A stretch of DNA of 64,000 nucleotides from Diplonema papillatum (taxonomy: Eukaryota > Euglenozoa > Diplonemea > Diplonemida > Diplonemidae), in the NCBI GenBank assembly GCA_030068145.1, contig JAPJBO010000052.1, positions 310,001 through 374,000 on the forward strand. The letters run 5' to 3'. The notes beneath the pieces are model-generated. The model saw nothing but the letters and a program-made list of their open reading frames with translations. It was not told the origin of the DNA and did not search any database. Of this stretch, positions 1 through 64,000 are shown piece by piece. The position numbers were made by a program, and so were the translations under genes. Position 1 is the stretch's first letter; each line of letters opens with the position of its first letter.

Positions 1-2
1 CT

Positions 3-119
3 GGATTGCTGCGCTTTCTGCCGAAAGTGCTTGAAATGGTGAACATGGACAGCGAGTGGAATGCCTTGATCGCGAAGTTGAAACGTTGCCAGCTGACCAC
101 GGTGAACTCCAGCCGCTAA
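3..119 (+). CDS. C-terminal fragment of an unidentified protein (cut by window edge)
   Basis: Frame 3 is open from the window edge and ends in TAA at 117-119, giving 38 residues with a mixed helical composition and no low complexity. The other two forward frames hit stops within about 45 bases. A 13-bp hairpin follows in the presumed 3' UTR at 167-225. The piece is too short to assign a family. It could also be a chance open stretch. Confidence 0.35.
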   Translation, partial: GLLRFLPKVLEMVNMDSEWNALIAKLKRCQLTTVNSSR

Positions 120-166
120 AGATGGAGTGAAAGAGGGTGGGGGGGGGGAAAAAGGTGGTTGTGAAC

Positions 167-225
167 CCCGCTTTTCGGGTGTGAATCGCCACGTATTTCT
201 CCTCCGTCCCCGCCCGAAAAGCGGG
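167..225. repeat. Inverted repeat (13-bp stem) downstream of the edge gene
   Basis: CCCGCTTTTCGGG at 167-179 is the exact reverse complement of 213-225, with a 33-base loop. It lies about 50 bases after the stop codon of the edge ORF. A 3' UTR structure is possible, but the role is unknown. Confidence 0.5.
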
Positions 226-605
226 TGTACTGTGCTCCAGAGGCTGGTGCTCCGTGCCGGGGTCCTGGGCAACTCAGTTGCTGAGGGGGAGAAAACGCAA
301 GAACGGATGCGGAGTGCTCATCACCGACCGTGTCCCCTCGGCTCACAAAGTGTTTGCAGACAGGAGTGATGTGGAATCATTCGTCGTAGCCAGGGCTACC
401 CGTACTGCGGGAGCACAGGTAAACCCCGTCGAGAAGGACCCCAGTAACTCCAAGGGTGGGTGGCCTGTGGCCGGACATCCATTGAGAGCATACTTTGGAC
501 ATCGGTCTCTCCTTGCGTAGTTTAGCTAGGTACGGAAGACTTGTACGACGGGCTGCTGCTTTTGGAAAGTTCAAAAAGAAATGCGCAGTTCTGTTGACAG
601 AGACC
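226..605. other. Gene-poor spacer
   Basis: I see only short overlapping ORFs in several frames and no recognisable motif between the hairpin and the first mobile element. Confidence 0.5.
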
Positions 606-609
606 ATAG

Positions 610-1267
610 CATGCAGGGTCAAAACCTTGTGTCTTTTTGAAAATGGCAAAAAAAAAATTCTGGAAAAAAATTGGGTTTTTTTGAAGGGAAACTTGCAGAT
701 ATATGCGCAGAAAACTGCAACTTTTTGTGACATGCATACGCAAAATGCAGTTTTTTTTGCAAATATATGCATATGCATATATTTGCAAAAAAACATGCAT
801 ATATTTGCAAAAAAACTTAAATTTTGGACCCAAATTTTGGACCCAAATTTTGGACCCAAATTTTGGACCCAAATTTTTGGACCACCCAAATTTTGGACCC
901 ACAAATTTTGGACCAATTTTTGGACCAAAAAACACTAAAAATTTGATCCTCCAAAATTTTGACATATTTTTTGCAAATATATGCATATGCATATATTTGC
1001 AAAAAAACATGCATATATTTGCAAAAAAACTTAAGTTTTTTTGCAAATATATGCATGTTTGTACGAACATGCATATATTTGCAAAAAAACAATAAAGTGC
1101 GCATATCTCTGTATATTACCCTTTTTTGAATTTTAAAATTTTGGAACAAACTCTGCAGTGATTTTTGATGACGTTGAGCAATTTTTTTTTTTTTCCAAAA
1201 AAAATTTTTGGAGGTCATCGGCCCCGCGGGAGCGTTTCAAAAAGACACAAGGTTTTAACCCTGCATG
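610..1267. mobile_element. CATG-MITE, enlarged 658-bp variant with foldback interior
   Basis: The element begins CATGCAGGGTCAAAACCTTG and ends in the inverted counterpart, and is flanked by ATAG (606-609 and 1268-1271). The usual 212-bp family sequence is present at both ends. About 450 bases have been added in the middle: a tandem GGACCCAAATTTT array (about 826-930) and three palindromes built on TTTGCAAATATATGCAT (about 747-802, 968-1030, 1039-1090). This is the only family member found left of 27 kb. Confidence 0.85.
826..930. repeat. Minisatellite, GGACCCAAATTTT unit
   Basis: About seven near-identical 13-15 base units lie inside the enlarged MITE. The same GGACCC/AAATTTT theme appears inverted in the arrays at 28.5 and 55.0 kb. 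Confidence 0.8.
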
Positions 1268-1271
1268 ATAG

Positions 1272-3759
1272 AGAGACATAGAAGAAGAGACTTCTTCCGC
1301 ACCTGCGATCTTCAGGGCAGTCAGTGTCACGGGAGTCTGAGGTGAGGTTGTGCTATGGCGCCTGGATAAAAAGCTGCCACGAATCAGCTGTATGTGGACC
1401 CGTAGTTGTGCAGGTTACGCAAAGCGTATGGCTTTCTGTGACCAGTAATGTTCACGTACACTGGTTGGACCAGATGAATCTTGAGGTCTTTGGCTTAGAA
1501 AGAGATAGGTTGTTTGGGACTGTTCTCCGGCACAAAAAAAAAGGAAAATGTTGCAAAGAATCGCATTACTCTGACATGAGCTTCTACTTTACTGGCGAAT
1601 CGAGCACCTTGCCCGATCTCGGTGCGCCCGCCAGGTAATGGATCATCCGGCACGCACTCTCGCGCATGTTTACACTTCTACATGTCACAAAGCAACACCC
1701 GTAGGATCCGTGCGTAAGTGATGGGTTGTTTCGTGCGCAGCTTTCCCTACGACATGCTCGCAAAGAACATCAAAAGGGTATCACTCTCATCTGCCAGATG
1801 CACTGCTGGTGTGCAAGCAGCTCGCATGCGACAGGGTTGAAAAACTCTGTCGTTGCTAACTTCAATACAGACTCAGCAACTGCTAGGTCAGCGTGGGCCG
1901 CCCGGTCAATGACTGGGAGTCCTGGTGGCCAATCCCCTGAGCGGTTTGTCTGAGTTATCAGTCATGCGGCTAGTGACCGGTGTGTGTGGTGTGGGTGAGT
2001 GCGTGTGGGTGTGTGTGCGTAGTTCATGGTTTAAAGTGGGCAACGTCTGAAGCGAAGTTTCGCACTTTCACCATTCGGTTTCGAGTCTTCGACACGCCGT
2101 CCGAGGAGACGCTGTCTGGGTCTTGTAAACTCCGAAGGGCGGGTCAGGGCTTTGAGTGGGTAACGTCTGAATCGAAGTATGGCCCACTTGTCACTTTCAC
2201 CAGTCGGCTTTGAGTTTCCGACACGCTGCTTTTGGCTGTTTCAGCTTCTCCATCCGGCACTCGGCTCAAGACTTCTGTTTTCATCTAGCGGTGTTAGCTG
2301 CACGGGCCGTGCAACAGCTGAGTGTCTTTACACAGGCGGCACATCTCACCCGAGGATGTGGCAATCTCTCTGTGCAATGAACTTGGCCTGACTAGCTGTA
2401 CCCAACTCCTGGTGCAAGCACCCGTCATGGTCGGCAGTCACCACCTGGGTCAGTTTTGAGTCTTGTTCCGAGACTCGCTCGCACGGGGAAGTGGCGCGAA
2501 TCACTTGTCGCCAAGCATTCTGCAATGCTGACGACTGCTACCCCTGTGTGTGCCGGGGTGTGCCTGTCCTTTGCACGGTGGACAACTTGACATGGCAGCG
2601 ACGAGGACAGCGGTCCATACAAGCCGCCGCCAGAAAGGAATGGTTGCAACAGAAGGGTAGAAAAAGCAAGAGAGTTCAAGCGCAAGCAGAAAAAGCGGGA
2701 GAGCGGTATCGTGTGTTCTTCTGTACATGTCTCTTTCTCTCTGTCTCGTCAAGCTCTACAAGCGCCCGGGGTTGTATGATTGGAGCGATTCTCGAGTTCA
2801 ATCTTCTTTCTGTTTCTCCTTTCCCGGATCAGTTTTAGACTGTTTCAGGGGTTATATGGAGTCAGTTTTTTCGTTTCTTCGAATGGAAATGGTTCGTTCG
2901 TGATAGCCAGATACCTTCCGCTGTGTGTGTTGGTTGGCTTGCGCCTGTCGCTTCTTTTTATGGACAGTTTCGTCTTTCGTCGTTCTTTTCTGTGTAACCG
3001 TCCATCCCGAGGGACGATCCTTACTTTCTTGACTTTCCCGGCGTGGTGAGCCCTCCCCCTTCTCAAACATTGGCGCTTGCACGCGGAAACCCTGGGCAGG
3101 GTAGAAGTATCACTCCTCTGGAATGGACTCCTTGCAATGTACTCCTTCGGAATGAACCGACTATGCCTGTTGCGTTAGCGTTCGCGTACTCAGCACCCTA
3201 CTGAAAGCTCGTGAGATCCCGCAAGGGGCGGGACCTCCTTCTAGCTTTCCGCGGGCAGCTTTCGCAAATCTCCTGTTGACTGGATTGAACAGAGGGACGC
3301 TTGTATGTCCCAAAGTCGGACTGACCCAGTCGGAAGGGTGCCGGACGCAGACGTACGCGTTACGTCATATGATCCCACTTCCATCCACGATGTCGTGCAC
3401 CCAAATAATCGTCTGCTCGACAGGACAGAATAAAGACGTGTGTAGTTCTGCTGAAGGAAAGGCATTTGCAAATCCGCAGCAATCCGAGCACGCAGTACAG
3501 TGAGGACCTGTCTTCGTGGGCGAGTTACTATCTCGGCTGCTCCATACTTCGCGCACTTCGGCAGAGCCATACACATACACACACGCGTGCAGCCTCCTGT
3601 GAAGCGAACCTGGAAACAACCAACCCGTTTTTGAAGAAGGCAAAAACAAGAATGGGTGCTTGGGACAGAAAAAATAGAAACGCAGAGTCGTTGGGCTAGT
3701 AGCTCCCCACCCTACCCTTGCCAGCCCACCCCTTCCCCCGCAGGATCTCGGTCCCTTCT
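1272..3759. other. Gene-poor interval with a diverged direct repeat at 2032-2225
   Basis: There is no ORF with recognisable protein character. Two imperfect copies of a roughly 75-base block sharing CGTCTGAA, TTTCACCA and CGACACGC landmarks lie at about 2032-2100 and 2150-2225. Short GT-rich runs occur at 1980-2020. UTRs or introns of flanking genes could lie here. Confidence 0.45.
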
Positions 3760-4935
3760 CTACTTCCTCGAATTCTTGAGTTCCTTTCCTTCCTTGTGAA
3801 GCATGCTCTTGAGATCAGCCATGTTGAGGCCAGCGTTGGGAGGCAGGTGGTGGTTCTGCGATATGGCAGGGGGCAGAGCGTGTGAGGTGTGAGACGTGTT
3901 TTGCGACAAGGGCGGGAGGGTCGGCGACGTGACACCGTCGTTGGCTTTTGGGGAGAAGAGTTGAGGGGTGAACTTCTGCCTGTTGCCCGAGGCTGGCGAG
4001 TCGGCCCATGTGGGGGACATCGTGCTTGCGATGACGCTGTTGGCCTGCATGTCACGCTTGGCTTCGTCTCGGACTTGCTCAATGTCAATTGCCCCCGGTC
4101 GCGCCTTCTTCGCGTCTTCGACGGGCATCCACTGGTGTCGCAGCACGCCGTCCAAATCCAGTCTTTTCAGCGGGTCCACCACGATCAGCTCTGTAATCAG
4201 AGCTTTGCTCTCCGTCGACAACGACGACGGGAACCTATTGATCTTCCCAGCCCGGATGTCCTCTTGGATCTGCGCGTCTGTGTATCCCTTGGAGCCGAAG
4301 GGGAACTTCCCGGTGAGCATGACGAAGACGACCACGCCAACACTCCACAAGTCCGCCAAAAACGCGTTGTACGGGCCATCGAGAACCTCCGGTGCTGCGT
4401 AGCTGAGCGTGCCAACCGAGTCCGTCGCGTATTCTTCTTCTGCGAGGCCTTCACTCCCGCTGCGGTGAAAGCGTGACAAGCCGAAGTCGGCCACTTTCAG
4501 AGCGCCGGCACGGCTGATGAGGCAGTTTTCGGGCTTGATATCCCGGTGCGCAACGCCAGCTCGGTGGCAAGCAAGGAGCCCTTCGCAGAGGTTGCGCAGG
4601 TATCTTTTCGCGGTTTTCTCGTCGAGTTTGCCTTCGGTCATGATGTGGTCGCACAGGTCGCCTCCTCGGACGGACTCGAGGACGATGTAGTAGTGCTTGC
4701 TGCTCTCCATGACTTCGTACATCCGGACAATGTTCTCGTGGCGGAGCCGCTTCATGATGCTGATCTCGCCCTTGACCTCCTGCTTGACGTCCTGCGGCGA
4801 CTTCTTCCCGTCGCCGAGCTTGTCGATGATTTTAACCACGAACTCCTCGCCGGATTCCATGTGCGTGGCGACCTTCACCTTGCTGAACGCGCCCCTCCCG
4901 ATGGTTTTCCCGAGCTCATACTGGCCGACTTTCAT
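3760..4935 (-). CDS. Ser/Thr protein kinase, CAMK/SnRK-like
   Basis: This 391-residue protein is encoded without an intron. The upstream in-frame codons begin only with GTG, so the ATG at 4935 is chosen as start. The kinase landmarks are complete. They are the Gly loop GRGAFSKV (13-20), the ATP-binding Lys35 in VVKII, a helix-C Glu near 57, the catalytic loop HRDIKPEN with Asp132, DFG with Asp150, and the APE motif at 181-183. DLWSVGVVVFVMLTGKFPF follows. This pattern is typical of the CAMK/SNF1-related branch (CIPK, AMPK, CDPK catalytic cores). The domain ends near residue 275. The remaining 115 residues are Pro/Ser-rich and carry no EF hands, UBA or NAF motif that I can recognise. It should phosphorylate Ser/Thr on cytosolic or nuclear substrates, but the upstream signal is unknown. 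Base composition matches the neighbouring ordinary genes. Confidence 0.93.
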   Translation of the reverse strand: MKVGQYELGKTIGRGAFSKVKVATHMESGEEFVVKIIDKLGDGKKSPQDVKQEVKGEISIMKRLRHENIVRMYEVMESSKHYYIVLESVRGGDLCDHIMTEGKLDEKTAKRYLRNLCEGLLACHRAGVAHRDIKPENCLISRAGALKVADFGLSRFHRSGSEGLAEEEYATDSVGTLSYAAPEVLDGPYNAFLADLWSVGVVVFVMLTGKFPFGSKGYTDAQIQEDIRAGKINRFPSSLSTESKALITELIVVDPLKRLDLDGVLRHQWMPVEDAKKARPGAIDIEQVRDEAKRDMQANSVIASTMSPTWADSPASGNRQKFTPQLFSPKANDGVTSPTLPPLSQNTSHTSHALPPAISQNHHLPPNAGLNMADLKSMLHKEGKELKNSRK

Positions 4936-7900
4936 CGTCGATCTGTCGTCCTTTCCCACTCACGTCGTTGGTGCGTTCCTCCTCTCCACGCTTCTCTCCC
5001 GCTAGCTTCCCCTATGCTCGTTGGCAAAGAGCGCGAAGTACTAAAAGACTGTCAAAGCGACGAAATCGAACGCGATTCTTCGTTCGCGGCCGTGCCTTGT
5101 GCGAGCCAAGCGCCGAGCTCCTACGGAGGCGGAGTGTTTCTGATGGTGTGCCCTTTGAACCTTTGCACGCAATTTCTTTCAGGTGTCTGTCAAATTTGTT
5201 TGATTGAAGGGACTAACTACGGCAGCAACTCTGGGGCCGGTGCCACTTTTCGGGCTAATGGAGCGGGCGGGGGGTAGAACCGTGCTCGGAACGGACAGGT
5301 GCTCAACACCGCACTGGTCCCGTCTGCGCCGTGTTTCGGTCCTATAAGCCACGGACACATGAGGGACCATCATCAGGGGAGCGGAAGCTGAGTGTCTGCA
5401 GACAGGACAGCGGGCGGGAGTGGGGAGGTTAAGTTGGCCTGGTATGGACGGAGCTTCCGACCGAGAACCGCAGCACGGTCTCAAGACCCCTGCATGCCCT
5501 GGTGCTGAGGTCGATAGATGTTGCGTCCTGACAGTCCCTCTCACATATACGCACGCAGACCCCTAGCCCAAACATCACAAGAAACAACAGCAAGAGTCTG
5601 TCTATTTCCCGGTAGCTCATCGAATCGTACATCTCATTGCTTTTCACTGTGACAAAATCGCGTCTTCACCTGAAACTGAGAGGGTGAAAAGGGAGATTCG
5701 GAGGCAAACTAGCATCTTTCACCTGCACCTGCGATTTTACCCTCGCTCCAAGAGAGAAAGGAACAGAAATGAGAATGGCGTGGCGGTGGAAAAGGGGAAG
5801 GGAAAATGGTTTCCGTTTTCATTTGTTTGCGCGGCTGCGGACACCAAAGCTTTGTATTGTCTGCAATGCATCGCATGACACACAGAAAGGCTGATGCGGA
5901 GAGCTGAACGCAGGTCACCCGCAGTCAACACCTCCGCCAGCACAGTACAGATGCAGCAGAAAAGCCCGTTGAAGAGAGAAGAGTTTCACAGATTTCTATA
6001 AACCGCATCCAACCTCATCACTGCACAACTGATGTGAGGTGTGGGCTGTGCCTACATACCACACCTCACGAGTCTCCTCTATAACACACATAAGAACCCC
6101 TACACTGTCCGGCTGAGTGTGGTCTTCGTTGTAGCACCTAAAGCCCAGTAACGAGCTGTCTCGGGCGCGCGAACACAGCTCGGACGCAGAGTTAGGGGTC
6201 AATGCAGTCCCTAGTTGAAGGAAAGCTTGGCCCTTGAGACACTGCACGCCGGGGATAGCTTCGTGTAGGAGGCTGCTTTGTGGACGTGAATCGAGAACCA
6301 GACCTTTCTTTCTGACATCGGGCCGTCCCGTTTACTGGCAGAACGATGAAGGTAAAAGGAGGTCGGCAACCTACATCGGGAAGACTTATATAGTTTACTG
6401 TGGGAATTGGGGCAAAGCGCATGGCAGGATGAGCACCTTCCCAAACCAACACCAGGAGAGTTCGGGATGACGCAGGGTTTCATATAGACAGCCACTCCGG
6501 CGCAACTGAACAGACCAAACCCAGCAGGATCGAAGAATGTCAGTTCTGACTTCCTCATTCATTTTTTTGAGGACACGATACGGGATGTACGTGCACTTTC
6601 AGTAGGGGTCCATCTCGGTTTTGCAGTCTCTTGCAGTGGATGATAAACCGCGCGAAGACCCCCCGGGAGAATCACGCGACTTACCCCCGGCTTTCCTTTG
6701 CTACGGTCGACTACTCGGGTACAGAAGCAGCAGAGTGTCGGGTCAGGAGCCTTCGTGGCAGTTGTGTTCACATGCTTGGTTCGATGGAGAAGATGCAGAT
6801 GGGTGTCGTTCTAGTTCGGAAGCAAGTCTGGAAGAACAATGGAGCAAACATTACAAACAAAAGAGTGACGCGAGGCAACCGCCTGTGCGGCTGCAAGCCC
6901 AGACAAAAGAAAGGCTTTCATGGCACAAAACAGCTGTGAGGGCGCTTCGACGCGCTGCAGAGGTGACTTTCACCATGTAACATGTTTACTGTTTCTGCAC
7001 GTTTCGTGTTGTCTGGTGCTTTCACGAACGGGAAAGATGGGCGGTAAGAATTGTGGTTTATGGACACCGCTTTCACGCACAGAAAATGTTGCCGCGTTCA
7101 TTCCTTAACCTCGGGGCGCAAGGTGCAGCCAACCTCCGAGAAAGAGAAGGCTTCGGAGAGCAAAGAAACGTGTAATTGTGGATTGGAAGGATTGCATGTA
7201 TTCGCTTGATTGCTGAACGCACGAGCACTGTGCATTCTTCGGGGGGTAGTTAGATGCTGAAGAGGTTGCTGCCGCAAAATGAAGGATCCCCTTTTCCTAA
7301 AGGATACTTGAACAGACATCTTAGAGTGTCGTGTGTACTGGTTCGTCCGATCTGGAGAGGGTTGTCGCAGTTGCGTCGTTTGTTTTCATCGTCCTAGCCT
7401 GCTACTGCTCGCCTTTCGCCGCTGCTCGAACTGCTTCCGGTACTTCCGCCGCGCCTGCAGTCCCCGTGTTCACTGCACGATCATCATCTCTACAAGAAAT
7501 CGCGAGACCCGCAGGCCAGTGACATCACCGCTACGACAAGCCACGATCCGTGCGTGTGTGATGCGGGGTTCCCCCCAGCCTGCAAGAAACGACTCCTTCT
7601 CCAGGCAAGCGCATGGGAGCGAAGGGTGATCAAGAATGACGTCGTCATGTCTTGACTAAACTTACCGAAGACGAAGCGGGTCGCTACGCACGATAGGAGC
7701 CAATTGCGCCACTCAATGACGCAAAATAAAAACATAAACACGGGGCTGGAGTGGCGGTGGAGTCCGGGGTGGGGTGCCTGAGTTTGGCAGGGGAGACGTG
7801 CAGCCGCAAAAAGCTCCGTTATGGTGGACGGCATCCACAGGTAGTTCCAAGATATTTGGCACCTGTGGCGCCAGTACCAGTTCTGGGCGTCGAGGTGTCA

Positions 7901-8772
7901 AGCAGGGCCCGAGCTTCACTTAGTGAGGTTTGGGCCAAACTCGGTCAAACTCGGTCAGCAGTGGTGTTGTAGAATTAGCAAGCAACGTTGCCAGCAAGCT
8001 TCCCAGCTGCACACACTGCTCTGATCACGGTGCATCAGTCCGCCTGTCAACCCGGCTATGCCAGACAACCCTGCACCCGGCCAACGTCTTAGTGTCTGCA
8101 CATGCTCTACGCCGCCACGGCATGCCCTTTAACAATGAAAAGCTCAAAGGTTGGCCCGTGCTCCGATTTGGAAAAAGCGAAGCACCGACAGGTCGTGACA
8201 AAAGCCACAGAAAAAGCAGCGCGATTCATATTGGTTTCAAGTGATTCTCTTCTTAGTTTCCGGGTTGCTCGAGGCGAACAAATTGAAGGTGGGAATTGGA
8301 GTGTGTAACGGGACACGTACAAAGGGACGCTACTTTGCTTCAGTAAAAGAGCTGTGGGTAGCCACTCTGTGTACGGCTTCTGCGGTGAACAGAGGAAGAA
8401 TGGTTCCATGTCCAGTGACATTCAGACTTCCGGGGGAAAGAGAAGTTCCACAACTACGCCCAAGAAACACTGAAACCAGGCCTTGGCGCATTGTTTCCTG
8501 TACGGCCACCTTCCGCACAACAGAGCTGCTCTTCGTATGTGGTACGCACCTCGTGCCCTGAAAAGCTGAAAAGAAGAGAGGATCCACCTTGGAAAAAGTG
8601 GGGTGGGAGTGTACGCAAGTTCGGAACGAAACATGTCATTGCAGGACGTTTGCTTCAGTATGGCAACGTGTAAAAGGGTGGGCTGAACGATATGTCACGA
8701 CGATTTCATCCTGGCAAACCGCCAAGAACCCCGTCCCTGTCTGTGATGCGTATATATGCAGTTTTCGTCGGG
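4936..8772. other. Gene-poor interval between the kinase and the orphan gene
   Basis: About 3.8 kb with only short ORFs in all frames. The first bases upstream of 4935 should contain the kinase promoter, but I see no clear core element. A short hydrophobic ORF at 7331-7522 starts with GTG and has no support. Confidence 0.5.
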
Positions 8773-11700
8773 TCACGTCTTGCGAGATCGGAAGGCATGG
8801 TCACCGGAGGGTCGCATACGCGACGCTGAGGCTTGGGAGTACTGCTTACGAGCGCCGAGGGGAGGGTGCTGTGGGCGAGCAAGGGCTGGGTAGACGTGAG
8901 GTGGAATAGCTACGTTGGGTGACGACAGAGACTCGAGCGACGGAGACAACGACGTGCCGTGGGCTGCGATCAGGGTCTCCGCAGGAGCTGGTAAAGTGCT
9001 GGGCGATGCATTTGACCCAGCGTCCTGAGAGGTGCGCAGTGGGGGCGACATCGCGGCTTTGTCGGGGGTGTGGCTGCGATTCCTTACGAGCATCCCGTAC
9101 AAGCTCTCAAAATACTTCTCCTCCGGACTGCTTCGATCCCCGTCAACCGACTCGAGTACCATCACCTCGCACGGGTTGAAGCCGTCTACCAAGGTGAAAT
9201 CTTGACTAATGGACGGCGCCGCTGTCGGCGCCCTCGATAACGGATCCAATCCTCGGTCTGACTTTTCCCTCGCCGAAGGCGGGCCGCTTGGCCTGCTGAA
9301 GTTGTCGGTTCGCGAAGCAGGCACCCGCGACGAACCCCAAGGCAGTTCAGCAAAAGACGAAAACAGCACGTCGTGTGAGCCCGGCTTTACCGATGCTATG
9401 GACGGTGCCCACTCGGGAGCTGCCAAGTCACATTCGGAGATGCTTCCGCAGCGACTGAGTTTCCTCGATGCCGACACTGGGCGTGTGGCAAGGGTTGGTT
9501 TGACGGTAACATTTGCAGATGCTCTCGTGGGACTGGACGGGGGCCCCACATCGGCAGCAACGGGCTCTTCTTTCCCACTTGCCCTGGTGTTGCTTTGTTT
9601 AAGCGAAGCATCTTCTGCGTCGGCTGGTGTGTTTGCGAACAACTGCTTTGGACTTACCGCCAACCGTTCATTCCCGGTAGATGCGCTGTCTGAGGATGAC
9701 CCGGATGACAGAGACCTTCTGTTGGTCTTGGGCGATACACCATCCCTGTCTCCGCGCCGATACTTGGCGTCGGCAGCAGCTTTGGCCTTTGGTTTTGAAA
9801 CGGTGGTTTTCGAACTGCGTCCTTTCTTTTGCCCGTCGTCGACCGGACTGAAGGGAGGCTCTGTGCTGCTGCTGGTGGACTCTCGCGATGACGAGTCGTT
9901 CGCGGGGTGTTGGTCACGCGACGGCTTGCGTTCCTGCATGAGAGTAGAGTCAGAAGACGAACTCCCGAGGGACGACGACGCCGCTCGTTTAGCTGCTTTG
10001 CTGACACCGTGGCTTTTGGCGCCTCGCCCCCTGGAGGACCGCAAATCGTGTCTGCCGTTTGACAGGCCGAGTTCTTCCGGAGGAAACAGATCGAGTGCTT
10101 CTTTTGGTAGCTTCTGCCTGGACACCGGACGCTTCAAAGAGGTGTCCGGGGCCGGCCGCGTCATCATTTCGAGTGACCCGTCCACCTCGGCCCAGCTGGA
10201 GAAGTCGGCGTAAAAGCGGGACGAAGAGAAGTGCTCGTTGTCGGTCAGCGATAGACTCTGCTTGTTCCCGTTCCCTTGGCCGCTGGAAGCTGACCCAAAG
10301 CTCGGCCACGTACCTGGACAGTGCATTGCTGTGCCATTGTCCGCGGTGAACCGTGTTCCCACGGAGGCAGACGACGCAACGGAATGGCACGGCGACCATC
10401 TCGAACACGCCCGTCCAGCTGTGGCCGAGCCATTCGTGCGTGTTCTGCGATCCCGAAACCCCAGGGCCTCCGACGAGCTCACAAAGTCGGTCCCGGGGGA
10501 ATCCCGAAGCTTTTGCTTCATCCCACAATTATGGGCAGAACTCGGACCTTGCCTCGCACCTGGACGACGCTCCATCAGCTCGTAACGGCCCAGTCGCATT
10601 GACGGACCGCCGACAACACCGCCAACGTGTCCCGCGCCTGGCCTGCGAGTGTCGGGTCTTTCGCATCGCGGATCAATCCACAAGTTCTTGCTCGCACGAG
10701 AGGATGCATTCATGTACGCGGAACCTATTACATCGTGCGTGAAGTCGATCGCACTACCACTCCGTTGGACACCGTTCGGCGGCGCGGCTGTGATTTGAGG
10801 TGCCGGGTTTCCGTCGGACTCCAGTCGTTCAGTCTCTGCGTCTGGCACGAAATATGCATCGCGCGCGTCTCTGGGCATGTCTCGGAGCACGCTAGCATCT
10901 TTTCCGTCTTTGGCATCTCGGTGATCATCCTTTGATTCTTTCACGCCTTTGTAGTCCGCGCTCAGCCTCCTCCGCAACTCGCACCTCAGCATAGAGGGGT
11001 TCGGTTCGACACGGTCTTTGCCGTCCACACTCCGCAAAGCCTTCGGCGGAGAGCAGTGTTGCAGCGGCCGGGTCCGACCGAGGATCAGCTCAAGGTCGAG
11101 ATCCTTCTGCCGCAGCAGCACTTTCCTCCGTTCCTCTTCAGCGGGCGCGGTGACGCCGACTGGCTTCCCTTCGAACTGTGCCTCTTCAAAAGCTTTGCGC
11201 AGCAGCGCTTCCTCCTGAGCCGTTGTTGGCGCGGTCTTCGACCCTGCGGTTTCTCGCCCCGAGCCTGACTTATCCTGCATGGACGCGCAAGTGGCTGGTA
11301 TCGATGTTTCGCCATCGGCCGCCTTTACCAGAGATGCTGTGGACTTCGCATTAGATGCAGGGCTCACACTGCTGCCACTGCTGTAACCGTGGTCCGTCGG
11401 TGCAATCCACGTCTCGCTCCAGTCCGCAGCGGAAACCCCTGCGACCGAGTTTACCTTCGCTTTGTTCGGTCGCGTCTTTTTCGCACTGCCGACTCCAGGC
11501 TTTTTGGGTTTCAGCAAACGGGGGTACTTCCCTGAAGAGGCCCGCGTCTTTCCGCACAGAGCGAGCGGGGAGAAGTCTCCTTCGCTGCTCCCAGCATTCC
11601 CTGGAACACCGCCTGAGCGCCCATCGTCACACATGGCCAGGTTCGGGCCTCGTGCCCTTGAGGCGCTTCCATTCCGCGATTTGCTAACGTCAAAAGCATG

Positions 11701-11904
11701 CTTGTTCTCTTTGCGGGATTGGATGGTGATAACTCTAAAATTGGCCTTTGGAAAAGGGTGTCCCACGAACTCCTTCGGTGACGCGGGAATCACGAGGTTT
11801 GCCGAGGCGCTCGAATTGCACGAAGAAGTCGACTCCGACGAAAATGCTGACTTACCCGGTTCGACTGGGCCTGGTGCATGCGGATCAAGATCGTCGGCAA
11901 CCAT
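8773..11904 (-). CDS. Large Ser-rich, mostly disordered protein of unknown function
   Basis: A 1,043-residue single ORF. The ATG at 11904 is preferred because the 11 upstream in-frame codons begin with TTG. The protein is rich in Ser, Lys, Arg, Pro and Asp, with poly-Ser tracts, and looks intrinsically disordered for most of its length. One segment near residues 230-275, with alternating acidic and basic residues and Leu spacing, could form a helix or coiled coil. A second ordered-looking patch near the C terminus contains EKYFESLYGMLV. I see no signal peptide, membrane span or catalytic motif. The composition suggests a phosphorylated regulatory or scaffold protein, which is inference only. 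A long antisense ORF over its middle (9209-10213, plus strand) is a codon shadow. Confidence 0.75.
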   Translation of the reverse strand: MVADDLDPHAPGPVEPGKSAFSSESTSSCNSSASANLVIPASPKEFVGHPFPKANFRVITIQSRKENKHAFDVSKSRNGSASRARGPNLAMCDDGRSGGVPGNAGSSEGDFSPLALCGKTRASSGKYPRLLKPKKPGVGSAKKTRPNKAKVNSVAGVSAADWSETWIAPTDHGYSSGSSVSPASNAKSTASLVKAADGETSIPATCASMQDKSGSGRETAGSKTAPTTAQEEALLRKAFEEAQFEGKPVGVTAPAEEERRKVLLRQKDLDLELILGRTRPLQHCSPPKALRSVDGKDRVEPNPSMLRCELRRRLSADYKGVKESKDDHRDAKDGKDASVLRDMPRDARDAYFVPDAETERLESDGNPAPQITAAPPNGVQRSGSAIDFTHDVIGSAYMNASSRASKNLWIDPRCERPDTRRPGAGHVGGVVGGPSMRLGRYELMERRPGARQGPSSAHNCGMKQKLRDSPGTDFVSSSEALGFRDRRTRTNGSATAGRACSRWSPCHSVASSASVGTRFTADNGTAMHCPGTWPSFGSASSGQGNGNKQSLSLTDNEHFSSSRFYADFSSWAEVDGSLEMMTRPAPDTSLKRPVSRQKLPKEALDLFPPEELGLSNGRHDLRSSRGRGAKSHGVSKAAKRAASSSLGSSSSDSTLMQERKPSRDQHPANDSSSRESTSSSTEPPFSPVDDGQKKGRSSKTTVSKPKAKAAADAKYRRGDRDGVSPKTNRRSLSSGSSSDSASTGNERLAVSPKQLFANTPADAEDASLKQSNTRASGKEEPVAADVGPPSSPTRASANVTVKPTLATRPVSASRKLSRCGSISECDLAAPEWAPSIASVKPGSHDVLFSSFAELPWGSSRVPASRTDNFSRPSGPPSAREKSDRGLDPLSRAPTAAPSISQDFTLVDGFNPCEVMVLESVDGDRSSPEEKYFESLYGMLVRNRSHTPDKAAMSPPLRTSQDAGSNASPSTLPAPAETLIAAHGTSLSPSLESLSSPNVAIPPHVYPALARPQHPPLGARKQYSQASASRMRPSGDHAFRSRKT

Positions 11905-14122
11905 TTCCCGCTGTTGGGTCTTCAAACAGGTTGACAATTGTCGCCAAGAGGCTACAACTAAAGTTGTTGCACTCGTGGATTGTTTTCAGAAAGTGTAACC
12001 TAGCAGTTGGTGATAAGATAGTCAGAGAATGGGAAGATACGGGCTGCAGATCTCTGCATCCGGGTTGCGGAATGTTCACGCATTCCCTTTCGGCAATCCT
12101 GCACGTCCGAGCAAGCTCGTCAGTGGCAGCTTTGAGGCGAGCAATTACACCTTGCCTTAGGACCGAGTGACCCATGTCCAATTGCTGTTGACACGGAAAC
12201 CTTCTCCACTTCGGCCTTCAATGTTCTCCATTGAATATTCGCTACTACAACCAAGATCTGCACTCATCCACGCTCCATCGAGGCTCACGCCAACGACTTC
12301 GCGGCGTGGACCACGCACTCCTACGCACGCCTGGCTTTGTGATACCAGTACGCGGCCAACTATGGGTGGATCGCTTGAGCATCATCCATTTTCGGGACCG
12401 GTGCATTCGGCAGGTGAGTTGTTACACACTCATTATCGGATGCCGATTTCCATGGCCACCGTCCTGCTGTCAAGATGAACCGACACCCTTTGTGGGATCT
12501 GATGAGCGATCACTCGGACACCTTAAGTCAGCTCTCGGTTCATCCCGCGTCGCCAGTCCTGCTTACCAGAAGTGGCGACTTCGCAGGATTGCGTGCAAAT
12601 GCTGGGAGGTCTACGGCAAAGCTTCACATGTTCGGCGGTGCTCGACAGCTCCGTAGAGACCGTACTCAGTGGTAACCAGTCAACCAAAAACATCAACGCG
12701 GCGTGAACCTTCGTCGGCTTGCTCAACACAACAGCCGGGCAGTAGCGCAACATCCCTTCCCACAGAATAACACGTTTTCGCGTTTGCCATATTTGTGACG
12801 TAAAGGGAAACGAGGACGCATTGACTAGTTTCATTCTTAAGAGGAGCAAACGTTGATTGCATACAATTGAAAATAGGAGCACGCAACTCGATCTCAATGC
12901 GGTGAAGTCCGACACATGTTGCACGATAACGTCTAGAGGAGCCAAATAAAGACTGCTGGAATTCATGGCACGTCTGGTCACTAACAATGTAACGCATGTG
13001 TCCACTGCCAAACGGATTCGGGCGTTGAGCCGAACAATACTTGGTTTCTCCGACTTCCTGGAGGATCCCATTTTTGGAACAATCTTACAAAACATTTGTT
13101 GAAACAAGAAATGAAAAAGAAAAGCTGGGCAAAGCGAATCATTTACGGACTGGCGGTACCTGCTATAAGGATGGTGCGTCCCTTCGAGAAACCCGGCTTG
13201 GTGCATGCACCGATGGCCTGTGTAGTCATCTTGCACTGCAACCTCTCACGATATCTCGCATTAAGAGAGCTCGGATGACCTTCGTGCTGGGAAGGGAAGA
13301 ACACAGTACCTGTGCAAGTATTCGGAGTTGCGGTTTTTCAAATGGGAACGTGCTTTGGTGTCTCCGGTGATGTAGGAGTTTTGAGTTGCGTTCCCGAAGA
13401 CAGAGCTGTCGTTTTCCGGCTGGACGTTGGCACAAAAGGGACAGAAATACAAAAGCATGCAATCCAGTTCTGACATCTACCTACCCTGACAGTCGGGTAT
13501 CTTCGCGCTCATCCATGGTTCTCTCAATATGCAGGCCACGTCTTTACAGTTCTATGCAGTCGCGACTAGCCAACACTAGGATTTGTACAGAAAATGTGAG
13601 TGCCAAACTAAATACTTGATAGGATGCCAAAAGGGGGATCGCAAGAAATACGGATTCCCGCGCATGCGGAAAATCACAACGTTAATCACGTGCGGAGTCT
13701 AAAGTGACAGCCAGTTGTGAGTGAAAATACTGTGTACTGTAGTAACAAAGTCCCAAATGCATGGTGACGCGTCGACCGAGGTGAGAACCCCTGCAGCTTT
13801 CTGCACTTCGTCTTCTGAAGGCGGGCTATCTCAAGGCCAGGTCTCTGAGAATCCAAGGTCTTAAAGTCTCCGGGTAACCTTTGTCGAATTCAAAGGTGTT
13901 GTATACTGGTTTTCAATCATGAGTACCATCTCACGTACGACGGGCGTTACGGACGAGGGCATACCCGTTGATCTGGCCGTCGCGCTCCCTACACGACCAA
14001 TGCCGGGCTAGAGTCCTAAGGAACCAGTGGGTGGAGAGAGCTTCAAGCGGTGAGGACAGCGGTTAAGTGGTCGTGCAGGGCTGCGTGTCTGCGACCCCAG
14101 CTGGCAGTACCTTAACACTGGA
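11905..14122. other. Gene-poor interval upstream of the orphan gene
   Basis: It holds no convincing gene. The longest open frame, 12523-13236 on the minus strand, has no motif and unremarkable composition. The 5' end of the orphan gene and its promoter should lie at the left end. Confidence 0.45.
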
Positions 14123-15274
14123 TCACGTGCACACGTGTATTTCTTGACCGTCGATCAACGTGCTTTCGGGTTGCTCTAGAGCAGGGGCGACGACGACCGG
14201 TGCGGCAGCAGGCGCAGCCCTGGGGCTTGGGGCAGGAGATGCATCGGGCAGGGATATAAAGGCGGCGTTCCTCGGGTAGATCCAGTGGAGCTCCCCTCCG
14301 GGAAGTTCAACATTATACACTATTTCACCCGCCACCTCTTGAAATGCCACAAGCCTCGCATGCTTTCCATTCAGCGCCGAGCGCTCACTCGATCCACTCA
14401 ATCCCGCAATTTCGATCGTCGAACCCACCTGTAAGATAACCACCTTCAAATTCGCCGGCAGATACGGTCCCTCCTCAGGTCCCTCCGGGGTGGTTCTAAT
14501 GTACACCCTTCTACAATGTGGGTGACTCGTCGATATCCGAGCGATCTGACACCCCGTCCCGTTCTGCTCCGGATTCTTCATCAAACCCGTTATAGTGACA
14601 TAGACACCCGCTTCAGGCAGCGCTTTCCCATCCCAAAGCAACTTCAGATTTGACGACCGAACAGTCCACTTCGTAACATTCGTGTGTCGCGGCCTCCTTT
14701 TCAGAATCTCGGTTCTCCGGTTCTTCACGAAATCAGGGTTCAGCACCAAAACCGACATCTCTTCTTCTGAGACATACTCCACCACTTTCGCCAATTCTTT
14801 GTTCAAGAAAGGCGCGGCCATGTGTTGCAGGGCTACAACTGCGTTAAGGGGGAACTCTTTTAGCCCCTCAGGCGGCTGTGGCACTTCGCTACCAACGGTA
14901 TCCGAGGCCATCCTGACGTGCACCAAGCCTACCTTCTTTCCATCGTTGTCCCTTAACTGAACCCAATCTTCGTATGGGACTCCCTTGTAAAAGCTCAGCG
15001 AACTCAAGTCCAGACTTCCGGCTCCCATTTCAGACCCAGAGCTGGTTTTGAGCTTGACTTCCACCGTCGGACTAGATGTTGGGAGCCCGGTAAATTCCAG
15101 TAGCTCGTTCCAAACTGGGTTCTGCGCCTGCTCTGCGACCGATGTTTTCTGCGTGGCGCCGCCTACCTCGATCATTACCTGTACCGCGCTCGGCCCCTTG
15201 AAGCTGAACTTCTTCGGTTCAGCAAGGTCTTTGGCGCAGAACACCTTCACCTCCATCTTACCACAGTTCTCCAT
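14123..15274 (-). CDS. C2-domain protein with C-terminal NGK/SH3-like motif
   Basis: 383 residues. The ATG at 15274 is chosen; the longer frame begins with TTG. Residues 5-115 form a C2 domain: MEVKVFCAKDL opens strand 1, QNPVWNELLEF is the classic NPvWnE block, and VEVKLK and LSSLSFYKGVPYEDWVQL complete the sandwich. The Asp residues that bind calcium in synaptotagmin-type loops are largely absent, so calcium-independent lipid or protein binding is more likely. Residues about 150-300 show no family I know. Near 305-350, SALNGKHARLVAFQ followed by ELHWIYPRNAAFISLP resembles the LNGK-x-G-x-V/PeNL module often found in protist proteins. An Ala/Pro-rich tail follows. It probably acts at membranes as an adaptor. 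AT-rich DNA upstream (15440-15600) may be its promoter region. Confidence 0.85.
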   Translation of the reverse strand: MENCGKMEVKVFCAKDLAEPKKFSFKGPSAVQVMIEVGGATQKTSVAEQAQNPVWNELLEFTGLPTSSPTVEVKLKTSSGSEMGAGSLDLSSLSFYKGVPYEDWVQLRDNDGKKVGLVHVRMASDTVGSEVPQPPEGLKEFPLNAVVALQHMAAPFLNKELAKVVEYVSEEEMSVLVLNPDFVKNRRTEILKRRPRHTNVTKWTVRSSNLKLLWDGKALPEAGVYVTITGLMKNPEQNGTGCQIARISTSHPHCRRVYIRTTPEGPEEGPYLPANLKVVILQVGSTIEIAGLSGSSERSALNGKHARLVAFQEVAGEIVYNVELPGGELHWIYPRNAAFISLPDASPAPSPRAAPAAAPVVVAPALEQPESTLIDGQEIHVCT

Positions 15275-15785
15275 TGTGGATATTTGCCTCCAGAGAGCGA
15301 CTCTCAACTCTGTATCAGTGTGCTAAGCTTTGTCGCAGCTGAAGCGGTAACTACGCCTGTTTTATCGCGTGAAGAGATACAGAATGCGTGGAGATCGTTG
15401 TGTCCGCAGCGCGGTTGAACATAAGTTGTTGTTCCAACTTTCTTTCGTTTCCTATCTGTGTTTATTTTTGCATAAATTATACCGTCTAGCTTCTAATTTA
15501 TAGGCCAATAATAAGCGTGGTTTATAATTTATCGGCCGCTAATTTAATTACTATTTTCGGCGGCACTTTTTGTGGACTAATTAATTAATTTTTTTCAGTG
15601 GCACCGCCAGTGCAGTCAGGCTCGACCGCTCGACCGGTCAAGTCACTTTCCGAAAAAAACTTTTTTTTTTTTGGACAGGAATTTGCCACAACTTTTTTTT
15701 TTGCCCTGGTGAATACAGGTCAAAATCCATCCTATGCCAGAAAAATTTTTTCCCACGCTACGCGTGGGAAAACAACATGTGGTGT
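15275..15785. promoter_or_regulatory. AT-rich upstream region of the C2 gene
   Basis: At 15470-15600 the composition drops to strongly AT-rich, with paired TTATAGGCC/TTATCGGCC and TTAATTAATT blocks, directly upstream of the C2 gene start on the minus strand. No defined promoter element could be named. Confidence 0.3.
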
Positions 15786-15832
15786 TTTAGAGTAAATGTT
15801 CGCTTGAAACTCTGGGTTTTAGCTGAAACGGG
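15786..15832 (-). repeat. Short block shared with the presumed 3' end of the Penelope-like element
   Basis: TTTTAGAGTAAATGTTCGCTTGAAACTCTGGGTTTTAG-type sequence recurs with few changes at 17994-18035, where it meets an A/T homopolymer. It may be a fragment of the same retroelement 3' end. Confidence 0.4.
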
Positions 15833-15997
15833 CAGTCTCACAAAGTTAGTACACTGTTGTGCTTCAGTAGTAGGACGGCTTAATACGACTTTTTCAGTCG
15901 CTTCGCTTGTGAATCAATAGTGCCATGAACAGGTCGACAACCCAGGTTCACTGTCACATCGTCCATCATACAAAAGATGGGCCCAGAGTGACGAGTT

Positions 15998-16319
15998 TCG
16001 GGGTTGCAGTGGAGTCTTCAGATGCCTGAGGCAATGGAACACTGTTTTGGTTTTGTAGGTGGGCCTCATTATAAATGACTGCTGTGACCTTGGCATGTGC
16101 CTTCGTGGGTGTGCTGCTGCTTCACCACCTTGTTGTAGACCCCAGTAGTCTCTGTATTGTGGCTGCAGCCGAACATACTGCAATCCAGGAGTTGGTGAGT
16201 GGAGTTGGGAATCCAAAAGCTTGCCCTTGCCCCTGTGACCTTGGCTTTTGTCAAAGCTTTCCGTTTTCCCACCATTTTCTACTACTACCCATGGCAGATT
16301 TTTCTAATTTTTTTTTTTG
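15998..16319. repeat. Direct repeat copy 1 (about 320 bp)
   Basis: The copy runs from GGGGTTGCAGTGGAGTCTTC to CATGGCAGATTTTTCTAATT and a T run. A second copy at 17672-17993 is nearly identical but differs by a few small indels, for example an extra GAGTG near 16198. It contains an open stretch encoding a hydrophobic peptide (MTAVTLACAFVGVLLLHH) in both copies. Whether that is a gene or coincidence is unclear. Confidence 0.75.
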
Positions 16320-16760
16320 CCCGGTCGAATCGACACAGGTGCCGGTCGAATTCGACCGGTGCCCACGTTCGACCGCCTTGACCGGTCGAATGTCAATCCG
16401 AGAGCAATAATTTTTTTTTTGTCAATTCGACCGGCCGGTGACAGCACTGGGCACCGCTTTAGCGGCGCCGCAGGCCCACGGTATGGTGCATACCACACAG
16501 TATACACAGCCGTTTTCTCGACGCAGACGGTACGGCACCCCTCTGTGCGCTTCTTCTCCTGATGCTTTCACGGGGTGCAGGGCGAAGGGGAATGGGTTCT
16601 GATGGTCACGATGGCAGTACGCTTTAAATGAAGGTAGAACGCGAGGGAAGCGCCGCAGGCCAGTATAGTGCAGACCGCACGGTATGGCCAGGATGCCTGA
16701 CACGGACGGTACGGTACGCCTGTGTGCGGTTCTTCACTTGAAGCTTCCACTGAAGGAGAA
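16320..16760. repeat. TCGAATTCGACC palindromes and a diverged 105-bp direct repeat
   Basis: 16320-16440 carries several GGTCGAAT/ATTCGACC palindromic motifs. Blocks at about 16455-16570 and 16650-16755 share GCGCCGCAGGCC, CACGGTATGG, GACGGTACGG and CTGTGTGCG in order, so they are old duplicates. Confidence 0.5.
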
Positions 16761-16974
16761 AGTAGTTTGGCGGATGGTGGTGCACTGGGGTAGAAGAGAG
16801 AGAGAGAAAAGGCCGCTCCTGGTCCAGGAACGTGACGGTCAACCACAGCTTGCAAAGCTTGAGTCGGAGGCAGCAGTGCCACAACCCCGTCCGCTCTGCC
16901 CCTGTGGCTGACCTCTCGACGAGCTTGTGTTCAGCGCGAGCGCCAAGCCCCAAGGTGCGCCTAGCCTTGATGCT

Positions 16975-17742
16975 TTAGTTTGGGAAATCGGTAGCCACTT
17001 GACCCGTAGGCCCGTGGCTCTGCAGTACCGCCGAACACGTGAAGCTTGGCTCCCGTGTAGCAGGCTTTCCCTGGTATTTCTTCACCAATACACTGGGGTA
17101 AAGAAAGAAAATAAATGCGTAGTTTTGGTATATTCTTTTGAAAAGCGCGAGAGGGGGAGAGATGGGAGGATCCCTAATTCCTGCTCTCAGGTGTGGCACC
17201 TTCGGTGCGTGCTTTTTTCTCACCAGAGTCGGAAGAGGTCTTTTCTGCAAGAACGTGAAGATGCTGGGTTGTCCCTTCGGTGGTGGCTTTCGAGGTCGGC
17301 CTACACGCTTTCCAGACGGCTTAGTTGCCGCTTTCGGTCTTAGTGTGGCTGGAAGGACAGGGGGAACTTGATCGTGGGGTTGTGACTGCGTTGCAGAGGC
17401 TGGGGGTAAGACGATAGCAGGTTCAGGCTCCTCCGTGGGCTGCCTTGCTGTGCGGTCCCGTTCGGTCTCCTCAACCTCACTGAGGGTCTTGTCCCAATCG
17501 GTCTGTTCTTTGAGCAAAGCAACATACTTGTCGAACACAACATCGGTAGGTGTGTTGTCCTTTCGGATCGGTTGAGATAACCCCATTGCACGATGGATTC
17601 CGCACAACCCCCATGAAGTTCCCCCTGTCCTTCCAGCCACACTAAGACCGAAAGCGGCAACTAAGCCGTCTCGGGGTTGCAGTGGAGTCTTCAGATGCCT
17701 GAGGCAATGGAACACTGTTTTGGTTTTGTAGGTGGGCCTCAT
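16975..17742 (-). CDS. Open frame with AT-hook-like motif (unknown, possibly a transposon fragment)
   Basis: A minus-strand open frame of about 255 codons. The central part (roughly residues 58-170) has gene-like composition: an acidic helix-rich stretch (LLKEQTDWDKTLSEVEETER), a Pro-rich linker, then KRVGRPRKPPPKGQ, an AT-hook-like DNA-binding motif. The flanking ends look non-coding: a Phe/Tyr-rich tail and an N-terminal part lying in the direct repeat. A 56-bp inverted repeat (17314-17369 versus 17617-17673) runs through the frame, so the ORF reads the same DNA on both strands. The AT hook suggests a nuclear or transposon protein. I cannot name a family, and the true ends are uncertain. 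Confidence 0.35.
   Translation of the reverse strand: MRPTYKTKTVFHCLRHLKTPLQPRDGLVAAFGLSVAGRTGGTSWGLCGIHRAMGLSQPIRKDNTPTDVVFDKYVALLKEQTDWDKTLSEVEETERDRTARQPTEEPEPAIVLPPASATQSQPHDQVPPVLPATLRPKAATKPSGKRVGRPRKPPPKGQPSIFTFLQKRPLPTLVRKKHAPKVPHLRAGIRDPPISPPLALFKRIYQNYAFIFFLYPSVLVKKYQGKPATREPSFTCSAVLQSHGPTGQVATDFPN
17314..17673. repeat. 56-bp inverted repeat pair with 247-bp spacer
   Basis: The arm at 17314-17369 is matched in reverse complement at 17617-17673 almost base for base (both contain GTTGCCGCTTTCGG or its complement). The right arm abuts the second 320-bp direct repeat. Confidence 0.75.
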
Positions 17743-17993
17743 TATGACTGCTGTGACCTTGGCATGTGCCTTCGTGGGTGTGCTGCTGCTTCACCACATT
17801 CTTGTAGACCCCAGTAGTCTCTGTATTCTGGCTGCAGCCGAACATACTGCAATCCAGGAGTTGGTGGAGTTGGGAATCCAAAAGCTTGTCCTTGCCCCTG
17901 TGACCTTAGCTTTTGTCAAAGCTTTCCGTTTTCCCACCATTTTCTACTACTGTGTGGCACTACCCATGGCAGATTTTTCTAATTTTTTTTTTT
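17672..17993. repeat. Direct repeat copy 2 (about 320 bp)
   Basis: Second copy of the 15998-16319 unit. It ends in the same ATTTTTCTAATT plus T run and is followed at once by the block shared with 15786. Confidence 0.75.
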
Positions 17994-18440
17994 AGAGTTA
18001 AAGTTCGCTTGAAATTCCGGGGTTTTAGGGTCTCCGTGAGACCGTTCATGAATGGGTTCTCTTAGAGCAAGAAAGGGCTATGTGGTTACGGGTTGTATAT
18101 TGCGTGCACGCTTTCGTTATGGGTTATGGCTAGCCATGTCCGGGACTGTTTGTGACCGACACCAAGTACATTCCTTCGTGGAGTGTAGTCTTGGGCCCCC
18201 CACGTTCTACAAGTTGAGCAGGGGTTGCCTTGTAGCCCGTACCGGTCTGTTGTCCGCGTTTATATGTATTTTCTCGCAGTGTGGTGCTTGGATTTCGCGG
18301 CACTTGCGGTGCTTCACGTGGTGCGGGTTGTTTCCGTCCTAAAATAAGGTTTTTTTTGGGTAGATTTGCAGGGTAAAACTGTTCGTTGCTCGCCACAGTT
18401 AAGGCACTCTGGGCACACTGGGTACCCGTGGTTAGTGAGG

Positions 18441-21400
18441 TTATTCGTCTGATGGAGTCGTCGTTGCTGTGCGTTGTTTACAGTGCTTCTTTTTGCACCA
18501 GGGCTTATGGTGTCGTAGACTTTTGAAGAGTGGTTTCCCCACGGTTCGTCCGTCGCTGTGGCAGTAGGGACATCTCTCTCGTTTCTGGGTGGTGCTTCGC
18601 AGCGTTGTTTCTGCTTGTGACTTAGTTCTGGTTGGTTTCTTCTTGCAGTAACGTAGGTGCGTCCGTAATCCTTGTTTTCCCTTCAGTTTGAGGCCGGTTG
18701 TTGTTGTGCGTGTGTGGCAGTGGGGACATCGTAAGTCGTCTTCACTGCTGGTCTCTGTTTCCGCGGTGGTACTGGAGGTCTGTGACGTGCCTGGTGTTGT
18801 GGGTGTTTGTGTGCTGTCGTGTCGTTGTGTGGGTGTGTCGGTAGATGTCTCGTCTCCGCGCATGGCTCTAAGTATACTTTGCGTCGAGTCCGGCTCTTGT
18901 GTTGTGGTTCTGGACGTGGCAGGCTTTGGGGGTTCATAGTGGTTGTGGTCTATGGGTGGCGGGACATCCGTCTGTGGGTAGTCTTTGAGCTGGTAGACGC
19001 AGAGGTAAACTTCGTTGTCGGCGTAGTTTTGTGTCGAAGTGGAGTGCGTCTGTAGTCCGTCGAAGCGCGTCCATCGTTGGTTAGCGTCGATATCGTTGAG
19101 GGCGTGGATGACGTAGTGCCCTGCGTTGTTGTGGCCGGAGTGTACTGCTATGGCTTTGAGAACGAGTGGTGTGTTTTGTCCTGGCAGCGTGATAGAGTGG
19201 TCGGCGCGTATAGCGGTACGGTTCGTCGCTTCGTGTCTACGGGCTCTTTGAAGCTGAATCAACAGCATTGAATTAATGCGGTGAAATGTTGTTGTTGTGA
19301 GGGTGGTATCGGTGATTTTGCAGACTTCGCATCTGTAGTCGGCGGCGGGGCCAGGTTTGATGTGGTTGTTCAAGCACCGTTGGATCGAGTTGTCGATTGG
19401 AGGTAGAAAGGTTATGTCGTGGTCTTCGGGGGGGTTGGTTTTGTTGTGGTTGCAGTTTTTACAAGTAGTTGTCGTCGTCGTTGTATGTCGTAGACCGTTG
19501 AAAGCGTCAGGGCGATGTTGCTGGCAAGCTTGGTGTGCGAGGTTTTCGTCAAGAAGTGCTGTGGTGATGGCCCTTAGCACTTCCCCGAGGTCGCATTGCT
19601 GCCCGTTGCCGAACGGTCCGTCGATGTTGGCGAAAACGTGCAGCACCGTCAAAGCGTGGACAGCTGCCGTGCATTCGCCTTTCGTGTGTGTTGGGCAGTC
19701 GTGGTATGTGACTACTTGTTGTGCCATGTCTGTGGCGGCGATCAAGTTGAGGGCCGCTTGCAGAAAACAGGAGTTTGTGGTGGTGTATCTCGTGAGTTTC
19801 GACATGGTCCTCGCTCCGGCGGCTGCGATTGCTGCCGCTAAAGTGATGGTTGCTGCTAGGTTGGCTACTCGGTGTTTCAAGGTGAACTGTGGTTGTGGTT
19901 GTGAAAGGAGGGTTGTTGGTCTTTCCTCGTGTTCGTGGGTAGTTGAGGAGTGGCTGTCTGTCATTGAGTCGCGATCGTCCGGTGTTACAGGCAGTTCGGC
20001 TGGTTTGAAGTTAAGGGGTTGGTGTCTTCCGGCGTATTCTGGCTCTTCCATGCGCGGTTTGCCGTTCTTGAAACGCGCAATGCTGTACCCTAAGAACGGT
20101 TTTAACTGGCTGTGTAGTCGTGGTAGGGTTCGGAACTCCTCCGTCAGCCAAGCTTGCCACGGGGGGTAGAGAACTCTGGGGTGGTGCCCCCGTTCGAGCA
20201 TCGCGTATACGTTGCGCTGGATCTCGACGCGAAGGTCCTGCCAGTGGTTGGTTTGTCGGATTGCCCTTATCAGTGAGCCTTTGAATATGCCGCTGGCCTG
20301 TGATTTGGGGGCGGTGGTCTGGTAGTGTGTGAACCGGGTGCCGAAGGTTTTGGGGTGCACGCTTAGTCTTATGTGTGGTGGGTGTGGTGTTGCGGGTCGT
20401 TCAATGCGTATACGTATTCCAAGGAAGACGATGTCGTCGCGTGCAGCTGTCGTCTCTTTGTACTCCATACGATAGAGTGATTGAGGTGGTGGTTTGCAGT
20501 CCCATTGGAGGAAGTCATCTATGAATCGCCATGTGTCGACGTGGGCTTTGGCTTCGTCGACTTTGCCATCTGCTAGCAGTCCGTCTATGTACTCGGACTC
20601 CACACTGTAGCAGTACAAGTTCGCCAGGTCCGAACTTGCATTGCCTCCCATAGGTATGCCTTCCGTCTGGCGTAGTATGGTTTCGTCCTGCTCGATGTAG
20701 GCATTGTCGATGACAAAGTTGAGTAGGGCTTTGAGTTCTTCTTTTGTATAATTTCGACTGGTGTTGTTCGCCCCTTTGCCGAAACTAAAAGTCTTTTTGC
20801 CCTGTTGCTTAGCTCCTCGGGTGAGGTGGTTGTGGCCGTGTTTCTCCTCGTATTCATAAGCTTCGTCGACAGCTGAACCAACCCTGCGCTTGAGATCCGC
20901 GTGCGGTAGGTTGGTGTACATTGTCGTGAAGTCGTGGTCGGTGGGTGTTTTGTATCTCAGATGGGTTTGACGCTGTTTGACGTTGAGGGCTATGTCGTCG
21001 GGGCTCTCGGTGAAGAAGACCTTCTTTATTCCCGTCTGTCGTTGGTTCCGTCGGTCCTTTTCCTTTATCGTCCGCATTATAGCCTTCAGCAGTCCGGACA
21101 GCTCTAGGTGGGCGTTCGTAGTAGTTGCTTTCGGTTTCTGCTTGCGCGCGGTTGTCTTGTTGTCTTTCCTTACAATGTCTGTTGCTACGCCCGCAATCCA
21201 CCGGAAACTCGGTTCGGCTTTATGTAATTTAAGACTGCCGTAGAGGTAAGGTAGTCCGCCTTGTGCTTGTAGTTTGAAAGGCTCGAGTTGCTGCTTGTGC
21301 TGTTGTTGTAGCTGGGTCTTCGTAATATTTTGCTTCTTGTATGTGGCACTGGTTTGTATTTGCTCCCGTAGTGTGTTTGTGTAGTACGCCTTGCAACAAA

Positions 21401-24400
21401 AACCGAAGTCGTGTGTGGTTTTGTCTACGGGCAGTATCACCAGGTCTTGTTTGAGTCTCTTGAGTTCTTGCGATGCGATACGGCTCAACGTTTCTTCGTC
21501 AGATGGTGGTAAGGTGGCGAGGCGTCCCGAAAGTTCGTCCTTCAACGCTGTTCCAAAAGCGGAAGCGTTTGGTTCCGACGGGTAGTATTTTTCTACGTAT
21601 TCGTCTATGGAAGTGTGTAGTCCCTCTTCGAGTGCGTGATGGTCCTGGTAGCAGCGGTATTTTCGTCCGCGCTTGATACACTCAGTGAGGCCTTTGTCTT
21701 GTGTTATATCGAAAAGGTGTCCGATCGCGTGTCCTTGAATGTTCTTGTCGCCACGGTAGTGTCGGCACGCGCATTGATCGGGTGGACCGAGTGCGAGGTC
21801 TGGCAGGCTTTTACTGACTTCTGTGACGTTCTGGACACGTAGGAACAGGGGTGGGTTTAGTCGGAACGTCGTCTTGGTACGATCTAGAGTGCGTCGGTTA
21901 GGGCATGCTTCGCGTATTTGTGGTTGTTGGAGTAGGTCGTTGAGGTGGAGTCGGTGAATGTGATCACTTCCATGTGTGATGATCAAACGTGCTGGTGCGC
22001 CGTCATTCTTCTCCACTTTCGACAAAGTTACCTCGCTGAGCCTATCCTTCAAATGGGTTTCCAGCGTGATGACTTTCTTTGGTAGGTTACTAGTTGGTGC
22101 GTTCGATGCTATCCAGTTGAGCAGCCGTCGTGCCCTCGGTCGTCCCATCGAGCTGAAATCGTATTTATCGAGGTCTTTGTCGTTGAGCGCGAGGAGATGG
22201 TGGAGTTGTTTGCGGATGGAGTAAGCGCGGCCTTCGGTGGTCTGGTTGATGAGTAGCTGACCGTCCGCTATCCAGGCCCAAACGGTGCTGGACGGTGCAC
22301 TCGGAGGTCGGAAACGTTCTTGGTTTGACTTCTTGCTGCGACTGCGGTGCTGTCCTGTGTTGCTTCTCATGTACCGTTGAGCGTTGTAGACGGTGTTGAG
22401 GTGCGAAATCCAGAAGTTTTCTCGCGGGAGGGCTTGACGTCTGAAGTCTTCCGTCGAGGCGTTGTCGTCAATTTTGATCTTAATTAGGGGGACGGTGAAT
22501 AGCGGGTAGTTTCTTTTCAACATCGCGGACGCTACAGGTGTGCCGTTACGTCTAGCGTACCAATGTGAATCTAAGCGCTCGCGCGCGGTGTGTTTGGTCT
22601 GGCCGACGTAGCGAGGGTTGCCGCGTTCGTCTACTAGTGCGTATACGACTCCTTTGTCGGCATAACTCGCTTTGTCTGTGTCGCAATGTTTCCATCCTTT
22701 GGCCAGTTTGCGATGATACTTGGCGAGAAACGTCTTCTCGGCGTCTTTTCGTCGTGCTTCGTATTCACTCCAGAACTGTTTTCCGTAGTTGAATTTGGCT
22801 TTCGTTCGAAAGCATGTCAGGAAAGGGTTCTTGTGAAACTCCGGCCTTCGTGCGTCCTGTGAATGTATCGCGTTCTGGACAATTGTGTGCTTCTGGAAAT
22901 CCTTTTTGCAAGGCGAGTTGGTGGAATTTGCGGGGATGTCTTCTGGTGTACTTTGAGTGTGTTCCGTTGCATTAGTCGTAGGTCGGTAGTGCCAGTTGCT
23001 GTAGGTTGCTTGTCGTTGGGATGGGGTGGGTATGGGTTGTTGTAGGTTCGTGTCTGTGGTGGCATGGGTGTAGGTCTCCCGTGTTCGGTGGTGCGTGATT
23101 TTATGAAGGTGGCTATCGCGTATGAAGGGTGTGAGGATAGGCGGTGGTGAAGGTGTTGGGTGTTCGGTTGTACTTTGTATACTATCTTTGTATGTGCCGC
23201 GCCCGGGCATCGTGTTGTTAGTCGGTTTGTGTTTGGGTGCGTCGCTTTGGTGTGAGCTAAGTTCGGCGGATGGCGGTGTGGGTTTTGCTAGCGGGTGTGT
23301 TTGGTGGGACGGCGTCGAGTTTGGGGGTGTAGTCTGCTGCGTTCTATGTGTCATCGCTTCCTGATAAGTGGGTAAAGGGGATGCGTCGTGTGTAGTGTGG
23401 TTTGACATGCGGCGTGAGAATGTAGGTGTGTTGGGCGTACCGGCAGCGTGTGTCGTATTGTTCGTGGGGTTGGGGGCAAGTGGTTTTGTTTGTGCGTGGT
23501 CGTGTAATTCGTTGGATTGTGCTTCTGAGATGGTGCTGGAGGTCGGTGTGGTGCTGTCTATTTCGTGTATGATGGGTGAGGGTGTAGTGTTACGGTATTG
23601 TGTGGGGTTTCTGGTTTGTTTGGGTGTCTGCGTGCTCAGCATCGTCGGTGGTGGGGCCTGGTGATATGGTGCGTAAGTTGGCTCGTGTACTGCTGCTGGC
23701 GGTGTACGATAAAGTTCGCGTGGGAAGACGTAAGGACTGGGAGGCTCTTTAGGTGTGCAGCGGTCATCTGAAGGCGATGGTAAAGTTGGTGTGAGTGGCT
23801 GCTGTCCGGTGTGCGGCGTCGGCGGCAGTGGAATTTGACAATACGGCGTGTATGTCGACTGTTGTCGTGCTGCGGAAGAAGGGTGATACAATTCGAGTGG
23901 GACGACGCCTGCAGAACTAGTAGGCTCCTTCGGTGTGCAGCGGATGTCAGATGGGGTCGGCAGCGTTGGTATGTGTGGCTGCGGTTTGGTGCTCGACGTC
24001 GGCGGTAGTCGGGACTGGCGATGCTGTGAGTGTGTAGGATCGCGTCTTGCTGAAGAAGCTGTTTGGTGTGGTACGCCTGGGTCAACGTCTGGAGATCTAT
24101 GCCCTTTCGGTGTGTGGCGTTTGTCTGATAGGGTTGGTGTGTGTTGCAGCGGTCTGTTGCCAGCTGGCGGCCGTGTGTCTTGTCGAAGCGTTGTGGATGC
24201 CGGTTCGAGTCTTTGTACGGGTGGTGTGTTATAAAGTTCGCGTGGGAAGACGTATGGAAAACTAACATGCTGCTTCGGTGTACGCCGGTTGTCTGATGGG
24301 GATGGAAGGGTGGGTGTGTGGGGTTGCAATTTGGTCTGCCTGTGGTCAATCTGGCCTGTGATGTAAGTGCGAGTAGTTGTAGCTGTAGTGCGGCGTGGTT

Positions 24401-26249
24401 GGTTTAGCGTCTGTTGTGGTGACCACTGGTGAGCCGTCGGGGAACCGGAGGCTTCGTTCGAAAAAGATGGCGGTGTTGGGTTGATCGTGGGGACGTATCT
24501 GTCTGAACGGGCTGCGACGTCGCTGTACAAGGTCGGTGTCGAACGATTTGTTGGCGGTGTTTGAGGTGTGGGTTGCTTCGATTGTCGGTATGGTCGAGGG
24601 ATGAAGAACTCCGGAGTTCGTACTGGTGACAATCTGTGCATGATCGGTTTGTAGTTCGAACTTCGCGGACTTGGTGAAAAGAAAGAGTCTGCCGGAAAGG
24701 AGGGTAGCGGTGGGTTGGCCGTCGGGACGTACCAGTCGGCGTGGGTTGCGGTGTCTCTGCTTGTTGGTGGTGCGAGCCGTGGCGATGGTCTTCGCGGTAT
24801 ATAGAGGTCCGTCGGTGTTGTTGGCAAACTGTGCATGTGTGACTTTGGAGAACTGTACGTGGTGCGCCGTGCCGGAGAGTATGATGATTCGGAGGGTGAC
24901 CGTGGGTTGGCTGTAGGGACGTACCAATCAGCGGGGTTGCTGCGTCTTTGTATATTGTTGGTGCGAACCGTGGTAGCGGTCTTCGCGGTATACAGGGGTC
25001 CGTCGGTGTTGTTGGAAAACTGTGCATGTGTGACTTTGGCGAACTGGATGCGGTGCGACGCGTCGGAGAGATGAAGTTTCGGCGGGTGCAAGTGGGTTGG
25101 CTGTAGGGACGTACCAATCGGCGGGGGTTGTCGCGTCTTTGTATGTTGCTGGTGCGAACCGTGGCGACGGTCTTCGCGGTATATAGAGGTCCGTCGGTGT
25201 TGTCGGTAAACTGTGCATGTGCGACTTTGGTGGGCCGGACGCGGTGCGACGCGTCGGTGGAGTATGAAGATTCGGCGGGTGACAGTGGGTTGGCTGTAGG
25301 GACGTACCAATCGGCGGGGGTTGTCGCGTCTTTGTATGTTGTTGGTGCGAACCGTGGCGACGGTCTTCGCGGTATATAGAGGTCCGTCGGTGTTGTCGGT
25401 AAACTGTACATGTGCGACTTTGGTGGGCCGGACGCGGTGCGACGCGTCGGGGAGTATGAAGATTCGGCGGGTGACAGTGGGTTGGCTGTAGGGACGTACC
25501 AATCGGCGGGGGTTGTCGCGTCTTTGTATGTTGCTGGTGCGAACCGTGGCGACGGTCTTCGCGGTATATAGAGGTCCGTCGGTGTTGTCGGTAAACTGTG
25601 CATGTGCGACTTTGGTGGGCCGGACGCGGTGCGACGCGTCGGGGAGTATGAAGATTCGGCGGGTGGCAGTGGGTTGGCTGTAGGGACGTACCCATCGTCG
25701 GGGGTTGTTGTGTCTTTGTATGTTGCTGGTGCGAACCGTGGCGACGGTCTTCGCGGCATATAGAGGTCCGTCGGTGTTGTCGGTAAACTGTGCATGCGCG
25801 ACTTTGGTGGGCCGGACGCGGTGCGACGCGTCGGGGAGTATGAAGATTCGGTGGGTGACAGTGGGTTGGCTGTAGTGACGTACCAATCGGCGGGGGTTGT
25901 CGCGTCTTTGTATGTTGCTGGTGCGAACCGTGGCGACGGTCTTCGCGGTATATAGAGGTCCGTCGGTGTTGTCGGTAAACTGTCGGACGAGGTGCGACGC
26001 GTCGGGGAGTATGAAGATTCGGCGGGTGGCAGTGGGTTGGCTGTAGGGACGTACCCATCGTCGGCGGTTGTAGCGTCTGTGTATGTTGTTGGTGCGAACC
26101 GTGGCGACGGTCTTCGCGGTATATAGAGGTCCGTCGGTGTTGTCGGTAAAATGTGCATGTGCGACTTTGGTGGTTCGGACTCGGTGCGACGTGTCGTGGA
26201 GTATGAAGATTCGACGGGTAACAGTGGGTTGGCTGCAGGGACGTACCAA
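18441..26249 (-). CDS. Penelope-like polyprotein: GIY-YIG endonuclease, reverse transcriptase, USP-like protease, zinc fingers
   Basis: The open frame has 2,602 codons and no real start, because its 5' part lies in the 192-bp repeat. Numbering here is from 26249. Residues 1-430 are repeat. GIY-YIG is at about 1195-1290: VVYALVDERGNPRYVGQT, the Arg in RERLDSH, and the Glu/Asn end in ENFWISHLNTVYN. A CACRHYRG...GRKYRC region precedes the RT. The RT starts near 1600 (LVILPVDKTTHDFGF); motif B is IPMGGNASSDLANL near 1862 and the catalytic Asp pair is in RFIDDFLQW near 1906. A hydrophobic segment lies near 2127-2148. A USP-like domain follows: Cys box NSCFLQAALNLI (about 2156), two zinc CxxC pairs, His box GHNNAGHYVIHAL (about 2370), then W..FDGL and NEVYLCVYQL. 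Two C-x2-C...H...C fingers close the protein. RT, nuclease and protease key residues all look intact. Confidence 0.88.
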   Translation of the reverse strand: MVRPCSQPTVTRRIFILHDTSHRVRTTKVAHAHFTDNTDGPLYTAKTVATVRTNNIHRRYNRRRWVRPYSQPTATRRIFILPDASHLVRQFTDNTDGPLYTAKTVATVRTSNIQRRDNPRRLVRHYSQPTVTHRIFILPDASHRVRPTKVAHAQFTDNTDGPLYAAKTVATVRTSNIQRHNNPRRWVRPYSQPTATRRIFILPDASHRVRPTKVAHAQFTDNTDGPLYTAKTVATVRTSNIQRRDNPRRLVRPYSQPTVTRRIFILPDASHRVRPTKVAHVQFTDNTDGPLYTAKTVATVRTNNIQRRDNPRRLVRPYSQPTVTRRIFILHRRVAPRPAHQSRTCTVYRQHRRTSIYREDRRHGSHQQHTKTRQPPPIGTSLQPTHLHPPKLHLSDASHRIQFAKVTHAQFSNNTDGPLYTAKTATTVRTNNIQRRSNPADWYVPTANPRSPSESSYSPARRTTYSSPKSHMHSLPTTPTDLYIPRRPSPRLAPPTSRDTATHADWYVPTANPPLPSFPADSFFSPSPRSSNYKPIMHRLSPVRTPEFFIPRPYRQSKQPTPQTPPTNRSTPTLYSDVAARSDRYVPTINPTPPSFSNEASGSPTAHQWSPQQTLNQPRRTTATTTRTYITGQIDHRQTKLQPHTPTLPSPSDNRRTPKQHVSFPYVFPRELYNTPPVQRLEPASTTLRQDTRPPAGNRPLQHTPTLSDKRHTPKGHRSPDVDPGVPHQTASSARRDPTHSQHRQSRLPPTSSTKPQPHIPTLPTPSDIRCTPKEPTSSAGVVPLELYHPSSAARQQSTYTPYCQIPLPPTPHTGQQPLTPTLPSPSDDRCTPKEPPSPYVFPRELYRTPPAAVHEPTYAPYHQAPPPTMLSTQTPKQTRNPTQYRNTTPSPIIHEIDSTTPTSSTISEAQSNELHDHAQTKPLAPNPTNNTTHAAGTPNTPTFSRRMSNHTTHDASPLPTYQEAMTHRTQQTTPPNSTPSHQTHPLAKPTPPSAELSSHQSDAPKHKPTNNTMPGRGTYKDSIQSTTEHPTPSPPPILTPFIRDSHLHKITHHRTRETYTHATTDTNLQQPIPTPSQRQATYSNWHYRPTTNATEHTQSTPEDIPANSTNSPCKKDFQKHTIVQNAIHSQDARRPEFHKNPFLTCFRTKAKFNYGKQFWSEYEARRKDAEKTFLAKYHRKLAKGWKHCDTDKASYADKGVVYALVDERGNPRYVGQTKHTARERLDSHWYARRNGTPVASAMLKRNYPLFTVPLIKIKIDDNASTEDFRRQALPRENFWISHLNTVYNAQRYMRSNTGQHRSRSKKSNQERFRPPSAPSSTVWAWIADGQLLINQTTEGRAYSIRKQLHHLLALNDKDLDKYDFSSMGRPRARRLLNWIASNAPTSNLPKKVITLETHLKDRLSEVTLSKVEKNDGAPARLIITHGSDHIHRLHLNDLLQQPQIREACPNRRTLDRTKTTFRLNPPLFLRVQNVTEVSKSLPDLALGPPDQCACRHYRGDKNIQGHAIGHLFDITQDKGLTECIKRGRKYRCYQDHHALEEGLHTSIDEYVEKYYPSEPNASAFGTALKDELSGRLATLPPSDEETLSRIASQELKRLKQDLVILPVDKTTHDFGFCCKAYYTNTLREQIQTSATYKKQNITKTQLQQQHKQQLEPFKLQAQGGLPYLYGSLKLHKAEPSFRWIAGVATDIVRKDNKTTARKQKPKATTTNAHLELSGLLKAIMRTIKEKDRRNQRQTGIKKVFFTESPDDIALNVKQRQTHLRYKTPTDHDFTTMYTNLPHADLKRRVGSAVDEAYEYEEKHGHNHLTRGAKQQGKKTFSFGKGANNTSRNYTKEELKALLNFVIDNAYIEQDETILRQTEGIPMGGNASSDLANLYCYSVESEYIDGLLADGKVDEAKAHVDTWRFIDDFLQWDCKPPPQSLYRMEYKETTAARDDIVFLGIRIRIERPATPHPPHIRLSVHPKTFGTRFTHYQTTAPKSQASGIFKGSLIRAIRQTNHWQDLRVEIQRNVYAMLERGHHPRVLYPPWQAWLTEEFRTLPRLHSQLKPFLGYSIARFKNGKPRMEEPEYAGRHQPLNFKPAELPVTPDDRDSMTDSHSSTTHEHEERPTTLLSQPQPQFTLKHRVANLAATITLAAAIAAAGARTMSKLTRYTTTNSCFLQAALNLIAATDMAQQVVTYHDCPTHTKGECTAAVHALTVLHVFANIDGPFGNGQQCDLGEVLRAITTALLDENLAHQACQQHRPDAFNGLRHTTTTTTTCKNCNHNKTNPPEDHDITFLPPIDNSIQRCLNNHIKPGPAADYRCEVCKITDTTLTTTTFHRINSMLLIQLQRARRHEATNRTAIRADHSITLPGQNTPLVLKAIAVHSGHNNAGHYVIHALNDIDANQRWTRFDGLQTHSTSTQNYADNEVYLCVYQLKDYPQTDVPPPIDHNHYEPPKPATSRTTTQEPDSTQSILRAMRGDETSTDTPTQRHDSTQTPTTPGTSQTSSTTAETETSSEDDLRCPHCHTRTTTTGLKLKGKQGLRTHLRYCKKKPTRTKSQAETTLRSTTQKRERCPYCHSDGRTVGKPLFKSLRHHKPWCKKKHCKQRTATTTPSDE

Positions 26250-27088
26250 TCAGCCGGGGTCGCGTCTTTGTATGTTGTTGGTGCGAACCGTGGCGACGGT
26301 CTTCGCGGTATATAAAGGTCCGTCGGTGTTGTCGTCAAACTGTGTATGTGCGACTTTGGTGGGCTGTACGCGGTGCAACGCGTCGTGGAGTATGAAGATT
26401 CGGCGGGTGACAGTGGGTTGGCTGTAGGGACGTACCAATCAGCAGGGGTTGCCGCGTCTTTGTACGTAGCTGGTGCGAAGCGTGGAGACGGGTTTTGCGG
26501 TATATAGAGGTCCGTCGGAGTTGACGTCAACCTGTGCACGTGCGACTTCGGGCAAGCTTTGGGCGAAGGACTAGTATTGGTGTGATGTCGGTGGCGTCGT
26601 GAGGGACGGTCTGCCGTCGCTCGAGCACGGTTGGGCTTCCCGACAGCGTGCGCGCGTGAAGTCGGGTCGGCGCCGTGCTCTCGAGCGAGGTGCTGTCCAG
26701 GGGTGTTGCTTTGCGGCTTGTCGTTTGAAGCAAACTTGTTGTAGCGGCTCTTCGGTAGGTTTTTAGATGGATATAATCGGTCGCGGTTGGGGCAGCCACT
26801 AGGACTGGAGAGTGAGTTGGAGGGAGTGGGAGGGAGGGGGTGACGTGAAAAGCTCATTCGTGAAGAATGAACGTTAAACGCCGCGATGTTTCTTATCGCT
26901 GTAAGGAACTCAGGGTCCGGGCCCACATGTGCTGTGCCATGTGGGTAGTTTCGCATTTTGAATGCTAACGTAGCAGGTGTGTTATTTAAGGAGAAGGCAC
27001 ACCCCAACTCGCCACTGAGTGGCCCGAGTTGGCTGACGATACGTTGTACGCCGATTTTTTTCTCCTTCGAAGTAGAAAAAGAGAGCAT
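24404..27088 (-). CDS. N-terminal ORF of the Penelope-like element (overlaps in another frame)
   Basis: The frame is open for 917 codons from 27157, but the first ATG is at 27088, giving 894 residues. The first 190 residues look like a genuine unique N terminus (SKEKKIGVQRIVSQLGPLSGELG, then a basic Arg/His stretch). The rest reads the 192-bp repeat as ADWYVPTANPLSPAESSYS-type units, Pro/Thr/Ser-rich. It lies in a different frame from the RT ORF and overlaps it across 24404-26249 without stops in either. Small indels inside repeat units (for example near 25255) make each frame change motif along the way. I infer that the ancestral protein ran from here into the endonuclease-RT frame and that this copy has drifted. 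Ribosomal frameshifting or splicing within the repeat is an alternative. Confidence 0.6.
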   Translation of the reverse strand: MLSFSTSKEKKIGVQRIVSQLGPLSGELGCAFSLNNTPATLAFKMRNYPHGTAHVGPDPEFLTAIRNIAAFNVHSSRMSFSRHPLPPTPSNSLSSPSGCPNRDRLYPSKNLPKSRYNKFASNDKPQSNTPGQHLAREHGADPTSRAHAVGKPNRARATADRPSRRHRHHTNTSPSPKACPKSHVHRLTSTPTDLYIPQNPSPRFAPATYKDAATPADWYVPTANPLSPAESSYSTTRCTAYSPPKSHIHSLTTTPTDLYIPRRPSPRFAPTTYKDATPADWYVPAANPLLPVESSYSTTRRTESEPPKSHMHILPTTPTDLYIPRRPSPRFAPTTYTDATTADDGYVPTANPLPPAESSYSPTRRTSSDSLPTTPTDLYIPRRPSPRFAPATYKDATTPADWYVTTANPLSPTESSYSPTRRTASGPPKSRMHSLPTTPTDLYMPRRPSPRFAPATYKDTTTPDDGYVPTANPLPPAESSYSPTRRTASGPPKSHMHSLPTTPTDLYIPRRPSPRFAPATYKDATTPADWYVPTANPLSPAESSYSPTRRTASGPPKSHMYSLPTTPTDLYIPRRPSPRFAPTTYKDATTPADWYVPTANPLSPAESSYSTDASHRVRPTKVAHAQFTDNTDGPLYTAKTVATVRTSNIQRRDNPRRLVRPYSQPTCTRRNFISPTRRTASSSPKSHMHSFPTTPTDPCIPRRPLPRFAPTIYKDAATPLIGTSLQPTHGHPPNHHTLRHGAPRTVLQSHTCTVCQQHRRTSIYREDHRHGSHHQQAETPQPTPTGTSRRPTHRYPPFRQTLSFHQVREVRTTNRSCTDCHQYELRSSSSLDHTDNRSNPHLKHRQQIVRHRPCTATSQPVQTDTSPRSTQHRHLFRTKPPVPRRLTSGHHNRR
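24715..26525 (-). repeat. 192-bp tandem repeat, about ten units, open in three minus frames
   Basis: GGACGTACC landmarks recur near 24723, 24917, 25108, 25301, 25494, 25685, 26049, 26240 and 26432, with a variant at 25877. Spacing is 191-194 bases apart from one 172-base unit. As 192 is divisible by three, each frame is preserved from unit to unit. All three minus frames are stop-free over about 24930-26058. Confidence 0.9.
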
Positions 27089-27202
27089 GGTGTTGGGAAC
27101 CTCAGTACGGTCTTGTGATCGGCCCTCGCTACTGCCGTCTTTTGGCTCAGGTTTCAAACGTTAGGAACGAGGGGCTTGCTGTCATGCTCAGGGGAGGTTG
27201 AG

Positions 27203-27345
27203 GACCCCTATATGACCCCTATATGACCCCCATATGACCCCCATATGACCCCTATATGACCCCTATATGACCCCTATATGACCCCCATATGACCCCTATA
27301 TGACCCCTATATGACCCCTATATGACCCCCATATGACCCCTATAT
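27203..27345. repeat. 11-bp satellite TATATGACCCC
   Basis: About 13 units of TATATGACCCC, with some CATATGACCCC variants. The array continues at 27552-27637 and 27843-27950 between inserted MITEs. Confidence 0.95.
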
Positions 27346-27551
27346 CATGCAGGGTCAAAACCTTGTGTTTTTTGGAAATGGCAAAAAAAAAAATTCTGGA
27401 AAAAAATTGGGTTTTTTGAATTTTAAAATTTGGAACAAACTCTGCAGTAATTTTTTATGAAGTTGAGCAAATTTTTTTTTCCAACTTTTTTTTGGGTTCA
27501 TTGCCTCCGCGGGAGACGTTTTAAAAAGACACAAGGTTTTGACCCTGCATG
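27346..27551. mobile_element. CATG-MITE copy (206 bp)
   Basis: Full inverted termini, ATAT duplication at 27342-27345 and 27552-27555. Inserted into the 11-bp satellite. Confidence 0.93.
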
Positions 27552-27637
27552 ATATGACCCCATATGACCCCTATATGACCCCTATATGACCCATATGACC
27601 TATATGACCCCTATATGACCCCTTATGACCCCTATAT
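27552..27637. repeat. 11-bp satellite TATATGACCCC, continued
   Basis: Seven or eight partly degenerate units between two MITEs. Confidence 0.9.
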
Positions 27638-27842
27638 CATGCAGGGTCAAAACCTTGTGTCTTTTTGAAAATGGCAAAAAAAAAATTCGGAAAAAAAATG
27701 GGTTTTTTGAATTTAAAAGTTTGGAACAAACTCTGCAGCAATTTTTGCGGAAGCTGAGCAAAATTTTTTTTTTCCAAAATTTTTTTAGGGCTCCATCGGC
27801 CCCGCAGGGAGCGTTTTAGACACAAGGTTTTGACCCTGCATG
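27638..27842. mobile_element. CATG-MITE copy (205 bp)
   Basis: Both termini present, ATAT duplication at 27634-27637 and 27843-27846. Confidence 0.93.
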
Positions 27843-27950
27843 ATATGACCCCTACATGACCCCTATATGACCCCTATATGACCCCTATATGACCCCCATA
27901 TGACCCCTACATGACCATATGACCCCTATATGACCCATATGACCCCATAT
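27843..27950. repeat. 11-bp satellite TATATGACCCC, continued
   Basis: Third stretch of the array, with CTACATGACC variants, ending at a truncated MITE. Confidence 0.9.
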
Positions 27951-28122
27951 CATGCAGGGTCAAAACCTTGTGAATTTTTGAAAATGGCAAAAAAAAAAAA
28001 TTCCGGAAAAAATTGGGTTTTTTGAATTTTAAAAGTTTGGAACAAACTCTGCAGTAATTTTTGAGGAAGTTGAGCAATTTTTTTTTTTTCCAAAATTTTT
28101 TTTAGGGCTCCATCGCCCTGCG
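27951..28122. mobile_element. CATG-MITE copy, right end lost
   Basis: Left terminus intact after ATAT. The sequence stops at the GGGGGGAG junction with a tyrosine-recombinase element fragment. Confidence 0.85.
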
Positions 28123-28220
28123 GGGGGGAGGTCACAGCTCTCAAGCAATACTTGGCGCGCTGCTGTCAGCAAGCCGCTCAAAGTGAAGAAGCTTTTCCCG
28201 TGCATCCCATCCACGGTTTT
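28123..28220 (+). mobile_element. Fragment of the tyrosine-recombinase retrotransposon with an internal deletion
   Basis: 28123-28147 matches about 57622-57645 (recombinase ORF, GGTCACAGCTCTCAAGCA), and 28147-28220 matches about 59190-59264 (RNase H part, ending CCATCCACGGTTTT). About 1.5 kb that separates them in the full element is missing. Confidence 0.85.
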
Positions 28221-28500
28221 GGCGGGAGTCTAAAGTCCCCAAAGTCTAAAGTAGGACTTTAGACTTTGGCCCAAGCAATCTTGGGTTCTAAATCTCAAAG
28301 TCTAAAGTAGCCAAGGTCTGAAGTAGGACTTTAGACTTTGGGACTTGACTTTGGAGATTTTGAACCCAAGATTGCAAATTGGCCAAGTCTAAAGTAGACT
28401 TTAGACTTTTGGGTCCAACAATCTTGGTTAAAAATTCTCAAAGTCTAAGTCCAAAGTCTAAGTCCTACTTTAGACTTTGGGACTTTGGACCCTGGCTACT
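28221..28500. repeat. Palindromic AAAGTCTAAAG repeat cluster, copy I
   Basis: Begins GGCGGGAGTCTAAAGTCCCC and consists of self-complementary AAAGTCTAAAGTAGGACTTT units. The inverted copy lies at 55276-55507, and the terminal piece again at 60070-60103. Confidence 0.85.
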
Positions 28501-28504
28501 TTGA

Positions 28505-28832
28505 ACCAAATTTTTTGGGTCAAATTTTTTGGTCGAATTTTGTGGTCGAAAATTTTGGGTCAAATTTGGGGTCAAAATTTGGGTCAAAAATTTGGGTCGA
28601 AAATTTTGGGTCGAAAATTTTGGGTCAAAATTTTGGTGTCAAAATTTTGGGTCAAATTTTTGGTCGAAATTTTGGGTCGAAAATTTTGGGTCAAAAATTT
28701 TGGGTCAAAATTTTGGTCAAATTTTTGGGTCAAATTTTTGGTCGAAATTTTGGGTCAAAAATTTGGGTCAAAATTTTGGGTCAAAATTTTGGGTCAAAAT
28801 TTTTGGGTCAAAATTTTTGGGTCAATTTTGGT
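28505..28832. repeat. Minisatellite GGGTCAAAATTTT, copy I
   Basis: About 22 units of 13-16 bases with A/T length variation. The inverted counterpart is at 55027-55272. Confidence 0.9.
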
Positions 28833-29337
28833 TGCCATTCCTCACCACCAGAGCCTCAGTGAGGGTGGTAGACAACAAGGTGCGTTTTTTTTTTTTAGGT
28901 GGAGTGTCGAGGACTTGTGGCATTGCCTGCCCCCCTAATCTCCACCCCTCCCATTACTGTTGGGGGGAGGACCCCTTTTTTCAAAGTTGGTGTTCAGCTG
29001 AACAAGTTTCAGCAACACCTCCCTTCTGGAATTCATCTCGCTGTTGTACAGAAAACGTGAGTGGAGAACACAAGGAATAAACTGGAGCCGATGCCAGGAA
29101 CACAAGAGGAAACAAAGAAATGTGGGAGCTAAACTAACGCGGTGCATGTTGTGCAGCTTCACCAGGGGAAGGGCACGCAAAAAGAAGTTGCCCAACCCTA
29201 CCGCCAACACCACCCAACCTGGGCTCGTGGTGAGTTAGGGATCCGGGGGCAGAATTCCCCGCAGCAAATTTAGAGACTTCAGAATGACAGAGAAAGTAGT
29301 GAAAGGAAGTGGAAGAGAGGGAGAGAGAGAGAGATAC

Positions 29338-29495
29338 CATGCAGGGTCAAAACCTTGTGTCTTTTTAAAACGCTCCCGCGGGGCCAATTACTGCAGAGTT
29401 TGTTCCAAACTTTTAAAATTCAAAAAACCCAATTTTTTCTGGATTTTTTTTTTTTTTGCCATTTTCAAAAAGACACAAGGTTTTGACCCTGCATG
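29338..29495. mobile_element. CATG-MITE copy, internally deleted (158 bp)
   Basis: Both termini present with ATAC at 29334-29337 and 29496-29499. It occupies the same position as the MITE at 54311-54521 in the inverted duplicate, so the insertion predates the duplication. Confidence 0.92.
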
Positions 29496-29578
29496 ATACT
29501 TTGAAACTTGGTGTTCAGCAACACCTCCCATTCTGGACGTCAGAATGACATCCAACAGAGAATGTAGTGAAAGCAAAG

Positions 29579-29580
<2 letters not shown>

Positions 29581-29616
<36 letters not shown>
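29581..29616. repeat. (GA)n microsatellite
   Basis: 36 bases of uninterrupted GA, mirrored by (CT)n at 54193-54221 in the inverted duplicate. Confidence 0.95.
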
Positions 29617-29620
<4 letters not shown>

Positions 29621-29704
29621 GAAACTTGGTGTTCAGCAACACCTCCCATTCTGGACTTCAGAATGACACCTAACAGGGGGGAAGGAAACAATGAAAGAGG
29701 AGTT

Positions 29705-30828
29705 TTAGTTTCGTAGTCTGAGCCTGCGTCTTTTGGATGGTGTATCCTGCTCTTCTAGGTCAAACACAGGGGGGGTTAGTTCTGGGGTCTCTTCTCGAGC
29801 TCTCTTCCCAAAAGTCAGGGTGAGTGGAGACTTTGGTGAGTCAGGGGCAACAACTTTGGTGTCCACTTTGGCATTTGCCTTGAGTTTCCGGTCTAGCTCT
29901 GGCTTCTTTGCATCAAAGGTGTGGCAAGCCACCTTTTCAGCAGCCTGAGATGCTGAGGCTGGTGCTGGAAGCCTTGTGAGGATCAAGCTCTCCAACAATT
30001 TCATGTGGTCAGAAAGCTCTGTCACAGCTGACTTCCAGGGTTCTACAGGTGGGGCTTCCTTTTCTTTGGCAGCAGCAACTTCTTCCTTCTCTTCAACTTC
30101 CTCAAAAGCTTCTTCCTCAACCTCAGGAACCTCAGGAAGAGGCTGGTATTCCCACAGGGGCTCAATTTCAACTTCTTCTTGTTTCACAACTGCCTCAGCT
30201 TCAACAAGGGTGTCACCAGCAGCATCTGCAGCTTCCTGTGCTTCAGCAACAGCCTTGATGCAGGCAGCTGCAGCCCTTGCACTCCTTTTTTTAGATGGTT
30301 GGGCAAGAGGGATTTCTTCTTCTTCATCTTCTTCTTGCTTAATATCAAACTCTAGAACCTGCAGTGGTGATGGCATGAAACGGTAGAAGGGACGCAGCCC
30401 ATCTCCAACAGCCATCATGGCGCAATGAAAAAGGTCACCATCTCCTCCTGTTATGGAAAGCCTCCATGCCTGGACCAACACACCACCAACCTTGTCTCTG
30501 GTGTTGAAGCCTCCAGTCTTGATGGAAGCTTTGAGGCGTGCCCATGTTCCATCTGCAAGCTGTGTTCCTGCAAACCAGTTAACCAGATTGTACTTGTGGT
30601 GCAGCTCCAAGCCTGCATCTCCCTGCAAGTTTCCTTTTTTGATGGCTTCCAAGACACTTGTTTCTTGGGCGAATGTGCACCAACACCAAACTTCTTTTCT
30701 AACTTGGTGGATTTTTGCACCCATGAAGTCACCAATTTGGTGAACTCATCCTTCCCATGGTTCACCCATGCGTACTTCACCTTTCCTCTTGACTCTTTTT
30801 CTTCACGCCAAAAGAACTGGTCAGACAT
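29705..30828 (-). pseudogene. Acidic/Lys-rich protein of unknown family, copy I (one-base frameshift)
   Basis: The ATG at 30828 opens MSDQFFWREEKES, and the frame ends at TTA 29705-29707. Compared with copy II (52238-54104) one C is missing near 30677 (GGTGCACATTC versus GGTGCCACATTC), which splits the gene into two frames. Without that loss it would encode about 374 residues. The N-terminal 160 residues look folded (WVNHGKDEF, KKFGVGA, LELHHKYNLVNWFAGTQLADGTWARLKASIKTGG cut into short motifs, FHCAMMAVGDGLRPFYRFMP). The C-terminal half is Glu/Ala-rich and ends in a basic patch, PSKRRRLRLRN, that looks like a nuclear localisation signal. I recognise no family. Its presence in an inverted duplication among transposons suggests a mobile-element accessory gene. 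Confidence 0.7.
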
Positions 30829-30848
30829 GGGGTTGAGGAGAGCGGTAG

Positions 30849-31058
30849 CATGCAGGGTCAAAACCTTGTGTCTTTTTAAAACGCTCCCGCGGGGCCGATG
30901 GAGCCCTAAAAATATTTTTGGAAAAAAAAAAATTGCTCAACTTCCTCAAAAATTACTGCAGAGTTTGTTCCAAAATTTTAAAATTCAAAAAACCCAATTT
31001 TTTTCCAGAAATTTTTTTTTTGCCATTTCCAAAAGACACAAGGTTTTGACCCTGCATG
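30849..31058. mobile_element. CATG-MITE copy (210 bp)
   Basis: GTAG at 30845-30848 and 31059-31062. The matching sequence without the insert is at 32805-32840 in inverted orientation. Confidence 0.95.
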
Positions 31059-31086
31059 GTAGGTGGCTGCTCCGTCGGTGTGATAA

Positions 31087-31295
31087 CATGCAGGGTCAGA
31101 ACCTTGTGTCTTTTTAAACGCTCCTGCGGGGCCGATGGACCCCAAAAAAATTTTTGGAAAAAAAAATTTTTGCTCAACTTCCTCAAAAGTTACTGCAGAG
31201 TTTGTTCCAAACTTTTAAAATTCAAAAAACCCATTTTTTTTCTGGAAATTTTTTTTGGCCATTTCCAAAAAGACACAAGGTTTTGACCCTGCATG
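31087..31295. mobile_element. CATG-MITE copy (209 bp)
   Basis: ATAA at 31083-31086 and 31296-31299. Confidence 0.93.
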
Positions 31296-31299
31296 ATAA

Positions 31300-31403
31300 C
31301 ATGGGGGTCAAAACCTTGTGTCTTTTTAAAACGCTCGCGGGGCGATGGCCTAAAAAAAAAATTTGGAAAAAAAAAAATTTGCTCAACTTCCTCAAAAATT
31401 ACA
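31300..31403. mobile_element. CATG-MITE copy, left half only
   Basis: Starts directly after the ATAA of the previous copy and is cut where the GCTTCGCCCGAACTTT array begins. Confidence 0.8.
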
Positions 31404-32536
31404 GCGCCCGACTTTGTTTTGCCCGATCTTAGCTTCACTTTGCTTCACCCGAACTTTGCTTCCCCAGAACTTTGCTTCGCCCGAACTTTGCTTCACCAGA
31501 ACTTAGCTTCGCCCGAACTTTGCTTCACCCGAACTTAGCTTCACCCGAACTTAGCTTCGCCCGAACTTTGTTTCGCCCGATCTTAGCTTCACCAGACTTT
31601 GCTTCCCCGAACTTTGCTTCCCAGAACTTAGCTTCGCCCGGACTTTGTTTCGCCCGAACTTAGCTTGACCCGAACTTTGCTTCGCCCGAACTTTGCTTCA
31701 CCAGAACTTAGCTTCGCCCGAACTTTGCTTCGCCCGAACTTTGCTTCCCAGAACTTTGTTTCGCCCGAACTTTGCTTCACCAGAACTTTGCTTCATCCGA
31801 ACTTTGCTTCCCCCAGAACTTAGCTTCGCCCGGACTTTGTTTCGCCCGAACTTAGCTTGACCCGAACTTTGCTTCGCCCGAACTTTGCTTCACCAGAACT
31901 TAGCTTCCCCCAGACTTTGTTTTGCCCGAACTTTGCTTCACCAGAACTTTGCTTCATCCGAACTTAGCTTACCCAGAACTTAGCTTCGCCCGAACTTTGT
32001 TTCGCCCGAACTTTGTTTCGCCCGAACTTAGCTTCACCAGAACTTTGCTTCACCCGAACTTAGCTTCGCCCGAACTTTGCTTCAGCTTCCCCCAGAACTT
32101 TGTTTCGCCCGAACTTTGCTTCACCAGAACTTTGCTTCATCCGAACTTAGCTTCGCCCAGAACTTTGCTTCACCCGAACTTAGCTTCGCCCGAACTTTGC
32201 TTCACCAGAACTTAGCTTCACCCGAACTTTGCTTCACCCGAACTTAGCTTCGCCCGAACTTTGTTTCGCCCGATCTTAGCTTCACAGAACGTCGAACTTT
32301 GCTTCACCCAGAACTTAGCTTCGCCCGGACTTTGTTTCGCCCGAACTTAGCTTCACCTTCGCCCGAACTTTGCTTCACCAGAACTTTGCTCACCCGAACT
32401 TAGCTTCGCCCGACCGAACTTTGCTTCGCCTGAACTTTGTTTCGCCCGAACTTAGCTTCACCCGAACTTTGCTTCACCAGAACTTAGCATTGCCCGAACT
32501 TAGCTTCGCCCGAACTTTGCTGTTCCCCGAACTTTA
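31404..32536. repeat. Minisatellite, CTTCGCCCGAACTTTG unit
   Basis: About 1.1 kb of 16-18 base units (GCTTCACCAGAACTTAGCTT and variants). ORFs reading through it are repeat artefacts. Confidence 0.95.
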
Positions 32537-32591
32537 ACTGCTGCCTCCAGTCTCGCCACGCGCCGGCCTTAGCCGAGCGCACGTACTTTAT

Positions 32592-32800
32592 CATGCAGGG
32601 TCAATACCTTGTGTCTTTTTAAAACGCTCCCGCGGGGCCGATGAAGCCCTAAAAATTATTTTTGAAAAAAAAAATTTGCTCAACTTCCTCAAAAATTACT
32701 GCAGAGTTTGTTCCAAACTTTTAAAACTCAAAAAACCCATTTTTTCTGGAATTTTTTTTTTGGCTATTTCCAAAAAGACACAAGGTTTTGACCCTGCATG
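32592..32800. mobile_element. CATG-MITE copy (209 bp)
   Basis: TTAT at 32588-32591 and 32801-32804. Confidence 0.93.
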
Positions 32801-32845
32801 TTATCACATCCGACGGAGCAGCCACCTACCGCTCACTCCTCAATG
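32801..32845. repeat. Inverted copy of the sequence upstream of gene copy I
   Basis: The reverse complement reads GAGCGGTAGGTGGCTGCTCC and matches 30838-30848 plus 31059-31086 with the MITE absent. It serves as an empty site for the GTAG insertion. Confidence 0.85.
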
Positions 32846-32958
32846 CTGATTTATCGGGGGAATCAACGACCCGAATATGACCGCACTGGTGTGACTTTCC
32901 AAGCATACACCATGATCCAGAATAGTGGTTGTGGTGGGTGAAACGTAAAGCGTTTAAC

Positions 32959-32990
32959 ATGCAGGGTCAAAATCTTGTGTCTTTTTTCGA
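32959..32990. mobile_element. CATG-MITE terminal fragment
   Basis: Only the left terminus and the first bases of the family are present before unrelated sequence. Confidence 0.7.
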
Positions 32991-33101
32991 CCTCTCCTCC
33001 GGGGAAAAAACACGTACATTCCGGTGCAATAGGCCCCCACCGATCATAAACCTACTTTTTTGGCGGAAAATCGCCTGTTCCTGACATACTTTTTTTCGTG
33101 T

Positions 33102-33763
33102 CACGCCTGTCACGCGTGACGCGTCACACCGTCACGCGTGACGCGTCACACCGTCACGCGTGACGCGTCACACCGTCACGCGTGACGCGTCACACGTCAC
33201 GCGTGACGCGTCACGCATCACACGTGACGCGTCACGCGTCACACGTGACGCGTCACGCGTCACACGTGACGCGTCACGCGTCACACGTGACACGTCACAC
33301 CGTCAACCGTGACGCGTCACGCGTCACACGTGACGCGTCACACAGTCAACCATGACGCGTCACGCGTCACACGTGACGCGTCACACCGTCACACGTGACG
33401 CGTCACACCGTCAACCGTGACGCGTCACGCGTCACACGTGACGCGTCACACCGTCACACGTGACGCGTCACACCGTCAACCGTGACGCGTCACGCGTCAC
33501 ACGTGACGCGTCACACAGTCAACCGTGACGCGTCACGCGTCACACGTGACGTCACACCGTCACACGTGACGCGTCACATGTCAAACGTGACGCGTCACAC
33601 GTCAAACGTGACGCGTCACGCGTCAAACGTGATGCGTCACACGTCAAACGTGACGCGTCACGCGTCAAACGTGACGCGTCACACGACACATGTGTGACGC
33701 GTCACGACGTTTTTTACGCGTCACATACGCGTCACATGTGACGCGTCACACCGTCACACGTAT
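33102..33763. repeat. Satellite CACGCGTGACGCGTCACAC
   Basis: About 660 bases of self-complementary ACGCGTGACGCGT/GTCACACGTGACGCG units. A related but distinct array lies at 51350-51955. Confidence 0.95.
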
Positions 33764-33971
33764 CATGCAGGGTCAAACACTTGTGTCTTTTTGGAAATGG
33801 CCAAAAAAAAATTTCCGAAAAAAAATGGGTTTTTTTGAATTTTAAAAGTTTGGAACAAACTCTGCAGTAATTTTTGATGACGTTGAGCAAATTTTTTTTT
33901 TTCCAACATTTTTTTTGGGGTCCGGCTCCGTGGGGCGTTTTTAAAAAGACACAAGGTTTTGACCCTGCATG
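33764..33971. mobile_element. CATG-MITE copy (208 bp)
   Basis: GTAT at 33760-33763 and 33972-33975. Inserted at the end of the CGCGTGACG satellite. Confidence 0.93.
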
Positions 33972-33979
33972 GTATACTA

Positions 33980-34184
33980 CATGCAGGGTCAAAACCTTGT
34001 GTCTTTTTGAAAATGGCAAAAAAAAATTTCCGGAAAAATTGGTTTTTTGAATTTTAAAGTTTGGGACAAACTCTGCAGTAATTTTGAGGAAGTTGAGCAA
34101 AATTTTTTTTTTCCCAAAATTTTTTTAGGGCTCCTCGGCCCCGCAGGAGCGTTTTAAAAAGACACAAGGTTTTGACCCTGCATG
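33980..34184. mobile_element. CATG-MITE copy (205 bp), no matching flanks
   Basis: Both termini present. The left flank ACTA and right flank ATAC differ, so one side has been altered since insertion. Confidence 0.88.
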
Positions 34185-34346
34185 ATACATGTAATACTGC
34201 CAGGTACATACCGGGTTGATGATCGCAAGTCGAGGCCACCACTTCAAGTTTCCGTGTCATCCTACCCCACCCTTCCCCCCCTCCTTCTGGATGCGTGTAG
34301 AGTGTGCGTAGTAGTTGTTGCGGGCCGGGGCAGCAGTCAGGCTTAA

Positions 34347-34558
34347 CATGCAGGGTCAAAACCTCGTGTCTTTTTAAAACGCTCCCGCGGGGCCGAAGGA
34401 GCCCTAAAAATTTTTGTGGAAAAAAAATATTTTGCTCAACTTCCTCAAAAATTACTGCAGAGTTTGTTCCAAACTTTTAAAATTCAAAAAACCCATTTTT
34501 TTTTTGGAAATAAAATTTTGGCCATTTCCAAAAAGACACAAGGTTCTGACCCTGCATG
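34347..34558. mobile_element. CATG-MITE copy (212 bp)
   Basis: TTAA at 34343-34346 and 34559-34562. Confidence 0.94.
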
Positions 34559-34608
34559 TTAACTTGAAAGTGGTACAAGATCTGATGGGTGAGTAGCCAC
34601 ACCCCCAG

Positions 34609-35588
34609 AGAGGCAGTGCTCTGCCTAAACATTAACCTAAGATTTTCCCCCCACAAGCGAGCTCCGTGGGCACATGCGACCGGACACTGTCGGGCAACGG
34701 TCCTTACGGTCGCGCCTGCACCTGAAGGAGTGGCGCCCTTTCCTGTACGAAGCCCGTAGAAGCAGTGCGGAGACGAGAGACCGACAGCCAGTCTAACTGC
34801 TACGCCCTCAATTGACGGCAGCCTTTTTCGCCTTCTCTTCTTCTTCTTGGCTCCACTAAGATCCTGGACACGACGTTAAACTGTCTAAACTGGCTAAAAG
34901 CGGAACGGGACGGTTGCATGGGAAAATACTCGACGTCGCTGCCTTGACTCGAACAGAAGGGGAATATGGCAGGGATTACAATTACAATCCTTTTAGCGTT
35001 ATTTGTGGATTAGAAGGTCGGTATTTTAAAGTCTCCGGTTGACCGTAGAGGCTTGGGTATGGCGGGGGTTGAGAAAAGTAAGAGAGTGCAACTCGTTTCG
35101 GGTGTTGTGTCACTCCGTTGTGAAAAAAAAGTGTTCTGCTACGGTGTGAAAAGCCAGGAAGTTTCGACGCTAATCTTCGACTCTTGATTATCATGCAGGG
35201 TCAAAACCTTGTGTCTTTTTGAAAATGGCCAAAAAAAAATTTCCAGAAAAAAAATGGGTTTTTTGAATTTTAAAAGTTTGGAACAAACTCTGCAGTAATT
35301 TTTGAGGAAGTTGAGCAAAAAATTTTTTTTCCAACTTTTTTTTTTGGGGTCCATCGGCTCCGCGGGAGCGTTTTAAAAAGACACAAGGTTCTGACCCTGC
35401 ATGTTATGTTCACCGGGTTGCGTGCTCGTCAGGAAGATCCCGGTGCCTGGCTTTTCTTCTGGGTGGTTTCGTGTTGCTCGGCGGCTGTGTGCTACGAGGC
35501 ATGCATGAGGGGAGGGAAAAAGGAAAAACTGGGGGAGAAAAAAAGGGGGGAAAATCTTAGTTTAATGTTTAGGCAGGACACTGCCTCT
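34609..35588. mobile_element. Candidate non-autonomous DNA element with 44-bp terminal inverted repeats
   Basis: 34609-34652 (AGAGGCAGTGCTCTGCCTAA onward to CCCCCC) pairs with 35545-35588 with three mismatches. No clear target duplication is visible. The interior includes a segment (34990-35191 plus 35408-35460) that recurs inverted at about 61790-62070, and a nested CATG-MITE. Confidence 0.55.
35192..35403. mobile_element. CATG-MITE copy (212 bp)
   Basis: TTAT at 35188-35191 and 35404-35407. The paralogous uninserted site at 61827-61830 reads TTAA. Confidence 0.95.
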
Positions 35589-35942
35589 CATGCATGTTTG
35601 ATGCTAGCATCAAGTCTTCTTCGAAGAGCGTGTAAAATAGAAAAGGGAAAAGGGGATAAGGGAAAAGGGGTCGCGGGGAGTGTGAGACTGGGGGGGGAGT
35701 TGGGGTTTTGAGGGTGTGTGGGAAGGGGGAGTACAAACAGCGGAGAGGGAAACGGCCTGGATGTTTGCGTAATACTACCCCTGTCCAACCTCTTAGAGAG
35801 TGGAAATAGGAGGCATCGCGTACGTCAAATGGTGGAAACGGAAAATGGGATTCCACTAGATGCGCCTTCGGCGCTCAAGCAAGCTTGCTAGTATGTGTGT
35901 GTGTGTGTGTGTGTGTGTGTTGGAATCCCTTCTGTTTCTTCG
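35589..35942. other. Spacer with 16-bp palindrome and (TG)n
   Basis: TTGATGCTAGCATCAA (35598-35613) is a perfect palindrome. A (TG)n run lies at about 35893-35920. No gene seen. Confidence 0.6.
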
Positions 35943-35963
35943 CTATTCCTGGAGAGTCGATAG

Positions 35964-36174
35964 CATGCAGGGTCAAAACCTTGTGTCTTTTTGGAAATGG
36001 CCAAAATTTTATTTCCGGAAAAAAAATGGGTTTTTTGAATTTTAAAAGTTTGGAACAAACTCTGCAGTAATTTTTGAGGAAGTTGAGCAATTTTTTTTTT
36101 TCCAAAAAAATTTTTAGGGCTCCATCAGCCCCGCGGGAGCGTTTTAAAAAGACACAAGGTTTTGACCCTGCATG
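35964..36174. mobile_element. CATG-MITE copy (211 bp)
   Basis: ATAG at 35960-35963 and 36175-36178. Lies near the 3' end of the transposase-like gene. Confidence 0.95.
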
Positions 36175-36890
36175 ATAGAACGCATGTGGCTCCGTTCTTG
36201 GCTGTTCCGCTATCTCCCAGCTGTTTATTGCAGCAGAGCAAAAGGAGAGGCATCCGTCGAAGCCACGGGAAAAAGGCCTGCTGGCGCAAGACGAAGTCGG
36301 GTTCGATGTCCGTCCTGCACTCGCGGTACTGCAGCTTTTCTGTCGAGCCTGCCCGCAAACACTTGCCCCAGTCTCCAGCAAAGCAATTGGGGCAGAAGCA
36401 GCTGAGGTCGCGAATGAGCGGGCGATCGTGCACCGCGGGGGCATTGCACCAGCTCCTGCTCTGGGAAATCCCGTCTGCACCAACGGCGATGACCTTTTCA
36501 CGGATTTCCGTGGTGCGATCGGGGGTGAACGAGATGAAATCTCTTCCCGCCACAGTGTTCTTTGAGAACGCGCACGACGACGGGCGGCCCGAGCTTTCTT
36601 GCTCAGTTTGGGTGTGTGCAGCTGCCTCTGTTGCTGTGTACCTTCCTGGTAAGGGTACCTTCCGTGGCTTCTGGACTTCTCTTTTTGATCTTTTTTGGGA
36701 GGGGAGGTTTTTCCTTTCAGAGCGAGCTGCCGCTTCGGCTTCCGCCCGATCCCGGAACTGCGTCTCACGCCGTGCAAGGACTTGCTGAGACTGCTTGGCC
36801 AAGCATGCTGACTTGGGATCGGAGAAAGTGGCGGAACGAGACTCGACGCGGAGGACATCCTTTTGTCTTCCCCCTTCGGCATCCCAGTAC

Positions 36891-37102
36891 CATGCAGGGT
36901 CAAAACCTTGTGTCTTTTTAAAACGCTCCCGCGGGGCCGATGGAGCCCTAAAAAAAATTTTGGAAAAAAAAAGTTTTGCTCAACTTCCTCAAAAATTACT
37001 GCAGAGTTTGTTCCAAACTTTTAAAATTCAAAAACCCCATTTTTTTTCCAGAAATTTTTTTTTGGCCATTTCCAAAAAGACACGAGGTTTTGACCCTGCA
37101 TG
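36891..37102. mobile_element. CATG-MITE copy (212 bp) inside the HGKG-YWDAEGG motif
   Basis: GTAC at 36887-36890 and 37103-37106. Removing the element and one GTAC restores the reading frame across the motif. Confidence 0.96.
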
Positions 37103-38377
37103 GTACCCCTTCCCGTGCGACGACTCCCAGAAGTTGACGGTCCAGTTGAAGGAGTTCCTCCACAGGTGGAGGGCCGTCAACATGAAACGGTTCTTGAAGT
37201 GACTGCCTCCATCACTAAAGGAGAACAGTCCCCCAGCCCACATGTTCCTCACAACCCCGTACTCAAGAAAAAAGGTGTGGAGGGTTTGGACCGCCTGGAA
37301 CGAGTTCTCTTTTGTGTCGTCACTCAGGTAGAAGACGCAATGCGAGCGGAACACTCGTTTGTCCGGCAGGTACGCAGGGTCCAGTTTCCTGATGATGAAC
37401 ACCAGCATCGACATGCGTTGCTGTCCATACGCAATCTGCTGCGGACCCTCGTGGATCTGAGAGATGTACTTCGCGGAGTAGTCGAAGAACAGGATTGCCT
37501 GATCTACGCGCAGCCGCGTTTCCAGCTCCTTGAGGGAGGCCTTTTGATTGAGATCCGTGTCGTGATGGTCTTTGTACTTTTTCATTTGATCTTTCAAGAT
37601 CATCCGGTACTCAATCAGAGAGGCGCACCTCTCCTCAACTTCCCACACAGTTACGTCCTGTGGCTTCCCAGTTGTTTTGTTCTTTACCTTTTTTTTTTGG
37701 GCAACGAGGACTTTGTATGTCACTGTTTCCTCATCGGCAGGTGCAAAAGCCCCGTTTCCCTTCCCGATGAGCACTGGGGTTGTATCATTTTCGTGTTCTT
37801 CTGGAGAGGTCGGTGGTGAGAGGGAGCGGGGGGTGATGGTTTCTTCTTGCTCTTCTTCTTGCTTGTCTTCTCCTTCATTGTCGTCGTCTCCGAACGCCAG
37901 CACCCGACTCACATCTGGCACATTGTCGAGACAGAGGAGGGGAAGTAATGCCCCGTCATCCAGTTGGTGCACGTCCCTGGCCGCGTTTGCGCATGAGTCA
38001 CAGACGGCGGTGTGCTCTGAGAACTTGTCCCAGCGCGCGAACCCGTCGAGACAGAGTTGGGCTTCGTGGTGCCTGGGGCACCGAATCCGGGGATCCTTCG
38101 GTGTCTGGCAGACCCAGTGGGGACGAAGCCGCAAGAAGGTGGTCCTGCTGGCGATTCTCAGGTTACACCAGCCCTTGGCAGCTGCCTCCGCTTCCCACCA
38201 GTTGACGAAGTCCCTGTACAGGGTGCCAAAAGGAACGGGGCAGAAGTGCTTGAGGACCCAACCCTTCTGGGGATCCTTCTCGTCTGTCGGGGCTTTCTCG
38301 CCTGTTTCCGCGTCATGCAGCCGAAGCCTGACTCCGCCCACAATCGGAACGGCATTTACCTCCCAGAACGAGGATAT

Positions 38378-38589
38378 CATGCAGGGTCAGAACCTTGTGT
38401 CTTTTTGGAAATGGCCAAAATTTTATTTCCAGAAAAAAAATGGGTTTTTTGAATTTTAAAATTTTGGAACAAACTCTGTGGTAATTTTTGCGGAAGTTGA
38501 GCAAAATTTTTTTTTTGCCAATTTTTTTTTTTGGGGTCCATCGGCCCCGTGGGAGCGTTTTAAAAAGACACAAGGTTTTGACCTGCATG
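38378..38589. mobile_element. CATG-MITE copy (212 bp)
   Basis: ATAT at 38374-38377 and 38590-38593. First of three consecutive copies. Confidence 0.95.
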
Positions 38590-38599
38590 ATATTCATAT

Positions 38600-38811
38600 C
38601 ATGCAGGGTCAAAACCTTGTGTCTTTTTAAAACGCTCCCGCGGGGCCGATGGGCCCCAAAAAAAAATTTTGGAAAAAAAAAATTTTGCTCAACTTCCTCA
38701 AAAATTACTGCAGAGTTTGTTCCAAACTTTTAAAATCAAAAAACCCATCTTTTTTTCCGGAATTTATTTTTTTGCCATTTTCAAAAAGACACAAGGTTCT
38801 GACCCTGCATG
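38600..38811. mobile_element. CATG-MITE copy (212 bp)
   Basis: ATAT at 38596-38599 and 38812-38815. The right ATAT is shared with the next copy. Confidence 0.95.
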
Positions 38812-38815
38812 ATAT

Positions 38816-39027
38816 CATGCAGGGTCAAAACCTTGTGTCTTTTTAAAACGCTCCCGCGGAGCCGGTGGACCCCAAAAAAAAAAGTTGGAAAAAAAATTTT
38901 TTGCTCAACTTCATCAAAAATTGCTGCAGAGTTTGTTCCAAAATTTTAAAATTCAAAAAACCCAATTTTTTTCCAGAAATTTTTTTTTTGCCATTTCCAA
39001 AAAGACACAAGGTTTTGACCCTGCATG
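38816..39027. mobile_element. CATG-MITE copy (212 bp)
   Basis: ATAT at 38812-38815 and 39028-39031. This copy and the previous one are separated by only four bases, consistent with insertion into a pre-existing duplication. Confidence 0.95.
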
Positions 39028-39062
39028 ATATCACGCGCATCACCGACACGCGCTCCACGCCG

Positions 39063-39881
39063 TCAGACACCAAGGTGCGAAGAAAACACTTCCGACTCTT
39101 CCCAAAGTCGTTCACGTGCCTTCTCACCTCCTGCATGACGGTCTTCCGCTCTCGTTTTGGAAGGAGGAAAGAGGTCAGCGACCGCGGCCGGAAGGGGGCG
39201 GGATCCACACGACTTGCGCACGAAAGAGATGAGCACGGCCCGGTTGCGTCCGTGATTCTCGTGCCACAGGGCGGCCAAGGCCTCGGCCGGGTAGGCACGT
39301 CTCTTCTTCGGAGGATGTGGAGAAGGGCAAGGTGCCCGCCTCTTCCGCGAAACAGTGGGGGGCTCCGCCGGGCGCTGCTCAGCGTCGAGCACGAGGCCGC
39401 GAGGGCGATACCTTGCTGCCACAGTCGGCGGTGTTGCATTGGTATCCGGGGACGGGAGAAGAGTCGGCGGTGTTGTGTTGGTATCCGGGGACACTGGGGT
39501 GAGGAGGAGATGCCGTACTTTTTGATAGCACGGATTGCAGACAACTGGGGCTGTCGACCGCAGCGCAAGCAACGCGATGAAGTCGTTCTTCGCGAAGATC
39601 GCGTTGCTGACCTCCTTCACCCCCTCCGCATCCTTCTTCAGGGCCGCCTGAAGAGGGCGCTTCGGGACGCGGGAGGTGTTGCATGCAGAGCATGCATCCG
39701 ACCTCAGCGCTATTGTCTCCACACAAGCGATGCAAAACATGGGCGGCCGGTCGGACAAGTGCGGACAATCAGCCAAAAAAGCATCGACCACGGCCTGGAA
39801 GTGTGGCCGCACGCTTCGCGGGAGAGCGTGCAGCTCGACAGCACCGGCCAGCAGGCGGCACGAGAAGCACCCATACAGCAT
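39063..39881 (-). pseudogene. Cys-rich zinc-finger-like N-terminal part of the transposase-like gene
   Basis: From the ATG at 39881, 272 residues run to a TGA near 39063. CIACVETIALRSDACSAC and VVCNPCYQKV give CxxC pairs suggesting zinc binding. A Pro-rich linker and a basic patch (PPKKRRAYP) follow. Another minus frame over 39030-39180 (MQEVRRHVNDFGKSRKCFLR, then LVSDGVERVSVMRVI) looks coding and points straight at the transposase core across the three MITEs. This suggests one ancestral gene with a frameshift or intron near 39100-39170. The 32-bp sequence around 39885-39925 is tandemly duplicated. I infer a common origin with 35943-38373 from orientation and adjacency only. Confidence 0.5.
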
Positions 39882-39927
39882 TCCGTCCCTGTGCACGAGA
39901 AGCACCCATACGGCATTCCGTCCCTAT

Positions 39928-40139
39928 CATGCAGGGTCAAAACCTTGTGTCTTTTTGGAAATGGCCAAAAAAAAAATTCCGGAAAAAAAATGGGGTTTTT
40001 GAATTTTAAAAGTTTGGAACAAACTCTGCAGTAATTTTTGAGGAAGTTTAGCAAATTTTTTTTTTCCCAACTTTTTTTTTTGGGGTCCATCGGCTCCGCG
40101 GGAGCGTTTTAAAAAGACACAAGGTTTTGACCCTGCATG
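39928..40139. mobile_element. CATG-MITE copy (212 bp)
   Basis: CTAT at 39924-39927 and 40140-40143. Confidence 0.95.
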
Positions 40140-40204
40140 CTATGTGGGTTCACCCTTCATCGTTGCAACCTGAGAGGAAGAAGGATGGACTGGTTTTTGG
40201 CGGG

Positions 40205-40712
40205 TCTACACCTTGTCCGAGCTACACCTTGTCGGACAAGGTGTAGTTGGACGCTCCCGGACAAGGTGTAGTTGGCCCAATCCAAAATAGCCAGGGGCCA
40301 ACTACACCTTGTCCGGGGAGCCCTAACTACACCTTGTCCGGCGGCCAACTACACCTTGTCCGGCAGCCTCAACTACACCTTGTCCGGCAGCCCTAACTAC
40401 ACCTTGTCGGACAAGGTGTAGTTGGGGCTGCCGGACAAGGTGTAGTTGGGCCAATCCAAAATAGCCAGGGGCCAACTACACCTTGTCCGGGAGCCCTAAC
40501 TACACCTTGTCCGGCAGCCAACTACACCTTGTCCGGCACCCAACTACACCTTGTCCGGCAGCCCTAACTACACCTTGTCCGGCACCCAACTACACCTTGT
40601 CCGGCACCCAACTACACCTTGTCCGGGAGCCCCAACTACACCTTGTCCGGCAGCCAACTACACCTTGTCCGGCAGCCAACTACACCTTGTCCGGCAGCCA
40701 ACTACACCTTGT
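40205..40712. repeat. CTACACCTTGTCCGG satellite, left block
   Basis: Units of about 22 bases (CAACTACACCTTGTCCGGCA). At 40205-40480 they appear in both orientations, forming CTACACCTTGTC/GACAAGGTGTAG hairpins separated by a CCAATCCAAAATAGCCAGGG spacer. From 40480 only one orientation is present. Confidence 0.95.
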
Positions 40713-40744
40713 CCGGCAGGGCGGCGGTCCCGATACCGTCTCAT

Positions 40745-41040
40745 GAGACCTTATCGATACCTTTTTTGCCCATTTCTGGGTTGCGCCCTTATCTCGACCT
40801 TTTTGGCCCGTTTTTGGGTTGCGCCCTTATCTCGACCTTTTTGAGATGCGCCCTTATCTCTACCTTTTTGAGCTGCGCCCTTATCTCTACCTTTTTGGCC
40901 CGTTTTTGGCTTGTTCCCTTATCTCGACCTTTTTTGGGGGTTGTTCCCTTATCTCGACCTTTTTTGAGGGTTGCGCCCTTATCTCGACCTTTTTTGGGGG
41001 TTGCGCCCTTATCTCTACCTTTTTTGGGATTGTGACCAAA
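40745..41040. repeat. GCGCCCTTATCTCGACCTTTTTGG minisatellite (left arm)
   Basis: About nine units, matched inverted by the GGTACCGATAAGGTCGCAAC array at 48543-48975. Confidence 0.9.
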
Positions 41041-41330
41041 TTTTCCCGAAATATTTTCAGGCCAAAAAAAAATCCGAAAATTTTCCAAAAAACTTCGAAA
41101 ATTTTTGGGCCAAAAAAAAAAATCCGAAAATTTCCGAAAATTTTTTGGGCCAAAAAAAAAAAATCCGAAAATTTCCGAAAATTTTTTGGGCCAAAAAAAA
41201 AAAAACCGAAAAAATTCCGAAAATTTTTTGGCCCAAAAAAAAATTCCGAAAAATTTTCCAAAAAATTTTTGGGCCAAAAAAAAAATCCGAAAAATTTCCG
41301 AAAATTTTTGGGCCAAAAAAAAAACCGAAA
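41041..41330. repeat. GGGCCAAAAAAAAATCCGAAAATTT repeats
   Basis: Seven units of about 38-45 bases, each alternating A-runs, CCGAAAATTTTCC and TTTTTGGGCC. Confidence 0.9.
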
Positions 41331-41334
41331 CCAC

Positions 41335-44300
41335 CCAATCCAACTATGTACACATGAAACAGAGATCTTACGATTCAGCGAAAAAGCGAGCAAAAAAGAG
41401 TGTTTACAAACCCTGGAGGAAGTCGGGAAAAACAGTCGGCGAAAAACTTGGAAAAAAGACGGGAAAAAGACCTTCAAGTGCTCCAAGGCCAGACGATTGT
41501 AGTGTTGCAAACGAATCACAGACTTTGTACACACGAAACAGAGATCTTATGAATCAACGAAAAGCGAGCGAAAAAGAGCGTGGAAAAGTCGGAGACAGTC
41601 GGCGAAAAACTTGGAAAAAAGACGGGAAAATACGACCTTGAAGTGCTCCAAGATCAGACGACTGCATAGTGTTGCAAACGAATCGCAAACACGCTGAAGT
41701 TGGGACCCCCACACACTGAAATCAAGTGCTCCTAGGCAGACGAACTGTTAGTGTTGCGAACGAATCGCAAACACGCTGAGATCGGGACCCCACACACTGA
41801 AATCGACTGAGAACAACCTGAGCGATCTCTCTTGATAAAAGATTCAAGCGCCGAAGGCGCAACCACCCAATCCAACTATGTACACACGAAACAGAGATCT
41901 TATGAATCAACGAAAAGCGAGCGAAAAAGAGCGTGTAAAACCCGGTAAAAGACGGAAAGACAGTCGGCGAAAAACTAGGAAAAAGACGGGAAAATACGAC
42001 CTTCAAGTGCTCCAAGGCCAGACGACTGTATAGTGTTGCAAACGAATCGCAAACACGCTGAAGTTGGGACTCCCACACACTGAAATCAAGTGCTCCTAGG
42101 CAGACGAACTGTTAGTGTTGCGAACGAATCGCAAACACGCTGAGATCGGGACCCCACACACTGAAATCGACTGAGAAGAACCTGAGCGATCTCTCTTAAT
42201 AAAAGATTCAAGCGCCGAAGGCGCAAGCACCCAATCTGACTTTGTACACACGAAACAGAGATCTTATGAATCAACGAAAAGCGAGCGAAAAAGAGCGTGT
42301 AAAACCCGGGAAAAGTCGGAAAGACAGTCGGCGAAAAACTTGGAAAAAAGACGGGAAAATACGACCTTCAAGTGCTCCAAGGCCAGACGACTGCATAGTG
42401 TTGCAAACGAATCGTAAACACGCTGAAGTTGGGACCCCCACACACTGAAATCAAGTGCTCCTAGGCAGACGAACTGTTAGTGTTGCGAACGAATCGCAAA
42501 CACGCTGAGATCGGGACCCCACACACTGAAATCGACTGAGAACAACCTGAGCGATCTCTCTTGATAAAAGATTCAAGCGCCGAAGGCGCAACCACCCAAT
42601 CCAACTATGTACACACGAAACAGAGATCTTATGAATCAACGAAAAGCGAGCGAAAAAGAGCGTGTAAAACCCGGTAAAAGACGGAAAGACAGTCGGCGAA
42701 AAACTAGGAAAAAGACGGGAAAATACGACCTTCAAGTGCTCCAAGGCCAGACGACTGTATAGTGTTGCAAACGAATCGCAAACGACCCCCACACACTGAA
42801 ATCAAGTGCTCCTAGGCAGACGAACTGTTAGTGTTGCGAACGAATCGCAAACACGCTGAGATCGGGACCCCACACACTGAAATCGACTGAGAACAACCTG
42901 AGCGATCTCTCTTAATAAAAGATTCAAGCGCCGAAGGCGCAAGCACCCAATCTGACTTTGTACACACGAAACAGAGATCTTATGAATCAACGAAAAGCGA
43001 GCGAAAAAGAGCGTGAAAAACCCGGGAAAAGTCGGAAAGACAGTCGGCGAAAAACTTGGAAAAAAGACGGGAAAATACGACCTTCAAGTGCTCCAAGATC
43101 AGACGACTGCATAGTGTTGCAAACGAATCGCAAACACGCTGAAGTTGGGACTCCCACACACTGAAATCAAGTGCTCCTAGGCAGACGAACTGTTAGTGTT
43201 GCGAACGAATCGCAAACACGCTGAGATCGGGACCCCACACACTGAAATCGACTGAGAACAACCTGAGCGATCTCTCTTGATAAAAGATTCAAGCGCCGAA
43301 GGCGCAACCACCCAATCCAACTATGTACACACGAAACAGAGATCTTATGAATCAACGAAAAGCGAGCGAAAAAGAGCGTGTAAAACCCGGTAAAAGACGG
43401 AAAGACAGTCGGCGAAAAACTAGGAAAAAGACGGGAAAATACGACCTTCAAGTGCTCCAAGGCCAGACGACTGTATAGTGTTGCAAACGAATCGCAAACG
43501 ACCCCCACACACTGAAATCAAGTGCTCCTAGGCAGACGAACTGTTAGTGTTGCGAACGAATCGCAAACACGCTGAGATCGGGACCCCACACACTGAAATC
43601 GACTGAGAACAACCTGAGCGATCTCTCTTGATAAAAGATTCAAGCACCGAAGGCGCAACCACCCAATCCAACTATGTACACACGAAACAGAGATCTTATG
43701 AATCAACGAAAAGCGAGCGAAAAAGAGCGTGTAAAACCCGGGAAAAGTCGGAAAGACAGTCGGCGAAAAACTAGGAAAAAGACGGGAAAATACGACCTTC
43801 AAGTGCTCCAAGGCCAGACGACTGTATAGTGTTGCAAACGAATCGCAAACGACCCCCACACACTGCAATCAAGTGCTCCTAGGCAGACGAACTGTTAGTG
43901 TTGCGAACGAATCGCAAACACGCTGAGATCGGGACCCCACACACTGAAATCGACTGAGAACAACCTGAGCGATCTCTCTTGATAAAAGATTCAAGCGCCG
44001 AAGGCGCAACCACCCAATCCAACTATGTACACACGAAACAGAGATCTTATGAATCAACGAAAAGCGAGCGAAAAAGAGCGTGTAAAACCCGGGAAAAGTC
44101 GGAAAGACAGTCGGCGAAAAACTAGGAAAAAGACGGGAAAATACGACCTTCAAGTGCTCCAAGGCCAGACGACTGTATAGTGTTGCAGACGAATCGCAAA
44201 CACGCTGAAGTTGGGACTCCCACACACTGAAATCAAGTGCTCCTAGGCAGACGAACTGTTAGTGTCGCGAACGAATCGCAAACACGCTGAGATCGGGACC

Positions 44301-45110
44301 CCACACACTGAAATCGACTGAGAAGAACCTGAGCGATCTCTCTTAATAAAAGATTCAAGCGCCGAAGGCGCAAGCACCCAATCTGACTTTGTACACACGA
44401 AACAGAGATCTTATGAATCAACGAAAAGCGAGCGAAAAAGAGCGTGAAAAACCCGGGAAAAGTCGGAAAGACAGTCGGCGAAAAACTTGGAAAAAAGACG
44501 GGAAAATACGACCTTCAAGTGCTCCAAGGCCAGACGACTGCATAGTGTTGCAAACGAATCGCAAACACGCTGAAGTTGGGACCCCCACACACTGAAATCA
44601 AGTGCTCCTAGGCAGACGAACTGTTAGTGTTGCGAACGAATCGCAAACACGCTGAGATCGGGACCCCACACTGAAATCGACTGAGAACAACCTGAGCGAT
44701 CTCTCTTGATAAAAGATTCAAGCGCCGAAGGCGCAACCACCCAATCCAACTATGTACACACGAAACAGAGATCTTATGAATCAACGAAAAGCGAGCGAAA
44801 AAGAGCGTGTAAAACCCGGTAAAAGACGGAAAGACAGTCGGCGAAAAACTAGGAAAAAGACGGGAAAATACGACCTTCAAGTGCTCCAAGGCCAGACGAC
44901 TGTATAGTGTTGCAAACGAATCGCAAACACGCTGAAGTTGGGACCCCCACACACTGAAATCAAGTGCTCCTAGGCAGACGAACTGTTAGTGTTGCGAACG
45001 AATCGCAAACACGCTGAGATCGGGACCCCACACACTGAAATCGACTGAGAAGAACCTGAGCGATCTCTCTTGATAAAAGATTCAAGCGCCGAAGGCGCAA
45101 CCACCCAATC
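41335..45110 (+). repeat. 350-365-bp satellite, ten units, left arm
   Basis: The landmark GTACACACGAAACAGAGATC recurs near 41525 (after a partial first unit), 41880, 42244, 42607, 42960, 43324, 43675, 44031, 44392 and 44755. Each unit contains an internal 83-bp tandem duplication (AAGTGCTCC...CACACACTGAAATC twice). ORFs of 60-118 codons inside it are repeat artefacts. Confidence 0.93.
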
Positions 45111-45700
45111 CGACCTCCACACTGAACAGCGATCTCACAAGTGCTTTGCTGCTGGAGACCGAATGGATGTTGGGCAAGCACTGATGCGGTGCCCGAGTAT
45201 CCGCAAGACGTATTGTTCAGCGGGAGTTGAGAGTCTCTGCCAAGGTGCTAGCCGCCGCCGTGGGCCAAGCGATCAAAAAGAACCAGCGACACAACCTGTT
45301 AACACTCGCAGGCGGTCGCACCCACCAGCCAGAACGCCCCCGGCTGCGCCATCATCGACGCAATCATCATCGTTTACGACAAGGCCGCGTCGTTGTAGGC
45401 GCACGGCACCAACAACGTAATGATTCTCTCTCTGATGACAGCCACACATATAGGTGGATGGGGAGACAAAGAAATACATAGTTACTTACTTTCCACACTT
45501 TTGTTCTTGTTGCGCAGCCAGCTACGATGAAGCAGGACAAACCGGATTTGTAGGCTACAAGTGCTGTTCCAATCCATTCGCTTGGAGGATGGTAAACCAA
45601 CCCCAACTCCACCACACAGGAATGTTAACAGAGAAAACACCACATCGCAAACAGCGCTGGCGAAGGAGTCTTGTGGCAGATACAGGTACTATTTTGACTT
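45111..45700 (+). other. Unique centre of the inverted element, possibly captured coding sequence
   Basis: This is the turning point of the large inverted structure. One plus frame (about 45227-45481) reads VSAKVLAAAVGQAIKKNQRH and a His/Arg-rich stretch without a proper ATG. Another (45500-45690) contains GYKCCSNPFAWRM and ends at a GT (AGATACAGGTAC). The latter segment recurs at 46636-46805 and 47890-48016. No family recognised. It may be exon fragments picked up by the element. Confidence 0.35.
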
Positions 45701-46630
45701 CTTCCGGTTTTTCACGCTCTTTTTCGCTCGCTTTTCGTTGATTCATAAGATCTCTGTTTCGTGTGTACAAAGTCGGTTTCGGTGGTTGCGCCTTCGGCGC
45801 TTGAATCTTTTATTAAGAGAGATCGCTCAGGTTGTTCCCAGTCGATTTCAGTGTGTGGGGTCTCAATTTCAGTGAGTTTGCGATTCGTTCGCAACACTAA
45901 CAGTTCGTCTGCCTAGGAGCACTTGATTTCAGTGTGTGGGAGTCCCAACTTCAGCGTGTTTGCGATTCGTTTGCAACACTACAATCGTCTGGCCTTGGAG
46001 CACTTGAAGGTCGTACTTTCCCCCGACGGGGTTTCCGACTTGTTCCGGTTTTACAGGCTACTTTTTGCTCGCTTTTCGTTGATTCATAAAATCTCTGTTT
46101 CGTGTGTACAAAGTCGGATTGGGTGGTTGCGCCTTCGGCGCTTCAATGTTTTATTAAGAGAGATCGCTCAGGTTGCTCTCAGTCGATTTCAGTGTGTGGG
46201 GTCTCAGTTTCAGTGAGTTTGCGATTCGTTCGCAAAACTATACAGTCGTCTGGCCTTGGAGCACTTGAAGGTCGTACTTTCCCCGACGGGGTTTCCGACT
46301 TGTTCCGGTTTTACAGGCTACTTTTTGCTCGCTTTTCGTTGATTCATAAGATCTCTGTTTCGATCCGACTTTGTACACAAAGTCGGATTGGGTGCTTGCG
46401 CCTTCGGCGCTAGAATCTTTTATTAAGAGAGATCGCTCAGGTTGTTCTCAGTCGATTTCAGTGTGTGGGGTCCCAATATCAGTTAGTTTGCGATTCGTTT
46501 GCAACACTAACAATTCGTCTGCCTAGGAGCACTTGATTTTAGTGTGTGGGGTGCCAACTTCAGCGTGTTTGTGATTCGTTTGCAACATTAAACTGTCGTC
46601 TGGCCTTGAAGCACTTGAAGGTCGTTTGAG
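45701..46630 (-). repeat. Inverted satellite units, right arm part 1
   Basis: Reverse-complement copies of the 350-bp unit (GATCTCTGTTTCGTGTGTAC landmarks at about 45750, 46092 and 46347), more diverged than the left arm. Confidence 0.9.
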
Positions 46631-46930
46631 TGTCGGGGCAGCACAACCCTGATTCGTGGGCTACAAGCGGTGTTCGCATCCACTCGCTTGGAGGATGAAA
46701 CCCAACCCCCCTACATCACCACACAGGAATGTTGGAAGCAGAGAAGCCGCACCAGAAGCGGTATGGGAGTCATTGCCGATCTGTGGAAGGTTCAGGTACT
46801 TTTTGAAGTGCACTTTTCGCTGATACAATATGCAAGCACCATACAGGACATTGAAACAGCCTCGGAACCAGTTCTTGTTGGCTGATCAGTGGTATGCCGT
46901 AGCATCTTTTCGTGCACTTTCCCGCTGATT
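46631..46930 (+). other. Exon-like segment, second copy
   Basis: Shares GGGCTACAAG, CGCTTGGAGGATG, CATCACCACACAGGAA and GTATGGGAGTCATTGCCGATC with 47890-48060, and the first three themes with 45550-45690. It encodes GMGVIADLWKVQ before a GTAC. The role is unknown. Confidence 0.35.
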
Positions 46931-47889
46931 CCCTGTTGTCGTGTACAAAGTCGGATTGGGTGGTTGCGGCTTCGGCGCTTCAATCTTTTATTAAGAGAGA
47001 TCGCTCAGGTTGTTCCCAGTCGCTTTCAGTGTGTGGGGTCCCAATCTCAGTGTGTTTGCGATTCGTTCGCAACACTAACAGTTCGTCTGCCTAGGAGCAC
47101 TTGATTTCAGTGTGTGGGAGTCCCAACTTCAGCGCGTTTGCGATTCGTTTGCAACTATACAGTCGTCTGGCCTTGGAGCACTTGAAGGTCGTACTTTCCC
47201 CCGACGGGGTTTCCGACTTGTTCCGGTTTTACAGGCTACTTTTTGCTCACTTTTCGTTGATTCATAAGATCTCTGTTTCGTGTGTACAAAGTTGGATTGG
47301 GTGGTTGCGCCTTCGGCGCTTAAATATTTTATTAAGAGAGATCGCTCAGGTTGTTCTCAGTCGATTTCAGTGTGTGGGGTCCCAATCTCAGCGTGTTTGC
47401 GATTCGTTCGCAACACTAACAGTTCGTCTGCCTAGGAGCACTTGATTTCAGTGTGTGGGAGTCCCAACTTCAGCGTGTTTGCGATTCGTTTGCAACACTA
47501 TACAGTCGTCTGGCCTTGGAGCACCTGCATCTCGTGCTTTCCCCCGATGGGGTTTCCGACTTGTTCCGGTTTTACAAGCTACTTTTTGCTCGCTTTTCGT
47601 TGATTCATAAAATCTCTGTTTCGTGTGTACAAAGTTGGATTGGGTGGTTGCGCCTTCGGCGCTTAAATATTTTATTAAGAGAGATCGCTCAGGTTGTTCT
47701 CAGTCGATTTCAGTGTGTGGGGTCCCAATCTCAGCGTGTTTGCGATTCGTTCACAACACTAACAGTTCGTCTGCCTAGGAGCACTTGATTTCAGTGTGTG
47801 GGAGTCCCAACTTCAGCGTGTTTGCGATTCGTTTGCAACACTAAACAGTCGTCTGGCCTTGAAGCCCTTGAAGGTCGTTTAAGTGTCGG
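46931..47889 (-). repeat. Inverted satellite units, right arm part 2
   Basis: Three further reverse-oriented units of about 345 bases. Confidence 0.9.
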
Positions 47890-48450
47890 GGCAGCACAAC
47901 CCTGATTCGTGGGCTACAAGCGGTCCCCTACATCACCACACAGGAAAGTTGGAAGCAGAGAAGCCACCCCCAGAAGCGGTATGGGAGTCATTGCCGATCT
48001 GTGGAAGGTACAGGTACTTTTTGAAGTGCACTTTTCGCTGATACAATATGCAAAAACCATACAGGACATTGAAACGGCCTCGGAAACGTGCCGGCCTTAG
48101 TTCTTGTTGGCTAAACAGTGGTATGCTGTAGCATCTTTTCGTGCACTATCCCGCTGATTCGTTCGCAACACGAGCAGTTTAGGAGCACTTGATTGCAGTG
48201 TATACTTGAGCTCAGCGTGTTTGTGATCTGTTTGCAACACTTTAAAGTCGTCTGCCTCGGATCACTTCATTTCAGACTACGACTAGAGTATTGCTGCAAG
48301 TGCTCAAGTGCAAACTGCTACTATTACGGCCGTGAAGCGCACACCGGACACAAAGCAAGACGACCGCATGACACGACACGTGCAAAGAGTTCTAAGGTCG
48401 ATAGCGGCTTTGTGCAGTATCATCACAAGCACCTGGTCTTTTTTTAGAGT
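47890..48450 (+). other. Exon-like segment, third copy, and unique spacer
   Basis: 47890-48060 repeats the 46636-46870 segment. 48100-48450 holds degraded satellite pieces and no clear gene. Confidence 0.4.
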
Positions 48451-48542
48451 TGTCGTTTTCAGAGTTCTTTTTTTCCGACGTTTTTTCTCGACATTTTTTC
48501 ACCTTTCCCCCCCCAATTATTTTTCCGGAACTTTCTCCGAAA

Positions 48543-48975
48543 AAGGTACCGATAAGGTCGCAACCTCAAAAATAGGTACCGATAAGGTCGCAACCTCCAA
48601 AAGAGGTACCGATACCGTCGCACTCTCAAAAGGTACCGATAAGGTCGCACCTCGTCTTTTTTTCAGACTGCTTTTTTCTCGAAAAAAAAATTTTCCGTTT
48701 TTTCTTCTTCAAAAAGGTACCGATAAGGTCGCAACCCCAAAAAGGTACCGATAAGGTCGCAACCTCCAAAAGAGGTACCGACCAGGTCGCAACCTCCAAA
48801 AGAGGTACCGATAACGTCGCAACCTCCAAAAGAGGTACCGATAAGGTCGCAACCCCAAAAAGGTACCGATAAGGTCGCACCTCAAAAAGGTACCGATAAG
48901 GTCGCAACCCCCAAAAGGTACCGATAAGGTCGCAACCCAGAAATGGGCAAAAGAGGTACCGATAAGGTCTCATGC
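48543..48975. repeat. GGTACCGATAAGGTCGCAACC minisatellite (right arm)
   Basis: Twelve or so units of 24-27 bases, interrupted at 48655-48715 by an A/T-rich spacer. Inverted counterpart of 40745-41040. Confidence 0.93.
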
Positions 48976-49002
48976 GACGTTATCGGGACCGCTGCCTCCG
49001 GC

Positions 49003-49278
49003 AGCCCCAACTACACCTTTTCCGGCAGCCAACTACACCTTGTCCGGCAGCCAACTACACCTTGTCCGGCACCCAACTACACCTTGTCCGGCACCCAACT
49101 ACACCTTGTCCGGGAGCCCCAACTACACCTTGTCCGGCAGCCAACTACACCTTGTCCGGCAGCCAACTACACCTTGTCCGGCAGCCAACTACACCTTGTC
49201 CGGCAGCCCTAACTACACCTTGTCCGGCACCCAACTACACCTTGTCCGGCACCCAACTACACCTTGTCCGGCACCCAA
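49003..49278. repeat. CTACACCTTGTCCGG satellite, right block
   Basis: Thirteen units, same orientation as at 40480-40712. Confidence 0.95.
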
Positions 49279-49282
49279 CTAT

Positions 49283-49428
49283 CATGCAGGGTCAAAACCT
49301 TGTGTCTTTTTGGAAATGGCCTGCAGAGTTTGGAACAAACTCTGCAGTAATTTTTGATGATGTTGAGCAATTTTTTTTTTTTCCAGCGGGAGCGTTTTTG
49401 AAAAGACACAAGGTTTTGACCCTGCATG
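49283..49428. mobile_element. CATG-MITE copy, internally deleted (146 bp)
   Basis: CTAT at 49279-49282 and 49429-49432, made from the CAACTACACC satellite or its variant. Confidence 0.9.
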
Positions 49429-49432
49429 CTAT

Positions 49433-49558
49433 ACATGGTCACTCAACAGCTCAGTCCAATGGACTGTCCAGGCCTTGTGACCCTGGATGGCGTTTTCCCC
49501 ATGCAACCCCCCATGCCCTCTCCCAACTCACTGCGCTGGTTACAGCTGCTAAAAAAGG
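49433..49558. other. Short unique spacer
   Basis: No gene or repeat recognised between two MITE derivatives. Confidence 0.4.
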
Positions 49559-49559
49559 G

Positions 49560-49782
49560 AATGCAGGGTCAGAACCTTGTGTCTTTTTAAAACGATTGAT
49601 CACAATATCTTCGGATGGGCTAATAAATTAGAACAGCACACCAGATCAATCTCTGGGACAAAACAAAACGAACAAACTCTGCAGTAATTTTTGAGGAAGT
49701 TGAGCAAATTTTTTTTTTTCCCAAAATTTTTTTTGGGGTCCATCAGCCCCGTGGGAGCGTTTTAAAAAGACACACCCTCATG
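49560..49782. mobile_element. Degenerate CATG-MITE derivative with foreign interior
   Basis: Left end ATGCAGGGTCAGAACC and right half of the family are present, but 49594-49670 is unrelated sequence and the right terminus is decayed. Confidence 0.75.
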
Positions 49783-49783
49783 C

Positions 49784-50592
49784 TACACCTTGTCCGGGAG
49801 CGTCCAACTACACCTTGCCGGACAAGGTGTAGTTGGATGCTCCTGGACAAGGTGTAGTTGGACCAATCCAAAATAGCCAGGGGCCAACTACACCTTGTCC
49901 GGGGAGCCCCAACTACACCTTGTCGGACAAGGTGTAGTTGGACGCTCCCGGACAAGGTGTAGTTGGACCAATCCAAAATAGCCAGGGGCCAACTACACCT
50001 TGTCCGGCAGCCAACTACACTTTGTCTGACAAGGTGTAGCTGCCGGACAAGGTGTAGTTGGATGCTCCTGGAAAAGGTGTAGTTGGACCAATCCAAAATA
50101 GCCAGGGGCCAACTACACCTTGTCCGGGGAGCCCCAACTACACCTTGTCGGACAAGGTGTAGTTGGCTGCCGGACAAGGTGTAGTTGGACGCTCCCGGAC
50201 AAGGTGTAGTTGGACCAATCCAAAATAGCCAGGGGCCAACTACACCTTGTCCGGGGAGCCCCAACTACACCTTGTCGGACAAGGTGTAGTTGGCTGCCGG
50301 ACAAGGTGTAGTTGGACGCTCCCGGACAAGGTGTAGTTGGACCAATCCAAAATAGCCAGGGGCCAACTACACCTTGTCCGGCAGCCAACTACACTTTGTC
50401 TAACAAGGTGTAGTTGGCTGCCGGACAAGGTGTAGTTGGGGCTGCCGGACAAGGTGTAGTTGGACCAATCCAAAATAGCCACGGGCCAACTACACCTTGT
50501 CCGGCAGCCAACTACACTTTGTCTGACAAGGTGTAGTTGGCGGCCGGACAAGGTGTAGTTGGACCAATCCAAAATAGCCAGGGGCCAACTAC
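49784..50592. repeat. CTACACC satellite, hairpin higher-order block
   Basis: Units appear in alternating orientation around a 31-base spacer (ACCAATCCAAAATAGCCAGG), forming a higher-order period of roughly 115-130 bases repeated about six times. Confidence 0.93.
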
Positions 50593-50804
50593 CATGCAGG
50601 GTCAAAACCTTGTGTCTTTTTAAAACGCTTCCGCGGGGCCGATGGAGCCCTAAAAAAAATTTTGGAAAAAAAAAAATTTGCTCAACTTCCTCAAAAATTA
50701 CTGCAGAGTTTGTTCCAAACTTTCAAAATTCAAAAAACCCAATTTTTTTCCGGAATTTTTTTTTTTGCCGTTTTCAAAAAGACACAAGGTTTTGACCCTG
50801 CATG
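50593..50804. mobile_element. CATG-MITE copy (212 bp) inside the CTACACC satellite
   Basis: CTAC at 50589-50592 and 50805-50808, the duplicated piece of the satellite unit itself. Confidence 0.96.
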
Positions 50805-51087
50805 CTACACCTTGTCCGGCAGCCAACTACACTTTGTCTGACAAGGTGTAGTTGGCGGCCGGACAAGGTGTAGTTGGGGCTGCCGGACAAGGTGTAGTTG
50901 GACCAATCCAAAATAGCCAGGGGCCAACTACACCTTGTCCGGGAGCCCTAACTACACCTTGTCCGGCACCCAACTACACCTTGTCCGCCACCCAACTACA
51001 CCTTGTCCGGCAGCCCTAACTACACCTTGTCCGGCACCCAACTACACCTTGTCCGGCAGCCAACTACACCTTGTCCGGGAGCCCCAA
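50805..51087. repeat. CTACACC satellite, continued
   Basis: Same satellite after the MITE, ending where a truncated MITE begins. Confidence 0.93.
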
Positions 51088-51259
51088 CTTGGGCCGATGG
51101 AGCCCTAAAAAAAATTTTGGAAAAAAAAAAATTTGCTCAACTTCCTCAAAAATTACTGCAGAGTTTGTTCCAAACTTTTAAAATTCAAAAAACCCAATTT
51201 TCTTCCAGAATTTTTTTTTTTGCCATTTTCAAAAAGACACAAGGTTTTGACCCTGCATG
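51088..51259. mobile_element. CATG-MITE copy, left end lost
   Basis: Begins inside the family (GGGCCGATGGAGCCC) and keeps the right terminus at 51259, followed by GTAC. Confidence 0.85.
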
Positions 51260-51349
51260 GTACATGCGGAACGTGTGTCAAAATGTATCAATTGTTTCAA
51301 CTTTTTTTTGGGCCCGGTTTTTGGCGGTTTTGGGGTCTGGTTTTCTAGT

Positions 51350-51955
51350 CACGATGTCACGTGTGACGGACCGTGACGTCACGCGTGACGGGTGTGATGT
51401 CACGCGTGACGGACCGTGACGTCACGCGTGACGGGTGTGACGTCACGCGTGACGGACCGTGACGGACCGTGACGGACCGTGACGTCACGCGTGACGGGTG
51501 TGACGTCACGCGTGACGGGTGTGACGTCACGCGTGACGGACCGTGACGTCACGCGTGACGGGTGTGACGTCACGCGTGACGGACCGTGACGTCACGCGTG
51601 ACGGACCGTGACGTCATGCGTGACGGACTGTGACGTCACGCGTGATGGGTGTGACGTCACGCGTGACGGACCGTGACGTCACGCGTGACGGGCGTGACGT
51701 CACGCGTGACGGACCGTGACGTCACGCGTGACGGGTGTGACGTCACGCGTGACGGGTGTGACGTCACGCGTGACGGGTGTGACGTCACGCGTGACGGACC
51801 GTGACGTCACGCGTGACGGGTGTGACGTCACGCGTGACAGACCGTGACATCACGCGTGACAGACCGTGACGTCACGCGTGACGGGTGTGACGTCACGCGT
51901 GACGTCACGCCCGTCACGCGTGACGGGCGTGACGTCACGTGTGACGGGTAGGACA
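51350..51955. repeat. Satellite GTGACGTCACGCGTGACGG
   Basis: About 23-base units (GACGTCACGCGTGACGGACC / GGGTGTGACGTCACGCGTG) with strong self-complementarity. Confidence 0.95.
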
Positions 51956-51994
51956 CGGGTGACACAAAATAGTTGTCGCGGAGAAGCCCCCCCC

Positions 51995-52173
51995 CAAGAA
52001 CAATTCTCGGCGAAAAAAAAAATTGCTCAACTTTTTCACAAAGCACCACAGTATTTGTTCCAGATTTTTTTTGGAAAAAAAACCCAAAATTTTTTGGAAA
52101 TTTTTTGGTGCCAAATTTTTTTCGAATGAAATCCTTAGTAAACCAAAAAGACACAAAGTTTTGACCCTGCATG
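51995..52173. mobile_element. Diverged CATG-MITE relative, right end intact
   Basis: Ends AAAAAGACACAAAGTTTTGA then CCCTGCATG. The interior (TTGCTCAACTTTTTCACAAA, TTTGTTCCAG) is recognisable but much changed, suggesting an older subfamily. Confidence 0.65.
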
Positions 52174-52291
52174 TTAAAGAACCCGCCCTCCCTCCCCCTG
52201 CGACCTTGTTGTTCGCAAGGCTTTCTCGTTATTCCAGTCTGACCAGTTCTTTTGGCGTGAAGAAAAAGAGTCAAGAGGAAAGGTGAAGTAC

Positions 52292-52493
52292 CATGCAGGG
52301 TCAGAACCTTGTGTCTTTTTGGAAAAATGGCCAAAATTTTATTTCCAGAGAAAAAATGGGTTTTTTGAATTTTAAAATTTTGGAACAAACTCTGCGGATG
52401 TTGAGCAAATTTTTTTTTTGCCAAATTTTTTTTTTGGGGTCCATCGGCCCCGCGGGAGCGTTTTAAAAAGACACAAGGTTCTGACCCTGCATG
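52292..52493. mobile_element. CATG-MITE copy (202 bp) in gene copy II
   Basis: GTAC at 52288-52291 and 52494-52497. Gene copy I carries the uninterrupted site with a single GTAC at 30772-30775. Confidence 0.97.
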
Positions 52494-52714
52494 GTACGCA
52501 TGGGTGAACCATGGGAAGAATGAGTTCATGACTTCATGGGTGCAAAAATCCACCAAGTTAGAAAAGAAGTTTGGTGTTGGTGCCACATTCGCCCAAGAAA
52601 CAAGTGTCTTGGAAGCCATCAAAAAAGGAAACTTGCAGGGAGATGCAGGCTTGGAGCTGCACCACAAGTACAATCTGGTTAACTGGTTTGCAGGAACACA
52701 GCTTGCAGATGGAA

Positions 52715-53262
52715 TAAGCCACTTCCTCGGAATCGCAGAACACCTTTTGGTCCATGTCGCGGGGGCTCCCAGGGAAACAGAGAGGTAGGAAGAAGGGAGC
52801 TGACAATATTTTATTCTCTTGGGTGTCAACCCAAGCACTTGCTGAAGCGAATGGGGATCTTAACGGGGGAAAGGACGAGCGATGCCTTCTTGCGAGGCGC
52901 TGCAGTCATCCCAGGGATGGGTGGGTGGGAAAAACAAAAGAGTCGAGGGACGAGGAAACCTTTCAGTGTTTAGTATGTACCATACAGGGTCAAAACCTTG
53001 TGTCTTTTTAAAACACTCCTGCAGGGCCGATGGACCCCAAAAAAAAAAGTTGGAAAAAAAAAATTTCGCTCGAGTTCAGCAAAAATTACTGCAGAGTTTG
53101 TTCCAAACTTTTAAAATTGAAAAACCCCAATTTTTTTCCGGAATTTTTTTTTTTGCCATTTCCAAAAAGACACAAGGTTTTGACCCTGCATGGTACACTA
53201 AAACAAGGATCAATCATCTCTGCTCTCGGTCGCTATTTATTCCCGCAGGGAGCCTGAGAGAA
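52715..53262. other. 548-bp insertion in gene copy II (relative to copy I)
   Basis: GAA occurs at both ends (52712-52714 and 53260-53262), and copy I has the joined sequence CAGATGGAACATGGGC. The insert has no obvious terminal inverted repeats. Without its nested MITE it is about 332 bases. It is either an unknown insertion with a 3-bp duplication or a non-canonical intron missing from copy I. Confidence 0.6.
52981..53192. mobile_element. CATG-MITE copy (212 bp)
   Basis: GTAC at 52977-52980 and 53193-53196. One change in the left terminus (CATACAGGG). Confidence 0.94.
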
Positions 53263-54188
53263 CATGGGCACGCCTCAAAGCTTCCATCAAGACTGGAGGC
53301 TTCAACACCAGAGACAAGGTTGGTGGTGTGTTGGTCCAGGCATGGAGGCTTTCCATAACAGGAGGAGATGGTGACCTTTTTCATTGCGCCATGATGGCTG
53401 TTGGAGATGGGCTGCGTCCCTTCTACCGTTTCATGCCATCACCACTGCAGGTTCTAGAGTTTGATATTAAGCAAGAAGAAGATGAAGAAGAAGAAATCCC
53501 TCTTGCCCAACCATCTAAAAAAAGGAGTGCAAGGGCTGCAGCTGCCTGCATCAAGGCTGTTGCTGAAGCACAGGAAGCTGCAGATGCTGCTGGTGACACC
53601 CTTGTTGAAGCTGAGGCAGTTGTGAAACAAGAAGAAGTTGAAATTGAGCCCCTGTGGGAATACCAGCCTCTTCCTGAGGTTCCTGAGGTTGAGGAAGAAG
53701 CTTTTGAGGAAGTTGAAGAGAAGGAAGAAGTTGCTGCTGCCAAAGAAAAGGAAGCCCCACCTGTAGAACCCTGGAAGTCAGCTGTGACAGAGCTTTCTGA
53801 CCACATGAAATTGTTGGAGAGCTTGATCCTCACAAGGCTTCCAGCACCAGCCTCAGCATCTCAGGCTGCTGAAAAGGTGGCTTGCCACACCTTTGATGCA
53901 AAGAAGCCAGAGCTAGACCGGAAACTCAAGGCAAATGCCAAAGTGGACACCAAAGTTGTTGCCCCTGACTCACCAAAGTCTCCACTCACCCTGACTTTTG
54001 GGAAGAGAGCTCGAGAAGAGACCCCAGAACTAACCCCCCCTGTGTTTGACCTAGAAGAGCAGGATACACCATCCAAAAGACGCAGGCTCAGACTACGAAA
54101 CTAAAACTCCTCTTTCATTGTTTCCTTCCCCCCTGTTAGGTGTCATTCTGAAGTCCAGAATGGGAGGTGTTGCTGAACACCAAGTTTC

Positions 54189-54192
<4 letters not shown>

Positions 54193-54221
<29 letters not shown>
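54193..54221. repeat. (CT)n microsatellite
   Basis: Mirror of (GA)n at 29581-29616. Confidence 0.9.
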
Positions 54222-54224
<3 letters not shown>

Positions 54225-54310
54225 CCACTTTGCTTTCACTACATTCTCTGTTGGATGTCATTCTGAAGTCCAGAATGGGAGGTGTTGCTGAACACCAAGT
54301 TTCAAAGTAT

Positions 54311-54521
54311 CATGCAGGGTCAAAACCTTGTGTCTTTTTGAAAATGGCAAAAAAAAAAAATCCAGAAAAAATTGGGTTTTTTGAATTTTAAAAGTTTGGA
54401 ACAAACTCTGCAGTAATTTTTGAGGAAGTTGAGCAAATTTTTTTTTTTCCAAAAAAAATTTTAGGGCTCCATCGGCCCCGCGGGAGCGTTTTAAAAAGAC
54501 ACAAGGTTTTGACCCTGCATG
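54311..54521. mobile_element. CATG-MITE copy (211 bp)
   Basis: GTAT at 54307-54310 and 54522-54525. Same insertion event as 29338-29495, here without the internal deletion. Confidence 0.95.
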
Positions 54522-55026
54522 GTATCTCTCTCTCTCTCCCTCTCTTCCACTTCCTTTCACTACTTTCTCTGTCATTCTGAAGTCTCTAAGTTTGCTGCGG
54601 GGAATTCTGCCCCCGGATCCCTAACTCACCACGAGCCCAGGTTGGGTGGTGTTGGCGGTAGGGTTGGGCAACTTCTTTTTGCGTGCCCTTCCCCTGGTGA
54701 AGCTGCACAACATGCACCGCGTTAGTTTAGCTCCCACATTTCTTTGTTTCCTCTTGTGTTCCTGGCATCGGCTCCAGTTTATTCCTTGTGTTCTCCACTC
54801 ACGTTTTCTGTACAACAGCGAGATGAATTCCAGAAGGGAGGTGTTGCTGAAACTTGTTCAGCTGAACACCAACTTTGAAAAAAGGGGTCCTCCCCCCAAC
54901 AGTAATGGGAGGGGTGGAGATTAGGGGGGCAGGCAATGCCACAAGTCCTCGACACTCCACCTAAAAAAAAAAAACGCACCTTGTTGTCTACCACCCTCAC
55001 TGAGGCTCTGGTGGTGAGGAAATGGC

Positions 55027-55272
55027 AACCAAAATTGACCCAAAAATTTTGACCCAAAAATTTTGACCCAAAATTTTGACCCAAAATTTTGACCCAAAAT
55101 TTTGACCCAAAATTTTCGACCCAAAATTTTCGACCAAAAAATTTGACCCAAAATTTTTGACCCAAAATTTTCGACCAAAAAATTTGACCCAAAAATTTTG
55201 ACCCAAAATTTTGACCCAAATTTTCGACCCAAATTTTCGACCCAAAAATTTGACCCAAAATTTTGACCAAGC
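55027..55272. repeat. Minisatellite AAAATTTTGACCC, copy II
   Basis: Inverted counterpart of 28505-28832 with fewer units. Confidence 0.9.
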
Positions 55273-55275
55273 ACC

Positions 55276-55507
55276 CAAGGTTCAAAGTAGCCAGGGTCCA
55301 AAGTCCCCAAAGTCTAAAGTAGGACTTTAGACTTTGGGACTTTAGACTTTGAGATTTTGAACCCAAGATTGCTTGGGCCAAAGTCTAAAGTCTACTTTAG
55401 ACTTTGGGGACTTTAGACTCCCGCCGGTCTAAAGTAGGACTTTAGACTTTGGGACTTTAGACTTTGAGATTTTGAACCCAAGATTGCTTGGGCCAAAGTC
55501 TAAAGTC
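55276..55507. repeat. Palindromic AAAGTCTAAAG repeat cluster, copy II
   Basis: Two consecutive related blocks. The first (to 55428, ending GACTCCCGCC) is an uninterrupted copy of the site into which the next element inserted. Confidence 0.88.
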
Positions 55508-55605
55508 TCGTAGTTTAACTGAGGGAATTCTGTATCGCAAGGCACTCTCCCACAGGTTACCTTACCCCTCCCGTACACTTCGATCCCCGTTCTTTTCCGC
55601 CCACC
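55508..55605 (+). repeat. Split direct repeat A1
   Basis: Matches A2 at 59832-59928 almost perfectly, up to CCCCGTTCTTTTCC. Confidence 0.92.
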
Positions 55606-55810
55606 CTCCAAAGATTGTGGCCACCGTATCGCTTTTGACCGCGAAGAGCAATCGGCACCTGGGCGCAGTTCTTGTAACGGGATCCCCATCGTTGTTAGAG
55701 GCAACCTGCATCTTGCAGCCGGAAGAGCGAAGCAGGAGAAGGCAGATATTGGCCGAGGCTCTTGAAACGGGACGTCGGGGCGGCTTAAAGGACGACTTGT
55801 TGATCCTCAC

Positions 55811-55948
55811 GGTAACGTGCCTCGTCTTCGTTTTCTAGACGTCTGCCGCGACACTCTCGAACTAGCTGTTCGTTGCTGCTTCCGAAGGCGAAGAGACTGT
55901 TTGATCCTTGCTGACTCTGAACCTCTATTTCCTTTCCTCTTCTTTTAG
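55811..55948 (+). other. Candidate intron in the leader of the gag-like ORF
   Basis: GTAACG at 55811 and a pyrimidine-rich CTCTTCTTTTAG ending at 55948 bracket 138 bases. Joining the sides fuses an open leader frame (ending KDDLLILT) in frame to CIMSSPEP of the gag ORF. There is no other support. Confidence 0.3.
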
Positions 55949-55954
55949 TGCATC

Positions 55955-56965
55955 ATGTCGAGCCCCGAACCCAACCTTGCCCCGTTTACACTGAGTGAAG
56001 TGCGCACTGCACGTGCAAGGGCGACATCCCCCTCTGCAACAGCAGGACAGGGGTTCCCAGCGCCAGTCGAGATGTCGGAGCGTATGCTCCTGGATCAGGC
56101 AGAGTCCCTTCTTGGAAAGTTAGTTGTGTACTCCTGCAGACGGAAAAATGACACGAGCGGGTGGCTCATGCATGCAGGAGTGTTGAGGAAAGTCAGTGAA
56201 GTTGCGGAGGGAGAAACACCTTTTCGTGTGCGATTGAGCGAAGCCTTCAATTATCTGCACGGCATTTCGCCATTCGATGGTGCAGAGCGAGAATTCTTGC
56301 TCCCGGATCCAGATTGGGTTTACAACCGGTTAATTGAGGCTTCTGTTCATCAAACTGAGGCAGCTCAGCGTGAGATGAATCTTTTGAGGAGTACGATGGA
56401 AGCACGACTGATGGGGTTGGAACAGCAATTGCAGTTCCAACATAAACCAGAAAACGTGAAAGAGTTTGATGTAGACCAAGAGTCCCAGACGAAGATGAGA
56501 GCCACTGAACAGAAATGGTCTCACCCAGCGGCGGTGAAGAGTGTGCATGAGTGGAAGGAAATTTTTGAATCGAGCAGCCCCGATGGGTTGATTTTTGCAT
56601 TGCAAGCACAGTATGTGAGCGGCTTGACTGGATTGCAAGGCGGGAAAGATTTGGAAGCAGCTTTTGACCAGCTTCGTCTGTGGGTGATTGGTTGCGCCAT
56701 GACAGCGGGATGGGAGTCGACTCCCCTGTTAGACTTGGGCAATGTGCTGCTCCGCAATTTGCGGGTGCATCACTACCATGTGCGAGACCGAGTGCCCCGA
56801 GGTGCACTGTTGGACAAGTTGAAGTTGGAGCAGTCTTCCACAGACGAAGTCGCGAAAGCTGCTATTGCACTCGGTGGCAAGAAGGGGAAAGGGAAGCGAC
56901 AGTACACTGCTTCTGCCAAAGGATTTAAAGGGCAGGGAAACGTCAGGGCAGAGAGACAGCATTGA
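55955..56965 (+). CDS. Gag-like ORF1 of the YR retrotransposon
   Basis: 336 residues from the ATG at 55955. The sequence is not similar to any gag I can name. Position, the central helical segment (about residues 127-160, heptad-like, AAQREMNLLRSTMEARLMG) and the basic tail (GGKKGKGKRQ, KGFKGQGNVRAER) fit a nucleic-acid-binding coat protein. No CCHC zinc knuckle is present. The stop overlaps the start region of the downstream open frame. The ORF could have a longer N terminus if the candidate intron at 55811-55948 is real. It would act in the cytoplasm, packaging element RNA. Confidence 0.75.
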   Translation: MSSPEPNLAPFTLSEVRTARARATSPSATAGQGFPAPVEMSERMLLDQAESLLGKLVVYSCRRKNDTSGWLMHAGVLRKVSEVAEGETPFRVRLSEAFNYLHGISPFDGAEREFLLPDPDWVYNRLIEASVHQTEAAQREMNLLRSTMEARLMGLEQQLQFQHKPENVKEFDVDQESQTKMRATEQKWSHPAAVKSVHEWKEIFESSSPDGLIFALQAQYVSGLTGLQGGKDLEAAFDQLRLWVIGCAMTAGWESTPLLDLGNVLLRNLRVHHYHVRDRVPRGALLDKLKLEQSSTDEVAKAAIALGGKKGKGKRQYTASAKGFKGQGNVRAERQH

Positions 56966-57085
56966 CTGGCCGTCTTTCTGCCTTCCCCTCAGCCAGTCAC
57001 ATCGATTTACATCCCGCAGCTAGGCCTACAGAAGACCTGCTTTGTCAAAAAGTCGCTGGACTTCCGAAGTCAACAAACGCGAGAA

Positions 57086-58081
57086 ATGCGCTCCGTCGCA
57101 TTTCCAATAGAAACACGGCTTCAAAAAGGTGCAATAAACACTTTTGCCAAAGCAGTACTTCAAAATCTAGCTCAAGGAATTGGAAAGAAGACAGTACGTA
57201 CGAAAGAAGGAATGGTGACAGCAAACGAAGCCGGGAATATGCTCCAAAACCTTGTATCAGTAATGTGGGCACGTTCCACAACGGCCCAAAGACAGAGTCT
57301 ATGGAACAGATTGCTGAGGTGGACATCGGCCCAGGGACTGCCTCTCAATGCGGACACAGCGGCATTGTTCGTCATGGCAACCCGTGTCAGTCCCCAAGCG
57401 CAGTTGTCGTATGCCAAAGGTATCTCAGCAATGTTGGGGTACTTGGAGCTGGACAACCGCCCGATCTTGAATCTAGCTCGGGCTCTCCGAGCCACTGGAG
57501 GAAATATTCCCAGCCACCAAGCGTTACCGATAAGCAAAACACTTCTATTAGAGTGGGCGCGAGAACAGCAACCACCCCTACGACTAGCAGCTTTCGTGGC
57601 TTGGAAGACAGCAAGCAGGTGGGGGGAGGTCGCAGCTCTCAAGCACCATCAATTCATACTGGTGCGGAAAGAGGAAGTTGTGATAGATTGGGACACGACC
57701 CCAAAGGGCAAACGTGCAAATCCCTTTTCCCCCTCACGTTGGACGGTCATAACGGGCGATCTGACCTCGGAGATAGCGACTCTTTTCCAGGGCATGGGCG
57801 TGTTTCGGCAACTAACACATGTAGACACCGCCATGCTCAACGTATTGTGGAAAAAAGACCATCGTCTGCGGCGGTTTTCCGGCCACAGTATCAAACGCGG
57901 AGCAGTGTCGTTCCTTTTCAAGTTAATGTCTCGGGGTGTTCCCCTCCAAGAGTGGCTAGTGGTTCGATTAGCAAAGCATCAAGAGAAGATAGGGTTTTCC
58001 GACATGACAATCCGGTATGGGGGCGACCCGATTGCTATGGCGCGTACTCTGAGGACGGGGGAAGTGACACAGTATTTATAA
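57086..58081 (+). CDS. Tyrosine recombinase (ORF2)
   Basis: 331 residues from the ATG at 57086. Catalytic landmarks of the tyrosine recombinase family are in order: Arg178 in TASRWGEVAALK, the box GHSIKRGAVSFL with His267 and Arg271, a second His in LAKHQEKIG, and the presumed nucleophile Tyr311 in TIRYGG. The usual HxxR spacing is changed here: HSIK puts Lys at the Arg position with Arg next to it. The enzyme should join the circular double-stranded DNA intermediate to the target without duplicating it, which agrees with the empty site. It lies between gag and RT, unlike DIRS1, where the recombinase comes last. Confidence 0.9.
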   Translation: MRSVAFPIETRLQKGAINTFAKAVLQNLAQGIGKKTVRTKEGMVTANEAGNMLQNLVSVMWARSTTAQRQSLWNRLLRWTSAQGLPLNADTAALFVMATRVSPQAQLSYAKGISAMLGYLELDNRPILNLARALRATGGNIPSHQALPISKTLLLEWAREQQPPLRLAAFVAWKTASRWGEVAALKHHQFILVRKEEVVIDWDTTPKGKRANPFSPSRWTVITGDLTSEIATLFQGMGVFRQLTHVDTAMLNVLWKKDHRLRRFSGHSIKRGAVSFLFKLMSRGVPLQEWLVVRLAKHQEKIGFSDMTIRYGGDPIAMARTLRTGEVTQYL

Positions 58082-58212
58082 ATACACATAGGAAACATAC
58101 ACTGACCCGACGCGCGCATAGTTCTAGGATTCCGTTAACAGTTGAAGAGAAAAGTGCGCCGCTACATGCAACAAAAGTTCAACCTTTACAGGTTGAAAAA
58201 CTAAAGGTAAGA

Positions 58213-59772
58213 ATGAAAGACTCCGTGCGGAAGAGGTTTGACCTCGTGTGGAGCGCAACCTTTTATCCCTCATCCTCTCGTCCGTCATACCGAAGAGGCG
58301 TAAATGAGCGTTCTTCACTGAATCCAGCTCATGCGGAGCGGTTGGTGGAGTGCGATATTGCCGCCCCAGCCACCAAACCGGGTACACTGTGCTCAGTACC
58401 TTTCACAGTGTTGGAAGAGAAACCTTCGGGTCTGAGACAACGTTTCATTTTATGGACACGCGAGGCGAACGAGCAGTTGGAGGACTCGTATAGAGCAAAC
58501 GTACCATTGGAACACGTCTCGCAGTATTTGCATGTAGTTTCAGATGAATGTGCATCGCTGCGAGATCTACGGTGCGGGTTTTACCAGGTAGAAATACCTG
58601 AGATATCTCGGAAACATTTCAGGTTCACCGACAGTCGAGGCAGGTGGTTCGAACTGACTCGGCTACCGATGGGGCACAGTTGCGCTCCTGAAATTATGCA
58701 TACTCTGACTTCAGTCATCGGAGGACATCCGGACTATGTCAAGGAGGACTTTCGTGCATGCAACGTTACAGTCCATACATGGATCGATAACATTCGGTTG
58801 ACCGGGAGTAAATCGTCAGTAGAGGCAGAAACCGTTCGTCTGGATAAGACGGCGTGTGAAGCCCGGGTGACCTGGAAACCGGAGGACAGCGAGGACGTTG
58901 TCTCAATGTATGACTTCATTGGTGTAAAGTTTGACCACACGAAAGCTGAGGTAGCTCCGTCAAAAAGAATGTTAGTGAAGCTAGAAAGCGTGAGATTTGA
59001 GAGAGTGACAGCAGGCGAATTAGAATCATTCGGAGGCCGGCTCATGCACGCTAGTGCGGTTTCGGGAATTCTTCTCGGAAGATTCTGGTTTGCTATAAAG
59101 TATTTACGAAGAGTTATTAACGGGCTTAACTCAGGGAAAATAAACACTTCGACACCTGTTGCTGTTCCACCTTCCGTTCAGAGGGAGTTTAATACTTGGC
59201 GCGCTGCTGTCAGCAAGCCGCTCAAAGTGAAGAAGCTTTTCCCGTGCATCCCATCCACGGTTTTCGTGGATGCTTCTCTGAAAGGATGGGGAATGGTGGC
59301 GATCGATAGCCGCACAAAGGAGGTTATAGTAGCTGGCAATTCCTGGACCAAATCAGAGTCCGTACTACACATAAATGTACTAGAAGCGCTGGCTTTTCGC
59401 AACTCTATCTTTGCACTTCCCCCGGCTTTTTTGAAAAGTAGTATCGATTTTAAGGTCGACAACACGACAGTGGCGTCGGCGGCGAGGAAGGGCGCATGCG
59501 TGGCCTCAAAGCCTTTGAACGAAGCAATCGTGGCAGCGTTGACACGCTTGTCAGAATTTGACACACAATTTACAGTGTCGTGGGTGCGCTCTGCAGCGAA
59601 TATAGCTGACTTGCCTTCCCGCATGTCCCCTGAGCAGCTCTCTTCCAGAAATGGAAAGATGATGGTTAGACAGGCGTTATGGAAGTTTTTTACACGCGAT
59701 GGGGTTCGTTCTCGTTCAGAAGGTCTTTTTCGCCCTGTCTGGCCGAGACGTTCATCCCCTTCGCTTAGTTAA
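58213..59772 (+). CDS. Reverse transcriptase-RNase H (ORF3)
   Basis: 519 residues from the ATG at 58213. The frame is open from 56962, but the earlier part overlaps gag-end and recombinase sequence in another frame and is a shadow. RT motifs: PFTVLEEKPSGLRQRF, RDLRCGFYQVEI (motif A Asp near 118), LPMGHSCAPEIMHTL (motif B), and WIDNIRLTG (motif C: Asp192 followed by Asn193 in place of the second Asp), FIGVKFD. RNase H has all four acidic residues: FVDASLKG (Asp353), NVLEAL, KVDNTTV, NIADLPSR. Its last 23 codons lie in repeat B1. A frameshift or reinitiation after ORF2 would be needed for translation. The product copies element RNA into DNA. Confidence 0.9.
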   Translation: MKDSVRKRFDLVWSATFYPSSSRPSYRRGVNERSSLNPAHAERLVECDIAAPATKPGTLCSVPFTVLEEKPSGLRQRFILWTREANEQLEDSYRANVPLEHVSQYLHVVSDECASLRDLRCGFYQVEIPEISRKHFRFTDSRGRWFELTRLPMGHSCAPEIMHTLTSVIGGHPDYVKEDFRACNVTVHTWIDNIRLTGSKSSVEAETVRLDKTACEARVTWKPEDSEDVVSMYDFIGVKFDHTKAEVAPSKRMLVKLESVRFERVTAGELESFGGRLMHASAVSGILLGRFWFAIKYLRRVINGLNSGKINTSTPVAVPPSVQREFNTWRAAVSKPLKVKKLFPCIPSTVFVDASLKGWGMVAIDSRTKEVIVAGNSWTKSESVLHINVLEALAFRNSIFALPPAFLKSSIDFKVDNTTVASAARKGACVASKPLNEAIVAALTRLSEFDTQFTVSWVRSAANIADLPSRMSPEQLSSRNGKMMVRQALWKFFTRDGVRSRSEGLFRPVWPRRSSPSLS

Positions 59773-59831
59773 CCTTTCTGGTTTCCCGTTTTCCCCGTTT
59801 ATCTTTACACCAGCCGCGCGAAGAAGAATTC
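59703..59831 (+). repeat. Split direct repeat B1
   Basis: 129 bases identical or nearly so to B2 (59941-60069). Overlaps the end of ORF3. Confidence 0.93.
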
Positions 59832-59940
59832 TCGTAGTTTAACTGAGGGAATTCTGTATCGCAAGGCACTCTCCCACAGGTTACCTTACCCCTCCCGTAC
59901 ACTTCGATCCCCGTTCTTTTCCCACCCATCCCGCCCTGTA
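59832..59940 (+). repeat. Split direct repeat A2
   Basis: Follows B1 without a gap and matches A1. Confidence 0.93.
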
Positions 59941-60069
59941 GGTTCGTTCTCGTTCAGAAGGTCTTTTTCGCCCTGTCTGGCCGAGACGTTCATCCCCTTC
60001 GCTTAGTTAACCTTTCTGGTTTCCCGTTTTCCCCGTTTATCTTTACACCAGCCGCGCGAAGAAGAATTC
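59941..60069 (+). repeat. Split direct repeat B2
   Basis: Terminal copy of B. The element ends at GAATTC. Confidence 0.93.
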
Positions 60070-60103
60070 CTACTTTAGACTTTGGGGACTTTAGACTCCC
60101 GCC

Positions 60104-60183
60104 GAAGTTGAGCAATTTTTTTTTTTTCCAAATTTTTTTTCAGGGCTCCATCGGCCCCGCAGGAGCGTTTTAAAAAGACACAG
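60104..60183. mobile_element. CATG-MITE right-half fragment
   Basis: GAAGTTGAGCAATTTT through AAAAAGACACA, ending before the terminus. Confidence 0.75.
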
Positions 60184-60464
60184 ATGCAATTTGGTGCCGT
60201 AGACGCGGGTTCAATCCCGGCAGCTGGCCGTTTTTCCATTTTAGTCGGGTGGATGCACAAGCGTGTTCTGGCTGAGATCACGCGTGTGCACCATGCAAAG
60301 TGACAGAACTTTGACGTCTCCGTCCAAATTGGGGCTGCACAAGCGTGTTCTTTCCGAGAACACGCTTGTGCCGCCGGGTGCGAACTTGTTGCACAAGCGT
60401 ATTCTGCAATTTTGTTGGATACAATTTGGTGCCGTAGATGCGGGTTCAGTCCCGGCAGCTGGAC
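60184..60464. repeat. Repeat with pol III B-box-like motif and hairpins
   Basis: GCAATTTGGTGCCGTAGACG plus GGGTTCAATCCCGGCAGCTG at 60187-60228 recurs with few changes at 60422-60463. GGTTCAATCC fits the tRNA/SINE box B consensus. Between them, GCACAAGCGTGTTCT (60336-60350) and its exact complement (60356-60370) form a 15-bp hairpin, and a degraded version lies at 60256-60291. No complete tRNA fold was found. Confidence 0.45.
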
Positions 60465-60473
60465 GTGGTGGGC

Positions 60474-60626
60474 GACTTTGGTGGTTCGGACTCGGTGCGA
60501 CGTGTCGTGGAGTATGAAGATTCGACGGGTAACAGTGGGTTGGCTGCAGGGACGTACCAATCAGCCGGGGTCGCGTCTTTGTATGTTGTTGGTGCGAACC
60601 GTGGCGACAGTCTTCGCGGTATATAA
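60474..60626 (-). mobile_element. Fragment of the Penelope-like 192-bp repeat
   Basis: Nearly identical to about 26157-26310 (GGTTCGGACTCGGTGCGACG onward to CGCGGTATATAA). Confidence 0.9.
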
Positions 60627-60628
60627 CA

Positions 60629-60655
60629 TGCAGGGTCAGAACCTTGTTTCTCTCA
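60629..60655. mobile_element. CATG-MITE left-end fragment
   Basis: CATGCAGGGTCAGAACCTTG followed by unrelated sequence. Confidence 0.75.
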
Positions 60656-60872
60656 CTCCCAGCAGTTTTTCTCACTACCAGTGAGTTTTTCCCTTTTATT
60701 GGGAAAAATAAATTCCCTCTGGTGGAAATGGCTTGCGGAGCGTGACGATAAATTTCGTTTATTTTTTGACAGGATTCCATTGTGTTTACACAGGCCGGAC
60801 AAATAAACGAATTTATTTTTTTCCGATCTCGGAATTTATTTTGCGCCGCCAGCTATTTTCGTGTTTCGAGAT

Positions 60873-61007
60873 TTCTGGAAAAAAAATGGGTTTTTTGAAT
60901 TTTAAAATTTTGGAACAAACTCTGCAGTAATTTTTGAGGAAGTTGAGCGATTTTTTTTTTTCCAAAATTTTTTTTTGGGGTCCATCGGCTCCGCGGGAGC
61001 GTTTTAA
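60873..61007. mobile_element. CATG-MITE interior fragment
   Basis: TTTCTGGAAAAAAAATGGG through GGGAGCGTTTTAA. Both termini missing. Confidence 0.8.
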
Positions 61008-61219
61008 CATGCAGGGTCAAAACCTTGTGTCTTTTTGAAAATGGCAAAAAAAAAAATTCCGGAAAAAAATTGGGTTTTTTGAATTTCAAAAGTTTGGAAC
61101 AAACTCTGCAGTAATTTTTGAGGAAGTTGAGCAAATTTTTTTTTTTCCAAAAAAATTTTTAGGGCTCCATCAGGCCCGCGGGAGCGTTTTAAAAAGACAC
61201 AAGGTTTTGACCCTGCATG
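61008..61219. mobile_element. CATG-MITE copy (212 bp), mismatched flanks
   Basis: Complete termini; left flank TTAA, right flank TTAC. The right flank continues into the A repeat of the YR element (GGTTACCTTACC), so the left side was replaced after insertion. Confidence 0.9.
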
Positions 61220-61407
61220 TTACCTTACCCCTCCCGTACACTTCGATCCCCGTTCTTTTTCCACCCATCCCGCCCTGTAGGTTCGTTCTCGTTCAGAAGG
61301 TCTTTTTCGCCCTGTCTGGCCGAGACGTTCATCCCCTTCGCTTAGTTAACCTTTCTGGTTCCCGTTTTCCCCGTTTATCTTTACACCTGCCGCGCGAAGA
61401 AGAATTC
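61220..61407 (+). repeat. Relic A-B terminal repeat of a second YR element
   Basis: The 3' half of A (TTACCTTACCCCTCCCGTAC) joins a full B repeat (61280-61407) with a few changes from 59882-60069. No internal ORFs accompany it. Confidence 0.88.
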
Positions 61408-62270
61408 CCCACTGTGTGTTCGTTTCTTGTTTTTCGGGTTTCGGGGGCCTTTCCGAGGTCCCTCAGGGGTGGAAAAGGCCTCTCGGCAGGGAAAACGGTC
61501 GCCACTCGGGACCCCTTCGAAAAAAACACAGTGGGCTGATCATGATCATTTGCCAAATTTGCCACCTGAAACCACATCCAGGATTTGGGCTCAGGGTAGT
61601 GCGGTCAACGAAAACTCTAGTTTCCCTTTCTACTTTCTCCTACTCTCACGGTGTACGGTTTTTCCCGGCCAAGTCCGGTTTGCAGATTTAGACCGTCAGT
61701 CTAAATCTGCAACAGAAACTACAGGTTAGACGGTAATTCTGGCGCTTTAACTGCGTCGTCTTTAAAGGTGGCGTTTTTATTTCTGGCAGACCGGGATTTT
61801 CCTGACGAGCACGCAACCCGGTGAACTTAATCAAGAGTCGAAGATTAGCGTCGAAACTTCCTGGCTTTTCACGCCACAGCAGAACGACCACACCCTACCC
61901 AAACCCAAGCACCCTCTAAACGCGTTAGGGGACTTCACAAGGTTTCACAACGGAGTGACACAACACCCGAAACGAGTCGCACTCTTTTACTTTTCTCAAC
62001 CCCCCGCCATACCCAAGCCTCTACGGTCAACCGGAGACTTTAAAATACCGACCTTCTAATCCACAAATAACGCTAGAAAAAAAAGAAGAGCAACATTCAA
62101 GAAACGAAAAAGAAAGCAGTAATGCGTGAGGGGGAAAGGCTGGCGGGTGGGCGCTTTTCATCAAAAAACACAGAAGGCCAACATGCTGTGTGTCCGTAGT
62201 TCACCACCAGATTAGCGCTCAATTAGAGTGATCATTTAACAAGTGGGTAGTGAGGGAAAGTTCTGGTTTG
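61408..62270. other. Gene-poor repeat mosaic with a 13-bp hairpin
   Basis: CCCACTGTGT at 61408 and ACACAGTGGG at about 61525 form an inverted pair bounding 127 bases. TGCAGATTTAGAC (61681-61693) and its complement (61699-61711) make a 13-bp hairpin with a 5-base loop. About 61790-62070 is an inverted copy of 34990-35460 without the MITE. No gene recognised. Confidence 0.55.
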
Positions 62271-62893
62271 TCAATCGATGTCGGCCAGACGTCTCTTGGC
62301 TGGGGGAGCCCCAAAACCAAATGTTTGGAGTCCGGCCGTTCTCGGGCGCTTCTGCGCTTTTTTTGCTGCCGTGTGCGCACGGTGCGCTGCTTTGCGCTGG
62401 TCGTTAGTTAGATTCTCTTGCTTGGGCCTTCCTTTTCTCACCACAAGCACAAAGGGCTGATGGCCAGCAGCCACGGGGGTTGCAGCGTCTGCCGTTCTGT
62501 GTTGCCGCCGAGAAACAGACTGGCTTGTTCTAACAGCAGGCGCGCTCGCGGGAGGCTGATCGGTGCCCAAAGGCCCACTTGCAGCCGGTCTTTCTTCGTC
62601 GGCCTCGTTGTCTGGACCCATCGGTTCGGCTTCCTCAATGTCAAGCTCGGCGAGCCGCCGGTATTGGTCGTAGTAGATAGTGAGGGGGTGGAGGGGGGCA
62701 CATCGTTCCACACGGCACGAAGAAGCCCTGCCGCACCCCAGGACTTCACAACCTGCTCCTTCGAAACTGCATCAAGCGCAGAGGCGAGGTAGCTGTATTT
62801 GCGGTCACGGCGCACCTTCATTCGGCCTTCGAGGAGAGCAGTGGGCGGGATCTGACAGTGCGCTTTTAATTGTGGCGGCGTTAATTCTGGCAT
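62271..62893 (-). pseudogene. Small gene of unknown function with a frameshift
   Basis: From the ATG at 62893, MPELTPPQLKAHCQ runs through a helical, charged domain (RDRKYSYLASALDAVSKEQVV cut here) to about 62705. The coding character then passes to another minus frame (LTIYYDQYRRLAELDIEEAEP, an acidic linker, QPFVLVVRKGRPKQ, and a Lys/Ala-rich basic end) that stops at 62271. The switch lies at a C-run (62690-62702), so a one- or two-base indel in the homopolymer is the simplest reading. A short intron or sequencing error is possible. The basic C terminus suggests a nuclear protein. No family recognised. Confidence 0.5.
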
Positions 62894-63811
62894 TTTTATT
62901 TTTTTAATTGCAGTCTGTGAGGATGTTAGCAAGCAGATAGTCGAACCAGGTAAAACAAGGTGGCTTGCCTACTTACGATGCAATGAAGCGGCCTTTGCTC
63001 AGCTCGCAGCGATAGTGAAGGCAGTCCGACACATCTCGGTTTGCCCCGAAATAGCCGGCCATCGTCAAGCAACTGCTCTCTTGCCAGACCTGACACATCC
63101 CGAGTTTACTGCGTGTGTGTGTCTCATGCAGTATGTGCTGGGCCAGCTCACTAGTGGCAATGTGAGGGCAGAGCAGGACCAGCACCGTCCTCGATGCCGA
63201 GCTCGTATTATGAAATATAGCGCGTATTATTAAATATAGCGCGCATTATTAAATATAGCTCGTATTATTAAATAGCTCGTATTATCAAATAGCGCATTTT
63301 TGGCGTTGCCGCCCGTCAGGGTTGGCGTCGTACTGGTGCATGGTCGTCGGCGCGCCCGCCCGTGTCATCGTTTCTGAATAGCCATTTCGGCCGTCTCGAG
63401 GGCCACGATGGAACCGGCATCCGATCCTGCACATTGGACACCGAGCTCTCCCAGCTGTTAATCCATCTCAGCCTCGTTCGGCAGCTCAGTAGGCGGTGCA
63501 CCAGCCATTTTCTTTTTGTTGCCTGGTGACATAATGTGTTTTGTTGTTGGTGAGTCTGTTCAGGGCATTAGCTTGGTCTCCGCCCTTCTCCAGATTTGGA
63601 CCTGCATCGGCTTTTACGTCTTCACTGTTCAGCGATTTCTGCACTTTTGGGGCCCACCGATCAGTATCACATGCTCCTTCTCTCCGGCCTCAAACTATGG
63701 TACATATGGGTGTTCCTCAATGTGCGCGTATTATTAAATATTAGGTGTTTAATTCAGCTAATCCCGAGCAAAGCCCCGGCAGGAGCGCGGATCTCCACCA
63801 AACCGGATCAG
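62894..63811. other. Gene-poor interval with 19-bp tandem repeats
   Basis: GCGCGTATTATTAAATATA-type units (five copies, about 63204-63296) and one more at about 63722-63745. Otherwise only short ORFs. Confidence 0.55.
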
Positions 63812-64000
63812 TCATTTGTTTCTGTTCAACTCGTTTGGCTGGAGAGCGCCCTGCCACTGCTCGCCGGGACTGAATACATGCAGGGGGGGCATGCCAGGCT
63901 GATGCCTGAGGTGCGAGGCGCGGCCCACCTGAGGGGGGGTCGTCGCACGCCGATCGACGGTGCAGCTGTTCCAGCTGAGATCCGTCCTGTCCAGTACTTG
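63812..64000 (-). CDS. Possible C-terminal fragment at the right edge
   Basis: A minus frame is open from the window edge for 62 codons to a TGA at 63812-63814 (starts QVLDRTDLSWNS). The composition is plausible but there is no motif. It could be chance. Confidence 0.2.
   Translation of the reverse strand, partial: QVLDRTDLSWNSCTVDRRATTPPQVGRASHLRHQPGMPPLHVFSPGEQWQGALQPNELNRNK

What the first reader, a model, noticed from the sequence alone, without database searches (positions are those of the whole stretch)
18990..19810. A ubiquitin-specific-protease-like domain fused in frame to a Penelope-like reverse transcriptase
Downstream of the RT in the same uninterrupted minus frame I read the full signature of peptidase C19: Cys box NSCFLQAALNLI, a CDLGEVLRAI segment like the QQDA-EF block, two CxxC zinc pairs, the His box GHNNAGHYVIHAL, then W..FDGL and the closing NEVYLCVYQL. 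Retroelements with OTU or Ulp1-like proteases are known, but I do not know of a USP domain in a Penelope-like element. It might protect element proteins from ubiquitin-dependent degradation, or process a ubiquitin-like fusion. The functional idea is inference.
Basis: partly seen in the sequence, partly recalled or inferred. Interest (0 to 1): 0.87.

Follow-up and report, generated by a model that had tools for sequence, protein, structure and literature searches.

The report
Retrotransposon carrying its own deubiquitinase
A jumping gene in a marine single-celled organism carries, built into its copying enzyme, a protein-cutting domain of the kind that strips ubiquitin tags off other proteins; related jumping genes carry other domains of that kind in the same place, which suggests that removing ubiquitin helps such elements spread.

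Summary
Confirmed and extended. The minus-strand ORF 26249-18441 holds GIY-YIG endonuclease, CxC linker, reverse transcriptase (RT), a full-length USP/peptidase C19 domain (Pfam UCH 7.6e-12, profile 8-254 of 254) and two zinc knuckles. The endonuclease is N-terminal: a permuted Penelope-like element (PLE). The host is Diplonema papillatum. The unit is mobile: 32 scored loci, the window's included; 17 of 19 other fetched copies share the A-tailed 3' end; 42 of 46 related RT loci have the USP in line. USP dN/dS is 0.13-0.14; the catalytic Cys is present in 52 of 52 aligned PLE USPs. Relatives carry Josephin or a probable OTU domain in the same slot, or no recognised protease. A non-LTR retrotransposon of the same genome carries a USP that groups with the window family's, excluding a sister PLE family's (98/95): the module crossed between retrotransposon classes. 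Best reading: a cis-acting deubiquitinase that shields the RNP or relieves a ubiquitin block at integration. Activity and substrate are inferred. Transposon-borne OTU/Ulp1 are known; ten searches found no report of USP or Josephin in PLEs, but the key PLE paper was not held.

The parts
17986..26551 (-). Whole element, about 8.5 kb; 3' end with short A-run at about 17986-17989, 5' end (approximate) inside a tandem array
   Evidence: 17 of 19 other fetched copies lose homology between 17974 and 17990 after the same or nearly the same end ...AACTTTAACTCTAAAAA; the C187 copy carries the same 192-bp array upstream
24710..26548 (-). 5' tandem array, 192/384-bp units, part of the element; probably untranslated
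   Evidence: TRF; shared with the C187 copy; no constraint in the ORF frame among three in-register units
18441..26249 (-). Open reading frame of 2602 codons; probable protein starts at one of the ATGs 23642-23210 (inferred)
   Evidence: the 500 codons upstream of residue 1151 have pN/pS 0.49-0.52 in two comparisons between copies
22392..22655 (-). N-terminal GIY-YIG endonuclease domain
   Evidence: Pfam PF01541 E=8.4e-4, 20 bits, below cut-off 22.6
21765..21773 (-). CxC motif (CAC) between endonuclease and RT
   Evidence: both Cys invariant in the alignment with P0001 and P0002; link to N-terminal-EN PLEs recalled
20109..21488 (-). Reverse transcriptase core, with FIDD motif
   Evidence: HMM of the aligned RT region, residues 1588-2047; weak RVT_1, E=0.056
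18993..19775 (-). USP (peptidase C19) domain
   Evidence: Pfam UCH residues 20-280 of window:18960-19832; E=7.6e-12
19767..19769 (-). Catalytic Cys (residue 2161)
   Evidence: Cys in 52 of 52 aligned PLE USPs
19116..19118 (-). Catalytic His (residue 2378)
   Evidence: His in 50 of 50 rows with a letter there
19059..19061 (-). Third catalytic residue, Asp 2397
   Evidence: Asn or Asp in 47 of 49 rows with a letter there
19320..19463 (-). Two CxxC pairs of the USP zinc ribbon (CKNC, CEVC)
   Evidence: Cys in 50-52 of 52 rows at the four positions
18645..18728 (-). C-terminal zinc knuckle 1 (C2HC-like)
   Evidence: pattern match; also after the DUB in P0019, P0024, P0027, before it in P0020, and in gene model P0030
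18495..18572 (-). C-terminal zinc knuckle 2
   Evidence: pattern match
17986..18440 (-). 3' untranslated region ending in a short A-run

Best explanation
The window holds one copy of a recently active Penelope-like retrotransposon of Diplonema papillatum with an N-terminal GIY-YIG endonuclease. Its single protein carries a USP deubiquitinase between the RT and C-terminal zinc knuckles, as an inherited part of the element. The element moves as one unit, by target-primed reverse transcription (inferred from 5' truncation, A-tail and one target-site duplication). The USP most likely works in cis: riding on the RNP, it removes ubiquitin either from the element's own protein, so that it escapes the proteasome, or from chromatin or repair proteins at the nick, so that integration can finish. 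Shown: fusion, spread as a unit, constraint, catalytic residues, sharing with a non-LTR element, and different DUB types in related elements. Inferred: enzymatic activity, substrate, and benefit to the element.
For: Full-length UCH match with catalytic residues kept in the window and nearly all of 51 further PLE USPs. RT and USP travel together: 32 scored loci, 25 of them without a stop inside, and 42 of 46 RT loci. Shared A-tailed 3' terminus in 17 of 19 other fetched copies, variable 5' ends, a 16-bp duplication in L023. USP dN/dS 0.134 and 0.140 in two comparisons, RT-USP spacer 0.26, second spacer 0.15 and 0.35, RT 0.030 and 0.045. Convergence of chemistry: Josephin above cut-off in P0003, P0004, P0006, P0025, probable OTU in P0027 (E=0.0012, below cut-off), USP in 11 of the 29 first-round relatives scanned and 42 of 66 second-round proteins, the query included (precomputed Pfam). 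A USP is shared with a non-LTR element that also holds a probable OTU domain. Unrelated ubiquitin proteases in one slot point to ubiquitin removal, not polyprotein cutting, as the selected activity.
Against: No expression, structure or biochemistry. USP constraint is three to four and a half times weaker than that of the RT, and in the closer comparison it hardly differs from the second spacer (0.134 against 0.151 on few changes; no error bars computed). The residue after the catalytic Asp is Gly in the window, where 46 of 49 rows have Asp. Between the window copy and the 97% subfamily the zinc-knuckle region shows 1 synonymous and 6 nonsynonymous changes. A target-site duplication was seen in 1 of 11 copies examined. 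Related proteins without a DUB exist: 15 of 66 end 2-40 residues after the RT, contig edges not checked, and seven first-round relatives with tails of 109-757 residues show none.
Confidence: 0.6

Rival explanations
1. Polyprotein processing: the protease cuts the element's own protein to separate RT, zinc knuckles or a ubiquitin-like leader, as aspartic proteases do in LTR elements.
For: The DUB lies between two functional parts (RT and zinc knuckles) in the window, P0019, P0024 and P0027.
Against: No ubiquitin-like domain in the ORF by Pfam and no GG outside the RT. DUB families of different fold occupy the slot; what they share is ubiquitin chemistry (established knowledge). In P0042 the USP is the end of the protein (1017-1302 of 1303).
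Confidence: 0.12
2. Passenger: a host USP gene was captured by chance and hitch-hikes without benefit to the element.
For: PLEs can transduce host DNA (PMC6431247, passage read); proteins without a DUB exist among relatives; weaker constraint than in the RT, close to that of a spacer in one comparison.
Against: Catalytic Cys in 52 of 52 and His in 50 of 50; dN/dS 0.13-0.14; USP on both sides of a starred RT branch; other DUB families in the same slot; USP shared with a non-LTR element.
Confidence: 0.15
3. Trans-acting: the USP works as a counter-defence that deubiquitinates host silencing or restriction factors for the benefit of all related elements in the cell.
For: Families with many near-identical intact ORFs in one genome; the USP is shared by two retrotransposon classes. 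The genome paper reports RNAi components (PMC10161547, passage).
Against: Fusion to the RT fits a cis benefit better; no target is known; high copy number alone does not show counter-defence.
Confidence: 0.25
4. Annotation artefact: the USP is a neighbouring host gene read through by chance.
For: NCBI models of some D. papillatum copies are named as ubiquitin carboxyl-terminal hydrolases.
Against: The same RT-USP junction at many loci, and the 3' end of the element lies beyond the USP.
Confidence: 0.01

Closest known systems
N-terminal endonuclease PLEs (Naiad and Chlamys; Craig et al. 2021, PMC8557442, not held, content recalled)
   Same: GIY-YIG before RT, CxC linker; one relative comes from Chara braunii (P0046), in line with a green-lineage range (recalled)
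   Different: A C-terminal deubiquitinase and zinc knuckles, which I do not recall for that clade and could not check; diplonemid host; A-tailed 3' end
Ginger1 DNA transposons (PMC2836005, passages read)
   Same: Alternative C-terminal OTU or Ulp1 protease on the mobility protein, not both; the authors suggest a role of the ubiquitin pathway in transposition and mention a Trichomonas protein with transposase_11 and Peptidase C19
   Different: Cut-and-paste DNA transposase, not RT; OTU/Ulp1 rather than USP/Josephin in Ginger1 itself
Utopia and NeSL non-LTR elements with a Ulp1-like protease (PMC4640811, passages)
   Same: Cysteine protease of the ubiquitin/SUMO type in a retrotransposon protein
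   Different: Ulp1-like and N-terminal, restriction-like endonuclease; reported there for nematode elements
Helentrons with OTU domain, Burro giant Gypsy elements with ubiquitination-related motifs (PMC6431247, passages)
   Same: Ubiquitin-related domains carried by transposons
   Different: Other transposon classes, other domains
Cellular USPs (USP46/USP12 are the best PDB profile matches)
   Same: Full-length peptidase C19 profile, catalytic residues, zinc ribbon
   Different: Carried by a retrotransposon; of eight host USPs compared, the only blastp match over 100 residues or more is L003, 21% over 183

Membership tests
USP / peptidase C19 | Full-length UCH profile above cut-off | tested here: met
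   45.8 bits against 23.9, 8-254 of 254
USP / peptidase C19 | Cys, His, Asp/Asn catalytic residues and zinc CxxC pairs | tested here: met
   Aligned with 51 other PLE USPs; the residue after the Asp is Gly, unlike 46 of 49 rows
USP / peptidase C19 | USP fold (fingers, palm, thumb) | not tested
   Structure prediction never accepted a job; profile match to PDB sequences only
USP / peptidase C19 | Cleaves ubiquitin conjugates | not testable with these tools
   needs biochemistry
Penelope-like elements | GIY-YIG endonuclease and RT in one ORF | tested here: met
   GIY-YIG E=8.4e-4 but below Pfam cut-off; RT aligned with relatives
Penelope-like elements | RT of the PLE/telomerase type on a tree with named reference PLEs | not tested
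   No named reference PLE was at hand; trees hold relatives only
Penelope-like elements | Pseudo-LTRs / direct terminal repeats | tested here: not met
   blastn of window 12001-18441 against 22801-31000 gave no match longer than 24 bases; the array is at the 5' end only. Only this one copy's flanks were compared, so filing as a PLE rests on the protein
Penelope-like elements | Hammerhead ribozyme (typical of canonical PLEs; recalled as lacking in N-terminal-EN ones) | tested here: not met
   No hammerhead in Rfam scans of the window at gathering score or of 17500-28500 at E<=1
N-terminal-EN PLE (Naiad/Chlamys) | Permuted order and CxC motif | tested here: met
   Order EN-CxC-RT; criterion recalled
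N-terminal-EN PLE (Naiad/Chlamys) | Insertion bias to microsatellites | tested here: inconclusive
   3' flanks of the fetched copies look diverse by eye; no statistics done

The most novel reading that the evidence does not exclude
Deubiquitination is a recurrent, exchangeable accessory function of eukaryotic retrotransposons: PLEs have acquired or swapped USP, Josephin and OTU domains in one slot, and the USP cassette has crossed between a PLE and a non-LTR retrotransposon within one genome, because ubiquitin marks limit retrotransposition.
Probability: 0.5. Interest if true: 0.87.

Novelty: new variant of a known kind. Interest (0 to 1): 0.78.

Why it matters
It gives PLEs, whose life cycle is little known, a defined enzymatic accessory that can be assayed, and points to ubiquitin as a possible control point of PLE integration. 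It offers a well-supported case of a protein module shared between unrelated retrotransposon classes in one host. Practically, the D. papillatum gene models named ubiquitin hydrolase 16 and 26 that the searches returned (P0015, P0019, P0024) contain an RT and are transposon proteins, so its apparent USP family is inflated.

Tried and rejected
Host read-through: rejected by copies. Ubiquitin-fusion processing: no ubiquitin-like domain and no GG outside the RT. Related loci in viral contigs: 34 pattern stretches, none confirmed. Pseudo-LTRs and hammerhead: none found. One origin of the PLE USPs against eight host USPs: not decided (starred branches force 1 change, 2 for the PLE label). Telomeric location of the non-LTR copies near contig ends: no TTAGGG or TTTAGGG, either strand, in three contig ends read; not pursued. 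The 192-bp array as coding repeats: a first figure (pN/pS about 1) compared against a unit that is out of register; redone on three in-register units it is 1.4 on 20 differences, so no sign of constraint, on little data; in another frame the same units give 0.34.

Not answered: searches of the own genome with P0010 and with PF02099 (Josephin), so Josephin elements in this genome were not surveyed. Structure prediction never ran.

Rows dropped before counts: six D. papillatum proteins with partial USPs (P0009, P0011-P0014, P0023) left out of the 52; 14 proteins, 13 of them D. papillatum gene models and P0046 the other, left out of the RT tree (33 rows), and 19 of 111 (110 proteins plus window) left out of that (92 rows). 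One search used 46 RT rows of 92 (those of 77% identity or more) and 83 of 135 USP rows; the 52 USP rows left out hold none on the contigs C831 or C214 of the exceptions.

Full report
What was checked. The ORF 18441-26249 (minus) is 2602 codons. Pfam on excised parts finds UCH at E=7.6e-12 in 18900-19880, GIY-YIG at 8.4e-4 (below cut-off) in 21441-22799, and RVT_1 only weakly at 0.056 in 19881-21440. On the whole ORF only GIY-YIG appears at E<=1. The order is GIY-YIG, CxC, RT, USP, two zinc knuckles.

Host. The window is C52:310001-374000 of a 271-Mb assembly. Protein P0024, named in NCBI as Diplonema papillatum, matches that assembly at 100% over 1499 residues. The D. papillatum assembly is about 280 Mb and has about 3600 scattered 28S pieces (PMC10161547, passages), and the window has a 28S fragment. 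I conclude that the host is D. papillatum.

Mobility. Residues 1151-2602 as query gave 32 scored loci in the own genome, the window's included, of 3454 first-look candidates, so a lower bound; 25 of 32 have no stop inside. 31 of 32 cover the whole USP; C1250 has a deletion of its end. Of 19 other fetched copies, 17 end at window 17974-17990 after the same or nearly the same terminal sequence and A-run, then flanks that differ by eye; L021 and L024 are the exceptions. 5' ends vary. A 16-bp duplication flanks L023. The other 10 of 11 copies examined share no word longer than 8 bases, and three of these (L026-L028) break at one place, more likely divergence than a junction. The 192-bp array is shared with the C187 copy; three other copies lose homology at 24688, 24304 and 24321. 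RT alone gave 92 matches. Of 46 that are at least 77% identical, 42 have a USP match in line within 600 bp, intact or not; the exceptions are two C831 loci lacking the end of the RT, C5:22073 with its USP match about 1.2 kb on, and C214 with four stops. A further family, 62-63% identical in RT, has the same architecture in the one copy read (L037).

Selection. Nei-Gojobori dN/dS, window copy against the 97% subfamily (L012): GIY-YIG 0.060, RT 0.030, USP 0.134, RT-USP spacer 0.264, second spacer 0.151; the zinc part has 1 synonymous and 6 nonsynonymous changes. Against the 77% subfamily (L026): 0.028, 0.045, 0.140, 0.255, 0.351, and 0.207 for the zinc part, with dS 0.9-2.0 and near saturation. 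No error bars were computed. The USP is constrained, less than the RT, and in the closer comparison hardly more than the second spacer.

Relatives. Three protein searches gave 2, 46 and 66 proteins, 110 distinct; the candidates scored were capped at about 8000. Of the 47 of the first two searches, 29 were scanned with Pfam; of the 18 not scanned, 14 are D. papillatum gene models. UCH is above cut-off in 11 of 29, Josephin in 4 of 29 (P0003, P0004, P0006, P0025), and just below in P0005 and P0008. P0001 is below cut-off (21.9 bits on the excised piece); P0002 has no Josephin hit and is placed there only by alignment. P0027 has a probable OTU domain (19.7 bits, cut-off 23.3). Nine of 29 show no DUB: P0021, P0028, P0031-P0034, P0038, P0039, P0041. 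Among eight Josephin-type rows Cys and His are present in 8 of 8; the acid is Asp in 7 and Glu in P0002. In the third search 42 of 66, the query included, carry precomputed UCH. Of the 24 others 15 end 2-40 residues after the RT; the other 9 have tails of 41-74 residues or an RT match cut short; contig edges were not checked. Of 52 aligned PLE USPs, Cys is present in 52, His in 50 of 50 with letters, Asn/Asp in 47 of 49; six partial USPs were left out beforehand.

Trees. In an RT tree of 33 rows USP lies on both sides of a starred branch (100/100): P0042, P0044, P0047 on one side, the window and eight others on the other. The latter form a group with the OTU row at 87/72, not starred. Josephin lies in two places (P0025 apart from the other seven, by a starred branch 98/97). 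The OTU row sits next to P0022 at 83/86, two long branches. A quick tree of 92 rows gives 9 changes for the USP label, 6 of them forced by starred branches, and 3 for Josephin, 2 forced; it warns that long branches meet. Trees are unrooted, nine rows of the 92 have an unknown state, and losses cannot be told from gains.

Cross-class transfer. The USP alone gave 135 matches in the own genome. Those at 46-50% identity lie in open frames up to 4088 codons. The C6 copy reads AlkB-like 2OG oxygenase (4e-11), probable OTU (9.9e-4, below cut-off), RVT_1 (3.4e-21), then UCH (1.2e-8). A restriction-like endonuclease behind the RT, and the likeness to R2/SLACS, are my reading by eye. A second such element (C233, 3806 codons) is homologous to it across the RT region and the USP; the other copies were not read. 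Against the window ORF, the only significant similarity of the C6 ORF is the USP with short flanks, residues 2141-2461, 41%, 5.8e-68. The USP tree groups the two non-LTR USPs with the three window-family USPs, excluding the USP of PLE family L037, at 98/95; these six stand apart from all other rows at 100/100; the three window-family USPs against the non-LTR pair have 90/86. Identity of the window USP is 47% and 45% to the two non-LTR USPs and 37% to L037, although L037's RT is 63% identical. Nesting among PLE USPs suggests PLE to non-LTR, which is inference.

Mechanism. The element's protein must survive in the cell and act at a nick in chromatin. A fused USP can undo ubiquitin marks on the RNP itself or on proteins at the site. 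That Josephin, and probably OTU, fill the same slot argues that ubiquitin removal, their shared chemistry by established knowledge, is what is selected. Which substrate matters is open. I put the cis models first (0.6 for the whole statement), trans-acting counter-defence second; the odds given for rivals overlap and need not sum to one.

Literature. Ten searches of the open-access library were made. 'Penelope-like' with 'ubiquitin' listed 14 papers; 'diplonemid', 'transposable', 'Penelope' none; 'Josephin', 'reverse transcriptase', 'transposable' 28, of which 10 were listed; 'retrotransposon', 'AlkB', 'OTU', 'reverse transcriptase' 2. No listing, judged by title and start of abstract, reports a DUB in a PLE. 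I read passages, not whole papers, of PMC11167929, PMC10161547, PMC6431247, PMC2836005 and PMC4640811. In the main text of the Diplonema genome paper 'Penelope' and 'ubiquitin' occur 0 times. Bao et al. (PMC2836005) report OTU or Ulp1 in Ginger1 and mention a C19 domain on a transposase, so the general theme is known. Craig et al. 2021 was not held. Absence of a report is thus limited to this library.

Mended on checking: the wording of tree support, the host-USP identity, and the test of the 192-bp units.

Noticed in passing
G000 C6:14357-2094 (L038, L041) and C233:11695-278 (L040, L042): Non-LTR retrotransposon ORFs of 4088 and 3806 codons with AlkB-like oxygenase, probable OTU (both scanned in C6 only), RT and USP. 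Residues 221-682 of the first and 59-520 of the second are 99% identical while the long stretch holding the RT is 46% identical, a sign of recombination.
   Followed up: partly
G000: 112 of 149 UCH matches in this genome, by my count of the rows, span profile positions 1/2-240 at 76.5-85.9 bits, with open frames up to 1652 codons, and look like the P0019/P0024 transposon families; 31 P0024-like candidates were scored.
   Followed up: partly
window 24710-26548: 192-bp tandem array at the 5' end of the element, kept open in the ORF frame, resembling promoter monomers of some LINEs (recalled).
   Followed up: partly
window 11997-12659 (minus): Fragment of eukaryotic LSU rRNA, in line with the scattered 28S pieces reported for this genome (PMC10161547, passage).
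   Followed up: no
window 27203-28831, 31437-32535, 33109-33761, 41522-45111, 48997-51949: Large tandem arrays with units of 7 to about 350 bp.
   Followed up: no
P0031, P0033, P0034, P0038, P0041: Related elements with C-terminal tails of 109-757 residues after the RT but no recognised protease; a diverged DUB may hide there.
   Followed up: no
P0020 residues 840-1170: Several zinc-knuckle-like segments by eye (two match the strict pattern) between RT and USP, an expansion of the C-terminal finger.
   Followed up: no
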